Positions 1-57,128 of a DNA stretch of 57,128 nucleotides are shown one piece after another. This DNA is from Kordiimonadaceae bacterium (GTDB lineage: Bacteria > Pseudomonadota > Alphaproteobacteria > Sphingomonadales > Emcibacteraceae): contig JABGYD010000048.1 in NCBI GenBank assembly GCA_018675425.1, forward strand, positions 1 to 57,128, read 5' to 3'. The notes beneath the pieces are model-generated. The model made no database searches. It had not been told where the DNA came from and was given only the letters and a program-made list of their open reading frames with translations. The number at the start of each line of letters is the position of its first letter. Position 1 is the stretch's first letter. Both the position numbers and the translations under genes were made by a program.

Positions 1-2750
1 TACGACACAATGTTCAAAATGATGATATAATCGATATTATTATTTCTGGCGTCACGGATCAGAAAACATTAGCTACAGTAGCGAGAAGGGTTCGTTCGGA
101 ATTACTCGCATTGCCAGCAGTTAATTTGATTGATGCACGTGGATTTCCCCCTAATTTAATAAGCATTGAAGTTTCAGAGTTTGATTTAAGGAGGCTTGGA
201 ATTTCTATGGCATTTGTTGCGAATGCTATAAGTGAGAGTTCGGTAGATATTTCGGTTGGATCAATCCGTAATGGATTTGGTTCATTACAAATTCGTGCTG
301 AAGGTCGAGCATATTATGAAAAAGAATTTTCAGATATAACCCTGCTGCAACAGCCAAATGGGACACGAATAAAGCTTGGAGATATTGCTGAAATTAAAGA
401 CGGAGTAAGTGAACGATTTTTTCTTTTTCGTTCTAAGGGTAAGCCTTCCATTGTTTTGGAAACACAGTTAAGTCCTGGTCAGGACGTACTTGAACTTACC
501 TCAGCGGTTAACCAATATCTTGAAAGTGCAAACGGAACCTTTCCGTTGGGAATTGATGTCTCTACGTGGCGCGATGATAGTGTTGAGTTCTACCAACGTT
601 TAGAAATGTTAATTTCCAATAGTTTAACAGGCCTTATTTTAGTTTTTGTTTTGCTAGTTATGTTCTTAAGACTCGATCTCGCGCTCTGGGTTACATTTGG
701 AATCGTAATTGCGTTTTGTGGTGCATTTATGGTTATGAAGTTTTTTGATTTTTCTATAAACCAAATATCACTCTTCGGATTTCTGCTCGTTCTGGGGATT
801 GTGGTGGATGACGCAATTGTTGTTGGGGAAGGTATTCACGCGACCCAGAGAACGCGACATAAAGGCTTAAAGGGTGCTATTTACGGCGCTCAAAATTTGT
901 CATTACCCATTATACTTTCCGTTTTTACAACGATATTGGCTGTAGTTCCGTTATTAATGTTTGAATCAGAGACAGGGCAACAAGCAAGGGATATAGCGGT
1001 GGTAGTTTCCGGCGCCCTTATTTTTTCATTGGTTGAATGTTTACTGATTTTACCGTGTCATTTATCTAATCCAAAACCATTTGAGCCAAAATATGAATGG
1101 TATCAAAAATTTAGGGTTTTTCAGAAAAAGGTAGCTCAATGGCTTATTGATTTTGCTAGATATCAATACAAACCGTTTATTGAGAAGTGTCTTAATGTAA
1201 AATACTTAACTGCCAGCATATTCTTCTCTGTTCTTATCTTATTTACCACTGCATATGTATTAGGCTTTATAAGGTCATCATTTAATCCAGAAATTCCAAG
1301 TAATATTATGCGTTACTCTGTGGAAATATCTGAAACAGCACCTGAGGGCACGGCCGAAAGAATTCATGATACTATGATAGACGCTATTGGAGGGTTAGGT
1401 GGACTAGAAGAAGAATATGAGCAAAAAACGGGTATGGCGAGAAACATTTTGTTTCCTAACTACGATAGTTTTGTATTTGGTAATAATATTCGTATGTCAC
1501 TCGAGATGTCGTCAGAAGCAATGGCTATTATCGACGTCGAAGAAGTAATGAGTGCATGGCAAAAAAGGGTTGGTGAGGTACCTGAGGCTATTGAGATGTC
1601 TTTGAGGAACTCCAGAACTACGGGCAGACCTGGAGGCGGTGATTTGAGTTTCTATGTATCTGCCAGTAATGATGCAGATTTAGAGGAGGCTGTTGAGCGC
1701 GTTAAACTGGAAATGCGTGACATTCAAGGTCTAACCCAAATATACGACAATCGTGATCGTCAGGGCCAGGAACTTAGATTATCTCTTAAGCCCGCGGCGG
1801 AACATTATGGTTTAACGCTTGGTACACTAAGTGATCAGGTTAGGCTTGGGTTTTATGGTCGAATTGTTCAACGAATTCCCCGTGATGGTGAAACGGTGGA
1901 TGTTCATGTGCGCTATCCGCTTGATGCAAGGCAAAACTTAAATGCGTTACGTGAAATGTATATACAGACCCCTGAGGGGGGTGAAATTCCGTTTAATATG
2001 GTTGCAGAAATGGACTACGTGCCTATTCTCAATTCACCAGAGCGAGTTAATGGTCAAAATATTATTAAAGTTCAGGCACGAATGAATAAAAATCTAGTCT
2101 CCCCCTATCAGGCTTACAAATATTTAGAAGATGGAATATTTATTAATCTTAAAAGTGAATATTCTGGTTTTGCTGTTATTCCAGACGGTTCTGTGGAAGA
2201 ACAGGGTATTTTCTTTAATGAATTAAGTTTTTACTTATCAATTGTTCTACTTGCTATATACGCTTTACTGGCGATTGGACTTAGATCCTATGTAGAACCA
2301 ATTATTATACTTACGGCAGTCCCGTTTGGCTTTGTCGGAGCATTAATAGGTCACTTGATTATAGGAATGCCCGTTAGTTTATATTCATTCCTGGGTTTGT
2401 TTGCTGCTGCCGGTGTGGTGATTAACGATAACTTAGTGCTCGTAGATTGCATCAAAAATCTAAAAAAAGAAGGGATGAATTTTACTGATGCAATTGCTGA
2501 AGGTGGGCGCATGCGTTTTCGAGCAATTATTCTTACTTCCATCACAACCTTTATTGGTTTGACACCGATTATGCTTGAAACTAGCTACCAGGCAATATTC
2601 ATCATTCCAATGGTGGTTTCATTAACTTTTGGCGTACTATTTGCAACAATGATTACGCTGATACTTGTGCCATGTCTTTACGATATTAAAGAGACAATTG
2701 TTGGAAATTTTTCATTTCTTAGGTCGCGTGATGGCGAGAGGTTGGTCTAA
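1..2750 (+). CDS. RND efflux permease, 5' end outside the window
   Basis: The reading frame is open from the first bases of the window, so the N-terminal part is missing; about 916 codons remain of a family usually 1,020-1,060 residues long. Seen: the transmembrane block near nt 620-1050 with the RND proton-relay pair in LGIVVDDAIVVGEG (about nt 790-835), a second periplasmic loop region, and the C-terminal membrane block from nt 2220 with VVINDNLVLVDCI. This pattern is that of HAE1/AcrB-like inner-membrane antiporters that export hydrophobic compounds with a periplasmic adaptor and an outer-membrane channel; the partner adaptor would lie upstream, outside the window. Substrate cannot be read from the sequence. 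The stop is 13 bases from the convergent ferredoxin stop. Confidence 0.93.
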   Translation, partial: RHNVQNDDIIDIIISGVTDQKTLATVARRVRSELLALPAVNLIDARGFPPNLISIEVSEFDLRRLGISMAFVANAISESSVDISVGSIRNGFGSLQIRAEGRAYYEKEFSDITLLQQPNGTRIKLGDIAEIKDGVSERFFLFRSKGKPSIVLETQLSPGQDVLELTSAVNQYLESANGTFPLGIDVSTWRDDSVEFYQRLEMLISNSLTGLILVFVLLVMFLRLDLALWVTFGIVIAFCGAFMVMKFFDFSINQISLFGFLLVLGIVVDDAIVVGEGIHATQRTRHKGLKGAIYGAQNLSLPIILSVFTTILAVVPLLMFESETGQQARDIAVVVSGALIFSLVECLLILPCHLSNPKPFEPKYEWYQKFRVFQKKVAQWLIDFARYQYKPFIEKCLNVKYLTASIFFSVLILFTTAYVLGFIRSSFNPEIPSNIMRYSVEISETAPEGTAERIHDTMIDAIGGLGGLEEEYEQKTGMARNILFPNYDSFVFGNNIRMSLEMSSEAMAIIDVEEVMSAWQKRVGEVPEAIEMSLRNSRTTGRPGGGDLSFYVSASNDADLEEAVERVKLEMRDIQGLTQIYDNRDRQGQELRLSLKPAAEHYGLTLGTLSDQVRLGFYGRIVQRIPRDGETVDVHVRYPLDARQNLNALREMYIQTPEGGEIPFNMVAEMDYVPILNSPERVNGQNIIKVQARMNKNLVSPYQAYKYLEDGIFINLKSEYSGFAVIPDGSVEEQGIFFNELSFYLSIVLLAIYALLAIGLRSYVEPIIILTAVPFGFVGALIGHLIIGMPVSLYSFLGLFAAAGVVINDNLVLVDCIKNLKKEGMNFTDAIAEGGRMRFRAIILTSITTFIGLTPIMLETSYQAIFIIPMVVSLTFGVLFATMITLILVPCLYDIKETIVGNFSFLRSRDGERLV

Positions 2751-2763
2751 GAAAATAGTAAAA

Positions 2764-3081
2764 TTAGTCTATGTCGGGAACTTTGACTACCATTCCGTCA
2801 AGCTTCGTCGACATCACGACTTGACAACTAAGGCGGCTACCAACTTTGCGATTATCAAGAAAGTCTAACAATGCGCTCTCATCTTCGTCGACCTGACCAG
2901 CATAGATCCGGTATTCCTTAGGTATGATGATATGACAAGTGGCACATGCACACTGACCCCCACAATCCGCATCGATCCCCTCAATATTGTTATCCACGGC
3001 TATTTGCATTAGTGTTTGTCCGGTTTCCGCCTTAACGAGATACCGTTGATTAGTTGGTGAAATGTAGGTTATTTTTGTCAT
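2764..3081 (-). CDS. [2Fe-2S] ferredoxin, adrenodoxin/putidaredoxin type
   Basis: 105 residues, normal for this family. Cluster ligands are Cys40, Cys46, Cys49 (C-x5-C-x2-C in DCGGQCACATCH) and Cys86 in LSCQ; Cys44 is an extra cysteine inside the loop. Such ferredoxins are soluble one-electron carriers for cytochromes P450, oxygenases or Fe-S biogenesis. The start codon overlaps the stop of the upstream Lrp-family gene by one base (TAATG), so the two are probably translated together. No P450 or reductase lies in the window, so the electron partner is unknown. Confidence 0.93.
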   Translation of the reverse strand: MTKITYISPTNQRYLVKAETGQTLMQIAVDNNIEGIDADCGGQCACATCHIIIPKEYRIYAGQVDEDESALLDFLDNRKVGSRLSCQVVMSTKLDGMVVKVPDID

Positions 3082-3590
3082 TATTGATCACTTACTTTAA
3101 TGGTACTGCTGGCCTTAATCTCTTCCATAACCACATATGTGTTCGTGCTGCTTATGTCCTCGATAATAGAGAGTTTTTCTCCAAGAAAGCGTCTGTAGTG
3201 GTCCATGTCCTTAGTTCGGACCTTGATTAAATAATCAAACCCACCCGCTACCATATGACATTCCTGCACTTCTTCCATAGCTAGCACGACCTCACGGAAG
3301 TGGTCAAGTGCGCGTGTAGTTGTGCGATCAAGTGAAACTTCAATAAAGGAAACTAAGGCCGCATCCAGCATCTTTGGATTAAGTATAGCTACATAATTCT
3401 TAATATACCCCAGTTTTTCAAGTCTTTTGACACGTTCAAGGCACGGTGTGGGGCTTAAATTAATAGTTTGTGCTAATTTCACATTTGAAGTTCGGCCATC
3501 ATCTTGGAGAATTTTTAATATATTACGATCAATTTTATCTAGTTTATGAATACTAGCTAAATTTAGTATGTTATTTTTTATTTTTTCCAT
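3081..3590 (-). CDS. Lrp/AsnC family transcriptional regulator, possibly PutR-like
   Basis: 169 residues from the ATG at 3590, which has AAGGAGA nine bases upstream; a longer in-frame start at 3617 has no ribosome site. An N-terminal winged helix-turn-helix (KIDRNILKILQDDGRTSN, LAQTINLSPTPCLERVKRLE) is followed by the RAM effector-binding domain (GGFDYLIKVRTKDMDHYRRF). Lrp-family PutR proteins activate divergently placed putA in several alphaproteobacteria in response to proline. Here the gene is divergent from the small gene, sdaA and putA set, so control of serine and proline breakdown is a fair inference, but the target is not shown by the sequence. It is coupled to the downstream ferredoxin. 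Confidence 0.92.
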   Translation of the reverse strand: MEKIKNNILNLASIHKLDKIDRNILKILQDDGRTSNVKLAQTINLSPTPCLERVKRLEKLGYIKNYVAILNPKMLDAALVSFIEVSLDRTTTRALDHFREVVLAMEEVQECHMVAGGFDYLIKVRTKDMDHYRRFLGEKLSIIEDISSTNTYVVMEEIKASSTIKVSDQ

Positions 3591-3747
3591 AGTATATATC
3601 TCCTTTATTAAAACCATATTGTAGTTAATTAAAATATAAAATAATAGATATAAAGTATTTTATTCTATAAAATTGAAAAAAGACAGTTTTAAATATATTA
3701 AAAAACCTTATGTCTGAAGATATCTAAAAAATAACTAATATCTATAG

Positions 3748-3776
3748 TTGACTTCAGGCCTGTAGGCGCGTAAATG
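3748..3776 (+). promoter_or_regulatory. Possible promoter for the 3864 / sdaA / putA run
   Basis: TTGACT (3748-3753) and TAAATG (3771-3776) are separated by 17 bases in the 273-base divergent region between the Lrp gene and the small gene. The -35 box is good and the -10 box is weak (3 of 6). The region is otherwise very AT-rich, as expected for Lrp-type binding sites, but no clear repeated operator was found. Confidence 0.3.
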
Positions 3777-3863
3777 GTTTGTTTTACGGATCTGTATTCT
3801 ATATTAAGTCATGTAGATCAGGTGATCGTTGATATAAGTAAGTGCCAATAAACAGGTAAGATA

Positions 3864-4010
3864 ATGAGCGAACAAACAATTGAAGAACTTGCTAGGAAAT
3901 TGATCCGTCGCATGGGTCGCAGTCAAGCAATTGAAATCTGTGAAGCGAATAAATGGTTAAGAGTATTAGAGCATATCAGGTCACTTGATAAGAATGCTCA
4001 AAACGTTTAG
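3864..4010 (+). CDS. Small 48-residue conserved-looking protein
   Basis: The ATG at 3864 has an AGG-containing ribosome site (AACAGGTAAG) at normal spacing and runs 48 codons to TAG at 4010. The product begins MSEQTIEELARKLIRRMG and contains the stretch QAIEICEANKWLRVLEHIRS, predicted helical, mixed in charge and without a membrane segment. It sits 55 bases before sdaA on the same strand. Codon use matches the neighbours. I do not recognise a family; it could be a small accessory or regulatory protein of the serine/proline operon. Confidence 0.65.
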   Translation: MSEQTIEELARKLIRRMGRSQAIEICEANKWLRVLEHIRSLDKNAQNV

Positions 4011-4065
4011 ATTATACTTTTAACTTTTCTAAAGATAACTCTTTAAAATGATAAGGGATGAAGAC

Positions 4066-5439
4066 ATGTACTACAGCGTTTTCAACCTTTTTAAGATTGG
4101 TATTGGGCCTTCAAGTTCTCATACGGTGGGCCCTATGGTTGCGGCGAAAAAATTTCTTGAGAGCCTCACAAATATAAATGACGTTGTGACCGTTAAGGTC
4201 GATGTTTACGGCTCTTTGGCTCTTACTGGCCATGGACATGCGACTGATAAGGCGATTTTATTTGGCTTGGAGGGGTATGAACCATCAACGATTGATCCTT
4301 GCATTATTAACGAACGTTTCGAAGTAATAAAATTATCTAATCGAATTAATCTTTTGAATAAGAAAGAAGTGCTCTTTTCAATACGTGATGATATGTCATT
4401 CCACATGGAAAAACTCCTCCCTCATCATAGTAATGGTCTTTGTTTTTCAGCCTTTAAAAGTAATGGTGAGAAAATTGCTAGCGAGAATTATTATTCAATT
4501 GGTGGTGGTGCGGTTCTTAGTGAAGCAGATATTGGTCGTAATACGCCTCTTCCAGATGAAATTCCAGTTCCATATCCATTTGACACAGGGGTTGAATTAC
4601 TCAAACTTTGTGCGAAGAATGAACTTTCTATAGCTTCCCTAATTTGGGCTAATGAGAAGGCCCTAATGTCAGAGACTGAGATTAAGGAAGGCCTTGATAA
4701 AGTTTATGAGGCTATGCAATTTTCAATTGACCGTGGCTGTGCCACGAGTGGTATGTTACCTGGGTCACTAAATGTTGAGCGTAGGGCCTCACATATCCTC
4801 TCGTCACTCAAAGAAGGCCAGGAAAAGCAGCTGGCTGACCCATCAGTAATTCTCGATTGGATTAATCTCTGGGCTCTTGCCGTTAATGAGGAAAATGCTG
4901 CCGGAGGGCGAGTAGTCACGGCACCAACAAACGGTGCCGCAGGTATTATTCCTGCAGTACTTCGATATTACGACCGTTTTTATAATCACGGTGATAATAA
5001 ACAGAAAGTTTATGATTTTTTATTAACTGCAACTGCAATAGGCTCCCTCTATAAAAAAAATGCATCAATTTCAGGTGCAGAAGTTGGATGTCAGGGAGAA
5101 ATTGGTGTCGCTTGCTCAATGGCAGCTGCCGGCCTAACGGCCGTTCAAGGAGGCAGTGTAATGCAGGTAGAGAATGCGGCTGAGATAGGGATGGAGCATA
5201 ATCTGGGTCTTACTTGTGATCCCATAGGCGGTCTAGTTCAGATACCTTGTATAGAGAGAAATGCAATGGGTGCAGTAAAAGCAATCGATGCATCACGTCT
5301 TGCCCTACTTGGCGATGGCCTTCATCATGTTTCTCTTGATAAAGTAATTTCTACCATGCGAGAAACTGGTAAGGATATGCAGGAAAAATATAAGGAAACC
5401 TCTAAAGGTGGTTTGGCTGTAAATATTGTTGAATGTTAA
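4066..5439 (+). CDS. sdaA: L-serine ammonia-lyase (L-serine dehydratase), iron-sulfur type
   Basis: Deaminates L-serine to pyruvate and ammonia in the cytoplasm. The protein opens with [19 protein letters not shown], the signature of single-chain bacterial SdaA/SdaB, and carries the cysteines for the catalytic [4Fe-4S] cluster in [18 protein letters not shown] and the later [12 protein letters not shown] motif. The 457-residue length is typical. I chose the ATG at 4066 because AAGGGA lies just upstream and the homologous start fits; an in-frame ATG at 4048 would add six residues but has no ribosome site. It lies 131 bases before putA, consistent with an amino-acid catabolic operon feeding pyruvate and glutamate into central metabolism. 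Confidence 0.95.
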
Positions 5440-5569
5440 AAGCATAAAAAACTATTATTTATCCTAATATATAGATAATATGTCGGCAAAATCATTAATA
5501 AAGTAGGACATTCTGCTAACTATTAAGATATATTCATGTGATCAACCAATAAGATTAAAAGGTTTTCAC

Positions 5570-8500
5570 ATGTATTCTTTAAGCGACCACAAATTTCCTG
5601 AACTATTAAATTTAAAAGAAATTAGATATATTTTACGTCAGATGGCTCATGCTGATGAAGAAAAGTGCGTTGATAATTTGCTGCATGTAACGGAACTTAC
5701 AATAGGTGAGCGTAAACGAGTTGTAGGTTTGGCTAAAGAATATGTCTATCTGTCTCGTGATAAAAGTGACAGTCAAGGAACAATGGATTATTTTCTTCAA
5801 GAGTTCGATCTTTCTAATGAGGAGGGTGTGGCCCTTATGTGTCTTGCAGAAAGTTTGTTAAGAGTACCGGACGGCGCTACCGCTGATAAGTTGATTTCAG
5901 AGAAAATAGCAGCCGGGCGGTGGTCTGAGCATAAGGGGCAATCCGATAGTATATTCGTGAATGCATCAACGTGGGGGCTAATGTTGACCGGAGAATTTAT
6001 TGATCTTGGTGTTGATGTTAAAGTAAATTCGGATAACTGGTTTAAGGGATTTGTAAAAAAGGCTGGTGAGCCATTTGTTCGAACAGCGATTATTCAGGCG
6101 ATGCGGATCATGGGGGGGCAGTATGTTCTAGGTCGAACTATTGATGAAGCGATAGGCCGAGGCGAAAAAGAAAATAAACCAGGTACTCGTTTTTCATTTG
6201 ATATGTTGGGCGAAGGTGCAAGGACACTAGCAGATGCAGATCGTTATTTTGAATCTTATAAATCGGCCATTATACAAATTGGGGCTGAGGAAAAAGAAGA
6301 TACTCCATATGATGCTAATGGAATTTCGGTCAAATTTTCTGCGCTTCATCCGCGTTATGAAATGGTTCAGTATGATATAGTTATGTCGGTTATGGTCCCA
6401 AGAGTTATTGAACTTGCAAAGCTGGCAAAAGAAAAAGGACTTGGCTTCACTATTGATGCTGAAGAAGCAGATCGGCTTGATATTTCTCTCGATATTTTTG
6501 AGATTCTTGCTCGGTCAAGTGAATTGCAGGATTGGGATGGCCTTGGAATTGTAGTTCAAGCTTATCAAAAACGAGCGCCATATGTTCTTGATTGGTTAGC
6601 AACCTTAGGTCGTGAATTAGGGCGGAAGTTTATGGTTCGCCTTGTTAAGGGTGCTTATTGGGATAGCGAAATCAAGCATGCTCAGGAATTGGGTCTAGTA
6701 GATTATCCGGTTTACACAAGAAAACCATCGACTGATCTCTCTTATCAGGTTTGCGCTGAGCGCCTTATGATGGCGCGAGACGTATTTTACCCTCAGTTTG
6801 CTACTCATAATGCATATTCGGTTGCGCTTATTCTCGAATTAGTTCGAAAATGGAATGTGGCTGCAAGTGAATTTGAATTTCAGCGGCTTCATGGTATGGG
6901 TCATTTGCTTTATGATGTGGTACAGCAAAATACGGATCTGGAATTTAATATTCGGGTCTATGCACCAGTTGGGGCTCATAAGGACTTGCTTCCTTACTTG
7001 GTCCGACGCCTCCTTGAAAATGGTGCCAACAGTTCTTTTGTTAACCGTTTTATGAATAAAGGTATCGTTGTTGATAAATTTATACAAGACACTGTAAAAT
7101 TAGTTGAGGAGAAATCACCAAAACGCCACACTTTGATCCCTTTGCCAGTAGACATTTTAAGTTACCAAAATAGAGAAGTGCACCCGCGTAAAAATGCCGT
7201 TGGCTTTGAACTTTCAGATCCTATTGAAATAGCAAAACTCAATGAAAGTTTTTCTGAGGAACGACAATGGAAAGGTGGTCCCATCATATCTGGTAATATG
7301 GGGTTGAAAAATATTGAAGATGTTATTAGCCCAACCACAGGAAAAACTATTGGTCAGGTAGCAATTTCCACGGATCTTGATATTGAAAATGCGCTTGTTG
7401 CTGCGTCTCATTTTCAAAAAAAATGGAATAATCTCGGCGGAGAAGCCCGCGCTGAGATACTCGATAGAGCGGCTAACAAACTTGAAAAAAAATGTCTTAC
7501 ATTGATGAGGTTGATCGCTGAGGAGGCGGGTCGTACGTTAGAGGATGGACTTTCAGAGGTTCGAGAGGCTGTAGATTTTCTTCGCTATTATGCGGGACAG
7601 GCTAGAGAGAATTTTACAAAGGCGAAATTACTTCCGGGTCCAACTGGGGAACGCAATGCGCTTTATTTACAAGGACGGGGCACATTTCTTTGTATAAGTC
7701 CTTGGAATTTTCCGCTTGCCATTTTTATGGGGCAGGTGAGTGCGGCATTGGCGGCAGGTAACGCGGTTATAGCAAAGCCGGCTGAACAAACGCCAATTAT
7801 TGCGACGGAGGCAGTTAAAATACTTCATCAATCAGGAGTTCCTGTTGATATTTTACACCTTTTAACCGGTGACGGTTTTACAGTTGGCGCTAAGCTTGTG
7901 GCAGATGAACGGATTAGTGGTGTGGCCTTTACAGGGTCAACCGAAACTGCAAAAATCATTAATCGCAGTCTTGCAAACCGTAAAGGTGCCATAGTGCCAT
8001 TGATCGCTGAAACGGGTGGACAAAATGTGATGATCGTGGATAGTACTGCTCTCCCTGAACAGGTAGTTGATGACACTATTGCATCAGCATTCCAATCCGC
8101 GGGTCAGCGCTGTTCAGCGCTTAGGGTACTTTATATTCAGGACGACGTAGCTGAAACTATTATTCCTATGCTTAAAGGAGCAATGAATTGTCTTAATATT
8201 GGCTGCCCATTAGATGTTTCAACTGATATAGGGCCCGTTATTGACCGAGATGCTCGAGAAATTCTTGTGAAGCATGCTGCACGTATGGATGGTGAAGCGA
8301 CACTTATTAACGCAGTAAAACCTCCATCTCAGTATGAAGGGGGAACATTTTTTGGCCCACGGCTTTATGAAATCTCATCACTTGATGAACTTAAAACGGA
8401 AGTGTTTGGGCCTATCCTTCATGTAATTCGTTATAAAGCATCAAGGCTTGATGATATCATGACACAAATTCAGAATACTGGTTTCGGCTTAACGCTCGGT

Positions 8501-8752
8501 GTTCATAGCCGCATTGAAGAAAGTGCGAATTATATTTTTAAAAACCTCGACGTGGGTAATACCTACGTTAATCGCAATATTGTTGGTGCAGCTGTTGGTG
8601 TTCAGCCATTTGGTGGCCATGGATTATCTGGTACAGGTCCTAAAGCAGGTGGCCCACGCTATCTCTATCGGTTTGCTACAGAAAAAACCCTTACCATCAA
8701 CACTGTGGCTACAGGTGGCAATACAGAGCTATTTTCTATGGAAGAAGAGTAA
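5570..8752 (+). CDS. putA: Bifunctional proline dehydrogenase / P5C dehydrogenase PutA
   Basis: Oxidises proline to glutamate in two steps: an FAD proline dehydrogenase barrel (about residues 190-480) and an NAD-dependent P5C dehydrogenase (about 560-1040). Seen: the barrel motif VKGAYWDSEIKHAQ with Lys360, FATHNAYSVA, GAHKDLLPYLVRRLLENGAN, then the dehydrogenase glutamate in IAETGGQN (Glu814) and catalytic cysteine in SAGQRCSALR (Cys848). At 1,060 residues it lacks the N-terminal ribbon-helix-helix DNA-binding domain of long PutA proteins such as the E. coli one, so it cannot repress itself by that route; the nearby Lrp regulator is the likely controller. AAAAGG precedes the ATG. Confidence 0.97.
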   Translation: MYSLSDHKFPELLNLKEIRYILRQMAHADEEKCVDNLLHVTELTIGERKRVVGLAKEYVYLSRDKSDSQGTMDYFLQEFDLSNEEGVALMCLAESLLRVPDGATADKLISEKIAAGRWSEHKGQSDSIFVNASTWGLMLTGEFIDLGVDVKVNSDNWFKGFVKKAGEPFVRTAIIQAMRIMGGQYVLGRTIDEAIGRGEKENKPGTRFSFDMLGEGARTLADADRYFESYKSAIIQIGAEEKEDTPYDANGISVKFSALHPRYEMVQYDIVMSVMVPRVIELAKLAKEKGLGFTIDAEEADRLDISLDIFEILARSSELQDWDGLGIVVQAYQKRAPYVLDWLATLGRELGRKFMVRLVKGAYWDSEIKHAQELGLVDYPVYTRKPSTDLSYQVCAERLMMARDVFYPQFATHNAYSVALILELVRKWNVAASEFEFQRLHGMGHLLYDVVQQNTDLEFNIRVYAPVGAHKDLLPYLVRRLLENGANSSFVNRFMNKGIVVDKFIQDTVKLVEEKSPKRHTLIPLPVDILSYQNREVHPRKNAVGFELSDPIEIAKLNESFSEERQWKGGPIISGNMGLKNIEDVISPTTGKTIGQVAISTDLDIENALVAASHFQKKWNNLGGEARAEILDRAANKLEKKCLTLMRLIAEEAGRTLEDGLSEVREAVDFLRYYAGQARENFTKAKLLPGPTGERNALYLQGRGTFLCISPWNFPLAIFMGQVSAALAAGNAVIAKPAEQTPIIATEAVKILHQSGVPVDILHLLTGDGFTVGAKLVADERISGVAFTGSTETAKIINRSLANRKGAIVPLIAETGGQNVMIVDSTALPEQVVDDTIASAFQSAGQRCSALRVLYIQDDVAETIIPMLKGAMNCLNIGCPLDVSTDIGPVIDRDAREILVKHAARMDGEATLINAVKPPSQYEGGTFFGPRLYEISSLDELKTEVFGPILHVIRYKASRLDDIMTQIQNTGFGLTLGVHSRIEESANYIFKNLDVGNTYVNRNIVGAAVGVQPFGGHGLSGTGPKAGGPRYLYRFATEKTLTINTVATGGNTELFSMEEE

Positions 8753-8866
8753 AAACTTAAATTTCTTTACCTATATTAATCTGTTATTTGGAACTATTGT
8801 ATATTTCTCCTGAAATACTCCCTACATTGATTTAAGATGCATCACTAAGGAAGGTGGAGGTGAATT

Positions 8867-8890
8867 ATGCAAGGAAAAGTAAAAAAATGA
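8867..8890 (+). CDS. Possible 7-codon leader ORF coupled to the nuclease gene
   Basis: An ATG at 8867 sits 6 bases after a perfect GGAGG (8856-8860) and encodes MQGKVKK before TGA at 8888-8890. That stop overlaps the ATG of the nuclease gene at 8887 (ATGA). The nuclease start itself has only a weak, poorly spaced AAGGA. The strongest ribosome site of the locus thus serves a tiny ORF that would deliver ribosomes to the nuclease start. This is read from sequence only; translation is not proven. Confidence 0.35.
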   Translation: MQGKVKK

Positions 8891-9291
8891 GACAGATCAA
8901 AGTTTTTATATTCATTACTATTTTTATTGTTTTTACAGGAAGTACAGGGAGTTCTTCTGGAAATATAAATGGTTTTGTTGATGTGACGGATGGTGACACT
9001 ATACGATTTGGGACGATTAAGATAAGAATATGGGGGCTTGATGCACCGGAGATGAACACTGATGCTGGCAAAAGGTCTAAGGCGGAACTAAGAGCAATTG
9101 TAAGTGGAAAAGAAGTCAATTGTGAACCTGATGGAACTAAGAGCTATGACAGGGTTGTAGCAAAGTGTTTTGTTGACGGCCATGATATAGCTGTCAAAAT
9201 GATAGAGATGGGACTGGCAAAGCCATACTGTAAGTTTTCTAGAAGTTATTATAACGAGGCTGCAATTAAGGGTGGAGTGGATAAATGTTAA
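8887..9291 (+). CDS. Secreted staphylococcal-nuclease-like (thermonuclease) protein
   Basis: 134 residues with an N-terminal signal peptide (MRQIKVFIFITIFIVF) and one SNase-like OB-fold domain: VDVTDGDTIRFGTIKIRIWG, LDAPEMN and SYDRVVAKCFV. These match the Ca2+-binding aspartate and catalytic arginine regions of the family (DGDT; R in IRIWGLDAPE; YxR). It should cut single- and double-stranded nucleic acids outside the cytoplasm. ATG 8887 is preferred over a GTG at 8854, which would put eleven charged residues before the signal peptide and has no well-spaced ribosome site. The 3' end overlaps the deaminase gene by 7 bases, so nuclease and deaminase are likely one operon. Confidence 0.88.
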   Translation: MRQIKVFIFITIFIVFTGSTGSSSGNINGFVDVTDGDTIRFGTIKIRIWGLDAPEMNTDAGKRSKAELRAIVSGKEVNCEPDGTKSYDRVVAKCFVDGHDIAVKMIEMGLAKPYCKFSRSYYNEAAIKGGVDKC

Positions 9292-10811
9292 AATTAATTA
9301 ATATCAGTTTTTTGAATTTGATTACCATACTTACAGTTTTAATTTTAACATCTTGCACTGAACAAGATCAGATAAATACTAAGCTTCTTGATCATTTTAA
9401 AAAATATGATCAGGCAAAATCTCTTATTATTGAACGCAACTATAAGGCTAGCAACCCGATTGAGCGGGCCGATTGGGAATCGCAATTTATTATGAGTGAA
9501 GGCGACGAATTTACGTCCACAGAAATTGATTTTTTAATGGAAAAACAAGAGGTGATCATCGAGAAAAATAGGAAACTCGCTATTGAAAATTCAATTATTG
9601 ATATCGAACCGTTAAGGTCAGATATGGTTGAGCTAGCCAAATTTTGTAAGCAAATTCCGAAGGGTGGTTTATTACATGTTCATCCATATGGACTCTTTAC
9701 TCGAGATGTTGTCACCGAAATTCTTAGAAAATATAATCCAGTGATAGACCCTGAATATTTTATAATGACAGTTCAAAATCAGGGACAAGTTCTTTATGAT
9801 CATGAGATTGATGCCCTAAGATCACTTCCCGTCTCCTCTAATTACCTCTCCATGAGTGAAGCGGAGCAAAGTCTTTTTGTAAACTTTTTCTTTTTACCTA
9901 ATGTTCCTGTATCGCATGATTTCAAAAGATTTGACGCAATATTTGCCTTTGTAATTTGGATGGTTGAAGATGAATTTATTGATGAAAAAATGGAACTTAT
10001 TTATCTCGATTTTCTTGGGCGCGCCGCTGACCATGGGATTAGCTATATTGAATTTACTAATAGCTTTCCCCCCAGTGTTGACAGTATTGAAAAACTAACA
10101 AACTGGTCTATAAAATTTTTCAAAGAAACTGGGGTTGTAGTACGGTGGAATTTGGGGCTACTCCGCTTCCTTCCTGCTGAAATGAATGGTGAAATGATAA
10201 AATCATGGAACCAACTTCTGCTAATTCATCCATCCGATGTTATTGTTGGTATCGATCTTTATGCTATTGAGCGTGGAAACCCTGCCCTTGAAAAAGCACA
10301 AGTCGCATATGGATACCTTAGTGGCTACAATAGTGAGAATCCGGATCATCCACTTAAGATGACTATGCACTCAGGCGAAATGGGGGACCCTCGCAATGCT
10401 CGTGATGCGATGATCATGGGCGTTTCAAGAATTGGCCACGGTGTACTCCTTCAGGAGGATTTAATAACCCTTGAATACGCTCGGAGCCTTAAGGTTGGTG
10501 TTGAGATAAATATTAATAGCAATCATCACCTCAGTGTTCACGATAAATTTAGCTCGCCACACCCATTTTTAAAATTCCTTCGATTGGGCATACCAGTTAG
10601 TCTTTCCACCGATAATGATGGAATTTTTGATACCGATATTTCTAAGGAATGCATAGCTGCAGTTAGCACCACCGATGTTAGTTACGCAGAACTTCAGGCG
10701 ATGAGTTATAATAGTATTAGTACTAGTTTTTCTAAGCAGAAAACCAAGTCTATACTTAAAAATAAACTAGATCAAAGTTTTGCACTATTTGAACAAAAAT
10801 ATCTAAACTAG
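9285..10811 (+). CDS. Lipoprotein adenosine deaminase, ADGF-like
   Basis: 508 residues. A hydrophobic segment ending in the lipobox LTSC (Cys24) indicates a lipid-anchored envelope protein. The metal-dependent deaminase fold is shown by PKGGLLHVHPYG (His131, His133), MTMHSGEMGDP (the family HAGE region), IGHGVLL and LSTDNDG. The PKGGLLH wording is that of the long ADGF/CECR1 deaminases, not cytosolic Add. It likely converts adenosine (or related nucleosides such as methylthioadenosine) to inosine outside the inner membrane. It overlaps the secreted nuclease gene and precedes a purine-type phosphoribosyltransferase, which fits a nucleic-acid scavenging operon. Exact substrate is not determined. 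Confidence 0.88.
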   Translation: MLKLINISFLNLITILTVLILTSCTEQDQINTKLLDHFKKYDQAKSLIIERNYKASNPIERADWESQFIMSEGDEFTSTEIDFLMEKQEVIIEKNRKLAIENSIIDIEPLRSDMVELAKFCKQIPKGGLLHVHPYGLFTRDVVTEILRKYNPVIDPEYFIMTVQNQGQVLYDHEIDALRSLPVSSNYLSMSEAEQSLFVNFFFLPNVPVSHDFKRFDAIFAFVIWMVEDEFIDEKMELIYLDFLGRAADHGISYIEFTNSFPPSVDSIEKLTNWSIKFFKETGVVVRWNLGLLRFLPAEMNGEMIKSWNQLLLIHPSDVIVGIDLYAIERGNPALEKAQVAYGYLSGYNSENPDHPLKMTMHSGEMGDPRNARDAMIMGVSRIGHGVLLQEDLITLEYARSLKVGVEININSNHHLSVHDKFSSPHPFLKFLRLGIPVSLSTDNDGIFDTDISKECIAAVSTTDVSYAELQAMSYNSISTSFSKQKTKSILKNKLDQSFALFEQKYLN

Positions 10812-10823
10812 CTTTTTAGGGTA

Positions 10824-10845
10824 AAGATCATTTTATCTAGATCTT
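10824..10845 (+). terminator. Weak stem-loop after the deaminase gene
   Basis: AAGATC (10824-10829) and GATCTT (10840-10845) can pair around a 10-base loop, followed within 16 bases by a T-rich tract. The stem is short and AT-rich, so termination is uncertain. Confidence 0.25.
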
Positions 10846-10917
10846 AAAAATTAAATTTTCTTTTTTTATAGTAAACGTTATATTAAAAAAGAAAAAAAAT
10901 GAGTGGGTAAAGCACTA

Positions 10918-11490
10918 ATGAATAAAATATATATTACTGCTGATGAGTTGCTTTCTTCTTCATTAAAACTTGGACAAATGGTTGTAAAGGATGGCTTTCG
11001 GCCAGATTTTATTGTGGGTGTTTGGCGCGGCGGAACGCCTGTTGGGATTGCAGTTCAGGAACTCCTAGATTTTTGTCACATCAAAACTGACCATTTTGCC
11101 ATTCGCACCTCAAGTTATAGGGGAATTGCGAAGCAGGAAGCTAAGGTAAGGGTCTACGGCCTTCATTATCTGATAGACAATATGAACTATGATGATAGTT
11201 TATTAATTGTAGATGATGTGTTTGATAGCGGCCGAAGTGTTCAAGCAATTATAGGTGAGTTAGATATTCATATGCGCAAAAATATGCCAACAGATATTCG
11301 TGTTGGTACTGTTTACTATAAACCGAGTAAAAACCTTACTGAACGTACTCCCAACTATTATATCCATAAAACTGAAGACTGGTTAATTTTTCCCCACGAG
11401 CTTGACGGCCTTAGTGATGAGGAAATACTAGCTTCAAAAAAAGATGCAAAAATGCTCATAGAACTCAGAAAAGAATGTGAGCTAGGTTAG
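10918..11490 (+). CDS. Purine-type phosphoribosyltransferase
   Basis: 190 residues from ATG 10918; a GTG at 10903 would add five residues and neither start has a strong ribosome site. The PRPP-binding motif is clear in SLLIVDDVFDSGRSV (about residues 95-110) and an early GVWRGGTPVG loop matches the PPi loop of HGPRT/xanthine-type enzymes. It would attach a purine base (hypoxanthine, guanine or xanthine) to PRPP in the cytoplasm. Its place after a nuclease and adenosine deaminase, and 4 kb from a methylthio-nucleoside phosphorylase, suggests hypoxanthine recovery. A longer C-terminal tail with the YYIHKTEDWLIFPHE motif is typical of the xanthine/guanine branch. Confidence 0.85.
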   Translation: MNKIYITADELLSSSLKLGQMVVKDGFRPDFIVGVWRGGTPVGIAVQELLDFCHIKTDHFAIRTSSYRGIAKQEAKVRVYGLHYLIDNMNYDDSLLIVDDVFDSGRSVQAIIGELDIHMRKNMPTDIRVGTVYYKPSKNLTERTPNYYIHKTEDWLIFPHELDGLSDEEILASKKDAKMLIELRKECELG

Positions 11491-11535
11491 AGTTTGATCA
11501 GAAATAATTGAAGGTTCGAAAGAATTAGAACTCAA

Positions 11536-12678
11536 TTATCCTAGAATATCTCCCAGCTCATAGATTGCTCGCTCTATATCACCAATATTATTATATAGAT
11601 GTGGGGCAAAGCGAACATAGTCCTGCCTTTTATGGGCGATTACACCACGGACTTTGAGCTGTTCAAGAATGTAAACTGCATCATGTTTACCCATATGACA
11701 GGTTACAATAGACGTTCGCTCTGATTGTACTTTAGGGGAAACGATTTTGATATTAAGCTGTTGCAGCCCTTCTATCAGTTTATCGGCTAATCCGATATTA
11801 TAATCATAAATACGGTCTATGCCAATATCGTTAAGATACTGCATTGATGTTTCAAGACCTTTGATGCAACCGAAAGCCATAGTGGAGGCTTCAAATTTTT
11901 TTGCAGTATCAGGATATTCAAGTCTTGTGGCTGATAAATCCCACATTTTTGCGTGGCTTCGAAAACCGACGATACCGGGTTCCAACTTATTTTGGAGATG
12001 TGGCGCTAGATACATAACAGCCGCTCCAAAAGGTCCGCAAAGCCATTTATATGATCCGCTTATAATGACGTCTGCTCCTGACCCAGGTCCGTCAATAGGG
12101 ACGGCACCGGCCGACTGAGTGGCGTCCACTATTAGTAACGCCCCATTTTCATGGCAATGATCTGCAAGTAGCTTAAGGTCGTATAGCTGTCCGCTTGTAT
12201 ATTCGGCGTGGGAAATGGAAACTACTGCTGTGTTCTTATCGATGGACTTTATAATTTCACCTGGCTCCGTATAAACACCTTTGCTATGGACGAAGCGTAT
12301 TTCACACCCCGTGTGATGGGATACACGTGTCCATGGAAAAATGGTGCTGGGAAAGACAATATCTGTACTAACCACATTACTTTCGGCACTTGGCATCACT
12401 GCCCAGGCAATAGAAGCTAGAAGTTCCGTATAGCTGCTGCCGCCAGCAATATCATCTTCGCTACAGTTAAAAAGTCGTGCGCCCTCAGCCCGAAGCCCTT
12501 CGAATACGTTATCTTCCGCAAGATCATTAAAATTATTAGAGCCATTTACTCCTACATCGTTATGCCATTTATTTATGGCTTCAATGGATGGTTTAGGCAT
12601 AAGCGCCACATTAGCAGCATTGATATAGGCACTTTTTTTTGTGAGAGGAAAATCATCTGATTTAACGAGCGGGCTCAT
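11536..12678 (-). CDS. Class V aminotransferase-family PLP enzyme
   Basis: 380 residues with a strong ribosome site (AAGGAGG). The PLP-binding lysine is in SGSYKWLCGPFG and the cofactor aspartate in LLIVDATQSAG; SHAEYTSGQLYDL is the usual class V strand-turn. The fold is shared by cysteine desulfurases, kynureninase, serine:pyruvate and isopenicillin-N-epimerase-like enzymes. A cysteine-desulfurase active loop is not evident, so an aminotransferase or lyase acting on a small amino acid is more likely. The start overlaps the stop of the upstream membrane-protein gene (ATGA), so it is co-translated with it and belongs to the sulfur/purine operon reading leftward from 16917. Confidence 0.85.
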   Translation of the reverse strand: MSPLVKSDDFPLTKKSAYINAANVALMPKPSIEAINKWHNDVGVNGSNNFNDLAEDNVFEGLRAEGARLFNCSEDDIAGGSSYTELLASIAWAVMPSAESNVVSTDIVFPSTIFPWTRVSHHTGCEIRFVHSKGVYTEPGEIIKSIDKNTAVVSISHAEYTSGQLYDLKLLADHCHENGALLIVDATQSAGAVPIDGPGSGADVIISGSYKWLCGPFGAAVMYLAPHLQNKLEPGIVGFRSHAKMWDLSATRLEYPDTAKKFEASTMAFGCIKGLETSMQYLNDIGIDRIYDYNIGLADKLIEGLQQLNIKIVSPKVQSERTSIVTCHMGKHDAVYILEQLKVRGVIAHKRQDYVRFAPHLYNNIGDIERAIYELGDILG

Positions 12679-12917
12679 GACTTCTTCCTCCTTATAGCAG
12701 CATAAATTCCATAAAGGCTAATAAGAATCCATGCAACCTCAATGGTCACTGCCGGCAGGTTATAGTCAACATAAAGAGATACTAAAATAAGTGCTGCACC
12801 AATGGCATTGAGCACCGAAAAAGTTATTTTTTTAACATCGATCCTGTCTAGATGTACAAGTCCATAAACTACAAGAATGAGTGTAACCCCCATAAGTCCA
12901 ATTATGTCAAATATCAT
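12675..12917 (-). CDS. Small membrane protein, CBU_0592-like family
   Basis: 80 residues, with three predicted membrane helices: IIGLMGVTLILVVYGLV, VLNAIGAALILVSLYV and TIEVAWILISLYGIYAA, followed by the basic tail RRKKS. The layout and the IGAALIL/AWILISLYGIY words match the small CBU_0592-type membrane domain common in alphaproteobacteria, whose function is unknown. It overlaps the class V aminotransferase start by 4 bases and lies 8 bases after the histidine phosphatase stop, so it is in the middle of the operon. Confidence 0.8.
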   Translation of the reverse strand: MIFDIIGLMGVTLILVVYGLVHLDRIDVKKITFSVLNAIGAALILVSLYVDYNLPAVTIEVAWILISLYGIYAAIRRKKS

Positions 12918-12925
12918 AACAAATG

Positions 12926-13420
12926 TTACTCTAAAGTTGTTATCATTTTTATAAGTTTAGAGCTTCCATCTTTAGTTACGACCTTAAATAGTTTTTCATA
13001 ATCCATCTCGTCGAGCTTCGGTAGGGGAATTTTTGAAAGAAGGGCTGCCAGCTCAGGCGTGCTTGAGCTATGTGCCACAATTAAAAAAGTTCCATCCATA
13101 GCTTTAAGTTTTTTGGAAAAATCTGGAAGGTCTTCGGTGGAAAAAAGAACAATAGGAAGCTCATGGTCCGCAGCCGTTGGCATTGCCGTCATTACCGTTC
13201 GGTATGTTTCGGTGGAGAAAACGGCCTTTATGGGTTCATTTTTAAGCATGTTCATAATATGAGTTGCACGTTTAACACCCTGCTGGGTCAGCACGGGATT
13301 ATCGCCGTCTTGCTTCTCTGCGTGACGAACAACAAAAAAGGTTCCATCAGCAAAAGCATGCCCCGCTAGACTTATAACTACCAATATTACAGTAAAAATT
13401 TTTCTTATTAAAATTTTCAT
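12926..13420 (-). CDS. Exported histidine phosphatase family protein
   Basis: 164 residues with a signal peptide (ILIRKIFTVILVVISLAGHAFA). The catalytic histidine is in FFVVRHAEKQ, with LTQQGVKRA, VFSTETYRT and the second histidine in LIVAHSSSTPEL, the branch-2-like phosphatase pattern. It is short for the family, a single minimal domain, and probably acts in the periplasm on a phosphate ester. The ATG overlaps the upstream PLP-enzyme stop by 4 bases and its ribosome site (GGAG) lies inside that gene. Substrate unknown. Confidence 0.87.
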   Translation of the reverse strand: MKILIRKIFTVILVVISLAGHAFADGTFFVVRHAEKQDGDNPVLTQQGVKRATHIMNMLKNEPIKAVFSTETYRTVMTAMPTAADHELPIVLFSTEDLPDFSKKLKAMDGTFLIVAHSSSTPELAALLSKIPLPKLDEMDYEKLFKVVTKDGSSKLIKMITTLE

Positions 13421-14685
13421 ATTACATTCTCCATTGCTTGTTCCATATCTGTAATCAAGTCCTCTATATTTTCAATTCCGACAGACAATCGAATAATACT
13501 ATCCGTGATGCCCGCTTTTTCTCGTTCTTCAGCCGGTGTCGCACTATGTGTCATACTGGCCGGGTGTTGAATTAAGCTATCTACATTTCCAAGACTAACT
13601 GCGAGGGTAGGAAGTTTGACGGCATTGGCGAAGGCTTTTCCATTTTGGGCTCCGCCCTTCTCGCCGTCAATTAGCTCAAAGCTGAGCATACCACCGTAGC
13701 CATTAATCATCTGTTTAGTGGCTAGATCATGATAAGGATTATTTTTGAGACCTGGGTAATAAACATGTTTTACTTTTTTATTAGCATCAAGCCACTCGGC
13801 AATTTCTTGTGCATTTTTTGCATGGCGTTGCATGCGAATTTCAAAAGTTTTTAGACCTGTATTAATTAGCCATGTATCTTTCGGACTTGGAGCCACCCCG
13901 AGCATTTTATAAGTAAGTCCTACGCCTTGTCCTCCCGGATGCATATAATCTAGATGGGTACTTACAATTGCGCCACCAATCACTTGTCCATGGCCAGAAA
14001 TATACTTAGATGTAGAATGGACTACGACATCACAGCCAAGGGTTAATGGTCGTTGGTGATAAGGTGTGGCGAATGTATTATCAACCATTACCCACATATC
14101 ATATTCATGTGCCACCTTAGCCAAATGAACAAGGTCTATCACCTCAAGGTTTGGATTTGATGGGGTCTCAACAAAAACTAGTTTAGCATTAATATTGGCT
14201 TTGATAGCGGCCTCAAGACCGTCTCGGCTGCAGTCAGAAACCCACACTACATCAATACCAAGCCTTGGAGCCAATTGGGTAAAAAATTTGTGAGTATTAC
14301 CGTAAAGACCCATTTGTACAATTACTTTATCACCTGAGCCAACTGCAGCTAGCACTGCTGCTGAAGTTGCACCCATGCCGCTTGAAGTTACTTTACCCAT
14401 GACAAGTTCCGATGGTTCTTTTTCTGGGTTAGCTTTGATGAGATCTATCCCCTCCATATAAGCGATCTTATTAGCCAGATGATCCATGTTGGGATTATGA
14501 GTGCGTGTGTAAGCATAACCCTTAACTCGGCCAGCAAAAACATCAGCTGCGTCATCCACCGTATCAAAACCGAAGGTTGAGGTTTGATAAATGGGCATCA
14601 AATGTGAATGCTTATCATGACTACCTTCACCTACATGGTTAACGATAGTACCCATGCCGGCATTTTTACCAATTTCCTTACTCAT
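13417..14685 (-). CDS. Gamma-family PLP sulfur enzyme (methionine gamma-lyase or O-acetylhomoserine sulfhydrylase)
   Basis: 422 residues of the Cys/Met metabolism PLP family. Seen: SSGMGATSAAVLAAVGSGD, VFVETPSNPNLEVIDL, VDNTFATPYHQRPL and the cofactor lysine in HSTSKYISGHG; IIRLSVGIENIEDL closes the domain. Family members split C-S bonds of methionine/cystathionine or make methionine from O-acetylhomoserine and a thiol. The operon also encodes a methylthio-nucleoside phosphorylase and an MtnA-like isomerase, so either methanethiol release from methionine or methanethiol recapture is plausible; motif reading cannot separate them. TAAGGACA precedes the ATG. Confidence 0.88.
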   Translation of the reverse strand: MSKEIGKNAGMGTIVNHVGEGSHDKHSHLMPIYQTSTFGFDTVDDAADVFAGRVKGYAYTRTHNPNMDHLANKIAYMEGIDLIKANPEKEPSELVMGKVTSSGMGATSAAVLAAVGSGDKVIVQMGLYGNTHKFFTQLAPRLGIDVVWVSDCSRDGLEAAIKANINAKLVFVETPSNPNLEVIDLVHLAKVAHEYDMWVMVDNTFATPYHQRPLTLGCDVVVHSTSKYISGHGQVIGGAIVSTHLDYMHPGGQGVGLTYKMLGVAPSPKDTWLINTGLKTFEIRMQRHAKNAQEIAEWLDANKKVKHVYYPGLKNNPYHDLATKQMINGYGGMLSFELIDGEKGGAQNGKAFANAVKLPTLAVSLGNVDSLIQHPASMTHSATPAEEREKAGITDSIIRLSVGIENIEDLITDMEQAMENVI

Positions 14686-14728
14686 TATTTTTTGTCCTTA
14701 TATATACTATGTATTTCAGTTGTTTTTT

Positions 14729-15481
14729 TTATAATAAAATTGGCACTTGGCACTCTTCGTTGGTAGTTGAATGCAATACATCGAGCATTAAGCGTACCAT
14801 GTTTTCTCTAACCTCGTTTATATTATCAGTAGCAAGGGTAATATTTTCTTCGAGCCCTGCGGCTAAATTAATTGGTAAAGCAACGGCACCAAAGCTCATG
14901 CCAAGTTCTGCGGCCAGAAATATCTCGGGGCATGCCGTCATTCCAACTACATCACCCCCAAGAATTTGATACATTTTAATTTCGGCAGGACTCTCAAAAC
15001 GCGGGCCGTTCGTTGCGACATATGTTGCTCCGTCATGAACGTTAATGCCGTGTTTTTTAGCTAGCTCAATAGTTTTGGCAGAAAGAATTGGACAAAATGG
15101 TTTACTCATTTCAACATGGCCTATACCTCCCTTAATAGCATCGAAAAAACTGAACTCACGCCCAGATGTAAAATCAAGAAAATCTCTCATAACCGCAAGT
15201 TCAAGCAGTGGATAATCATTAGTGATAGCACCCACTGCATAGGTCGCCATAATGCGTGTAACGCCAAGATCCTTAAGGGCACGCATGTTTGCACGATAAT
15301 TTACTTTATGAGGTGGCGTGTCGTGTTTGATACCGTGGCGGGTCATGAACACGACGTCCCTATAATTACCCTGACCTACATAGGCTACAGCTTCACCATA
15401 TCGGTTATTAATTAACCTTTCTTCGACTTTAATTTCGGGAAGGTTGTATATGCCGGTGCCACCTAAAATTGCTACGCTCAT
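14729..15481 (-). CDS. mtnP: Methylthio-nucleoside phosphorylase (MTA/MTI phosphorylase, PNP family)
   Basis: 250 residues from ATG 15481 (TAGGAA seven bases upstream); the longer TTG start at 15496 would overlap the previous gene. Family motifs: LGGTGIYNLP, TRHGIKHDTPPHKVNYRAN, TNGPRFESPAEIKMY and MTACPEIFLAAELGM. It splits methylthio-nucleosides with phosphate to a base and 5-methylthioribose-1-phosphate. At the purine-binding segment, where I remember human MTAP having an aspartate pair for adenine, this protein reads LPINLAAG with Asn205; an Asn there is typical of enzymes for 6-oxopurines, so methylthioinosine may be the substrate. That is an inference. The next gene upstream supplies the isomerase for the sugar phosphate product. 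Confidence 0.9.
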   Translation of the reverse strand: MSVAILGGTGIYNLPEIKVEERLINNRYGEAVAYVGQGNYRDVVFMTRHGIKHDTPPHKVNYRANMRALKDLGVTRIMATYAVGAITNDYPLLELAVMRDFLDFTSGREFSFFDAIKGGIGHVEMSKPFCPILSAKTIELAKKHGINVHDGATYVATNGPRFESPAEIKMYQILGGDVVGMTACPEIFLAAELGMSFGAVALPINLAAGLEENITLATDNINEVRENMVRLMLDVLHSTTNEECQVPILL

Positions 15482-15489
15482 TTCTATTC

Positions 15490-16917
15490 CTACCAAGTTT
15501 TATAATTCTTAAGGGTGTAGGGGCTGAGTACCCCGTGGACCGTGATAACACCTGAGACATATTTTGGAGGCGTTATATCGAAGGTCGGGTATCTCGCACC
15601 GATATTATCGGTGGTAGTGGGTGTGCCAAGTACCTGTCTGATTTCGGCAGGGCTACGTTCTTCAATCACCACATCATCTCTAGTTTTTTTTGTATTATCC
15701 CGTCCCCAAGCAAAGGCAAAGTAGGGGATATCGTGATGGTGGGCGGTAATAGCGTTTTGATAGGTGCCAATTTTATTACATACGTGGCCATCCAAGGTTA
15801 TTAAGTCGGCGGCCGTGATATATTTCTGAATATTACCTTCACGCATAATATGGGCTGGCATATTATCAGTAATCAGATTTACATTAATACCTAACTCATT
15901 GATGCAAGGTGCCGTGAGCTTTGCACCTTGGAGGTATGGTCTTGTTTCGGGGACGTAAGCAGTAATATTTTTACCATCACGCTTTGCAAGTGCGAGGCTC
16001 AGTAAAAAGCCTGCTTCACCAAAGCACATGGTCAAAATACCATCGCCATCCTCAATAAGGTTGGCCATTGCTCTTGCCCGAATGGCATAATTATCATAAA
16101 TAGTATTTTTGATGGATTCTATTTTGTTTGCGATGGCTTGGTCAATACTTAATCCTTCGTTGTCCGCTGTTTTCGCGACTTCCAAAATATCGTCAAGGCG
16201 TAGTGCCATAGCTGTGTTGGTTGGTCGTGTCGCAATGAGTTTATCTCTTGCTGATTTAAGGGTGGGAAGACCCTGGCTCGCAACTATGCGCATTGCATTA
16301 GCCGCGGCCATCCAGGGTCCACTGCCTTGTGTAACCATGTCTTTAATAGCTTTTGCGACAGCATCGATACTGTCGCAAGTGATAAAATCTTTGGAAAAAG
16401 GATACTTTCTCCTGTCACCTATAAGCACTTTTCCACCTTCGAAGCGGGAAATATTGTCAGGATTAACTATAAAAGGTAGCAGATCATATATACCTTCTTT
16501 TTGTGCGGGAGATTTTCCCTGGGGTTTTTCAGCTTTAGACCCACCCTGTTCAATCCAAGCCGTAAAGCCACCATCTATATGGCAAAGGTTTTTAAGACCA
16601 ACTTCTTGTGCTGCTTTGGTCGCGAGGGCGCTACGCCAGCCTTTATTACAATAAAATACAAATTTATGATTATTATTAAATATTTTTTTATAGTAAGGGC
16701 TTTGCTTATCAACCCAAAATTCGGTCATACCACGCGGCATATGAAAGGCTCCAGGAATCATGCCTTCCGCACTAATTTCTCGAATATCGCGAAGGTCCAC
16801 AAAGGTCGCTTTAGGATCAGCAAGCATTAATTTTGCTTGATCTACATTGACCGTTTCTATTTGTTGGTTGGCAATATCCACCATTTCTTTGGTTGTTTTT
16901 GACATTTTAGGCACCAT
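15490..16917 (-). CDS. Rhodanese domain fused to MtnA-like methylthioribose-1-phosphate isomerase
   Basis: 475 residues. Residues about 20-127 form a rhodanese domain (VDLRDIREISAEGMIPGA, active loop YCNKGWRS with Cys90, HIDGGFTAW). After a linker (about 128-145), residues 146-475 are an eIF2B-alpha/MtnA isomerase: RPTNTAMALRLD, VPETRPYLQGAKLTA, NKIGTYQNAITAHHHDIPYF, with candidate catalytic Cys298 (ILTMC) and Asp371 (AADLITLDGH). MtnA turns methylthioribose-1-P into methylthioribulose-1-P; rhodanese carries sulfane sulfur on cysteine. Both catalytic sets look intact. The stop lies 9 bases before mtnP. Start could be ATG 16917 or 16905; neither has a strong ribosome site. Confidence 0.88.
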   Translation of the reverse strand: MVPKMSKTTKEMVDIANQQIETVNVDQAKLMLADPKATFVDLRDIREISAEGMIPGAFHMPRGMTEFWVDKQSPYYKKIFNNNHKFVFYCNKGWRSALATKAAQEVGLKNLCHIDGGFTAWIEQGGSKAEKPQGKSPAQKEGIYDLLPFIVNPDNISRFEGGKVLIGDRRKYPFSKDFITCDSIDAVAKAIKDMVTQGSGPWMAAANAMRIVASQGLPTLKSARDKLIATRPTNTAMALRLDDILEVAKTADNEGLSIDQAIANKIESIKNTIYDNYAIRARAMANLIEDGDGILTMCFGEAGFLLSLALAKRDGKNITAYVPETRPYLQGAKLTAPCINELGINVNLITDNMPAHIMREGNIQKYITAADLITLDGHVCNKIGTYQNAITAHHHDIPYFAFAWGRDNTKKTRDDVVIEERSPAEIRQVLGTPTTTDNIGARYPTFDITPPKYVSGVITVHGVLSPYTLKNYKTW

Positions 16918-17001
16918 ATTGGCTTAATTTTCATTAGATAAAATAAGATTTTGAGTTATGATATTGAACATAACGGCAAAACAAAATTAAAGGAATAAAT
17001 A

Positions 17002-17901
17002 ATGAAAAAAAATTGGCTTATTGCTCTTTTAATAATTCCATTACTTGCACTAATCTACCGCGCTCAAATTAAGGAAGTTAACAGTGGGGACACACAGTTT
17101 TTAGTCGTAGGAAAAACCGCAAATTATAGACAAGATCAAAACTCTTCTTTTAGAGAGATGCTCAACTACCATTTTTTTGCTGAAATATTTGTAAAAGCTG
17201 GTGGAAAAATTACCAATGGAACCTTAAGCAATACATCTATTGATATTATGAATTTTGAAGATCATCCGAGCACACTTGAAACTCACGGTGGCCGTTATAA
17301 TAAAGAAGAAAATTTAAACGCAAGCTATCCTAATGGGGAGTATTTATTTAGATATATAGAAAAAGGTGATCAAGTATTTCATATACCGGTAACACTAACA
17401 AATAAAGATGATGGTCAGACCCGCATACCCCGCCCCCCAACTATAATTTTAAAGCAAGACGGAAATCTGGTCTCACCGGTTGCTATTAATCCAGATAAGG
17501 ACCTTAATATTTCCTGGATACCATTTAGTGAGGGTGGAGTTGATAAAAATGGCTTATTAGATGATCTTATTTTTGCCGTGGTTGGAAACTGTTTAGGTGA
17601 AAAAATATTTCATAGTGGTGTCCCATTTAGCGGTCTTAAGTACCTGACTTATAATGATAACGATGTGATAATAAATAAAGATATTATGGATCCTGGAGGA
17701 TTTTATCAGGTTAGTGTTGAGCACGCAGTTATGGACACTAATTACGTTGGTAATGTGCCAACTATAGCTACCTATGCTGCTACATCATTTCTTGATTTTA
17801 ATACGAGTGGTGAGAAAACAGGAAGACTTAATTGCAAGAATACTCCATTGCAGATGGATAAAGGTCAAACTGACCGGAATAAAGCATCATCAAATAAGTA
17901 A
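17002..17901 (+). CDS. Exported protein of unknown function
   Basis: 299 residues with a clear N-terminal signal sequence (MKKNWLIALLIIPLLALIYR) and no other membrane segment. AAAGGAATAA precedes the ATG. The rest is rich in beta-type sequence (YLFRYIEKGDQVFHIPVTL, FYQVSVEHAVMDTNYVG) with two cysteines (in NCLGEKI and RLNCKNT) that might form a disulfide. I do not recognise a family. It is a monocistronic unit: divergent from the rhodanese-MtnA gene and closed by a bidirectional terminator. Confidence 0.8.
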   Translation: MKKNWLIALLIIPLLALIYRAQIKEVNSGDTQFLVVGKTANYRQDQNSSFREMLNYHFFAEIFVKAGGKITNGTLSNTSIDIMNFEDHPSTLETHGGRYNKEENLNASYPNGEYLFRYIEKGDQVFHIPVTLTNKDDGQTRIPRPPTIILKQDGNLVSPVAINPDKDLNISWIPFSEGGVDKNGLLDDLIFAVVGNCLGEKIFHSGVPFSGLKYLTYNDNDVIINKDIMDPGGFYQVSVEHAVMDTNYVGNVPTIATYAATSFLDFNTSGEKTGRLNCKNTPLQMDKGQTDRNKASSNK

Positions 17902-17937
17902 TTATCGATTAAGCTCCATAGCCATTAGTTTTAGTTC

Positions 17938-17976
17938 ATATAAAAAAGGGCTGATTTCTCAGCATCTTTTTTATAT
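17938..17976. terminator. Bidirectional intrinsic terminator
   Basis: GCTGA/TCAGC forms the core of a stem flanked by matching ATATAAAAAAG and CTTTTTTATAT arms, giving a T-run in both directions. It lies between the convergent exported-unknown gene (plus) and the ridA-like gene (minus). Confidence 0.75.
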
Positions 17977-18012
17977 GAAAATTATATTTAAATCAGAAAG
18001 CATGGAAATAAA

Positions 18013-18522
18013 TTAATTATTAACAGGTATTCTTGCGCCGCGAACATCAATTTCAATAAGCCATCCGTCCACAGCAAGGCCGGAAACTTCTACAACTGCA
18101 CGAACAGGCTTATTAGGTTGATCTTCTGTACCAAAAAATTCTAAAAATGCTTTGTTGAAGCCAGAAAAATCCATTTTACCTGTCGCAGGGTCAGCAACCA
18201 GATATACACGAACCATTACAATATCGCTCATATTCCAGCCAGCGCCATCAACTGCTGCTTTAATACTTGTAAAAGTGCTACGAGCTTGTTGCTCAGTCGT
18301 TCCATATGAACGTTCTGTACGTGGAGCATCGGGGTTTACTGGACGAGGGCCTTTGCCGCTAACAAATAGTTGGTCCGCGTTGGCAGGCACTTCAATGGTT
18401 GAGTAGAACATACGGCCTTCATCGTTGCGCTTAATAGCGTCCTGAGCATTTGCTAAGAAAGCTACAAACATCGTGGAGCCAAAGATTGCAACAGCCGTAA
18501 TAATTTTAATTAGTTTTGACAT
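18013..18522 (-). CDS. RidA/YjgF family protein with signal peptide
   Basis: 169 residues: a signal peptide (LIKIITAVAIFGSTMFVAFLANA) and one Rid domain with LFVSGKGP, the QARSTFTSIKAAV helix, VMVRVYLV and RAVVEVSGLAVDGWLIEIDV. Cytosolic RidA hydrolyses reactive enamines and imines made by PLP enzymes; its usual arginine is replaced or moved here, so I assign it to the wider Rid family, not RidA itself. The signal peptide indicates periplasmic location, where the role is unknown. AAGGGAG precedes the ATG. A small hairpin lies about 30 bases before the start. Confidence 0.87.
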   Translation of the reverse strand: MSKLIKIITAVAIFGSTMFVAFLANAQDAIKRNDEGRMFYSTIEVPANADQLFVSGKGPRPVNPDAPRTERSYGTTEQQARSTFTSIKAAVDGAGWNMSDIVMVRVYLVADPATGKMDFSGFNKAFLEFFGTEDQPNKPVRAVVEVSGLAVDGWLIEIDVRGARIPVNN

Positions 18523-18550
18523 GGGTTTCTCCCTTAAAATTTATTTTTCA

Positions 18551-18565
18551 GCATTCACAGAATGC
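18551..18565. repeat. Short perfect hairpin upstream of the ridA-like gene
   Basis: GCATTC and GAATGC pair perfectly around a 3-base loop in the 118-base gap between the cytochrome c stop and the ridA-like start. There is no T-run on either side, so it is more likely an mRNA 5' structure or an operator than a terminator. Confidence 0.35.
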
Positions 18566-18640
18566 CTTTGATTATTAACTTATAGATTATTTTTATTTTG
18601 GCAACGATTACCGATCGAAAACTAATGCTTCGGTTAGTGG

Positions 18641-19042
18641 TTAATTGCCAGAACCAAAGCCATCATCTTCTTCAGCTATTTCTTCGTAGGCTGTATTCAT
18701 TTGTTCATGGTTAATTTCACCGGCTAAATTACCCCAGCTGTTTCGAATAAAATTGATGACTGTTGTTAGTTGCATGACCTCAAGGTCATCAATAAAAGTA
18801 GGCATGCCAGCACGCCCTTCTAATAGTAAATAAATTAGTTCTTCTTGATCACCTAAAACAAGTGCATTATTTTTCAGTGCTGGATAAATATCCTCATAAC
18901 CCTCACCGCCAACCATATGACAGGCTTCACAATAATCAATATAAATTTCAGCTCCTTCTGTTGAATAGTCTTGAGCAGATGCCGCTGAAATTGATATTGT
19001 AGCGCTAATTGTGATAAATAAAATATTAAAATAATTTCTCAT
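18641..19042 (-). CDS. Exported class I cytochrome c
   Basis: 133 residues with a signal peptide (ILFITISATISISAASA). The heme-binding motif is CEACH in IDYCEACHMVGGEGYED, and the likely axial methionine is in RAGMPTFIDDL. The size and GGEGYEDIYPALKNN context match small periplasmic electron carriers associated with alcohol, aldehyde or sulfite oxidation. The C-terminal tail is acidic (AEEDDGFGSGN). It is followed on the same strand, after 118 bases, by the Rid-family gene. Its electron partner is not evident. Confidence 0.9.
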   Translation of the reverse strand: MRNYFNILFITISATISISAASAQDYSTEGAEIYIDYCEACHMVGGEGYEDIYPALKNNALVLGDQEELIYLLLEGRAGMPTFIDDLEVMQLTTVINFIRNSWGNLAGEINHEQMNTAYEEIAEEDDGFGSGN

Positions 19043-19156
19043 TTATAGTTCCAAAATTAAATTTATAATCAAAGGATAATTTAAATAATATTTGATAAAA
19101 TATAGCTTTAGTAGAAAATGAAAAGATATTTTTTACTTAATTTTACAAATTTTTCT

Positions 19157-19477
19157 TTAGAGAGAACTTAATGGCGGTTTCTTTATATCAACCTCAAAAA
19201 TTACAGTGTGAATACGGCCCTTATCACATTGAAATTGAAGTGACAAACCGGCCTTATTTGGTTTATAAATTTGAATTAAATGTTTAGGAAGCCCAAATTG
19301 TATTTGGTTATCTTCAAATTTAAAAAACTGAACCGCCTCTAGCTCGACGGAAATCTTTAAACATTTCTCACCGGGAAAGTATATTTCCTCTTGCAAGCGG
19401 TTCTTCTGACATAGAGTTTGAAATTCATCTTTGCTTAGGCGCAGACTAGTTTTTTTAGTTTCTAGCTTAACTTTCAA
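19157..19477 (-). CDS. Small cytoplasmic protein of unknown function next to moaA
   Basis: 106 residues, no signal peptide or membrane segment. Opens MKVKLETKKTSLRLSKDEFQ, which resembles the start of a small uncharacterised family that begins with MKIRL..SVRLRL (DUF7009-like, from memory), and contains alternating beta-type segments. The gene begins one base after the moaA stop, so it is almost certainly co-transcribed and may act with molybdenum-cofactor synthesis or with a molybdoenzyme. No catalytic motif is visible. Confidence 0.75.
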   Translation of the reverse strand: MKVKLETKKTSLRLSKDEFQTLCQKNRLQEEIYFPGEKCLKISVELEAVQFFKFEDNQIQFGLPKHLIQIYKPNKAGLSLQFQCDKGRIHTVIFEVDIKKPPLSSL

Positions 19478-19478
19478 T

Positions 19479-20453
19479 TTAACCTCCAGTTGAAGAGAGG
19501 TTTGTCATTATTCCAGTATCACCTGCCGCAAGAAAATGTGAGGAGGCTTTATAGTCTAGTTGTTTGCTAACTGCTGCTTTGAGTAAATCTTTTTGGTCGT
19601 CATCTTGAAGCATATGACGCAAAGGAATTCCAAAATTACCAAATAAGCAAAGTCTTAGATCTCCGTTAGATGTGATACGCAGCCTGTTGCACCCAGTACA
19701 AAAATCTTTCGAATAGGGTGCAATTAGTCCTATTGAACCAGCAAAATTGGGATGAGTAAAGTTTGCGGCAGGCCCATCACCAGGATTGCGTATATTTTCA
19801 ACCCAATTACGGTCTATAAGTTGATCTTTTATATGGTCTGCAGACTGATGAAATTTATTGAAATAGGTAAGATTGTCGCCGGTCTGCATGAGTTCTATAT
19901 AACGAACGCTGACGGGAGTATCTTTTACATATTCTAAATATTGATCTAACTCTCCGTCGTTAACGCCCTTAAGTAAAACAACATTTATTTTTACCTTTTT
20001 AAAGCCAACCTTTAGCGCCTTATCAATACCATCACGGACCATCTGCATTCTGTTGTGTCCTGTGAGGTCATGAAATTTTTTGGCATTCAGGGTATCAATA
20101 CTGATATTAATAGCATTTAATCCTGCGTCATACCATTCCTGCGCGCGCTCTACTAATTTGTACCCATTTGTAGTAAAGGCAAGAGTTTTTATCTCTGAGC
20201 GCTCGCTTATCATTTGTGCAATTTCAGTAAAATCTTTACGGATGGTCGGCTCACCGCCTGTTAACCTTATTTTCCATACTCCAAGTTCAATAAATGCATC
20301 AACAAGTCTTCTAATCTCATCTTGATTGAGAAAATGTTCTTTTCCAGTTTTTTGGTATCCATTGGGAAGGCAGTATTGGCAACTAAAATTGCATACCTCA
20401 GTAATGGAAAGCCTCAAATAGGGAAAGGTTCTATTATGTTTATCAACGAGCAT
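19479..20453 (-). CDS. moaA: GTP 3',8-cyclase MoaA (molybdenum cofactor biosynthesis)
   Basis: Radical-SAM enzyme that starts molybdopterin synthesis from GTP together with MoaC. 324 residues from ATG 20453. Seen: LRLSITEVCNFSCQYCLPNG (N-terminal [4Fe-4S], C-x3-C-x2-C), KIRLTGGEPTIRKDF, ISIDTLNAKKF, and the C-terminal cluster CTGCNRLRITSNGDLRLCLFG, but the usual GG C-terminus is here TGG. The wording of the first motif is closer to gammaproteobacterial MoaA than to the usual alphaproteobacterial one. A GTG at 20519 gives 22 more residues, but that stretch overlaps the riboswitch-like leader. The product would serve the soeA molybdoenzyme in this window. Confidence 0.96.
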   Translation of the reverse strand: MLVDKHNRTFPYLRLSITEVCNFSCQYCLPNGYQKTGKEHFLNQDEIRRLVDAFIELGVWKIRLTGGEPTIRKDFTEIAQMISERSEIKTLAFTTNGYKLVERAQEWYDAGLNAINISIDTLNAKKFHDLTGHNRMQMVRDGIDKALKVGFKKVKINVVLLKGVNDGELDQYLEYVKDTPVSVRYIELMQTGDNLTYFNKFHQSADHIKDQLIDRNWVENIRNPGDGPAANFTHPNFAGSIGLIAPYSKDFCTGCNRLRITSNGDLRLCLFGNFGIPLRHMLQDDDQKDLLKAAVSKQLDYKASSHFLAAGDTGIMTNLSSTGG

Positions 20454-20562
20454 TTTTTCTCTTTTCCAAATTCGGGAGGCTAAAATGTTTCCATGATAAC
20501 CAGGCGGAACAATTTCCACGGCCTACCCCTCATGTCATTTGTGATTTAGACAGGTAGGCTTC
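20454..20562 (-). promoter_or_regulatory. Candidate molybdenum-cofactor (Moco) riboswitch upstream of moaA
   Basis: Read on the minus strand, GCCTACC (20560-20554) pairs with GGTAGGC (20528-20522), followed by CCGCCTGGTTATCATGGAAA and then GCCTCCCGAATTTGGAAAAG ending at the moaA ribosome site. The last segment closely resembles the 3' part of the E. coli moaA leader as I remember it (GCCTCCCG, TGGAAAGG before the ATG). In that RNA the aptamer masks the ribosome site when cofactor is abundant. Assignment rests on this memory and gene context, not on a covariance search. Confidence 0.5.
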
Positions 20563-20796
20563 AGAGTAAATAACTTAATGTTAGGTTAACCAAGAATAGT
20601 AAAAAATTCTACTACTAAATACTTAGATAATTTTCTATCTGTAAAAGTAAATTATCACTACTTTCTACCTTTAGTTATTTTCGGGCGCTTTTGATCGACT
20701 GAACTTATCACCTATTCAAGAAGTAAGCAATGTTGCTTAATCAAGCACTGGGTTAATATATTTTGACCCTGAGTGTGTTGATTTGTGTGGACGTAA
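20563..20796. other. Intergenic stretch between recR and the moaA leader
   Basis: AT-rich sequence containing the moaA promoter region presumably. I see no ORF, tRNA or strong terminator in it. Confidence 0.6.
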
Positions 20797-21405
20797 TTAA
20801 AAAGGTCTTCGTGAATTAAGGGCGGTCGTCAATGTTCCATCGTCAAGATAGTCAAGTTCACCACCAATTGGTACGCCGTGAGCAAGGCGGGATATTTCTA
20901 TATCAAACACCTTTAACTGTTCTGTTATATAATGAGCAGTTGTCTGTCCATCCACAGTGGCGTTAGTTGCGATGATAATCTCCCTTAAGTTAGGATCAGC
21001 TGCCCGAGTAATGAGTAAATTTATATTGAGATCAGTAGGACCTACACCGTCAAGAGCTGAAAGTGTGCCACCGACAACATGATAAAGTCCTCTGAAAGTT
21101 CCTGCCCGCTCTAGCGCCCAGAGGTCTGCAACATCTTCTATTACACATATAATAGTTCTATCTCGTTTTTCGTTTTTGCAAATATGGCATGGATTATTCA
21201 CATCAAGATTACCACAGGTAACACAAGGGTGGACGTTTTCTGCAACAGAAGAAAGCGCATTACTGAGCGGTCTCATCAGGCTATCTTTTTTCTTTATAAG
21301 TTGAAGGGCTGCTCGCCGAGCAGATCTAGGGCCAAGGCCTGGTATTTTACTAAGCAAGCTAATCAGGTGGTCAAGCTCATTGTTATTGGAGGGTGTTTTA
21401 TACAT
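20797..21405 (-). CDS. recR: Recombination protein RecR
   Basis: 202 residues, normal length. Helix-hairpin-helix [20 protein letters not shown], zinc finger cysteines in PCVTCGN and PCHIC, then the Toprim domain ([47 protein letters not shown]) and the C-terminal [22 protein letters not shown] motif. RecR loads RecA at gaps with RecF and RecO. Last gene of the dnaX-ybaB-recR operon, 15 bases after ybaB; AAGGTACC precedes the ATG. Confidence 0.98.
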
Positions 21406-21420
21406 CGGTTCAAGGTACCT

Positions 21421-21744
21421 TTAAAACGGTAGTTTCATTCCCTCGGGGAGGTCAATTCCGCCAGTAAGCTTTGACATTTCGTTTTTATTAAATTCGTCAA
21501 CTTTTCGTTTGGCATCATTAAATGATGCCACAATGAGGTCCTCAGCCATTTCGGCATCATCTGCGTTAAATATGCTTGGGTCAATCTTGAGCGAACGTAT
21601 TTCAAATTTACCATTTAAGGTCACATTAACAAGTCCGCCCCCGGAGGTTCCAGTATGTTCTGATTTTTTAATTTCTTCCTGCATTTGCGCCATTTTTCCT
21701 TGCATTTCTTGCGCTTGCTTCATCATTTTTCCAAGGTTTTTCAT
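21421..21744 (-). CDS. YbaB/EbfC family nucleoid-associated protein
   Basis: 107 residues. MKNLGKMMKQAQEMQGKMAQ and the following EIKKSEHTG give the typical methionine/glutamine-rich helix; GGGLVNVTLNGKFEIRSLKI and the NDAKRKVDEFNKNEMSKLTGG tail complete the family. It binds DNA as a dimer. Placed 15 bases after dnaX and 15 before recR, the conserved bacterial order. Confidence 0.97.
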   Translation of the reverse strand: MKNLGKMMKQAQEMQGKMAQMQEEIKKSEHTGTSGGGLVNVTLNGKFEIRSLKIDPSIFNADDAEMAEDLIVASFNDAKRKVDEFNKNEMSKLTGGIDLPEGMKLPF

Positions 21745-21759
21745 AGTATTTTTCCTATT

Positions 21760-23559
21760 TCAATCTGTATCGTTTATACCAAATTCATCAGCACTTATTA
21801 AAAATTCTAGATCCTCTGGATCCGCTTGCATTAAGTAATCGTCTTTAATTTTTCTGATATCGGTAATGGAAGCTCCTTGAAAACTGCTTAATACAGATTT
21901 TATGATCTCATCTTTCATAATCATATTTTTTAGGGCTTGCTGCTCGACAACATCCTTTTCATAGAGGGTTGTATCTCCAATTTCATTAGATAGAGATATG
22001 ATCCAACTCTTCCCAGTCCATTTTTTAAGTTCTGTACACATCCTGCTTGCCAGGTTTTTGGGAACTCTTGCATTAGGCCTGATATCAATTCGTCCTATAT
22101 CATAACTGACCAAGTGAACATTATCATTCAGTTGAAATGCGATGTCAGGTTCGCCTTGTTTTTCAAATAATTTAACAAGTGCATCAAAACTTGAAGGTGG
22201 GGAAATAAATTCTTCAGCGACCTCGACGACGGGGTCACTGACACGAAGCGCTGATTGGCCACTACCTTGGATAACATTAAATGCCTGTGGTGTAATTTCA
22301 CTGGTAGTATTATTATTTAAAGTAATTTTTGGAGTTTGTGAAGTTCCGCTTTCTGGAGAGGCCGAAGCAACTGAAGACGCAGTTGTTTGATCATTTTTAA
22401 TTTTCCTTACAAGGTCTTCAGGTGTTGGAAGCTTGGAACTAAAAGTAAGTCGAACAATGATCATTTCTGCTGCTGAGATTGGATTAGGTGATATACGGAC
22501 TTCCTCGGTTCCTTTAAGTAACATCTGCCAAGTGCGAGTTAGGACTGGGATCGAGAGCCCATTAGCCATTTTAAGCCCCTGTTCACGCTCTACTTCAGAA
22601 GTTAATAAATCTTCCCCAGCATCGGGTACTACTTTAAGGCGGGTCAGCCAATGGGTTAATTCTAACATGTCCTGAATAATGACTGCTGGATCGGCACCGT
22701 GGTGAAATTGGTGGCGCAACTTAGACAATGCATCGGCCGTTTTACCTTCAAGAATATCCTTATAGAGGTCAAATATTTGTGCCCTGTCAGCAAGGCCGAG
22801 CATATCACGTACCTGCTCTTCGTTAACTTTTCCCGCACCATGAGCAAAAGCTTGATCAAGAAGAGATAGACCGTCACGAACGGAGCCCTCTGCCGCTCGG
22901 GCAATCATACCAAGGGCACCTTCCTCGATTTCGCATTTTTCTTTTTCTGCAATATTTGAATAATGTCCAACTAATTCTTCAATAGAAATGCGACGTAAAT
23001 CAAAACGTTGGCAGCGACTAAGAACAGTGACGGGTACTTTACGAATTTCTGTAGTTGCAAAAATGAATTTAACATGTTCAGGAGGCTCTTCCAAAGTTTT
23101 TAGAAGGCCATTAAAGGCATTCCTCGATAACATATGCACCTCGTCGATAATGTAAATTTTAAAACGTGCTGAAACTGAAGCATATTTAACGCCATCAATA
23201 ATTTCACGAATATCATCAATTCCAGTATGGCTAGCGGCGTCCATTTCCATAACGTCAACATGGCGACTTTCACTGATAGCAATACAATTTCCACATTCAC
23301 CACAGGGTTCAATGGTTGCAGTCCCACTGCCATCTTTGCCAATACAGTTGAGGGCTTTTGCTATAATGCGGGCAGTCGTTGTTTTTCCTATTCCCCGCAC
23401 CCCTGTCAGAATAAAAGCATGAGCAATTCTACCAGTTTCGATGGCATTAGACAGCGTGCGAACCATTGCATCTTGGCCAATAAGTTCTGCAAAGTCTACT
23501 GGACGATATTTGCGCGCTAGTACTCTGTAATGGTCATCTTTTTCTATATTTTCCGGCAT
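21760..23559 (-). CDS. dnaX: DNA polymerase III tau/gamma subunit DnaX
   Basis: 599 residues from ATG 23559 (AAGGACA upstream); an ATG at 23592 would add 11. AAA+ clamp-loader ATPase: YRPVDFAELIGQ, Walker A GVRGIGKTTTAR, zinc cysteines in PCGECGNC, Walker B IYIIDEVHML, and the SRC motif TVLSRCQRFDLR. Residues after about 370 are the variable tau-specific part that contacts DnaB and polymerase. It loads the sliding clamp. No obvious slippery site for a short gamma form was found, but I did not examine it exhaustively. First gene after the SRP RNA. Confidence 0.97.
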   Translation of the reverse strand: MPENIEKDDHYRVLARKYRPVDFAELIGQDAMVRTLSNAIETGRIAHAFILTGVRGIGKTTTARIIAKALNCIGKDGSGTATIEPCGECGNCIAISESRHVDVMEMDAASHTGIDDIREIIDGVKYASVSARFKIYIIDEVHMLSRNAFNGLLKTLEEPPEHVKFIFATTEIRKVPVTVLSRCQRFDLRRISIEELVGHYSNIAEKEKCEIEEGALGMIARAAEGSVRDGLSLLDQAFAHGAGKVNEEQVRDMLGLADRAQIFDLYKDILEGKTADALSKLRHQFHHGADPAVIIQDMLELTHWLTRLKVVPDAGEDLLTSEVEREQGLKMANGLSIPVLTRTWQMLLKGTEEVRISPNPISAAEMIIVRLTFSSKLPTPEDLVRKIKNDQTTASSVASASPESGTSQTPKITLNNNTTSEITPQAFNVIQGSGQSALRVSDPVVEVAEEFISPPSSFDALVKLFEKQGEPDIAFQLNDNVHLVSYDIGRIDIRPNARVPKNLASRMCTELKKWTGKSWIISLSNEIGDTTLYEKDVVEQQALKNMIMKDEIIKSVLSSFQGASITDIRKIKDDYLMQADPEDLEFLISADEFGINDTD

Positions 23560-23659
23560 TAAATTAATTGTCCTTAAGCTCTTATGAATCATTCAAATAA
23601 TGACTATAAATTTAGTGTCGATGGAATGCTATAGGGGATGTGAATTTTTTTATAAAAGT

Positions 23660-23746
23660 GAGAGATTGAGCGACCCGATAGTCCCGTTACGGCTGCTCCC
23701 TTCCGGGCCTGACCGAATTGGCGGGTAACCCGTCCGTCAATCTCTC
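23660..23746 (-). ncRNA. ffs: 4.5S signal recognition particle RNA (small bacterial type)
   Basis: The minus strand carries GGTCAGGCCCGGAAGGGAGC followed by AGCC, the conserved SRP RNA apical loop and asymmetric internal loop that bind Ffh. The ends pair as GAGAGATTGA (5') with TCAATCTCTC (3'), giving an 87-nt hairpin; true ends may extend a few bases. A TTGAAA element about 40 bases upstream and a TATA-rich box near the 5' end could be its promoter. It guides nascent membrane proteins to FtsY. Its location just before dnaX is typical of alphaproteobacteria. Confidence 0.95.
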
Positions 23747-23861
23747 GAGCCATATATGGTCTTTTTTATAAATGATTTCAAGATAAAGTTTGTTACTATT
23801 GATATCGTTCCTAGCTATTAAAGTATTTATGTGTCACAAACTCAAAACAAAAGGTGCTTAA

Positions 23862-24761
23862 ATGTATTTCGAAAACTCTTGTATTTTTGGAGAATTTCCT
23901 CTTGATCCTTGTGATCATTTAAGGAGAAATGAAGAGGAGCTCGAAAAGAGGAGTGCATCAAAATCATCACGGTTTTTATATTATAGAAATGGTGAAGTGC
24001 TGATGGAAGATGAAGCAGGTCTAATCCCTAAATTTATATCTCATGCACCCCATAATGGCATATTGATATTTCTTGGTGAACAGGCGGGTAGAAGCTATTT
24101 TGCTTGCAGCGTCGATCAATCAGAAGAGGATTTCTCTGGGGGATATTTTTTAGATTTAAGAACTATTGCTCGAAATACATCAGAGAATGAATTCTCAGGA
24201 ATACCGTCCTTGTTAGCCCGCGGGAAAATGGTCCTTGACTGGCACGATCGTAATAGATTTTGTGCAAATTGTGGTTTGCAAAATGAAAGTGGGCGAGGTG
24301 GGTATATTCGCCACTGCACATCTTGTAAAAAGGAATATTTTCCTCGTATTGATCCAGTTGTAATCATGATGATTATTTGGAAAGACAAGTGCCTCCTTGG
24401 AAGAAGTGCTCATTTTAAGCCTGGAGTTTATTCCGCTCTTGCTGGCTTTATGGAGCAAGGTGAAACTATAGAGGAAGCTGTAAGACGCGAGGTTCTTGAA
24501 GAATCTGGGATTAGAGTTGGACATGTTGATTATGTCAAAAGTCAACCATGGCCATTCCCGTCAACGTTAATGATAGGAGCCATAGGTGAGGCTCTCAATA
24601 ACCATATTGATATTGATAGTGACGAACTTGAAGACGCAGGTTGGTTTGACAAAAATCAGATCCGAGAAGTTTTAAAAACTGGAGGTAATGATAAATTTCG
24701 ATTACCCGAAAAGTTTGCTATTGCTAGACATTTACTTGATTATTGGTTACGTCAGGCTTAA
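23862..24761 (+). CDS. nudC: NAD+ diphosphatase NudC (NAD-capped RNA decapping)
   Basis: 299 residues. A four-cysteine zinc ribbon (RFCANCG, RHCTSCKKEYFPRIDPVVI) precedes the Nudix box GFMEQGETIEEAVRREVLEE, followed by the NudC signature SQPWPFPSTLMIG. The enzyme hydrolyses NAD(H) to NMN(H) and AMP and removes NAD caps from RNA. Stands alone, convergent with pheA, whose stop is the next base. Confidence 0.96.
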   Translation: MYFENSCIFGEFPLDPCDHLRRNEEELEKRSASKSSRFLYYRNGEVLMEDEAGLIPKFISHAPHNGILIFLGEQAGRSYFACSVDQSEEDFSGGYFLDLRTIARNTSENEFSGIPSLLARGKMVLDWHDRNRFCANCGLQNESGRGGYIRHCTSCKKEYFPRIDPVVIMMIIWKDKCLLGRSAHFKPGVYSALAGFMEQGETIEEAVRREVLEESGIRVGHVDYVKSQPWPFPSTLMIGAIGEALNNHIDIDSDELEDAGWFDKNQIREVLKTGGNDKFRLPEKFAIARHLLDYWLRQA

Positions 24762-25622
24762 CTAGCGGCGTTTATTTATTCTATACTGTGATTGGGGGTA
24801 GCTTCCAAGGATTCTGTATTCATTTGTAAAAAATGAAAGCTCATCAAAGGCATGCTTTAAACCGATATCATTGGGGTGCGCTTCAATGTCAGCATAAAAT
24901 TGAGTTGCACAGATTTCGCCGTCAAGTTGGTAGCTTTCCAATTTGGTCATATTAATACCATTGGTTGCAAACCCACCCATAACTTTATATAGGGCAGCAG
25001 GAGTGTTGCGCACCTGAAAAATAAAAGATGTCATTGTTGGTAAATTAGTAGGTAGGTCTGAAAGCGGCTTTCTCGAGAAAACAACAAATCGTGTAGTATT
25101 ATGACTAGCATCTTCGATATCTTTGCGAATGCTCTCAAGACCATAAATTTCTCCGGCTAGCGATGATGCAACGGCACCCATACTTGGGTCACCAAGTTCA
25201 GAGACATGTTTAGCGGCTGCGGCCGTATCTGCGAAAACCTCTCGCTTGATACCGAGTGCATCCATAGTTCTACGGCACTGTCCAAGAGCTTGTTCGTGAC
25301 TAAGAACTGCCTTTAATTCTTCTATTTTTGTACCAGGTAAAGCGAGAAGATGATGATTGATCCGCAAAAAATGTTCACCAATGATATGGAGATTAGAATG
25401 CGGAATTAAATAATGAATATCAGCAACACGACCAGCAACACTGTTTTCAATGGGGATAACGGCATATTTAACGTTACCTTCATCAACTGCGGCGAGTGCA
25501 TCTTCAAATGTACGGCAAGGCAGCACATCCATATCTGAAAAGAGCTGTTTTGCAGCAAGGTTTGAATATGCACCAAGGTCTCCCTGAAAAGAAACTAGGT
25601 TTTCGCTGTTATTTTGAACCAT
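24762..25622 (-). CDS. pheA: Prephenate dehydratase
   Basis: 286 residues from ATG 25622, which has GGAGAA upstream; an ATG at 25658 lacks one. Converts prephenate to phenylpyruvate for phenylalanine synthesis. Domains: the dehydratase (FQGDLGAYSNLAA, VIPIENSVAGRV, and the catalytic Thr-Arg-Phe in HNTTRFVVFS near residue 178) then a C-terminal ACT domain (TSFIFQVRNTPAALYKVMGG, NMTKLESYQL) for phenylalanine feedback. No chorismate mutase domain is fused, as is usual in alphaproteobacteria. Confidence 0.97.
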   Translation of the reverse strand: MVQNNSENLVSFQGDLGAYSNLAAKQLFSDMDVLPCRTFEDALAAVDEGNVKYAVIPIENSVAGRVADIHYLIPHSNLHIIGEHFLRINHHLLALPGTKIEELKAVLSHEQALGQCRRTMDALGIKREVFADTAAAAKHVSELGDPSMGAVASSLAGEIYGLESIRKDIEDASHNTTRFVVFSRKPLSDLPTNLPTMTSFIFQVRNTPAALYKVMGGFATNGINMTKLESYQLDGEICATQFYADIEAHPNDIGLKHAFDELSFFTNEYRILGSYPQSQYRINKRR

Positions 25623-25855
25623 TGATATTATTCTCCAATTAACTCCGGCAGTATTCATATTTCGATAGAAGCTGTCAATGAAAGACTTATATTGACCAGA
25701 TTAAGAATATTTAGTGATTTTTTGCTTAAATGGGCCTTGTCTTGACTGTATAAAATATATACATAAGGGGAATGGTGAAGGGTCATGATTCTGAAGCTTA
25801 AATTTAGGTCTCATAACTCTTTTAAATTTAACTGATACGATTACGGGGATTTTCC

Positions 25856-26455
25856 GTGAATTCAAATGATTTTAATAAAGCCTCTATGGGCGTCATAATG
25901 TTTCTTCTTCTTGTTATTGGTGCGAGCAATTTCAGTGAAGTAATTTTTCATCAGGATGCATTGGTAGCTAACGCATATCCAATTGATACATCTTCTATCG
26001 CCTCAGCTAGCGTTGCAGATGTTGTGGTTGATATGGGCCCTTCAATTGCAGAGCTAATGCAAACAGCTAGTCTCGATAAAGGTGCCAGTGTATTCAGAAA
26101 ATGTGCTGCTTGTCATACTAAAGATAATGGTGGTTCAGCAAAAATTGGTCCAAACTTGTGGAATGTCGTTGGTAAAGATGTTGCTACAAGTGAAGGTTTT
26201 GGGTACTCAGAAGCGATGCTTGGCCAAGAAGGAAACTGGGATTATGAACTTCTCAACAAGTATTTAACCAAGCCAAAAGATGCAATCCCTGGAAACAAGA
26301 TGGTATTTGTTGGTCTTAAAAAAGGATCCGATCGAGCGTCCGTAATCATGTATCTTCGTTCTTTTTCTGATACACCAGCAGCACTTCCTATTGTCGCATC
26401 TACGGAAGCATCCCTAGAGGCTACTGCAGAGACAACTTCATCTGAATCAATGTAA
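25856..26455 (+). CDS. Membrane-anchored cytochrome c (c2/CycM type)
   Basis: 199 residues from a GTG with GGGGA upstream. An uncleaved N-terminal anchor (ASMGVIMFLLLVIGASNF) and a flexible Ala/Ser-rich linker precede a class I cytochrome c domain: FRKCAACHTKDNGG for heme attachment, GPNLWNVVGKDVA, and the axial methionine in PGNKMVFVGLKK. This is the layout of membrane-bound c552/CycM that shuttles electrons from the bc1 complex to terminal oxidases. The C-terminal tail is Ala/Ser/Thr/Glu-rich. Closed by a strong terminator. Confidence 0.93.
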   Translation: MNSNDFNKASMGVIMFLLLVIGASNFSEVIFHQDALVANAYPIDTSSIASASVADVVVDMGPSIAELMQTASLDKGASVFRKCAACHTKDNGGSAKIGPNLWNVVGKDVATSEGFGYSEAMLGQEGNWDYELLNKYLTKPKDAIPGNKMVFVGLKKGSDRASVIMYLRSFSDTPAALPIVASTEASLEATAETTSSESM

Positions 26456-26473
26456 TTTCTTTAAATTAATTAG

Positions 26474-26503
26474 AAAAGCTGCTGGATTTTCAGCAGCTTT
26501 TTT
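26474..26503. terminator. Bidirectional intrinsic terminator
   Basis: AAAAGCTGCTG and CAGCAGCTTTT form an 11-base stem with a 6-8 base loop, A-run on one side and T-run on the other. It ends the cytochrome c gene (plus) and can also serve the NlpC/P60 gene (minus). Confidence 0.9.
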
Positions 26504-26522
26504 GTTTAAAGAAAATTTTAAT

Positions 26523-27374
26523 TTAAGGTCGTTTGAATGAACTAAGTGGCGGCTTATCTGTCTGCAGCCTTACAATATCGATAACTTCCTTTAATGGGTT
26601 AATACTGACTTTCATGTGATGAGCATTAGCATGAAGCAAATTTATGCCATCAAGCATTATACCTACATGGCCAGGAAAAAAAGCTAGATCACCATGACGT
26701 GGGAGCTGATTTTTATTAAGGGGCGTGCCAAACTCCTCTTCCTGCAGATCGGCATCGCGAGTTATGGATACCCCTGTGGAGGCATAAGCGATTTGAATTA
26801 GGGCACTGCAATCTATACCCGCATTACTGCGCCCACCCCAGAGGTATGGGGTGTTCAAGAACTTAAGGGCTTCTGTGACTGGGTTGTCAGCGAACTTTTT
26901 TGTGATGTGGTTTGCGTATATCCAGTTGCCATCGGAAAGTGGTATAAAACCATTAACTTGATCTTCATTAATTACAGAAACATCTGACATCATATGAATA
27001 ATGTGCACCGCCGCTGTCTTTAAATTTGGTTCTGGATAAATGTGGCAGCTAAGTGCACTCACATGATGGGTGATTTCGTTTATGTCTTGTGTCAAGCTAG
27101 TAAGAGAACAATAACCAACGTATCCATCCTTAAGGGATTGTCCCCAGGCCCATTCTTTATTGATCTCAAATACGTTAAAATATTCACCATATAGAAGTTG
27201 GCTTGTCAGCGGCGACCCCTCATCAGGTCTTCCGTAAAGTAAGGCTTTACTAGTTGTCACTTGATATTTATCTGGTGTTACAAAATTTTTGGCCGTCACT
27301 TTACCTTTAAGCCCAATATCCGCAAGGTTGTCTTGATAGGCGTTCAACCGTTTATCATAATTTATTTTAGTCAT
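26523..27374 (-). CDS. NlpC/P60 family C40 peptidase with SH3 domains
   Basis: 283 residues from ATG 27374 (an ATG at 27386 is possible). Bacterial SH3-like domains occupy about residues 30-150 (KALLYGRPDEGSPLTSQLLYG, YVGYCSLTSL) and the papain-like peptidase the rest: Cys in GGRSNAGIDCSALIQIAY, His in RHGDLAFFPGHVGIML, polar residue in LLHANAHHMKV. It should cut peptides of murein (D-Glu-diaminopimelate type). No signal peptide, so it probably recycles muropeptides in the cytoplasm. Next to a leucyl aminopeptidase, an order common in alphaproteobacteria. Confidence 0.92.
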   Translation of the reverse strand: MTKINYDKRLNAYQDNLADIGLKGKVTAKNFVTPDKYQVTTSKALLYGRPDEGSPLTSQLLYGEYFNVFEINKEWAWGQSLKDGYVGYCSLTSLTQDINEITHHVSALSCHIYPEPNLKTAAVHIIHMMSDVSVINEDQVNGFIPLSDGNWIYANHITKKFADNPVTEALKFLNTPYLWGGRSNAGIDCSALIQIAYASTGVSITRDADLQEEEFGTPLNKNQLPRHGDLAFFPGHVGIMLDGINLLHANAHHMKVSINPLKEVIDIVRLQTDKPPLSSFKRP

Positions 27375-27432
27375 TCCATTACCCATAAGAAATTATTAAT
27401 ATATTAAATTTTCTTTTGCTTTTACATTTTTA

Positions 27433-28848
27433 TTATTTGGAATATTTTTTAACTAAATATTCGAAGACTGTTCTTATCCCCATTGCTTCACCACCCTTTG
27501 GTTTTCCTGCGGCTGCGCTCGCATTCCAAGCATAGACATCTAAATGAACCCAGGGTATATCGTTGGTAACAAAGCTCTTTAGGAATAAAGCTGCGGTAAT
27601 GGCACCACCAAAACCAGTGCTTCCAATATTGTTAATATCTGCCAATGTACTATTTAGTAATTTCTCATAAGGTAAATAAAGTGGAAGTGGCCAAAGGGGG
27701 TCATATTCATTTTCAGATAATTTTAAGAGCTCGGCACTAAGTTTTGAATCATTGGTAAAGTATGGCGAAACTTCGGTTCCAAGCGCAACGCGTGCTGCGC
27801 CTGTGAGTGTAGCAAAATCTATGATAAGCTCAGGAATTTCCTCACTTGCCAAAGCTAGTGCATCACATAGTACCAGCCTTCCTTCAGCATCGGTGTTACC
27901 AACTTCGATTGTTGTGCCCTTATAACTCTTTATAATATCCCCGGGTCTAAAGGCATTACCTGCAATATTATTTTCAACAGCCGGAATAAGTATGCGGAGG
28001 CGAATATCAAGACCACTTTCCATGATCATTTGACCAAGACCAAGGACGTGAGCGGCCCCGCCCATATCTTTTTTCATGGTTACCATTGCTCCCGACGGTT
28101 TGATATCAAGACCACCTGTATCAAAACAAACCCCCTTTCCAACTAGGGTTATTTTAGGTGCTTTTTCATTTCCCCATTTGATATCAATAAGGCATGGTTC
28201 TTTCTCGGCAGCACGGCCAACCGTGTGGATAGTATTATAACCCTTTATGAGAAGCTCTTCACCCCTTGTTATCTCAATTTTAGCCTTAAACTGTTTAGCC
28301 AATCGTTCGGCAACTAATGCTAAGTCGTCTGGACCCATATCACAAGTAGGTGTGTTCACAAGGTCGCGAGCAAGAATAGTTCCTCTTATCCAGCTTTTAA
28401 CACGGGTAAGGTTACAGTTATCACCTACTGTTAAAATGACAGATTTAGTATCTTTATCTTTTAAGTAATGGTCGTATTTATAATCGGCCATTGCCCAACC
28501 AAATGCTGCAAAATTTGCGTCATGCTCACTAAGATTTTCTTTTAAATGATAAGACCCTTCAGGGAGTGTTTCTGCAATCCTTGAAAACAGCCAGGGAGAG
28601 TAGTCACCAGCGCCTTTGCCTGCAACTATGTGGTCAATACCACCTTCAATAGTTGAGAAAATTAACACTTCGCCAACATTGCCTTTAAAGGTGTTAACTT
28701 TTACCCAAGATTGTTGCTTGCGACCTAATTTATTTTTCCAGTGATCCAGTTCTCCAGTACCTATAAGAGTTATGGAGATTGACCCTTTATAGGGTTTAGA
28801 AGTAATAGATTTAACATCTTCTGAATAGTTATAACGGAACACTTGCAA
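27433..28848 (-). CDS. M17 leucyl aminopeptidase family protein
   Basis: 471 residues. The metal and catalytic motifs are intact: VGKGVCFDTGGLDIKPSGAM, the lysine/aspartate in MKKDMGGAAHVLG and NTDAEGRLVLCDALALA. The N-terminal domain (about 1-160) is divergent from E. coli PepA. It removes N-terminal residues from peptides in the cytoplasm, a fit with the neighbouring NlpC/P60 peptidase and with the amino-acid-based lifestyle suggested by the window. Divergent from the GST-like gene with a 64-base gap. Confidence 0.95.
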   Translation of the reverse strand: MQVFRYNYSEDVKSITSKPYKGSISITLIGTGELDHWKNKLGRKQQSWVKVNTFKGNVGEVLIFSTIEGGIDHIVAGKGAGDYSPWLFSRIAETLPEGSYHLKENLSEHDANFAAFGWAMADYKYDHYLKDKDTKSVILTVGDNCNLTRVKSWIRGTILARDLVNTPTCDMGPDDLALVAERLAKQFKAKIEITRGEELLIKGYNTIHTVGRAAEKEPCLIDIKWGNEKAPKITLVGKGVCFDTGGLDIKPSGAMVTMKKDMGGAAHVLGLGQMIMESGLDIRLRILIPAVENNIAGNAFRPGDIIKSYKGTTIEVGNTDAEGRLVLCDALALASEEIPELIIDFATLTGAARVALGTEVSPYFTNDSKLSAELLKLSENEYDPLWPLPLYLPYEKLLNSTLADINNIGSTGFGGAITAALFLKSFVTNDIPWVHLDVYAWNASAAAGKPKGGEAMGIRTVFEYLVKKYSK

Positions 28849-28912
28849 TCCTTTTTTTCTAGTTTATTTTTACAGTGTAATCGCAGATGAATAAAAATGT
28901 TAGGATTAAATA

Positions 28913-29566
28913 TTGTCAAAATTCACTTTAATTATTGGAAACAAAAATAATTCTTCGTGGTCGTTACGTGGGTATCTAGCTATAAAGTATGCCAATGTAG
29001 ATTTTGAGGAAGTTATGGTTTCGCTTAGACCGTCTCTGGACCGCGCAAGTCTTGACCGTCTTACGCCAGCGGGTAAAGTACCTACATTGAAGCACGGCAA
29101 TAATTACATTTGGGATAGTTTAGCTATCTGTGAATATATGAATGACCTGCATCCTGAAAAAAATTTTTGGCCAAAAAATATCAATATACGTGCTCATGCA
29201 CGATGTATTTCTGCTGAGATGCATTCTGGGTTCACAGCACTTCGGAGTGTTATGGGAATGGCATGCCTTAATAAATTCGAATGCCCAAAACTTACTGGTG
29301 ATCTTAAAAATGATATAGATCGCATTATTAGTATTTGGAGTGAATGTGTTAAACAATATGGTTCTATTGGACCATATCTTTTTGGTAAATATTCAATTGC
29401 TGATATGATGTACGCGCCGGTTATACTTCGCTTTAAAAGTTATCAGATTGAATTACCTGATGTGTTAATTAAGTATTTTGATACTATGATAAATCATCCA
29501 GATATAGAAGAATGGTGTCTTGATGCAGATCCAAATGATACTGCAGAACCTATTAATAAATTATAG
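28913..29566 (+). CDS. Glutathione S-transferase family protein
   Basis: 217 residues from TTG 28913 with AGGA upstream. The N-terminal thioredoxin fold is clear: IGNKNNSSWSLRGYLAIKY with the likely catalytic serine, GKVPTLKHG (cis-proline) and WDSLAICEYMNDLHP. The C-terminal helical domain ends with a FGKYSIADMMYAPVILR motif. It belongs to the group with a SxxSxR active site seen in bacterial maleylacetoacetate-isomerase-like proteins. Substrate unknown. Its 3' end overlaps the convergent 29561 gene by 6 bases. Confidence 0.9.
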   Translation: MSKFTLIIGNKNNSSWSLRGYLAIKYANVDFEEVMVSLRPSLDRASLDRLTPAGKVPTLKHGNNYIWDSLAICEYMNDLHPEKNFWPKNINIRAHARCISAEMHSGFTALRSVMGMACLNKFECPKLTGDLKNDIDRIISIWSECVKQYGSIGPYLFGKYSIADMMYAPVILRFKSYQIELPDVLIKYFDTMINHPDIEEWCLDADPNDTAEPINKL

Positions 29567-30259
29567 CCCACATTGTTGTACACTTGCATTAACATAGCTG
29601 GTGCGACCATTCGTGATACTAAAACGATATTCAGATCTGCCACTTACGACACTGTGAAAAAGGGGTAGTATGCCAGTAATATCTTGTTTATTACCGCCTG
29701 GCATCACAAAGCTCACGGTGATTTTCTTAGCTGAATCAAACCAATCTTCTGGATCTCCATTTTCATTGAGGGTTGGACTGCCGCGACCTGAAAGTGTAAT
29801 TAACCCCTGATAAAAGCTGGCTGTTGAGAGGCTTTCTGTGGATATAGGTGTTAGGATTGAAAAACGCTTTGCATCTATTTTTATGAAACATTTAGTATCT
29901 TTTGATATTCCATTTAGAATGGTTTTCATATGACTAATATCAACGCCCTCATTTACCCTTTGGGTGACAAGATTTAATAAATCTCTGCTCTCCTGATTGG
30001 GTAGTTGTTTAGAAATTTGATCAATTGTGGCTCTTTCGTTACCTAATTCAATTTTGAGTTTGTCACTTTCGGCTACTTGGACTTCATAACGGCTTTTCCA
30101 TATGAGTACTTCTTCATGAGCAATAGATATGCCAACTTCGTATGAATAATAGCCAATACCGCTACAAATACTGCTGGCAAGTATAAACTTTGTTAAACTC
30201 CAAAATCGTTTTGTCCGTTTTTTTTGTAGTTCTCTTTTGTGGACTAGGCCTAGTGACAT
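29561..30259 (-). CDS. Inner-membrane-anchored coiled-coil protein, unknown function
   Basis: 232 residues: basic N-terminus (HKRELQKKRTKRFW), one membrane helix (LTKFILASSICSGIGYYSY), a coiled-coil of about 40 residues (YEVQVAESDKLKIELGNERA) and a C-terminal periplasmic beta-type domain with paired cysteines (DTKCFIKI and QQCGL). Layout resembles the gammaproteobacterial DUF6776-type anchored proteins, but I cannot confirm kinship. Stands alone between a GST-like gene and the permeases. Confidence 0.8.
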   Translation of the reverse strand: MSLGLVHKRELQKKRTKRFWSLTKFILASSICSGIGYYSYEVGISIAHEEVLIWKSRYEVQVAESDKLKIELGNERATIDQISKQLPNQESRDLLNLVTQRVNEGVDISHMKTILNGISKDTKCFIKIDAKRFSILTPISTESLSTASFYQGLITLSGRGSPTLNENGDPEDWFDSAKKITVSFVMPGGNKQDITGILPLFHSVVSGRSEYRFSITNGRTSYVNASVQQCGL

Positions 30260-30414
30260 TTTTTCTCTCGTTTAATTAGACAGGCAAGAATTATATACTA
30301 TGTATTAGCACCTAAAGTTAAAGTTAAATTATTTTTTGTTATATTTTTTATAAATTTCTTACTATGGTTCTTAATAGATAAAAAGAAAAATCCACAATAA
30401 TAATAGAGAATAGC

Positions 30415-31725
30415 ATGAGTAGGGATGCAACCGTGCTGGATAATGATAAAAAGTTAAAACGGGATATTGGTATATTTGCCACAGGGTTTTTAGTTTTAAA
30501 CGGTGTGATTGGGGCTGGAATTTTTGGGCTTCCAGGCAGGTTGGTTGAACAGGCTGGTATGTTCGGACCCTGGTTAATTATTTTATTCGGCGCTTTCATT
30601 ATTACTGTAGCTTGGACATTTGCATCCATAGCCAGTTATTTCAGCACCACCGGAGGCCCTGTTGCTTATGCCCACCGAGCGTTTGGTCCACTTGTTGGCT
30701 TTCAGACTGGATGGTTGCTATATATAGGCCGGGTTTCTGCTATTGCGGCCAATATTAATGTACTGTTTAACTATGCTGCCTACCTTTGGGAAGGTGCCTC
30801 TGGGGAACTGACCCGAGCCGCGATGTTTTTTATAATTATTGGTGGCCTTACTGCTGTTAATGTAATGGGTATTAAAAAGGCTGTGAAAGCTATTAATGTA
30901 ATTACATTTTTCAAACTCATACCCATACTCGTTTTAGTATTACTAGCCCTGCCGCACCTTACACCGGAAGGTGTTCTTCCATCCGATTTACCTAGCTTCG
31001 ATGACATGAGTGGCCTTGTGTTGTTAATTCTTTATGCATTCGTTGGTTTTGAAGGAGCCCTTGTTACTGCTGGTGAGACTAAAAATCCTAAAAAAACAAT
31101 TCCCCGGGCCCTTATTTGCGGAGTACTTGTTATAACGGCGATTTATTTTTCTGTCGCAATGACCTACGCTAATGTTGTAACAAATGGCGGTGGCGATACA
31201 CCCCTTGTAGATATGGGTGAAATATTAATGGGTCCTATTGGTGGTGTTATTATTATTATTACCGCCATATTTTCTATCTTGGGGAATGCAACTAGCATTG
31301 TAATTGCTGCGCCACGCATGACGTTTGCTATGGCTGAGGAAGGAACCCTACCCAAGTGGTTTGGAAAAGTTCACGAGGAATACCATACACCAGCAAATTC
31401 AATTATCTTTCTTGGCGTGCTTTCGTTTGTATTAGCTATTTCGGGAACATTTATATATTTGGCTATTGCAAGCACTCTAGCTCGAATGATTGCTTATGCA
31501 ATCTGTATGCTATCACTTCCAAATATTCGTAAAAAGGCTGACGCTGAAACGTTAGCTAATGCAACAAAACTTCCTGGTGGATACCTTATTCCCGGGATAG
31601 CCTTTGTGGTATGTCTTTTTGCTATTAGTCAATCTACTATACAATCGTGGCAGTATATGATCAGTTTCATTGCCCTTGGCGGGGTGCTTTATTTTGCCAA
31701 CAAAACAACATTTAAAAGCAACTAG
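30415..31725 (+). CDS. APC family amino-acid permease, paralogue 1
   Basis: 436 residues, about 12 membrane helices. The substrate-binding helix-1 motif is LNGVIGAGIFGLPGRLVEQA; TTGGPVAYAHRAFGPLVGFQ and GFEGALVTAGETKNPKKTIP are the other APC signatures. Imports an amino acid, likely by proton or exchange transport. First of three tandem paralogues with near-parallel sequence; 23 bases before the second. Confidence 0.93.
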   Translation: MSRDATVLDNDKKLKRDIGIFATGFLVLNGVIGAGIFGLPGRLVEQAGMFGPWLIILFGAFIITVAWTFASIASYFSTTGGPVAYAHRAFGPLVGFQTGWLLYIGRVSAIAANINVLFNYAAYLWEGASGELTRAAMFFIIIGGLTAVNVMGIKKAVKAINVITFFKLIPILVLVLLALPHLTPEGVLPSDLPSFDDMSGLVLLILYAFVGFEGALVTAGETKNPKKTIPRALICGVLVITAIYFSVAMTYANVVTNGGGDTPLVDMGEILMGPIGGVIIIITAIFSILGNATSIVIAAPRMTFAMAEEGTLPKWFGKVHEEYHTPANSIIFLGVLSFVLAISGTFIYLAIASTLARMIAYAICMLSLPNIRKKADAETLANATKLPGGYLIPGIAFVVCLFAISQSTIQSWQYMISFIALGGVLYFANKTTFKSN

Positions 31726-31748
31726 TTTATTTTATATAGGAAAATAGT

Positions 31749-33068
31749 GTGAGCACAGAAAATAGTGATACAAAATTAAAACGTGAAATAGGAACACTTG
31801 CAGCGGGGTTTCTTGTTCTGAATGGGATCATTGGTGCCGGTATCTTTGGGTTACCTGGCAGGCTTATGGAAGTTGCGGGTTCATTTAGTCCCTGGCTATT
31901 TATCATGTTTGGAATTTTAATAATAACTGTTGTGTGGTCCTTTGCTGCTATTTCTAGTTATTTTAGCTCTACTGGCGGACCCATAGTATATGTTTCAAAT
32001 GCATTTGGACCCCTAATCGGATTTCAAACTGGGTGGCTATTTTATGTCGGGCGTCTTGCTGCCTTTGCTGCGAATTTAAACCTTTTATTTGACTACGCAG
32101 CCTTTGTTTGGGATGGAGCGTCAGTTTGGTTAATACGTAGTATAATGATTTTTATTGTTATTGGCGGCCTTACAATTATAAATATATTAGGTATTAAAAA
32201 AGCAGTTCAGGCAATTAATGTACTCACATTTTTAAAGCTTGTTCCTATCTTGCTTATGATACTACTCGGACTTCAGTACCTTACTCCTGATAATTTATTA
32301 CCCCCCGAGCTTCCGAAATTCGATGATGCAGGTGCTGTAATACTTCTTATATTCTTTGCTTTCACGGGATTTGAATCAGTTCTTGCTTCTGCGGGGGAAA
32401 CAAAGGATCCTCAAAAATCGATACCTCGTGCCCTCATATCAGTATTTATTGTTGTGACAGTAATATACTTTTTACTTCAACTTGTTTACGTGACCGTAGC
32501 TCCACCTATTAATGATAGTGCTCCGTTAATTGGGTTAGGTACAAGCCTGATTGGACCAATTGGGGGGACAATAATTGTTTTTACCGCTATTTTTTCTATA
32601 CTTGGTAATGTTGCAGGGATTACTATTTTTGGTTCTCGCTCCTCCTTTGCAATGGCGCATTACGGTGCCTTACCAATGTGGTTTGGTAGGGTGCACGAAA
32701 AATATAGTACGCCATCTAATTCTCTACTTTTTCAAGCAGTATTTGTTTATATTTTAGCCATTTCAGGTACCTTTGTTTATTTAGCGATTGCCGGGACCCT
32801 TGCTAGATTAATAGCCTATTCTATTTGTATTCTTGCCCTTCCAAAGGTGATTAAGAATGCAGACCCTGAAACACGTAAAAACGCTACACAAATTCCTGGT
32901 GATAATACGTTTAGTTGGGTGATTGGTTTTATCATTCCTTTTATTGGATTATTGGTTTGTATATTTGCCATGCTTCAGTCGGAGCTAATAAATTGGCAAT
33001 ATTTACTAGGATTTGTTGCTGTGGGAACTTTACTTTACTATATTAATCAATACATTAAGAAGGAATAA
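31749..33068 (+). CDS. APC family amino-acid permease, paralogue 2
   Basis: 439 residues from GTG 31749 with AGGAAAA upstream. Shares the helix-1 motif LNGIIGAGIFGLPGRLMEVA and GFESVLASAGETKDPQKSIP with its neighbours. Differences lie in the binding-region wording (SSTGGPIVYVSNAFGPLIG, FGSRSSFAMAHYGALPMWFG), so its substrate probably differs. Its stop overlaps the start of paralogue 3 (TAATG). Confidence 0.93.
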   Translation: MSTENSDTKLKREIGTLAAGFLVLNGIIGAGIFGLPGRLMEVAGSFSPWLFIMFGILIITVVWSFAAISSYFSSTGGPIVYVSNAFGPLIGFQTGWLFYVGRLAAFAANLNLLFDYAAFVWDGASVWLIRSIMIFIVIGGLTIINILGIKKAVQAINVLTFLKLVPILLMILLGLQYLTPDNLLPPELPKFDDAGAVILLIFFAFTGFESVLASAGETKDPQKSIPRALISVFIVVTVIYFLLQLVYVTVAPPINDSAPLIGLGTSLIGPIGGTIIVFTAIFSILGNVAGITIFGSRSSFAMAHYGALPMWFGRVHEKYSTPSNSLLFQAVFVYILAISGTFVYLAIAGTLARLIAYSICILALPKVIKNADPETRKNATQIPGDNTFSWVIGFIIPFIGLLVCIFAMLQSELINWQYLLGFVAVGTLLYYINQYIKKE

Positions 33069-34360
33069 TGAGGGTCATGGTGCCTAACTTAAAACGAGGT
33101 ATTGGCTTAGTCGCTGCTAGCTTTATTGTTTTAAATGGTATTATTGGTGCTGGAATATTTGCCCTTCCAGGAGAACTCTCTTCGCAAGCGGGGCTTTTAG
33201 GCCCTTGGCTTATTTTACTTTTTGGTGCGTTTATTGCCATGATTGCTTGGTGCTTTGGCGCCCTAGCCAGTTATTTTAAAACATCTGGTGGGCCAGTTAC
33301 TTATGCGTCTCAAGCTTTTGGTCCTTTGGCTGGCTTTCAAGTGGGCTGGCTGCTCTATGTGGGTAGGGCGACTTCTTTGGCTGCTAATACTAATGTGTTA
33401 TTTAATTATGCAGCCTATTTTTGGGAAGGAGTAAATAGCGAGTTTTCAAAGTTAATCTTATTTATTGTGATTATTGGTGGGCTAACGATCGTTAATGTCA
33501 TGGGCATTAAGTCAGCAATGAAGGCTATTAATTTATTTTCTCTTTTAAAGGTACTACCAATATTAGTATTGATTTTGTTTGGTTTACCATATGTTTCACC
33601 AGATGGCTTTTTACCAACTGATTTTCCCGTTATTGATGATTTTGGAACGTTGATATTACTAATTTTGTATGCGTTTGTCGGCTTTGAATGTGTTTTATTC
33701 ACAACGGAAGAAACAAAAAATCCAACGAAAACCTTGCCCAAAGCGCTCATCACAACGGTGGGTGCTATTACTGTAGTTTATTTCTTAATTCAGCTTGTTT
33801 ATATAAATATAGTAACTATTGATAATAACGATGCTCCACTTATTGAACTAGGACGAGTTGTTTTTGGTGAAGCTGGGGTCAGTATTATTATTATTACGGC
33901 ACTATTTTCAATCATGGGGACGGCGACAAGCATTTTATTAACTGCTCCGCGGCTGACTTTTTCTCTGGCCAAAGATGGTTCACTCCCTCAATGGTTTTCA
34001 AGAGTTCATACAAAATATAATACACCTGCAAATTCAATTATATTTCTTGGAGTTTTTGGTTTACTTTTAGGGATAACTGGGACATTTGTTTATTTGGCAG
34101 TCGCAAGTGCACTTGCAAGAATATTAGCCTATATAGTTTGTATTTTATCTTTACCTATTATTAGAAAAAAGGCGGACCAGGCGACGCGAAAAAAAGCTTT
34201 AAAATTACCAGGTGGTTTTTTAATTCCTTGTCTAGCACTTTTGGTTTGTATAGTAGCGGTTGTTTTTTCTCCGCTAAAGTCATGGCTTTATTTATTTGGT
34301 TTCTTATCCCTTGGTGGCCTTCTTTATTTTATAAATAGTAGACATAAAAGTAATGCCTAA
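33068..34360 (+). CDS. APC family amino-acid permease, paralogue 3
   Basis: 430 residues from ATG 33068 with AAGGA upstream; an ATG four codons on is possible. Helix-1 reads LNGIIGAGIFALPGELSSQA (the others have FGLPGRL), and GFECVLFTTEETKNPTKTLP replaces the AGETK of paralogues 1 and 2. Twelve helices. It is translationally coupled to paralogue 2 by a one-base overlap. Ends the permease operon. Confidence 0.93.
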   Translation: MRVMVPNLKRGIGLVAASFIVLNGIIGAGIFALPGELSSQAGLLGPWLILLFGAFIAMIAWCFGALASYFKTSGGPVTYASQAFGPLAGFQVGWLLYVGRATSLAANTNVLFNYAAYFWEGVNSEFSKLILFIVIIGGLTIVNVMGIKSAMKAINLFSLLKVLPILVLILFGLPYVSPDGFLPTDFPVIDDFGTLILLILYAFVGFECVLFTTEETKNPTKTLPKALITTVGAITVVYFLIQLVYINIVTIDNNDAPLIELGRVVFGEAGVSIIIITALFSIMGTATSILLTAPRLTFSLAKDGSLPQWFSRVHTKYNTPANSIIFLGVFGLLLGITGTFVYLAVASALARILAYIVCILSLPIIRKKADQATRKKALKLPGGFLIPCLALLVCIVAVVFSPLKSWLYLFGFLSLGGLLYFINSRHKSNA

Positions 34361-34452
34361 TAATTAACATTTTATATTACTTATTTTATAGGCAATGACG
34401 GATAAGTTATGCCAAGGTGATCCATGATGTGTTATATTTAACTGGGTCATAA

Positions 34453-34477
34453 TTAAGCTCTTTAAGCCTTAGCTTAA
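34453..34477. terminator. Possible terminator after the permease operon
   Basis: TTAAGCT (34453-34459) and AGCTTAA (34471-34477) can pair with an 11-base loop in the convergent gap between the permeases and the cupin gene. A T-run follows about 20 bases later. Weak stem; low confidence. Confidence 0.3.
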
Positions 34478-34517
34478 GTTAAGCCATAGTATCGAAATTT
34501 TTTTCTCCTTATATTTT

Positions 34518-35051
34518 TTATTTTAAAGTAACAAGTTTGTTTGGATCAATTCTAACGACCATGTAGTCGATGGCTTCTGTTATTTCACTGAAACCATGGG
34601 CTATACCTGCTGGTATTATAACAATATCACCTTTTTTTAAGTATTGGCTTTGTTTTATATCAATAATTTCCCCAAAATCACTTGGTCCCGTAAGGTTCTT
34701 GACGGTAAAACCTTCTGGATCAAGGGGCCTAATATTGGTCATACTTTCGCTAATCACTAGGGTGCCTGCGCCCGCCATAATACGGTAAACTTCTGTTTGA
34801 TTATGATGCAGTATTGCCGATACGCTGCCCTCTGATTTCATGACCGGCCTATGAAGAACTCCTATCCCAACATGTTGTTCACCATCAACAACATGTTTGA
34901 CTGTGATATCAATGATTTTTTTTCGCTCAGCCTCCCGAGCTGTTTGTTCAAGTGTTTTTGATTTTATTACGGTAATTACATTGGTATCTTGAGCTGAGGC
35001 ATTGAGCCAGATAGACCAAAAAGTGATTAAAGTTGTTATAAAAATACGCAT
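34518..35051 (-). CDS. Secreted cupin-domain protein
   Basis: 177 residues with a signal peptide (MRIFITTLITFWSIWLNASAQ). A single cupin barrel carries motif 1 HHNQTEVYRIMAGAGTLVIS and motif 2 IPAGIAHGFSEI, with candidate metal ligands His, His, Glu and His. The small exported cupin of this type has no known substrate; it may be a metal-dependent isomerase or oxygenase or a sugar-binding protein. Stands alone, with GGGATAA upstream of the ATG. Confidence 0.85.
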   Translation of the reverse strand: MRIFITTLITFWSIWLNASAQDTNVITVIKSKTLEQTAREAERKKIIDITVKHVVDGEQHVGIGVLHRPVMKSEGSVSAILHHNQTEVYRIMAGAGTLVISESMTNIRPLDPEGFTVKNLTGPSDFGEIIDIKQSQYLKKGDIVIIPAGIAHGFSEITEAIDYMVVRIDPNKLVTLK

Positions 35052-35112
35052 AGCATTATCCCATTCTTTGTTATGAAATCTATTATGAGTGAAGAGTAGA
35101 GAGGTGTCAAAA

Positions 35113-35146
35113 AAAGGCCGGATTAGTTATTACCAATCCGACCTTT
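35113..35146 (-). terminator. Intrinsic terminator of the 67-residue gene
   Basis: On the minus strand AAAGGTCGGATT pairs with AATCCGGCCTTT (one G-T pair) and is followed by a seven-T run. It ends the small gene 35176-35379 30 bases after its stop. Confidence 0.85.
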
Positions 35147-35175
35147 ATAAATTTTTAGGGAAGAAAATTTAGATA

Positions 35176-35379
35176 TTAAAATGTGCCCTGAAGGCTTAGT
35201 TTGAACATACGTGCATTTGCGGCCGCACGAAGCTCCTTATAATTAATTACATTAAGAGAGACGTTTCTATAGGTAACAGTTGATGAATTTCCATCAGTGG
35301 TACTTTCTTGCGAAAGAGCTGACGTAGAAATAAAAGTAGCAAGAGTTAGGCTAATAATCGAATTTTTAGAAAGAACCAC
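35176..35379 (-). CDS. 67-residue exported protein ending like an outer-membrane beta-barrel
   Basis: GTG start at 35379 with AAAGGAG at ideal spacing. A signal peptide (SIISLTLATFISTSALSQ) is followed by about 25 unremarkable residues and then RAAANARMFKLSLQGTF, which looks like the last beta-strand of a TonB-dependent receptor or other barrel with a terminal phenylalanine. The last five residues are the same as those of the full receptor gene at 40153-42306. The strong ribosome site and the intrinsic terminator just downstream show a complete transcription unit. It may be a receptor reduced by internal deletion or a real miniature outer-membrane protein. Confidence 0.6.
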   Translation of the reverse strand: MVLSKNSIISLTLATFISTSALSQESTTDGNSSTVTYRNVSLNVINYKELRAAANARMFKLSLQGTF

Positions 35380-35571
35380 TTAAGGTCTCCTTTATTATGT
35401 GTTAGATAATAATTTATAATAAATAACTTAAAACTTAAGCAATAACATAACAATATGTTCAGTGATTACATTCCATCAAAATTAAAGTCAACAAAAATTA
35501 AATATTAGGTTATTAAAATAAAAATATAAGAGTACAATGGTTTAAGAGTAATAATTTTTTTGGTATAGTTT

Positions 35572-38442
35572 ATGACAGTAGAAAATAAAATAAGTGTTAA
35601 ATCTACGACGTGTTACATGTGCGCTTGCCGCTGCGGTATTAATGTTCATCTCAAAGATGGCCGCATTAAGTATATTGAGGGAAATCCTGATCATCCGGTT
35701 AATCGTGGTGTACTGTGCGCTAAAGGTTCAGCAGGTATTATGCAGCATTATTCACCTGCAAGACTTACCGCACCGTTGAAGCGGGTTGGTCCTCGCGGAA
35801 GTGGTGAGTTCGAGGAAATATCTTGGGATGAGGCGATGAGCATTGCTACTGAAAAATTACGGGCAGTTCGTGAAAAAGATCCAAAAAGATTTGCTTTTTT
35901 TACTGGTCGCGATCAAAGCCAGGCATTGACAGGTTGGTTCTCGGCTAAGTTTGGTACGCATAATTATGCAGCCCACGGTGGTTTTTGTTCAGTAAATATG
36001 GCGGCCGCGGGGCTCTACACAATTGGCGGATCGTTTTGGGAGTTTGGCGAGCCAGACTGGGATCGTACAAAATATTTTATGATGTTTGGTGTTGCTGAGG
36101 ATCACGATTCAAATCCCATTAAAAAAGGTATAGGTAAAGTTAAGAGCCGCAAGGATACTAAGTATATTTCGGTAAACCCAATCCAAACTGGCTACGCAGC
36201 TATTGCTGATGAATGGCTTGGTATTCGACCGGGTACTGATGGTTTATTTGTAGGAGCATTAATCGCAGAATTATTAAAATCCGAACAAATAGATTGGGAA
36301 TTTTTAACTCGCTATACTAATAGCCCTTGGCTTGTGATTGATGACCCTGGGTCCGCTAAGCATGGATTATTTGCAAGAGACGAAGCGGAAAAGTCACTCT
36401 GTTATGATCTAGAGAAGGCTGCGGTTACAGAACTCATAGTTGGTAAGTCCAAACCAGCCCTAATAGGAAGCTTTAAATTAAGTGACGGTACAAAAGTCGT
36501 GCCAGCTTTTCAACATATTGTGGAGGAATTTCTGGGCGATGGCTATGAACTCACTAAGGTTGAGAAAGAAACAGGGATTAAAGCAATAGATATTGAACGT
36601 ATCGCTGCAGAAATGGCTGAGGTAGCTTTTAGTGAAGAAATTATAATTGATCAAAAATGGACTGATAGTTATGGTAATGAGCATGACCAGTTTATTGGTC
36701 GCCCTGTTTCATTCCATGCCATGCGCGGCATCGCTGCTCATAAAAATGGTTTCGAAACCTGCCGTATGATCCACCTTTTACAGATGCTTCTTGGCGCAAT
36801 TGATGGACCGGGTTCGTTTTTATATAAACCACCGTTCCCGCGGCCAACCCCTCCACATAAGAAAAATGCTACCGCTTCTGCTGCTCCTGGTGAAGTTTGT
36901 AGGGCTGAGCCACTTGGGTTTCCATCTGGCCCAGAAGATTTAGCTGTGGATGAGAATGGTGAGCCAACCCGGCTTGACAAGGCCTTTTCTTGGGAGTACC
37001 CCCTGGCAATTCATGGTATGATGCATATGTCACTTCATAATGCTTGGGCAGGCGACCCCTACAAAGTTGATGTCTTCATGATGTATATGGCAAATATGGC
37101 TTGGAACTCATCAATGAATGTCAAGAACGCCATAAAGTATATGACTGATAAAGATGCTGATACGGGCGATTATAAAATACCTTATATTATTTATTCCGAC
37201 GCATTTTATTCGGAGACTGTACCCTACGCGGACCTAATTCTTCCGGATACAACTTATCTTGAACGGTGGGACGCGATTTCTATGCTTGACCGACCTATCG
37301 GTACTGCCGAGGCAGCGGCCGACAGCATTCGCCAACCGGTATTAGAACCCGATAGGGATGTCCGCCCGTTTCAAGACGTGGTTCTCGACCTAGGTGCAAG
37401 GCTCGGCCTCCCTGGTATGGTGGATGATGATGGAAATCCGTTATACCCTGGTGGTTATAGTGATTATTTAGTTAACCACGAGCGAGCGCCTGGCGTGGGT
37501 CCTCTATCAGGATGGCGCGGCGAGGATGGTACGAGCCACGGTAAGGGGGCGCCTAATAAAAATCAGCTGAAGAAATATATCGAAAATGGTTGTTACTGGG
37601 AATTTGAGCTCGATAAAGCGGAGCGATATAATCGGTTTGCCAATCAAGCCTACTTGAAGACTGCAACAAAAATGGGCTGGATGGGTTCTCCAGATCCAAT
37701 TGTGCTTAATGTTTATAATGAAATGTTACAAAAATTTCATCTTGCAGCCGACGGTCACGGCGATCATCAGCCGCCAGATCATGCTCGGGCAAGGATCAAA
37801 AAATATTTTAATCCAGTTCCCACTTGGTACCCAGTTCAGGAACATGTGGATAATAACAGTAATGAATATCCACTATCAGCACTGACGCAACGACCTGCAC
37901 ATATGTATCATTCGTGGGGCGGTCAGAACGCTTGGCTCAGACAACTAACGTCACAAAACTATTTATATATCAACAGTAAAACGGCTACTAACCAAGGAAT
38001 TTCTGACCTTGATTGGGTCTGGGTTAGGAGCCCGCATGGTGAAGTTAAGGTGCAAGTCAAATATATGGAAGGTGTAAACCCAGGAACCGTTTGGACATGG
38101 AATGCGATCGGTAAACGACGTGGGGCGTGGGCTCTTGATAAAAATTCGCCTGAGTTTCAAAAAGCATTTTTACTTAATCATGTCATCTCAGAAAACTTGA
38201 CGACTGATGATGGTGAGGTAAGGTCAAACTCTGATCCTGTTACTGGCCAAGGGGCATGGTTTGATGCTCGAGTTAAAATTGAACGTGCAGATGATCAATC
38301 CGAGGACTTAACCTCACCAATGTTTGAGCCAGTAAAATTTTATGATAAACACAAACGCCCTGATGTCCTTAGTTATGGTTTTGATAAAGAACAAACGTTT
38401 GACCAAGCTGAACGATCCCTTGGTAAAAAGGAAGATTTATAA
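35572..38442 (+). CDS. soeA: Sulfite dehydrogenase molybdoprotein subunit SoeA
   Basis: 956 residues of the DMSO-reductase molybdoenzyme family without a Tat signal, so cytoplasmic. The N-terminal [4Fe-4S] ligands are Cys14, Cys17, Cys21 and Cys49 (CYMCACRCG, GVLCAKGS); HGGFCSVNMAA (Cys139) is the probable molybdenum-ligand region. This pattern, the absence of Tat, and the following FeS and DmsC-type anchor genes match SoeABC, which oxidises cytoplasmic sulfite to sulfate and feeds quinone. A role on thiosulfate, polysulfide or formate cannot be fully excluded. Sulfite is the expected end product of sulfur amino acid breakdown by this organism. Confidence 0.85.
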   Translation: MTVENKISVKSTTCYMCACRCGINVHLKDGRIKYIEGNPDHPVNRGVLCAKGSAGIMQHYSPARLTAPLKRVGPRGSGEFEEISWDEAMSIATEKLRAVREKDPKRFAFFTGRDQSQALTGWFSAKFGTHNYAAHGGFCSVNMAAAGLYTIGGSFWEFGEPDWDRTKYFMMFGVAEDHDSNPIKKGIGKVKSRKDTKYISVNPIQTGYAAIADEWLGIRPGTDGLFVGALIAELLKSEQIDWEFLTRYTNSPWLVIDDPGSAKHGLFARDEAEKSLCYDLEKAAVTELIVGKSKPALIGSFKLSDGTKVVPAFQHIVEEFLGDGYELTKVEKETGIKAIDIERIAAEMAEVAFSEEIIIDQKWTDSYGNEHDQFIGRPVSFHAMRGIAAHKNGFETCRMIHLLQMLLGAIDGPGSFLYKPPFPRPTPPHKKNATASAAPGEVCRAEPLGFPSGPEDLAVDENGEPTRLDKAFSWEYPLAIHGMMHMSLHNAWAGDPYKVDVFMMYMANMAWNSSMNVKNAIKYMTDKDADTGDYKIPYIIYSDAFYSETVPYADLILPDTTYLERWDAISMLDRPIGTAEAAADSIRQPVLEPDRDVRPFQDVVLDLGARLGLPGMVDDDGNPLYPGGYSDYLVNHERAPGVGPLSGWRGEDGTSHGKGAPNKNQLKKYIENGCYWEFELDKAERYNRFANQAYLKTATKMGWMGSPDPIVLNVYNEMLQKFHLAADGHGDHQPPDHARARIKKYFNPVPTWYPVQEHVDNNSNEYPLSALTQRPAHMYHSWGGQNAWLRQLTSQNYLYINSKTATNQGISDLDWVWVRSPHGEVKVQVKYMEGVNPGTVWTWNAIGKRRGAWALDKNSPEFQKAFLLNHVISENLTTDDGEVRSNSDPVTGQGAWFDARVKIERADDQSEDLTSPMFEPVKFYDKHKRPDVLSYGFDKEQTFDQAERSLGKKEDL

Positions 38443-39174
38443 ATGACCTGCCTTCCAGAAAAAACAGATAAAAAACTTGGTCTTCTAATTGACCTTAACA
38501 TCTGCGTTGGGTGCCATGCCTGCGCCGTCAGTTGTAAAGAATGGAACACAAGTGGAATAACGGGCCCTATGGAGGACCTAAAGCCATACGGCGATGATCC
38601 GAGTGGGGTTTGGTATAACCGTATTCACAGTTATGAATTTAAAAAAGAAGATGAGATTGATAGAACTGTCTACTTCCCTAAATCCTGCCTCCACTGCGAA
38701 GATGCACCGTGCGTTACTGTCTGCCCAACTGGCGCATCTTTGAAGCGTTCTGAGGATGGAATTGTGCTGGTTAATCCGGATGTTTGCATAGGATGTAAAC
38801 TATGTTCCTGGGCCTGCCCATATGGTGCACGGGAATATGACACTACTGGAGGGGTTATGCAGAAATGTACCCTTTGTGTGGATAAAATTTATGATGAAAC
38901 TGTTTCAGAAGAGCGTCGTGTTCCATCATGTGTATCTACTTGCCCTGCCGGTGCTCGTCATTTTGGTGATTTTGCTGACCCTGAGTCAAATGTTTCGCAA
39001 TTAGCTGCAGAAAATGACGCTCGTGATTTATTTCCTGAAATGGAAACAAAACCGGTTAATCAATATTTACCTCCACGTAAACGGGAACATCACGAAAGTA
39101 AAAAACTCGATCATAAAGTTTCAACTGTTAAAGATGCCTTGGTCAAATGGGCTAAATTGGATTTTACAGGATAG
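38443..39174 (+). CDS. soeB: SoeB iron-sulfur subunit
   Basis: 243 residues, beginning with the base after the soeA stop. Four [4Fe-4S] motif groups are present: CVGCHACAVSC, CLHCEDAPCVTVCP, CIGCKLCSWACP and CTLCVDKI with CVSTCP. It moves electrons from SoeA to the membrane anchor. A charged C-terminal tail (about 40 residues) is specific to this type of subunit. Co-transcribed with soeA and soeC. Confidence 0.9.
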   Translation: MTCLPEKTDKKLGLLIDLNICVGCHACAVSCKEWNTSGITGPMEDLKPYGDDPSGVWYNRIHSYEFKKEDEIDRTVYFPKSCLHCEDAPCVTVCPTGASLKRSEDGIVLVNPDVCIGCKLCSWACPYGAREYDTTGGVMQKCTLCVDKIYDETVSEERRVPSCVSTCPAGARHFGDFADPESNVSQLAAENDARDLFPEMETKPVNQYLPPRKREHHESKKLDHKVSTVKDALVKWAKLDFTG

Positions 39175-39178
39175 AACC

Positions 39179-40081
39179 ATGAACCCAGCACTATCAGTTA
39201 TCATATTTACCACTTTTTCTGGATTGGGTTACGGATTATTTATCTGGTTGACCGCGAGTATATTAATAGGAACTCCCCCGACTAATGATCAGTCAGTAAT
39301 TTCTATAGTTTTAACCTTCGTGCTTGTTTCTATCGGCTTAATATCTTCAACAGTTCATTTAGGGCACCCTGAGCGTGCGTGGCGTGCGTTTAGCCAATGG
39401 CGCACGTCCTGGTTAAGTAGGGAAGGGATTATGTCTATATTGACCTATGGTCCAATGGTTTTTATTGGTTGTAATATATACTTTAATCTTGGCTTTGATG
39501 TCTTAATTAAGCCGATGGCCATATTAGGTCTTATCGGTTCGATTATTACTGTTTTTACCACTAGCATGATTTATGCTTCACTTAAGGCTATTCCGGCTTG
39601 GCATAATAAATGGGTAGTTATTGGATATCAAGCCTATGCTATTTCAAGTGGTGGTGTTGCATATATTATGGTTGATGGGTGGCAATACTACAAAGTAGTA
39701 ATTGCTTTATTATTATTTGCTCTTCTGACTAAAATTTTAACATGGGTTTATATCGATAAGCATCGGGGTCAGTATAAGCGTGAAGATGCCCTCGGGCTTC
39801 CTGACTTTGGCAAAGCAAGTCCATTTGAACCTGCCCACAGTCAAAAAAACTATCTACAACGTGAGATGGGATATGATCTTTGTCCTAAACGTCGCGGTCT
39901 AATGCGCTGGACTGCTCTTGGCTGTGGTTTTATCTTGCCCGCTTTATTGCTCTATATTGGCTTTCCTCTCACGCCAATCATAACTTTGATTTGTCTCGGT
40001 GGGATGATGGCAGAACGCTGGCTTTTCTTTGCGGAAGCGGAACATGTAGTTCGGCTATATTATGATAGAGACAGTATTTAA
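39179..40081 (+). CDS. soeC: SoeC membrane anchor, DmsC-like
   Basis: 300 residues from ATG 39179 with AGGATAG upstream, 4 bases after soeB. A longer open frame reaches back to 39014 but overlaps soeB and lacks a ribosome site. About eight hydrophobic helices, with HLGHPERAWRAFSQWRTSWLSR early on, the DmsC-family signature. It holds SoeAB at the inner face of the membrane and passes electrons to quinone. Confidence 0.9.
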   Translation: MNPALSVIIFTTFSGLGYGLFIWLTASILIGTPPTNDQSVISIVLTFVLVSIGLISSTVHLGHPERAWRAFSQWRTSWLSREGIMSILTYGPMVFIGCNIYFNLGFDVLIKPMAILGLIGSIITVFTTSMIYASLKAIPAWHNKWVVIGYQAYAISSGGVAYIMVDGWQYYKVVIALLLFALLTKILTWVYIDKHRGQYKREDALGLPDFGKASPFEPAHSQKNYLQREMGYDLCPKRRGLMRWTALGCGFILPALLLYIGFPLTPIITLICLGGMMAERWLFFAEAEHVVRLYYDRDSI

Positions 40082-40152
40082 TATAATTCATTAGCATTAT
40101 AAGAAATCGATCGTTATGTAATTACATATTGTTATTTATTAGGTATTCTAAA

Positions 40153-42306
40153 ATGATTAAAATTCAGTTTGTTGCAGCCTTGATATGTTCAGCTGTGGTG
40201 ATATCTTATTCTGCATCTGGCCAAGAGGCGAAAAGCGATACTTCAGTTATTACCTATGATAAAGAATATTTTATTAAATATGATCCTTTAACATTGCTTG
40301 ATATGCTTCAACGTGTTCCAGGTGTACAAACTATCCTTGACAGTAATCGTCGTCAGGGAGGTGGTGGTACTAGCAGTGGTGGGCAGCAAGAACGTGGTTT
40401 TGGTTCTGGCGGAGATCAGATTTTAATCAACAATAAGCGTCTTGCTGGTAAAGCAAATAATATCGATAGCACGTTACAGCGCATTTCCGCGGCCCAAGTT
40501 CAACGGGTTGAAATTATTCGAGGTGCATCTGGAGGCCTTGATGTTCAGAGCCAGGGTCTAGTTGTAAATATTATTATGGATGAGGGCGCATCCACATCAA
40601 GTACATTTTGGAAATTAGGAGGTCGTTATTCAGACGGTTATGTATTTTCACCAGAAATGCAGCTTTCTCATAATGGATCGGCTGAAAACATTGATTATAT
40701 TCTCGGCGTTGAGGCTAAACAAGGGCAACATATAGAACATCGTGATGATACATTCTATACTCCGGCAGGGGTGGTAAAGAATAAATCTGAACGGAAAACT
40801 GATAATTTATATAAGACGCTAAGGTTTAACGCTAATCTTACATATAGCCCTGAAAGTGGAGATGAACTGCGTTTGAATGGCCAGTTTGAACCTGGAAAAT
40901 ACACTAAGCTGGAGCCACGCTTTAGTGAAAATGTAGGTTCGGCTCGTGAATTTAAAAACTGGGGTGAGAGCCAAACTTCAGAAAAGTGGGAAATTGGTGG
41001 TGACTACACTAAAAAGATTGTTGGGCTTGGCACATGGAAAACATTATTTATTGCTAATCGGGATCGTATTAATAAACAGGAACTTTTTGAGAATATATTA
41101 GGTGTGGGGAATGTACCCATATTTAAAAACAATCAATTTAGGGTTAAGAAAGAAAAGATTTTAAGAAGCTCACTAACAATGGTGATTGGTAATAACCATA
41201 TTATTGAGGTTGGCGGTGAAGCCGCTATCAATAATTTTAATAAACTATTTACTAGTCAAGATTTTAGTGCCGGTGCCTATAGCCTCAGCGTCAATGATGA
41301 TGTGACAGTTAAAGAAAATCGTTATGAAATTTTTGCAAATCATACCTATAATATTTCACCTAAAATGGTACTTCAGAGCTCTCTTATTGGGGAGTTCTCA
41401 AAAATTAGCAGTTTAACTGTCCCACTCGCGGGTGGAAATATTCAGAAATCTACGAATTTTAAATTTCTTAAACCACGGTTTGATTTCCGCTACGATTTTT
41501 CAGAACGGGATCAATTGCGAGTATCTGTGGAAAAGAAAGTTAGCCAGCTGGATTTCCAAAACTTTGTTGCTACATACGATGTGTCAAATGATGTGTTGCG
41601 CCTTGGTAATACTGGAATTGTCCCTGAAAAATCATGGAACTATAACCTCACTTATGAACATCGCTTGCCTAATGATGCCGGTGCATTGCAGGTTGAACTC
41701 TTTTATCGTGACCTTACTGATTATATTGAGCTTGTGGATTTTACAAAATTCTCTGATGGATCAGGTGCCCCAATTCCTCGTGCCAAAATCATTCCTATTT
41801 CAAAGTCAGGAAATATAGCGTCAGCTCATGCATATGGAATTAAAACTACAGGAAGTTTGCGTCTCGGTTTTGTAGGTCTTCCGGAAGCAGTGGTTAGCGT
41901 TAATCATGTTTGGGAAGATACGAATGTTATGGATCAGTTCAGTGGAATCCAACGTCCATTTAAATGGAAAGCTGACCACGAGGTTAAGTTTAATTTTCGC
42001 CATGACATAACTGATTTAGGGCTTTCATATGGATTTAATGGAACTATTAAAGGTCAAAATGGTCGCTATGAAATTAATGAAGTGGCTAGTACTGATAATG
42101 GCGGTCTCTATGAAGCTTTTGCAGAGCTAAAAGTCTGGAATGGCTTTAAACTAATCTTAAAATTTGAGCACATCACTCCACTTAAATATACAACTGATGT
42201 GAAGGTTTATAAGGATCATGTCCGTTATAATGAGATTTCTCAACTTGAAACAGGGAATTGGAACTACGTAAAAGAATACTCAGTTCATTTGCAAGGTACT
42301 TTTTAA
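40153..42306 (+). CDS. TonB-dependent outer-membrane receptor
   Basis: 717 residues from ATG 40153 (a TTG at 40129 is possible). Signal peptide MIKIQFVAALICSAVVISYSA; plug domain from about 35 to 155 (YDPLTLLDMLQRVPGVQTIL, GDQILINNKRLAGKANNIDS, RVEIIRGASGG), then a beta-barrel to the terminal phenylalanine in EYSVHLQGTF. A Gly-rich insert (RRQGGGGTSSGGQQERGFG) is in the plug. It imports an iron chelate, vitamin or other large ligand; which one is unknown. It follows soeC by 71 bases and its stop overlaps the convergent CoA-transferase stop by 4. Confidence 0.92.
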   Translation: MIKIQFVAALICSAVVISYSASGQEAKSDTSVITYDKEYFIKYDPLTLLDMLQRVPGVQTILDSNRRQGGGGTSSGGQQERGFGSGGDQILINNKRLAGKANNIDSTLQRISAAQVQRVEIIRGASGGLDVQSQGLVVNIIMDEGASTSSTFWKLGGRYSDGYVFSPEMQLSHNGSAENIDYILGVEAKQGQHIEHRDDTFYTPAGVVKNKSERKTDNLYKTLRFNANLTYSPESGDELRLNGQFEPGKYTKLEPRFSENVGSAREFKNWGESQTSEKWEIGGDYTKKIVGLGTWKTLFIANRDRINKQELFENILGVGNVPIFKNNQFRVKKEKILRSSLTMVIGNNHIIEVGGEAAINNFNKLFTSQDFSAGAYSLSVNDDVTVKENRYEIFANHTYNISPKMVLQSSLIGEFSKISSLTVPLAGGNIQKSTNFKFLKPRFDFRYDFSERDQLRVSVEKKVSQLDFQNFVATYDVSNDVLRLGNTGIVPEKSWNYNLTYEHRLPNDAGALQVELFYRDLTDYIELVDFTKFSDGSGAPIPRAKIIPISKSGNIASAHAYGIKTTGSLRLGFVGLPEAVVSVNHVWEDTNVMDQFSGIQRPFKWKADHEVKFNFRHDITDLGLSYGFNGTIKGQNGRYEINEVASTDNGGLYEAFAELKVWNGFKLILKFEHITPLKYTTDVKVYKDHVRYNEISQLETGNWNYVKEYSVHLQGTF

Positions 42307-43439
42307 CGCTTCAGCTTAGGTGGCGCTTTTGTATAAACCATTGGCGTTTTTGAATATCTGATCGGATTAGCGATAATGGGAATTATTTCTCCGTCGCATG
42401 TTTTTATTTCCTTTAGGATACCTCGATTTTTTACATGAGGATCATTTAAAATATCAGCTAGTGTATTCACTGGACCGCAGGGTACACCGTGCTTTTCTAA
42501 AAGTTTCATCCACTTATTAGAGCTTTTTTCTTTTATTATACTTTCTATTTCTGGCACAAGAATATTTCTGTTTACGACGCGACAAGCATTAGTTTTATAG
42601 CGGGAATCTTTATGCCATTTGCGTTCTACTAGTATTGAAAATTTTTCAAATTGATTATCATTACCAATGGCTATAACGATATCACCGTCTGTCGTTTTAA
42701 AGTTCTGGTAGGGAACAATACTGATATGACTATTACCATGACGCTCAGGATCCTTACCATTAAATATGTAATTAGAGGTATGGTTAGCAAGCATTGCGAT
42801 TTGACAATCAAGAAGTGCAAGATCAATATACTGACCTTCACCCGTCTGATCACGGTGGGTTAGGGCACCAAGTATACCAACAGTTGCGTACATGCCTGTC
42901 ATTAAGTCTGCAATTGCTACACCAACCTTTTGCGGCCCTCCACCATTTTCATCACTTTCACCAGTAATACTCATCAGGCCACCCATTGCCTGAATCATAA
43001 AATCATAGCCAGCGCGTTCCGCATAGGGGCCAGATTGACCGAATCCTGTGATAGAACAGTATATAATTTCAGGATTTAATATTGATAAGCTTTGGTAATC
43101 AAGACCATACTTTTTAAGGCCACCAACTTTATAATTTTCTACAAGAATATCAGAATTTTTTACAAGATCATAAATTTCTGTCTGACCCGTTTTAGTTGTT
43201 ATATCTATAAAAAGGGATGTTTTGTTACGGTTAGTAGAATGAAAATAAGTAGCGTCCCCGTCAGATCCATCCTCATTTTTTTGAAAAGGAGGTCCCCAGT
43301 TTCGGGTGTCGTCACCGCTATGGGGGTTCTCAATTTTTATTACCTCAGCTCCCATATCTCCGAGCATTTGCGTGGACCAAGGTCCTGCAAGGATACGGCT
43401 CAAATCAAGAACTCTGATATGGGAAAGTGGCCCGGCCAT
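42303..43439 (-). CDS. Class III (CaiB/BaiF) CoA-transferase, likely glutarate CoA-transferase
   Basis: 378 residues. Family motifs: LSRILAGPWSTQMLGDMGAE, VIKIENPHSGDDTRNWGPPF, DILVENYKVGGLKKYGLDY and GQYIDLALLDCQIAMLAN with the catalytic aspartate in the last. Directly downstream (2 bases) of a glutaryl-CoA dehydrogenase-like gene. In humans the class III enzyme SUGCT transfers CoA from succinyl-CoA to glutarate, so the same job is a good inference here. Cytoplasmic. Confidence 0.88.
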   Translation of the reverse strand: MAGPLSHIRVLDLSRILAGPWSTQMLGDMGAEVIKIENPHSGDDTRNWGPPFQKNEDGSDGDATYFHSTNRNKTSLFIDITTKTGQTEIYDLVKNSDILVENYKVGGLKKYGLDYQSLSILNPEIIYCSITGFGQSGPYAERAGYDFMIQAMGGLMSITGESDENGGGPQKVGVAIADLMTGMYATVGILGALTHRDQTGEGQYIDLALLDCQIAMLANHTSNYIFNGKDPERHGNSHISIVPYQNFKTTDGDIVIAIGNDNQFEKFSILVERKWHKDSRYKTNACRVVNRNILVPEIESIIKEKSSNKWMKLLEKHGVPCGPVNTLADILNDPHVKNRGILKEIKTCDGEIIPIIANPIRYSKTPMVYTKAPPKLKR

Positions 43440-43441
43440 AG

Positions 43442-44623
43442 TTAGAAAGCATTAATGCCTGTTTGAAGGCGACCAAGGATCAAGGCGTGAATATCATGTG
43501 TGCCTTCGTAAGTATTAACTGCTTCCAAATTCATAACGTGTCGGATCACATGAAACTCGTCAGCAATACCGTTACCACCGTGCATATCGCGAGCGGCGCG
43601 TGCGATATCGAGTGCCTTTCCACAGTTGTTTCGCTTTAGAAGTGAAATAGCGTCTGGAGATAATTTTTCTTGATCCATTAAGCGACCTGCCTGTACGCAG
43701 GAATGAAGACCCAGGGTGATTTCCGTTTGCATATCCGCGAGTTTCTTCTGTATCAGTTGATTAGCTGCAAGCGGTTTTCCGAACTGTTTACGGTCTAATG
43801 TATATTGGCGTGCGGCATGCCAACAAAATTCTGCGGCCCCCAGTGTTCCCCAAGCAATACCATAGCGTGCATTCGAAAGGCAACCAAGCGGTCCTTTCAT
43901 CCCATGAATATTTGGAAGAATATTATCTTCAGGTACAAACACGTCTTCCATAACTATTTCACCAGTATCTGAGGCGCGTAGGGAGAATTTACCTTCAATT
44001 TTGGGGGCACTTAAACCTTTCATCTCTTTATCAAGAATGAAGCCACGGACAATTCCCTCATCGTTTTTACCCCAAACCACAAAAACATCTGCGATAGGAC
44101 TATTGGTAATCCACATTTTAGTGCCGTTTAGAAGAAATCCTCCATCAACAGATTTTGCCCGGGTCTGTATGCTTGATGGATCGGAACCGGAATTGGGTTC
44201 TGTCAGCCCAAAGCAACCGATTAGCTCGGCGGTGGCTAGTTTAGGAAGGTATTTTTTCTTTTGTTCTTCAGAGCCATAAGCATAAATTGGGTACATGACC
44301 AGTGAACTTTGCACTGACATAGCACTACGGTAACCACTATCAACAGCTTCTACCTCACGGGCAATTAGACCATAGGAAACATAACCAACACCAGCACAGT
44401 TAAAACCGTCAATAGTTGGGCCTAAAAATCCCATTTCACCCATTTTGCTCATGAGGTTGCGGTCAAATTTTTCATGACGATTGGCTTCTAGGATGCCAGG
44501 CATTAATTCTGATTGACAAAAAGCCTTAGCTTGATCACGTATCATACGCTCTTCTTCGGTTAGGCTCTCTTCTAGTAGGAGTACATCATCCCACGGTGCT
44601 GATTTCCATGCGGTTGCATTCAT
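43442..44623 (-). CDS. gcdH: Glutaryl-CoA dehydrogenase-like acyl-CoA dehydrogenase
   Basis: 393 residues from ATG 44623 (GGAGAAAA upstream; overlaps the previous gene by ATGA). Acyl-CoA dehydrogenase motifs: [50 protein letters not shown] and the catalytic Glu in [17 protein letters not shown]. Together with the Arg in the [16 protein letters not shown] region these are typical of decarboxylating glutaryl-CoA dehydrogenase. Converts glutaryl-CoA to crotonyl-CoA in lysine and tryptophan breakdown. Paired with the CoA-transferase that would make its substrate. Confidence 0.93.
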
Positions 44624-45186
44624 TTTCTGTTTTCTCCAGGTGTCCACAAAACATCGCCTTTACCATCATCATTTGTTTTGCGGCTCATTATAAACAAATG
44701 ATCAGAAAGACGATTTAAATATTTTATTGTAATTGGTGAAATTTCAACTTCTTCGGCGGCAGCAACTAATAGTCTCTCGGCACGCCTGACTATAGTTCTT
44801 GAGAGATGTAGATACGCGCTAGCCTTTGATCCACCAGGGAGAACAAATGAATTTAATGGCGAAATATTCTCATTCATTTGATCTATTTCATGCTCCAGGC
44901 GGTCCACCTGTTCTTGCGTAACCCTGAGGGCACTATCTTCAAATTTAGACCCCGTTGGCATTGATACGTCAGCACCAAGATCAAAAAGATCGTTTTGAAT
45001 ACGTGAAAGCATATCATCCTCGCTACCCTGCGTGTGCATTCTGGCAAGGCCAATCGTTGCATTGCTTTCATCGACTGTGCCGTAGGCTTCAATTCTCTGA
45101 TTATATTTTTTTGCTCGAGTACCGTCTGTGAGGGAGGTCTCTCCCTTATCCCCACCCCGAGTATATATTTTATCAATTTTTACCAT
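44620..45186 (-). CDS. Cob(I)alamin adenosyltransferase, PduO type
   Basis: 188 residues. Opens with [17 protein letters not shown], the ATP-binding motif of PduO/MMAB enzymes, with [16 protein letters not shown] and [28 protein letters not shown] further on. Attaches the adenosyl group to cobalamin, needed for adenosyl-B12 enzymes such as methylmalonyl-CoA mutase. Nine bases after the HIG1-type gene and overlapping gcdH. No B12 enzyme is seen in this window. Confidence 0.95.
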
Positions 45187-45195
45187 TTTTGCACT

Positions 45196-45387
45196 TTAAC
45201 TTCTAATCCAAACATAGAGAATAATGAGTAAAATTGATATAAATTGCGATAAGACGCGATAACGCATCATCATATTACTTTTTCTGCCATCATCTTCAGC
45301 CTTTGTCATCGTAAATGTGCCGGCAAACATAATGCCAACAGTCAGGACTATACTGATAGGTATTATAATTTCTAATATACTTTGCAT
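45196..45387 (-). CDS. HIG1-domain twin-helix small membrane protein
   Basis: 63 residues with two membrane helices (ILEIIIPISIVLTVGIMFAG and FISILLIILYVWIRS) joined by a loop containing NMMMRYRVLSQ, the HIG1 signature. HIG1 proteins bind respiratory complexes in mitochondria; the role in bacteria is less clear. The order HIG1 - cobalamin adenosyltransferase is typical of alphaproteobacteria. Confidence 0.87.
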   Translation of the reverse strand: MQSILEIIIPISIVLTVGIMFAGTFTMTKAEDDGRKSNMMMRYRVLSQFISILLIILYVWIRS

Positions 45388-45457
45388 GAAGCCATCCTGT
45401 TTTTTATTATAGTCCTAATATAAGTCTTATTGCGATTATTTCTAGGGGCACTATTGT

Positions 45458-46303
45458 TTATTTTTTAGGAATGATGGCAAAAACACGTGCGGGGAAACCA
45501 CTACCCATTTCTGGCACTGCCCATGTGGCAACAATATAAGCACCAGTTTCAGGTACTTGATCAAGTGCCTTCATATTTTCAATCTGATATTTATCCAGCC
45601 CCATATAATAGGTTTGTAGTGGCCACTCGCCATTTCCGGCACGTATTCCTGGGTCCGTGTCTAATGTTTCATGACCGATAGCGGTAATTTTGCGATTTAG
45701 AACTAAATAATCGATTACCTTTCTACTCCATCCAGGGGAATGGCTTACACCATATTCATCACGATTGCGCATTTTCTCAGTGCTCGGCCAGCGTTTCGAC
45801 CAATCAGATCGTAATGCAACGAAGCTTTCTGCTGGGATCGTGCCATATTTTTTTTCCCACTCATATATATCGGTCATCGAAACTTGATAATCATTATTGG
45901 TTTTCACTTTTTCATGAACATCGATCACGATCATTGGTAAAATCATTTCGGTTAACGGTATATCTTCTAATGTCCTTAAGCCTTTAACAAAATGAACAGG
46001 GGGATCAACATGGGTGCCCCATTGTCCAGGAAAATTATACCTATGAATGCCGGCAGTTCCATCGTCATATGATTTAAATGGTTTAATAGTTGGCGGTTCG
46101 TTTCCGGATGGGCCTTGGGGCATCCCTTCTTCCATTTTGTGAGTTAAATCAACAAGGGTGGCGTTTTTGATTATTTCACCAAAGTCGGGTTTTATGACTT
46201 CTGCCATAGTTGCCGGTGTATCGTTATCAATATTATTGCTAGCTGCCATATAACCCCCAGCCGCTGCAAGGGTGACCCAAATTATGTTCAGCCAATGTTT
46301 CAT
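45458..46303 (-). CDS. Exported cyclase-family (kynurenine formamidase-like) hydrolase
   Basis: 281 residues from ATG 46303, which has AGGAGATAA; the frame is open to 46420 but without a ribosome site. A signal segment (MKHWLNIIWVTLAAAGGYMAA) precedes a cyclase/formamidase domain with the metal motif GQWGTHVDPPVHF and a second histidine in GHETLDTDPG. Such metal-dependent hydrolases open amides or lactones. The export signal is unusual for kynurenine formamidase, so tryptophan breakdown is unlikely; the natural substrate is unknown. Divergent from the esterase gene. Confidence 0.85.
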   Translation of the reverse strand: MKHWLNIIWVTLAAAGGYMAASNNIDNDTPATMAEVIKPDFGEIIKNATLVDLTHKMEEGMPQGPSGNEPPTIKPFKSYDDGTAGIHRYNFPGQWGTHVDPPVHFVKGLRTLEDIPLTEMILPMIVIDVHEKVKTNNDYQVSMTDIYEWEKKYGTIPAESFVALRSDWSKRWPSTEKMRNRDEYGVSHSPGWSRKVIDYLVLNRKITAIGHETLDTDPGIRAGNGEWPLQTYYMGLDKYQIENMKALDQVPETGAYIVATWAVPEMGSGFPARVFAIIPKK

Positions 46304-46435
46304 TTTTATCTCCTGAAATTCTAAGATCAGTTTAGCATAAGTAGTCTTTGAATAAAGGGTTTTATATTTACTGCTCTGGCATTTTATAAAAAATGCTGCA
46401 ATAATATTTATTATGATCAAATGAGGGGACGTTCT

Positions 46436-48154
46436 ATGAGAAAAATAGTATACATAATTTGTCTGTTTTTTAGTTTAAGCATCTGTGCTTCTGCTAATAA
46501 TAATATTTCAATTTCAGTTGAATTTCCAAGTAATTTGGGCGGCGAGCAAGACGGTCGCTTGATGGTAATTTTTGCCAATAATGATAGAAGTGAACCACGC
46601 TTTCAAATAAGCCCAGGCGCAAAGGGTCAGATAATTTTTGGTAAAGATGTGACCAATTGGAAACCAGATATAATAGAAACAATAGATAACACTATTCTCG
46701 GGTACCCTTTTGTCAGTTTAAAAGATATGCCAGCGGGGGACTATTACGTCCAGGCAATCATCAATCGCTATAAAGATTTTCATCTTTCAAATGGAAAAAT
46801 CGTATCACTGCCGCCGGAAATGGGTGAAGGGCAGAAATGGAACAGGAAACCGGGAAATTTTTACAGTAAGCCAAGGAAGATAACTATTTCTGAAGATGGA
46901 TCAGAGAATATAAAGATCACCATGGATCAGAAAATTTCTCCTATAGAACCTCCCGAAGATACAAAATATATTAAATATGTGAAAATGAAAAGTGAGTTAT
47001 TAAGTGATTTTTGGGGAGAAGATGTTGTACTGGGCGCCAATGTATTACTACCCGAGGGGTTTGGCGAGCACCCAGAAGCAAAATATCCACTTATGATCTT
47101 TCATGGTCATTTCCCATATGATTTTGGTGGCTTTAGTGAAACATCACCAAATTCTAATATGTTACCAACCTATAGCTCCCGCTTTGATATAGAAGGTTAT
47201 AATATTGTCCAGGCACAAGCAGCTTATGATTTTTATAAGAAATGGGTCAGTAAAAATTTTCCAAGGTTCATTATCATAGAAATACAGCATGCGACGCCAT
47301 ATTATGACGATAGTTATGCTGTTAATTCTGCAAGCCAAGGTCCATATGGAGATGCAATTACATATGAACTTATCCCGCATGTGGAAAAAATGTTTCGCGG
47401 TATTGGTGAAGGCTGGTCGCGTTTTACTTATGGTGGATCGACTGGTGGCTGGGAAGCATTAGCGGTTCAGATATTTTATCCAGATGAATATAATGGTACT
47501 TTTGCCGCCTGTCCGGATCCAATTGATTTTAGGGCTTATACGGCTCTTAATCTTTATGAAGATCAGAACGCGTATTTTTATGATAGTGATTTCAGTCAGA
47601 AACTACGTCCGGGACGCCGAGATTATTTAGGAAATATTGGATATACTTTATATGATGACAACCGCCTTGAAGCAGTGATTGGAAGTAAAAGTCGTAGCGG
47701 AAGACAGTATGACATATGGGAGGCAACCTATTCCCCAATGGCTGAAGACGGGTACCCAAAAAGGATTTGGAATAAACTTACGGGTGAAATTGATCATGAA
47801 GTCGCCAAATATTGGCGTGATAATTATGATCTTCGTTATATCATGAAACGTGATTGGGCCACTCTTGGGCCCAAACTTGAGGGTAAAATTAATATCTATG
47901 TCGGTGATATGGATAATTATTATTTAAATAATGCGGTTTATCTTACAGAAGATTTTCTAGAAAACACTAAAGCGCCTTATTATAATGGTGACGTCGATTA
48001 TGGTGATCGCGCCGAGCATTGCTGGAATGGTGATCATGAGAACGGCAATGGAATATCGCGGCTAAACTATAATTTTATGTATGTAGATAAAATTCTGAAG
48101 CGTATTGAAGCGTCGGCTCCGGAAGGTGCAGATTTAACCAGTTGGCGCTATTAA
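46436..48154 (+). CDS. Secreted esterase-like alpha/beta hydrolase
   Basis: 572 residues from ATG 46436 (GAGGGGACG upstream); signal peptide IVYIICLFFSLSICASA. An N-terminal beta-rich region (about 25-180) is followed by an alpha/beta hydrolase of the putative-esterase type: KYPLMIFHGHFPYDFGG, nucleophile serine in TYGGSTGGWEALA, and likely His in RAEHCWNGDHENG. Acts outside the inner membrane on an ester or peptide substrate of unknown identity. It is 14 bases before the AlaX gene. Confidence 0.85.
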   Translation: MRKIVYIICLFFSLSICASANNNISISVEFPSNLGGEQDGRLMVIFANNDRSEPRFQISPGAKGQIIFGKDVTNWKPDIIETIDNTILGYPFVSLKDMPAGDYYVQAIINRYKDFHLSNGKIVSLPPEMGEGQKWNRKPGNFYSKPRKITISEDGSENIKITMDQKISPIEPPEDTKYIKYVKMKSELLSDFWGEDVVLGANVLLPEGFGEHPEAKYPLMIFHGHFPYDFGGFSETSPNSNMLPTYSSRFDIEGYNIVQAQAAYDFYKKWVSKNFPRFIIIEIQHATPYYDDSYAVNSASQGPYGDAITYELIPHVEKMFRGIGEGWSRFTYGGSTGGWEALAVQIFYPDEYNGTFAACPDPIDFRAYTALNLYEDQNAYFYDSDFSQKLRPGRRDYLGNIGYTLYDDNRLEAVIGSKSRSGRQYDIWEATYSPMAEDGYPKRIWNKLTGEIDHEVAKYWRDNYDLRYIMKRDWATLGPKLEGKINIYVGDMDNYYLNNAVYLTEDFLENTKAPYYNGDVDYGDRAEHCWNGDHENGNGISRLNYNFMYVDKILKRIEASAPEGADLTSWRY

Positions 48155-48168
48155 AGGAGAACTATTTA

Positions 48169-48870
48169 ATGACGGAAGAACTATTTCGCAAAGATGCGTA
48201 TTTAAAGTCATGTGACGCCAAGGTCCTAAGAATAAATGAACTCGGTGGCATCATTCTAGACCGCACGGTATTTTACCCGACTGGAGGTGGCCAGCCAGGT
48301 GATAGTGGAAAAATTAATGGTGTTGAAATTGTAACCACAGTAACGGACCGAGAGACAGGTGAAATTGTTCATGTTCCTTCAGAAGGGCAAAGCCTGCCCG
48401 ACATGGGTGCAGATGTTACGGTTACGATTGACTGGGAAAAACGATATCTTCATATGCGTATGCATTCTGGACTTCATCTTTTATGTGCTGCAGTGCCTTG
48501 CGGTGTCACGGGAGGGCAAATTGGTGCTGTGAAAAGTCGGCTTGATTTCGATATAGGAGATTTGACTTTAGATAAAGTAGAAATCACCAACAAGATTAAT
48601 GATTTTCAGCAGGGAAACCATCAATTATCTTCTTCATGGATTACAGATGCCGAAATGGATGCTAATTCTGACCTCGTTCGAACGATGTCTGTGAAGCCAC
48701 CCCGTAAAGGTGGTGGCGTAAGGTTGATGCAGATTGGTAAAGATGTCGATCTTCAACCCTGCGGGGGAACTCATGTTAAAAATACATCTGAAATTGGAGG
48801 TTTGCGAGTTTCAAAAATAGAAAATAAAGGTAAACGCAACCGTCGCGTGAATATCGTTTTTGACGAATAG
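48169..48870 (+). CDS. Alanyl-tRNA editing protein AlaX
   Basis: 233 residues from ATG 48169 (AAGGAGAAC upstream), homologous to the editing domain of AlaRS. VFYPTGGGQPGDSG, the metal-binding His pair in RMHSGLHLL, and the Cys-His pair in QPCGGTHVKNTSEIGG are all present. It hydrolyses Ser or Gly mischarged on tRNA-Ala. The SerRS/AlaRS partner genes are not here. Confidence 0.93.
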   Translation: MTEELFRKDAYLKSCDAKVLRINELGGIILDRTVFYPTGGGQPGDSGKINGVEIVTTVTDRETGEIVHVPSEGQSLPDMGADVTVTIDWEKRYLHMRMHSGLHLLCAAVPCGVTGGQIGAVKSRLDFDIGDLTLDKVEITNKINDFQQGNHQLSSSWITDAEMDANSDLVRTMSVKPPRKGGGVRLMQIGKDVDLQPCGGTHVKNTSEIGGLRVSKIENKGKRNRRVNIVFDE

Positions 48871-48878
48871 GAAATAAT

Positions 48879-49382
48879 ATGAAAAAAATACTATTAAGCT
48901 TCATAGCAATATCATTGATGGTGACATCATCCTTAGCACAAAATTTTCCCGAAGATGAAAATGCTATTATTGCTGTAATTGATGATTTTCATGATGCCGC
49001 TGCAAAAGCGGATGAAGATCGGTACCTTGAGCACTTTACAGAGGACGGCGTATTTCTTGGAACAGATGAATGGGAACGCTGGCCCCTCAAACCTGAGTTT
49101 ACTGATTATGTTGCAAAACGGTTCAAAAATGGCGGCTGGTCTTACCGTTCAGAGAAAAAATCAATTTCTTTTTCAAAAGATGGTTTGGTGGCATGGTTTG
49201 ATGAAACTAGTATATCAAACAGTCAAGGCGGGCGTTTTCGTGGTTCAGGAGTACTTGAAAAAATTGACGGTATTTGGAAAATTTCTCAGTATATTCTGAG
49301 TTTCCTTGTTTATAATGAGGTCGGTGGAGAAGTGGGTAAAATCATAAACGATGAACGTTTAAAACGAGAAAATACTAATTAA
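48879..49382 (+). CDS. Exported NTF2-like (SnoaL) family protein
   Basis: 167 residues, signal peptide KKILLSFIAISLMVTSSLAQ. The cone-shaped NTF2 domain is seen as DDFHDAAAKADEDRYLEHFT and GSGVLEKIDGIWKISQYILS. Many such proteins are uncharacterised; some are isomerases or hydrolases. Follows AlaX by 8 bases; the stop overlaps the convergent gluQ stop by 4 bases. Confidence 0.85.
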   Translation: MKKILLSFIAISLMVTSSLAQNFPEDENAIIAVIDDFHDAAAKADEDRYLEHFTEDGVFLGTDEWERWPLKPEFTDYVAKRFKNGGWSYRSEKKSISFSKDGLVAWFDETSISNSQGGRFRGSGVLEKIDGIWKISQYILSFLVYNEVGGEVGKIINDERLKRENTN

Positions 49383-50251
49383 AGATATTCTTTAATTAGT
49401 TCGTCAATCTGGTCTGGCCCTATGCCACTTTCACGAATTGACTTAATAGTGATCGACTTGTCGCGTTTGGCAAGGCGGTTTCCATCTCTTGTGGCTAAAA
49501 GAGGGTGGTGATCGTAAATGGGTGTATTCAACTTAAGTAAATGCTGCAATAGCCTATGGAAATGACTAGCATAATATAAATCTTGGCCTCTAATTACATG
49601 ATTGATCATTTGAATATGATCATCGACTACTACGCATAGATGATAACTAGCAGGAAAGTCCTTTCTTGCTAATATCACATCACCGAGTAATTCAGGCGTG
49701 GCTTTTTGCTCTCCAGTTTTGCAATCAGTCCAGTAAAGTGGCGCCTTCAATAAACCTAGTGCCTTGTTTGTATTAAAGCGCAGGGCGTGTGGAATTCCAT
49801 CATCTACTTTTTGTTGTTGTTCTTCTGTAGTCAGATGTCGGCAAGTACCAGGATAAATTATACCCTCTGGACCAAACTTGGGACGCATATGCGGGGCGCG
49901 GGTACTTTCTTCTATTTCGTTTATAATATCCCTTCTAGTGCAAAAACAGGGGTATAGAAGCTCCATACTTTCAAGTTTATCAAGGGCAGCCTTATAATCG
50001 GTAAAATGATTTGATTGGCGTCGTATTGGTGTAGGCCATTTAAGATCAAGCCATCTGAGATCAGTAAGGATACTTTTTTCATGCTCGGCCTTACAGCGAA
50101 GGTGGTCAATATCTTCAATCCGTAAAATAAAGTCCCCACCTTTCTGGACAGAAAAGTCATAACTTAGTTTGGCGCTATAGGCATGACCAAGATGGAGGTC
50201 ACCGCTCGGGCTTGGAGCAAAGCGGGTTATTATTTTAGCAGATTGCGTCAT
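49379..50251 (-). CDS. gluQ: Glutamyl-Q tRNA(Asp) synthetase
   Basis: 290 residues from ATG 50251 with AAAGG upstream; longer in-frame starts run into the divergent gene. A truncated GluRS that glutamylates queuosine in tRNA-Asp. Seen: RFAPSPSGDLHLGHAYSA (HIGH-like), the zinc site CFCTRRDI with TCRH, and RLAKRDKSITI (KMSKS-like). Lacks an anticodon-binding domain, as expected. Confidence 0.95.
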   Translation of the reverse strand: MTQSAKIITRFAPSPSGDLHLGHAYSAKLSYDFSVQKGGDFILRIEDIDHLRCKAEHEKSILTDLRWLDLKWPTPIRRQSNHFTDYKAALDKLESMELLYPCFCTRRDIINEIEESTRAPHMRPKFGPEGIIYPGTCRHLTTEEQQQKVDDGIPHALRFNTNKALGLLKAPLYWTDCKTGEQKATPELLGDVILARKDFPASYHLCVVVDDHIQMINHVIRGQDLYYASHFHRLLQHLLKLNTPIYDHHPLLATRDGNRLAKRDKSITIKSIRESGIGPDQIDELIKEYL

Positions 50252-50307
50252 CTTAGCCTTTAATGTAATAGTGCAGGTTGGATATGATTTAAGAAAGTAA
50301 TAGGCTG

Positions 50308-50958
50308 ATGAGCGAAATACCAGAGTTAAATGGACCACGTATCGAACCGGAAGTTGATAAGCCGGAAAAGTTGGTTATATTGTGCCACGGTTATGGCTCA
50401 AATGGTGATGACCTTATTGGTCTTGTCCCGCACTTGAAACGGGTGTTGCCAAATGCGGTCTACGTATCTCCAAACGCGCCCGAAGTGTGTGTCGGCTCCC
50501 CGAATGGGTATCAATGGTTTGCCCTAAGTGATCTTGGCCAAGAAGAACGATTGGTGGGCACTCTTAAAGCAGCACCAACTCTTGATAATTTTATTAATCA
50601 AGAGCTTGAACGATATGGATTGGTTAATAAAGACTTGATCCTGATTGGTTTTTCACAAGGGACTATGATGTGCCTTCATGTTGGGTTACGCAGGTTATCT
50701 GATATTGCTGGTATTATTGGTTTTTCAGGAGCAATGACGCTTCCTGAGAATTGGAAAGATGAAATTAGCTCCAAACCGCCAACGGTTCTTATTCATGGTG
50801 AGCAGGATAACGTCGTTCCTGTTCAGCTTATGCATCAGGCTTTTATTGCGCTTCAAGAAATTAATGTTCCGGTGGATAATCATATGTCCCCCGGCGTTAT
50901 GCATTCGATCGGCTCGGACGGCCTTGAAAAGGCACTCGAATTTCTTTCAAAAGTATAA
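50308..50958 (+). CDS. Carboxylesterase / phospholipase family hydrolase
   Basis: 216 residues. The alpha/beta hydrolase triad is visible: Ser in LIGFSQGTMMCLH, Asp in HGEQDNVVP, His in GVMHSIGSDG; the oxyanion region is LCHGYGSNGDDL. Cytoplasmic small esterases of this type cut acyl esters and some depalmitoylate proteins in eukaryotes. Divergent from gluQ by 56 bases and convergent with coq7. Confidence 0.92.
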   Translation: MSEIPELNGPRIEPEVDKPEKLVILCHGYGSNGDDLIGLVPHLKRVLPNAVYVSPNAPEVCVGSPNGYQWFALSDLGQEERLVGTLKAAPTLDNFINQELERYGLVNKDLILIGFSQGTMMCLHVGLRRLSDIAGIIGFSGAMTLPENWKDEISSKPPTVLIHGEQDNVVPVQLMHQAFIALQEINVPVDNHMSPGVMHSIGSDGLEKALEFLSKV

Positions 50959-50970
50959 TGCAATAAATTT

Positions 50971-51525
50971 TTAAATACGTTCGGCAATTTTGATGGCAGC
51001 TTTAACGCCAAGCTTGATGGCACCATAAAGGAGGCCATGTGCCGGCAATTCCTGGGCACCGTTATTAATGGCAATCTGCTTATGCTCTATTTCTTCCTGG
51101 CGAAATTTTTCGAGTGTTTTAGATAAGGTACCTTCGTCATCAGCAAGGTATTCTATTTGTTCGGCATAATGTTGATCGATTACTTCTTCGACTGCTTCAG
51201 TGCACACCATAGCGGCTTTGGTTCCCATTAGGGCAGTCCCAGTACCAAGGGCGAACCCCGCCATATGCCAAAAAGGTGTAATTAGCGTCGGACGAGCGTT
51301 ATATTCTCGGATTAGCTTGTTAAAGTGGTCTAGATGAACTTCTTCTTGTTCTTTCATGTGCTTGACCGTATCCGACATAGGGTGATTGTCACCGAATACC
51401 GCCAGTTGACCTTCATAAATACGTACAGCCCCGTATTCACCAGCATGGTCAACACGGATCATCCGTTCAAGTTGAGCTTTTTTACTCATAGTTCTAGGTA
51501 TATGTTTATTTTTCAATTTACTCAT
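50971..51525 (-). CDS. coq7: 3-demethoxyubiquinol 3-hydroxylase Coq7
   Basis: 184 residues; the di-iron carboxylate ligands are in RVDHAGEYGAVRIYEGQ, EQEEVHLDHF, EAVEEVIDQHY and EEIEHKQ. It adds the C6 hydroxyl in ubiquinone synthesis at the membrane. The start overlaps the dsbB-like stop by 4 bases. Confidence 0.96.
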   Translation of the reverse strand: MSKLKNKHIPRTMSKKAQLERMIRVDHAGEYGAVRIYEGQLAVFGDNHPMSDTVKHMKEQEEVHLDHFNKLIREYNARPTLITPFWHMAGFALGTGTALMGTKAAMVCTEAVEEVIDQHYAEQIEYLADDEGTLSKTLEKFRQEEIEHKQIAINNGAQELPAHGLLYGAIKLGVKAAIKIAERI

Positions 51526-52040
51526 CTCTTAAAATTTTTCCTGATACTTAATAATAGCATAAAGGTGAAAAGAAGTGAAATAAGAAAGTTATATCCAGCC
51601 ATGGAAACCCCAAACATTTCCCATGGTATTTCGTCGCAACGCACGAATGGGATTTCCTGAAGTTGATTAAAGAATTCTAATGCAGATACTGTGCCGGTGT
51701 CGCTGGTAATTGTGCAGCTATCTGGGCCTTCCCACCATTTTTGTTCAACGCCTGCATGGTACCCTGAATAGCCAACGCTAACGGCATAAGAAAACAAGGT
51801 CATCATTTTAAAGCGCAGCCACTTTCTTTGATTTAAGTTACGAAAGTATAACGTAAAACTAGCAAATATAATGACTGCCATATGGGCGTAACGTTGTGGC
51901 CAACATAAATCACATGGGAAAAGACCTCCAATATATTCAAATGCATAAGCCCCACTCAGCATCAATATTGAAGCAAGCAAAGAAAATTCTATAATATTTG
52001 AAAACACAAGAGCCCAAAGTGATTTTAAGTATTTTATCAT
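51522..52040 (-). CDS. dsbB: Disulfide bond formation protein B (DsbB family)
   Basis: 172 residues, four membrane helices. First cysteine pair in LFPCDLCWPQRYAH, second pair Cys in GPDSCTITSDTG and RCDEIPWEMFG. It passes electrons from periplasmic DsbA to ubiquinone, a neat match to the coupled coq7 gene. Its start lies 3 bases after the YqaA-like gene. Confidence 0.93.
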   Translation of the reverse strand: MIKYLKSLWALVFSNIIEFSLLASILMLSGAYAFEYIGGLFPCDLCWPQRYAHMAVIIFASFTLYFRNLNQRKWLRFKMMTLFSYAVSVGYSGYHAGVEQKWWEGPDSCTITSDTGTVSALEFFNQLQEIPFVRCDEIPWEMFGVSMAGYNFLISLLFTFMLLLSIRKNFKR

Positions 52041-52043
52041 ACT

Positions 52044-52622
52044 TTATATATACTTGAGTGCCACAAACATGCCAACTACAATTATACAGAAAAGTAGGGT
52101 TAATTTAGCAAGATGAGTTTCAACAACTCTGCGAATTGGCTCACCATATTTCCATAACAAGGCTACTAATAGGAAGAAACGTGCACTCCGCGATATAGTG
52201 CTTGAAACAATGAAGGTAGTGAGATCCAGATTGGTTACGCCGCTTGCAATGGTGAATACTTTGTATGGGATTGGTGAAAATCCAGCGACACCAACAATCA
52301 GGGCGCCCCATTCATTGTAAAGCACTTTGAAACGTTCGAATTGCGATTGGAGATGATAAAAGTCAACAATTGGCTGACCTGCAATATCAAAGAAATATGC
52401 ACCAATGACGTACCCAAAAACTCCGCCTGCGACTGAACTTACCGAGCAAACAAAAGCAATTCTCCAAGCCTTTGTTGGTGCTGAGAGAACCATAGGAATT
52501 AATAAAATATCTGGTGGAATTGGAAAAAATGAGCTCTCAGTAAAGGATATTAGAGCAAGTAGCCAAAGTGCTTTAGGATGATCTGCAATCATCATTGTTT
52601 TATTGTAAAGGCTTCTAAGCAT
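52044..52622 (-). CDS. YqaA/VTT-domain membrane protein
   Basis: 192 residues with about five membrane helices: FTESSFFPIPPDILLIPMVL, GGVFGYVIGAYFFDIAG and GVAGFSPIPYKVFTIASGV are the VTT/YqaA-type motifs. DedA-superfamily proteins act in lipid scrambling and envelope homeostasis. First gene of the minus-strand set with dsbB and coq7. Confidence 0.92.
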   Translation of the reverse strand: MLRSLYNKTMMIADHPKALWLLALISFTESSFFPIPPDILLIPMVLSAPTKAWRIAFVCSVSSVAGGVFGYVIGAYFFDIAGQPIVDFYHLQSQFERFKVLYNEWGALIVGVAGFSPIPYKVFTIASGVTNLDLTTFIVSSTISRSARFFLLVALLWKYGEPIRRVVETHLAKLTLLFCIIVVGMFVALKYI

Positions 52623-52716
52623 TAATATTTAACTCTTTTTTCATTGCGTAATCTAATTCTACAATAATGAGTTGAAATAAAAAGTAATTTTATTTATTTT
52701 TGAATTGAACTGAAGC

Positions 52717-52744
52717 TTGACGAGCATAATCTTAGCGCTATGAT
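52717..52744 (+). promoter_or_regulatory. Sigma-70-type promoter of tRNA-Leu
   Basis: TTGACG (52717-52722) and TATGAT (52739-52744) with a 16-base spacer, about 41 bases before the tRNA. Both boxes match consensus well. Confidence 0.75.
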
Positions 52745-52785
52745 GCGCCAATATTATGTGCTTTACATGATTGTTCCTTCCTAGT

Positions 52786-52871
52786 GCCCCTGTGGTGGAA
52801 TTGGTAGACGCGCTGGATTCAAAATCCAGTATCCTTTGGATGTGTCGGTTCGAGTCCGACCGGGGGCACCA
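52786..52871 (+). tRNA. tRNA-Leu (anticodon CAA)
   Basis: Acceptor GCCCCTG pairs with CGGGGGC; D-arm TGGTGG and GGTAGACGC, anticodon stem CTGGA/TCCAG with loop TTCAAAA (anticodon CAA), a long variable arm as expected for leucine, T-arm GTCGGTTCGAGTCCGAC, and encoded CCA end. Reads UUG codons. Confidence 0.96.
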
Positions 52872-52949
52872 CTAAAATCAATTAAGTTATTGATTTATAA
52901 TTGTTATTTATCTAAATATCAAATTATATCCACCTTTTTATCCCCCTTT

Positions 52950-53072
52950 TTATAGTCGGTAATGTACTTCACCATCACTCGAGGAAGTTAGTTTAGTGCA
53001 AATCCACCGCACATTTCCCTGTAAATCACCTGTATTAACAGGTTTACCAATACGTCTGCTTTGGGTGGTCAT
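52950..53072 (-). CDS. 40-residue protein after tRNA-Leu
   Basis: ATG 53072 has a perfect GGAGG five bases upstream and runs 40 codons to TAA. The product starts MTTQSRRIGKPVNTGD and includes QGNVRWICTKLTSS, basic and without membrane segment. The strong ribosome site and normal composition suggest a real gene; it is too small to place in a family. It lies in a decayed region between a tRNA and remnants of two other genes, convergent with the tRNA. Confidence 0.55.
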   Translation of the reverse strand: MTTQSRRIGKPVNTGDLQGNVRWICTKLTSSSDGEVHYRL

Positions 53073-53110
53073 TCGACCCTCCATATTTTAGTGAAATTCA
53101 AACATTATCA

Positions 53111-53182
53111 AAAAAAGTAGGGCAATGGACTGGTGCCGCTGATCCAAGGCGCGATGGTACTGTAAAGATTGCTTGGAAATAA
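53111..53182 (+). pseudogene. 3' remnant of a gamma-glutamyltransferase-like gene
   Basis: Translates as KKVGQWTGAADPRRDGTVKI followed by AWK and a stop; GAADPRRDG is a hallmark of the C-terminal end of gamma-glutamyltransferases. The frame stays open upstream only to 53039 and the rest of the gene is absent, so it is a tail left by deletion or by insertion of other DNA. Confidence 0.5.
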
Positions 53183-53222
53183 AATATTGTAATATGACTG
53201 GCCAATAAGATATTTTTTATAT

Positions 53223-53387
53223 CTAAATATCATTCTCAATAGAATAACCTTCACTTCTCACTGTACGAATAAGATCAGCTTTACCACCTGCATTTAAGGC
53301 TTTACGAAGACGTTTAATGCCAACATCAACGGATCTATCCTCAAGATAAGTAGATGTAATCCACGCAAGGTCAATCAGACGGTTACG
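53223..53387 (-). pseudogene. 3' remnant of a PhoB/OmpR-family response regulator
   Basis: The 54 codons before the stop translate as the recognition helix and wing of an OmpR-type winged helix: RNRLIDLAWITSTYLEDRSV, DVGIKRLRKAL, LIRTVRSEGYS. PhoB reads DRTVDVHIRRLRKAL at this place. Upstream there is an in-frame stop within five codons, and the receiver domain is missing, so only the tail of the gene survives. Confidence 0.75.
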
Positions 53388-53466
53388 GATGAAATAAATT
53401 CACTTTATTTTATTCCAACTTAATTTGATAATTCACCTAATTTAACATATTCTGAGGGGCTTTGTG

Positions 53467-53751
53467 ATGAGCAGAATTATTATGGCGAGCATATCCATAG
53501 TTTATATCGCATTTTTCAATATAAACTTATACGCAGCAGACTTGGAGAATGTTGACGAAAGTAGTTACACTATTTTTGTCGACCTAGACGAGACTTCGTC
53601 AATCTTAACGATTGGCCCGAAAGAAACAATTTCGGATATATGTAAAGATTGTTACCTAGAAATAGACGGTAACCGTAATGGTATGTCCATTGACCAAGAG
53701 CCAAAAGTTATAATAAAGGATGGTAAGTTAATTATTGAAAATATTCCTTAA
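53467..53751 (+). CDS. Small exported protein, unknown function
   Basis: 94 residues from ATG 53467 with GAGGGG upstream. Signal peptide (IIMASISIVYIAFFNINLYAA) then an acidic, beta-rich domain with two cysteines four residues apart (DICKDCYLEIDG). The paired cysteines could form a redox or metal site. No family recognised. Confidence 0.65.
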   Translation: MSRIIMASISIVYIAFFNINLYAADLENVDESSYTIFVDLDETSSILTIGPKETISDICKDCYLEIDGNRNGMSIDQEPKVIIKDGKLIIENIP

Positions 53752-53815
53752 TTTAAATATGTGGCCTGCCTTCGCATTCTCTACCGATTGCTCTTAAATA
53801 AAACAGGTAGATGCC

Positions 53816-54064
53816 TCAATGCTCATCGTCATATCCGTCATTATTTGTTTTATAATAATTCTTGCTGATCGATTGTTTTTCTTCCCATAAATAATCTTCG
53901 TCATCATCATAATCTAGAGCATGGGAGCTATCGTCGTTGTCAAAATCCAAATCATCTCCTAAATCAAGATCATCATCGAGGCCAGCCTCATCATCATTGT
54001 CATCATCATCAAACGGATTATATGATGTGTTATCGGTAAAATTATTTTGTCGTCGTCCTGACAA
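53816..54064 (-). CDS. Highly acidic, Asp-rich small protein
   Basis: 82 residues from a TTG start with GGAGAGG upstream. About 40% Asp plus Glu, with runs such as NPFDDDDNDDEAGLDDDLDL. Likely disordered; possible calcium- or cation-binding or DNA-mimic protein. The ribosome site supports translation, but low-complexity ORFs can be false, so moderate confidence. A broken acidic small gene lies at the right end of the window. Confidence 0.5.
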   Translation of the reverse strand: MSGRRQNNFTDNTSYNPFDDDDNDDEAGLDDDLDLGDDLDFDNDDSSHALDYDDDEDYLWEEKQSISKNYYKTNNDGYDDEH

Positions 54065-54233
54065 TGCGCCTCTCCGTTAGGGGTTTCTTTAAAATTTATA
54101 GTATTAATTTCATGAATTAGAAAAACGAAACTTTTCAATCATATGTATTTATAAATTAAATACATAATCTCAATTGACAATAAAGGCTTGTACAGCCTAA
54201 ATGAGGGTATTGAGTACGCATCAGTAAGGAACA

Positions 54234-55616
54234 ATGATGGATAATTTTTTAGTTGGTTGGGAAGAGTGGCTGGCGTTACCAGAGTTGGGGTTGCCTGCAC
54301 TTAAAATCAAAACGGATACTGGCGCCCGAACTTCTGCTTTACATGCTTTTGCAATTCAGCCTTTTGGAAGGGAAAATAAACCGTTTGTTCGTTTTGGTAT
54401 TCATCCAATTCCTGACAATCCTGATATTGAAATTCTTTGCTCGGCGCCCGTAGTAGATAGGCGAGAAGTAACTTCATCTAACGGGCAAACAGAACTTCGT
54501 TATGTGATTAAAACTCCCATCGTTATTGGTGACAGGAAATGGGACATTGAAATCACGTTAACCAACCGAGAGAATATGACTTACAGGATGCTTCTTGGGC
54601 GAACCGCCCTTGAGGAAATAGCTGTTCAACCAATGGAAAGCTTTGTTCAAACAGAACTTTCGTACAAGTTATATGATAAAATCGCCCGTCAAAAACCAGT
54701 AAAAAGACCGCTAAGGATAGCAATTCTAACACGGGAACCTAATAACTATTCTACAAAAAGATTAGTTGAGGAAGCTGAGAAACATAATCATGTCGTAGAA
54801 CTTATTGACACAAAAAGATGCTATCTCAATATTCAAAGTCACAGCCCTGAAGTTCATTATGATGGGAAGCCGTTACCGGTATTCGACGCAGTGATTCCAC
54901 GTATAGGCGCATCTTTAACATTTTATGGAATGGCGGTCGTCAGGCAGTTTGAAGCGATGGGAACATATTGTTTAAATAGTGCCGCTTCAATTGGTGCCTC
55001 TCGCGACAAGCTCGCCGCTCATCAAATATTGGCGCGGCACCGTATTCCTATGCCAACCACGGCTTTTGCTAACTCTCCTAAAGATACTGATAGTTTACTC
55101 AATTTGGTTGGCGGATCACCTACTGTACTAAAGCTTCTTCAAAGCACTCAAGGAAGAGGTGTGGTGCTAGCAGAAACTAAAAAAGCGGGAGAAGCTGTAA
55201 TAAGTGCCTTTCAAGGATTGGACGCGAACTTTATCGCTCAGGAGTTTGTAAAGGAAGCGGCAGGATCGGATGTCCGCTGTTTTGTCGTCGGTAAAAGGGT
55301 GGTTGGCGGGATGATGAGGACAGCTGGTACAGATGATTTTCGTTCAAATTTACATGCGGGTGGCAGTGCAAAGAAGGTCATATTATCAAAAGAAGAAAAA
55401 TCGATTGCCATCAAATCGGCGCGCGTTCTTGGTTTAACCGTTGCAGGTGTAGATTTGATCAGGACCCAAACGGGTTCAAAAGTATTAGAAGTTAATAGCT
55501 CCCCCGGTTTAGAAGGACTTGAGAACATATCGAAGAAAAATGTTGCTGAGAAAATAATTGCTCACATTGAAAAAAGCGTGCCTTCAACAAACTGGCAAAA
55601 AAGAAGTAGAAAGTAA
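54234..55616 (+). CDS. RimB-RimK fusion: retropepsin-like protease joined to ATP-grasp glutamate ligase
   Basis: 460 residues with AAGGAACA before the start. Residues about 1-150 are the RimB-like (PF05618) domain with the catalytic aspartate motif IKTDTGARTSALHA (Asp28) and MTYRMLLGRTALE. Residues about 160-450 are RimK: RPLRIAILTREPNNYSTKRL, FDAVIPRIGASLTFYG, SAASIGASRDKLAAHQILAR, GRGVVLAE, and the metal-binding KVLEVNSSPGLEGLE. RimK adds glutamates to the C-terminus of ribosomal protein S6; RimB regulates or trims this in pseudomonads, where they are separate genes. One chain here would hold both activities. Confidence 0.88.
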   Translation: MMDNFLVGWEEWLALPELGLPALKIKTDTGARTSALHAFAIQPFGRENKPFVRFGIHPIPDNPDIEILCSAPVVDRREVTSSNGQTELRYVIKTPIVIGDRKWDIEITLTNRENMTYRMLLGRTALEEIAVQPMESFVQTELSYKLYDKIARQKPVKRPLRIAILTREPNNYSTKRLVEEAEKHNHVVELIDTKRCYLNIQSHSPEVHYDGKPLPVFDAVIPRIGASLTFYGMAVVRQFEAMGTYCLNSAASIGASRDKLAAHQILARHRIPMPTTAFANSPKDTDSLLNLVGGSPTVLKLLQSTQGRGVVLAETKKAGEAVISAFQGLDANFIAQEFVKEAAGSDVRCFVVGKRVVGGMMRTAGTDDFRSNLHAGGSAKKVILSKEEKSIAIKSARVLGLTVAGVDLIRTQTGSKVLEVNSSPGLEGLENISKKNVAEKIIAHIEKSVPSTNWQKRSRK

Positions 55617-55628
55617 CTTATGCTTTGA

Positions 55629-55808
55629 CTATTTGAAATAAATATCTTCAATCAGTTTTTGGTATTCTTGGAGGGTCATTTTTCTGATGATAGTTTTATC
55701 TTTTTCTTTGAGCAACTCACTATCTATGTCACAAAAGATTTGTGCTGAATTGTCCGAGTAAGCACTACGTATTTTATTTTCTTTGACATTGAACTTAATA
55801 CTACTCAT
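55629..55808 (-). CDS. 59-residue charged protein
   Basis: ATG 55808 runs 59 codons to a TAG at 55629. Starts MSSIKFNVKENKIRSAYSDN and ends YQKLIEDIYFK; Lys/Glu-rich and predicted helical, with one cysteine. The ribosome site is weak, so confidence is moderate. It lies convergent with the rimBK gene and divergent from LysR. Confidence 0.5.
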   Translation of the reverse strand: MSSIKFNVKENKIRSAYSDNSAQIFCDIDSELLKEKDKTIIRKMTLQEYQKLIEDIYFK

Positions 55809-55930
55809 TTATCGGCTTTTCATTATGGACGCTCTGATTTAGTTCAAATTATAGCCAATAAATTAAATTAGTATATTGAATATTTTGTGGTATTATTATT
55901 TAAATTATTCATGGATAGATGAGGAATAAA

Positions 55931-56788
55931 ATGGATATTAATCAAATAAAAACATTTATCGCTGTTGCCGATACTGGTAGCTTTATCGCTGCCGCAGAAA
56001 AAGTGAATGTTACTCAATCGACTGTAAGCATCAGAATAAAAAACCTAGAAGATCAGTTAGGTACATATCTATTTGAGCGAAGCAAACAGGGCGCACGACT
56101 AACCATCGCCGGCAAACATTTTTTAAAATATGCAATTGCGCTGGCAAAAATATGGGATGAGGCACGATTATCGGTTGGTATTGGTGAGAAAATGGAAGCT
56201 CTTCTGCGTATCGGTGGCCAAGTTAGCTTATGGGACGGATTTCTTTTAAAATTACTACCTTGGATGCGCGTACATGCACCAGAAATAGCGATTAGAACAG
56301 AAATGGGTTATTCACCCGATCTTATGCAGAAGCTAACCGAAGGTTCAATTGATCTCGCAGTTATGTATAGGCCGCAGAACCGGGCTGGGTTTAAAATAAA
56401 GCAAATATTTGTTGAAGAAATTGTACTTGTAACTTCATTACCTGAGGACGATCAAATATTTGATCACGATTATATATTCGTGAATTGGGGACCAGAATTT
56501 ATAAGTGATCATGCACTCAATTTTCCTGATTTAAACACACCGCGTATTTCCTTGGACTTGGGATCATTAGGCATCGAGTATTTGTTAATGACCTTCTCTA
56601 GTGGGTATTTCCCAAAAAGAATAGCTGAACCACTGATTAAAGAAGGCAAAATTAAGTTGGTAAAATGGGCGCCTAAATTCACATATCCAGCATATTTGAT
56701 TTTTGCTGATGATATTGAACCGGAATTTATAAACGTAATATTGAAAGGTGTTGCATCAATCAAGAATGAAGCCCTGAAGCCCGCATGA
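55931..56788 (+). CDS. LysR-family transcriptional regulator
   Basis: 285 residues from ATG 55931 (GAGGAA upstream); ATG 55919 possible. N-terminal winged helix-turn-helix: FIAVADTGSFIAAAEKVNVT and QSTVSIRIKNLEDQLGTYLF, then the two-lobed substrate-binding domain. The divergent 59-residue gene could be its target, though LysR regulators control many genes. Effector unknown. Confidence 0.93.
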   Translation: MDINQIKTFIAVADTGSFIAAAEKVNVTQSTVSIRIKNLEDQLGTYLFERSKQGARLTIAGKHFLKYAIALAKIWDEARLSVGIGEKMEALLRIGGQVSLWDGFLLKLLPWMRVHAPEIAIRTEMGYSPDLMQKLTEGSIDLAVMYRPQNRAGFKIKQIFVEEIVLVTSLPEDDQIFDHDYIFVNWGPEFISDHALNFPDLNTPRISLDLGSLGIEYLLMTFSSGYFPKRIAEPLIKEGKIKLVKWAPKFTYPAYLIFADDIEPEFINVILKGVASIKNEALKPA

Positions 56789-56796
56789 TACAAACA

Positions 56797-56848
56797 AGCC
56801 GCTCAGAAATATCTCGGATAGATCCATATCAGATATAAAAGAGCGGCT
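56797..56848 (-). terminator. Nested stem-loop between convergent LysR and the broken small gene
   Basis: AGCCGCTC (56797-56804) pairs with GAGCGGCT (56841-56848), and inside it ATATCT pairs with AGATAT. On the minus strand the stem is followed by a short T-rich tract, so it may terminate the broken small gene; on the plus strand it follows the LysR stop by 8 bases. Confidence 0.45.
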
Positions 56849-56875
56849 CTCTACCTTCAGCAATTTGTGAACTTG

Positions 56876-57058
56876 CTAATAGTCGTCTCCATTTTTATTA
56901 AATACGCGCCCATGTAGAGCATTCATTCTAGGTGGGCGATGACGTCTGGATCGACTATTTCTTTTTTTTACTATTAAATCATCATAGTAATCGTCATCAA
57001 ATTCATTTTGATCATAACCATCTTAAGAATTCATTTTTGCATTTTTATTCTGTACCAT
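56876..57058 (-). pseudogene. Small acidic/basic gene broken by an in-frame stop
   Basis: An ATG at 57058 opens a 61-codon frame with TAA at codon 12 (plus 57023-57025); beyond it the frame continues to TAG at 56876 with strongly gene-like sequence (DQNEFDDDYYDDLIVKKRNS, RSRRHRPPRMNALHGRVF). The Asp/Tyr run followed by an Arg-rich patch recalls the Asp-rich protein at 53816-54064. A single base change would restore one reading frame. Could be a true nonsense mutation or a sequencing error. Confidence 0.5.
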
Positions 57059-57128
57059 CGTTTCTCTTCAATTTATTTTTAATTTAATCTGAAAATATAT
57101 TATCTTAGGTACCTTATTTGAAAAGCGA

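Follow-up and report, generated by a model that had tools for sequence, protein, structure and literature searches.

The window, a 57,128-nucleotide stretch of genomic DNA from a Kordiimonadaceae bacterium of the family Emcibacteraceae, encodes a rhodanese domain fused to an isomerase that is, judged by its sequence, a distinct paralogue of MtnA rather than a standard MtnA, and is named MtnA2 here. The fusion sits in a gene set of wide distribution, whose probable function is to degrade a sulfur-containing nucleoside left from methionine use. The reading we favor, at roughly even confidence, is that it provides the isomerase of a DHAP-shunt variant for 5′-modified purine nucleosides, most likely MTA via MTI, with the rhodanese probably handling sulfane sulfur or a thiol. 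An isomerase paralogue merged with MtnA by databases is thereby set apart and placed in a conserved multi-phylum gene cluster, its likely next enzyme is named, and a marine route for degrading MTA/MTI, which may release or recapture methanethiol, becomes directly testable. A literature search of partial coverage found no published description of a rhodanese–MtnA fusion. Coordinates are collected in Table 1; the window's own genome is called G000.

Table 1. Features of the fusion gene and of the cluster around it, in window positions
Feature	Positions	Strand	Remarks
Rhodanese–MtnA2 fusion gene	15490-16917	-	475 aa from ATG 16917; probable start ATG 16905
Rhodanese domain, residues 5-128	16534-16905	-	PF00581; nearest structure 2hhg (RPA3614)
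Catalytic Cys90 (CNKGWR), rhodanese	16648-16650	-	
Linker, residues 129-160	16438-16533	-	Junction comparison, alignment
MtnA2 isomerase domain, residues 161-475	15493-16437	-	PF01008; 2yvk superposition; alignment
MtnA2 Cys298	16024-16026	-	
MtnA2 Asp371	15805-15807	-	
Nucleoside phosphorylase, MTAP/MTIP family, 6-oxopurine signature INLAAG	14729-15481	-	250 aa; 8 bp past fusion stop codon
Gamma-family PLP enzyme (Cys_Met_Meta_PP)	13417-14685	-	Nearest methionine gamma-lyases 6lxu/7bqw
Histidine-phosphatase-superfamily protein, signal-like N-terminus	12926-13420	-	Overlaps PLP gene by 4 bp
Purine (hypoxanthine-type) phosphoribosyltransferase	10903-11490	+	Repeated neighbor of MtnA2 clusters
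Adenosine-deaminase-family protein, lipoprotein-like N-terminus	9285-10811	+	Only PF00962 match in the window's genome

Counted from its first ATG, the fused frame comprises 475 codons on the minus strand (16917 to 15490); alignment of relatives places the start of the genus copies at residue 5, which corresponds to ATG 16905. The same frame is open in 12 of the 13 genus genomes listed (Emcibacteraceae/Kordiimonadaceae MAGs, 74–90% identity), among them the single-contig genome G021, and a second group of fusions, 51–54% identical and with the rhodanese loop CAKGWR, occurs in three Robiginitomaculum-type MAGs (L063, L064, and L067). An earlier note on this DNA had described one uninterrupted frame and proposed a search for the same domain order in other genomes; the frame is borne out and the order recurs. 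Two genes split by a missed stop are excluded, since so many genomes carry this frame uninterrupted. That the genomes compared are mostly MAGs would speak for an assembly or annotation artefact, but the presence of the frame in many independently assembled genomes, G021 included, makes this explanation negligible. Both halves are under purifying selection and the fusion is not decaying, with dN/dS of ~0.074 in both halves when the window is compared with G115, its nearest relative (0.054/0.73 and 0.050/0.68).

Pfam matches are found for Rhodanese (PF00581) at residues 25–123 (66.7 bits, cut-off 22.2) and for IF-2B (PF01008) at residues 219–466 (164.9 bits, cut-off 22.4). The AlphaFold2 model of the fusion has a mean pLDDT of 91.8 and a pTM of 0.72, with values below 50 confined to linker residues 127–129. 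Its N-terminal part superposes on 2hhg with a Z score of 21.9 and an rmsd of 1.2 Å over 125 residues (50% identity), and a sequence search against structures returns the same entry for the rhodanese half at E 2.6e-34. This entry, RPA3614, is an alphaproteobacterial rhodanese with the same CxxGxR loop; it is a stand-alone protein (132 residues in the structure), whereas the rhodanese of the fusion is joined to an isomerase. The C..G.R loop is kept with its Cys in all fusions. Cys90 lies in CNKGWR, as the earlier note had placed it, and is invariant across 10 aligned genus copies, as are Cys298 and Asp371; the domain is predicted to be an active single-Cys sulfurtransferase. The C-terminal part of the model aligns with the product complex of B. 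subtilis MtnA (2yvk; Z 39.5, rmsd 2.1 Å, 327 residues), and this fold, together with the Pfam score above cut-off, assigns it to the PF01008 superfamily.

The C-terminal half nevertheless scores 177.7 bits against the TIGR00512 MtnA equivalog model, below the cut-off of 279, whereas a score of 430.9 is reached by the one canonical MtnA of this genus that was tested. Three canonical MtnA proteins were aligned with 20 MtnA2 proteins drawn from Alpha- and Gammaproteobacteria, Acidimicrobiia, Chloroflexota, and other groups. All 23 share the catalytic Cys and Asp, and the Arg, Gln, and Asn-Lys positions are common to MtnA and MtnA2. By contrast, three substrate-site motifs of MtnA are replaced: VRGAP by VTQGxGP (within the motif MVTQGxGP, TQGxGP being present in all 20 MtnA2 sequences), CNAG by CF[G/A]E with a seven-residue deletion (all 20), and NGDVANK by DG[HY]VxNK (all 20; DGHVxNK in the fusion). 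An invariant Glu three residues past the catalytic Cys is gained in MtnA2, and the fusion further differs from MtnA in its N-terminal rhodanese. The complete MtnA-like domain claimed earlier, with Cys298 and Asp371, therefore stands in its fold and catalytic residues but not in its substrate site, and the label "MtnA-type" hides the distinct paralogue. With three motifs lost and the Glu gained, the substrate is perhaps not MTR-1-P; given the changed site, ribose-1-phosphate and 5-deoxyribose-1-phosphate may also be candidates.

Ten other fusion-bearing genomes of the genus carry a canonical MtnA elsewhere in the genome; from G000 it has been lost or is missing from the assembly. At loci L040–L044, from other genus members, canonical MtnA adjoins an amidase gene and has neither aldolase nor MtnB neighbors. 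Rhodanese-free MtnA2 occurs in Gammaproteobacteria, Acidimicrobiia, and Chloroflexota, and makes up the majority of the MtnA2 found outside the genus. A phylum-wide MtnA2 profile search (E ≤ 1e-70) matched only the window's own genome among 398, which suggests that the family is rare; a DNA-pattern scan for the QGSGPW motif used a pattern too short to be informative.

On the minus strand of the window, the fusion is followed in order by the phosphorylase, the PLP enzyme, and the histidine-phosphatase-family protein, with the deaminase and the phosphoribosyltransferase encoded downstream on the plus strand. Across MtnA2 loci the same phosphorylase (42–91% identity) is the usual neighbor and the gamma-family PLP enzyme (61–95%) a frequent one, and class II aldolases, APC permeases, adenosine-deaminase-family proteins, and purine phosphoribosyltransferases also recur. 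Gammaproteobacteria and Chloroflexota also have the pair of MtnA2 and phosphorylase, and in Acidimicrobiia and HyVt-500 MtnA2 is accompanied by the PLP enzyme and a RhaD-like aldolase. The nucleoside or methylthio-purine salvage setting proposed earlier is supported by this context.

Several other neighbors were noted. In the Robiginitomaculum-type MAGs a weaker homolog of the histidine phosphatase is encoded upstream of the fusion, and a protein of ~1200 residues, 5-oxoprolinase-like by eye, lies directly upstream of the fusions (L063 4421–7990, L064 3582–7205, L067 439–4056). An APC permease adjoins the MtnA2 clusters of Gammaproteobacteria and Robiginitomaculum, and the window contains three tandem APC-family permease genes at 30415–34360 (plus strand). 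The divergent neighbor of the fusion (17002–17901, plus strand) is present genus-wide and has no Pfam match; its relatives are ~426 residues long, with an extra C-terminal part, VOC/glyoxalase-like by eye, that is missing in the window copy. A class V aminotransferase (11536–12678) was considered as a cysteine desulfurase feeding the rhodanese and rejected, as no SufS-type active-site Cys motif was seen at its C-terminus; of the loci compared, only the window and L037 have it close to the fusion.

The nearest solved relatives of the phosphorylase are MTAP/MTIP enzymes, and it scores below cut-off on the models for both (TIGR01694 MTAP, 213.3 bits, cut-off 274.85; PRK09136 MTIP, 203.1 bits, cut-off 223). 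The TDY(D/C) segment of MTAP (TDYD/TDFD) is absent and INLAAG stands in its place, aligning with VNPAAG of the same-family P. aeruginosa enzyme 3ozb as an Asn-type N-x-A-A-G purine site. This segment reads IN[LW]A[AS]G in nearly all aligned phosphorylases, with TNLAAG and INWGAG as variants. The entry 3ozb is labelled methylthioadenosine phosphorylase in the structure search; we take it to be an MTI-specific 5′-methylthioinosine phosphorylase. The window enzyme differs from it in being clustered with MtnA2 and the PLP enzyme, and in its PRK09136 score. What had been called a methylthio-nucleoside phosphorylase thus bears a 6-oxopurine rather than an MTAP signature, and a 6-oxopurine substrate fits the neighboring deaminase and phosphoribosyltransferase. 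The deaminase family is present in all nine genus genomes searched, and in seven of them it lies on the fusion's contig, <20 kb away. Degradation of MTA via MTI is a known route in Plasmodium (PMC3885546). The PLP enzyme scores 394.7 bits on the methionine gamma-lyase model (cut-off 549.7) and has LYGN, in which Asn replaces the active-site Cys of LYGC. By analogy with its family and with the O-acetylhomoserine sulfhydrylase that acts in known shunts (PMC5893883), it may use methanethiol.

The step after the isomerase is likely that of a class II aldolase, as such an enzyme is often encoded beside MtnA2 and alternates between two types in the genus. Among PF00596 matches, a RhaD-like aldolase lies inside the operon in G021, G051, G060, and G081, while G000, G032, G045, G048, and G084 have no RhaD-like gene in the operon and a FucA-like aldolase elsewhere; none of the nine has both. 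Perfect exclusion for four and five genomes has a chance of 1/126, a figure to be read with the genomes not being independent. The FucA-like aldolase of G000 (contig C55, 5010–5678) shares 84% identity with the FucA-like protein encoded immediately upstream of MtnA2 at the gammaproteobacterial locus L061. On C55 (L137, 3983–9527) it is accompanied by a 2-hydroxyacid dehydrogenase, an aldo-keto reductase, a xylulokinase-like kinase, and a Na+/H+ antiporter family protein, a gene set also kept in L138 and L141; its conservation suggests that the aldehyde may be reduced, or that a sugar may enter via the kinase.

No match to PF00016 (RuBisCO-like protein) was found in 11 genus genomes, none above cut-off to PF03079 (MtnD, ARD) in nine, and none of the PF00596 proteins examined is an MtnB-type aldolase. 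With the aldolase pattern, these absences point to cleavage into DHAP and an aldehyde as the most likely fate of the isomerase product. The RuBisCO-like (MTA-isoprenoid shunt) and MtnD (universal methionine salvage) branches are accordingly rejected, and a true MtnA feeding a RuBisCO-like protein or an MtnB/C/D route, for which the homology of the isomerase to MtnA speaks, is scarcely credible. Of the two downstream routes raised in the earlier note, the aldolase shunt finds its enzyme on contig C55 and the RuBisCO-like one falls. The absence of mtnB/C/D/K that it reported holds for the operon, but a class II aldolase is encoded elsewhere in the genome and offers a continuation of a pathway it had called unclear.

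In the proposed pathway, the deaminase would convert MTA to MTI, and the phosphorylase would split MTI into hypoxanthine and 5-methylthioribose-1-phosphate. The MtnA2 domain would open the ring via Cys298 and Asp371 to give the ribulose-1-phosphate, from which a class II aldolase, FucA-like and encoded on C55 in G000 but RhaD-like and operon-encoded in some relatives, would form DHAP and a methylthio-aldehyde. The gamma-family PLP enzyme would return the thiol, for example by combining methanethiol with activated homoserine to yield methionine, and the rhodanese attached to the isomerase would probably handle the sulfane sulfur or thiol of the route. We infer the substrate, the PLP reaction, and the activity and role of the rhodanese. 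The salvage context, both catalytic sites, and the aldolase shunt are thus retained from the earlier interpretation; its assignments of isomerase and phosphorylase are revised.

The gene set of the DHAP shunt, a phosphorylase or kinase with an MtnA-type isomerase and a class II aldolase, is encoded in the genome. It is shared with the shunt of E. coli ATCC 25922, Rhodospirillum rubrum, and R. palustris, in which the isomerase product is cleaved to DHAP and an aldehyde (PMC10986504, PMC5893883), and with 5-deoxyribose salvage by isomerase and class II aldolase (PMC6079011). Those routes convert MTA or 5′-deoxyadenosine to DHAP and an aldehyde, and a conversion of this kind is proposed for the window cluster. 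Its differences from the DHAP shunt are the 6-oxopurine-type phosphorylase with a deaminase nearby, the separate isomerase paralogue, the alternation of RhaD-like and FucA-like aldolases, and the linked gamma-family PLP enzyme and rhodanese fusion. Counting against the proposed shunt are the altered motifs and invariant Glu, which bear on MTR-1-P as the substrate, and the coexistence of the fusion with canonical MtnA and with a canonical-type MTAP. The PLP enzyme, moreover, is not adjacent to the Robiginitomaculum or Chloroflexota MtnA2 clusters.

Ordinary inosine catabolism, with MtnA2 as a ribose-1-phosphate isomerase and the aldolase cutting ribulose-1-phosphate to DHAP and glycolaldehyde, would suit the PNP-like signature of the phosphorylase and the nearby deaminase and hypoxanthine-type phosphoribosyltransferase. 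A haloarchaeal Ru1P aldolase catalyzes this cleavage (PMC9700705), the FucA-like aldolase matches the corresponding model NF053831 (158 bits, cut-off 300), and the invariant Glu of CF[G/A]E could bind a 5-OH. The haloarchaeal non-carboxylating pentose bisphosphate pathway likewise joins a nucleoside phosphorylase, an isomerase of the same superfamily, and a FucA-like aldolase yielding DHAP and an aldehyde, but it runs via ribose-1,5-bisphosphate and employs a kinase and a phosphatase, both absent from the window operon. Inosine catabolism is nonetheless unlikely: it leaves the rhodanese and a gamma-family PLP sulfur enzyme conserved in four lineages unexplained, and the phosphorylase has MTAP/MTIP enzymes as its nearest solved relatives. 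The PLP enzyme and rhodanese are equally unexplained by disposal of 5′-deoxyadenosine or 5′-deoxyinosine, a radical-SAM by-product, to DHAP and acetaldehyde. We regard this as improbable, although 5-deoxyribose is known to be processed by just such a trio of phosphorylase or kinase, MtnA paralogue, and class II aldolase (PMC6079011), and there the MtnA paralogues also coexist with true MtnA. An unrecognised sulfur-salvage route is quite unlikely as well; there, the twice-fused rhodanese would take persulfide sulfur from a 5-thio-pentose phosphate or its cleavage product, sulfur rather than methanethiol would be recovered, and the substrate would be a 5′-thio 6-oxopurine nucleoside beyond the range of classical MtnA.

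The history of the fusion bears on the role of the rhodanese. In the MtnA2 tree, the fusions of Emcibacteraceae fall with unfused gammaproteobacterial MtnA2, separately from the Robiginitomaculum fusions, and monophyly of all fused forms is rejected (p-AU 0.010). In the rhodanese tree, which has long branches, the domains of Emcibacteraceae cluster with stand-alone proteins of Rhodobiaceae, separately from the other fusions, but a single fused clade is not rejected (p-AU 0.086), so that this tree alone permits one fusion. The junctions differ: the second half of the window linker, KSPAQKEGIYDLLPF, matches unfused gammaproteobacterial MtnA2 at its N-terminus; the Emcibacteraceae linker end, KSPAxKEGIYDLLPF, resembles gammaproteobacterial CSPAEQEGVYELLPF; and the Robiginitomaculum-type junction, FYTLSDIENVLPHIL, resembles Chloroflexota MFQISDIDHLLPFIL. 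Each junction thus retains the N-terminus of its nearest unfused MtnA2 relatives. Trees and junctions together favor two independent rhodanese fusions, with one fusion followed by several losses a possible alternative. Repeated fusion hints that the sulfur-carrying and isomerase activities belong together, and gives a concrete reason to ask whether isomerisation of the sugar and handling of sulfur are physically linked.

The main rival on this point keeps the same pathway and makes the rhodanese a passenger, the general sulfurtransferase of its family in the cell, joined to the isomerase for the sake of co-expression or stability but not mechanistically linked to it. The family is common: 130 genomes of the class match at E ≤ 1e-30, mostly with stand-alone proteins, whose neighborhoods contain no conserved partner and hence no conserved pathway link. 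Apart from the fusion, no second match to the family was found in G000. A linked rhodanese is missing from most genomes with unfused MtnA2; 11 of 14 have a stand-alone relative at E ≤ 1e-10 and three have none, and this co-occurrence is weak evidence, given that the family is generally common and lacks conserved neighbors. That one type of rhodanese should have been joined twice, apparently independently, to one rare isomerase paralogue would, however, be an unlikely outcome for a random passenger, as judged among MtnA2 fusions, and we hold the passenger reading to be somewhat unlikely. We favor a rhodanese that would handle a thiol or sulfane sulfur from the shunt, and a possible coupling of isomerisation to sulfur handling, as the earlier note had suggested, is helped by the evidence for two fusions.

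Two further loci were noted. In another genus of the family (L048, 7236–12444, and L047), a canonical-type MtnA lies beside a purine nucleoside phosphorylase, a Na+-dependent nucleoside transporter, and apparently split transketolase genes; together these may make up a separate route for nucleoside ribose via an MtnA homolog. In the window, a molybdopterin oxidoreductase (956 aa), a 4Fe-4S protein, and a DmsC-type anchor are encoded in a row at 35572–40081 (plus strand). The nearest NCBIfam models are of thiosulfate reductase and DMSO-reductase types, far below cut-off, and the layout resembles what we take to be that of a SoeABC-type sulfite dehydrogenase.
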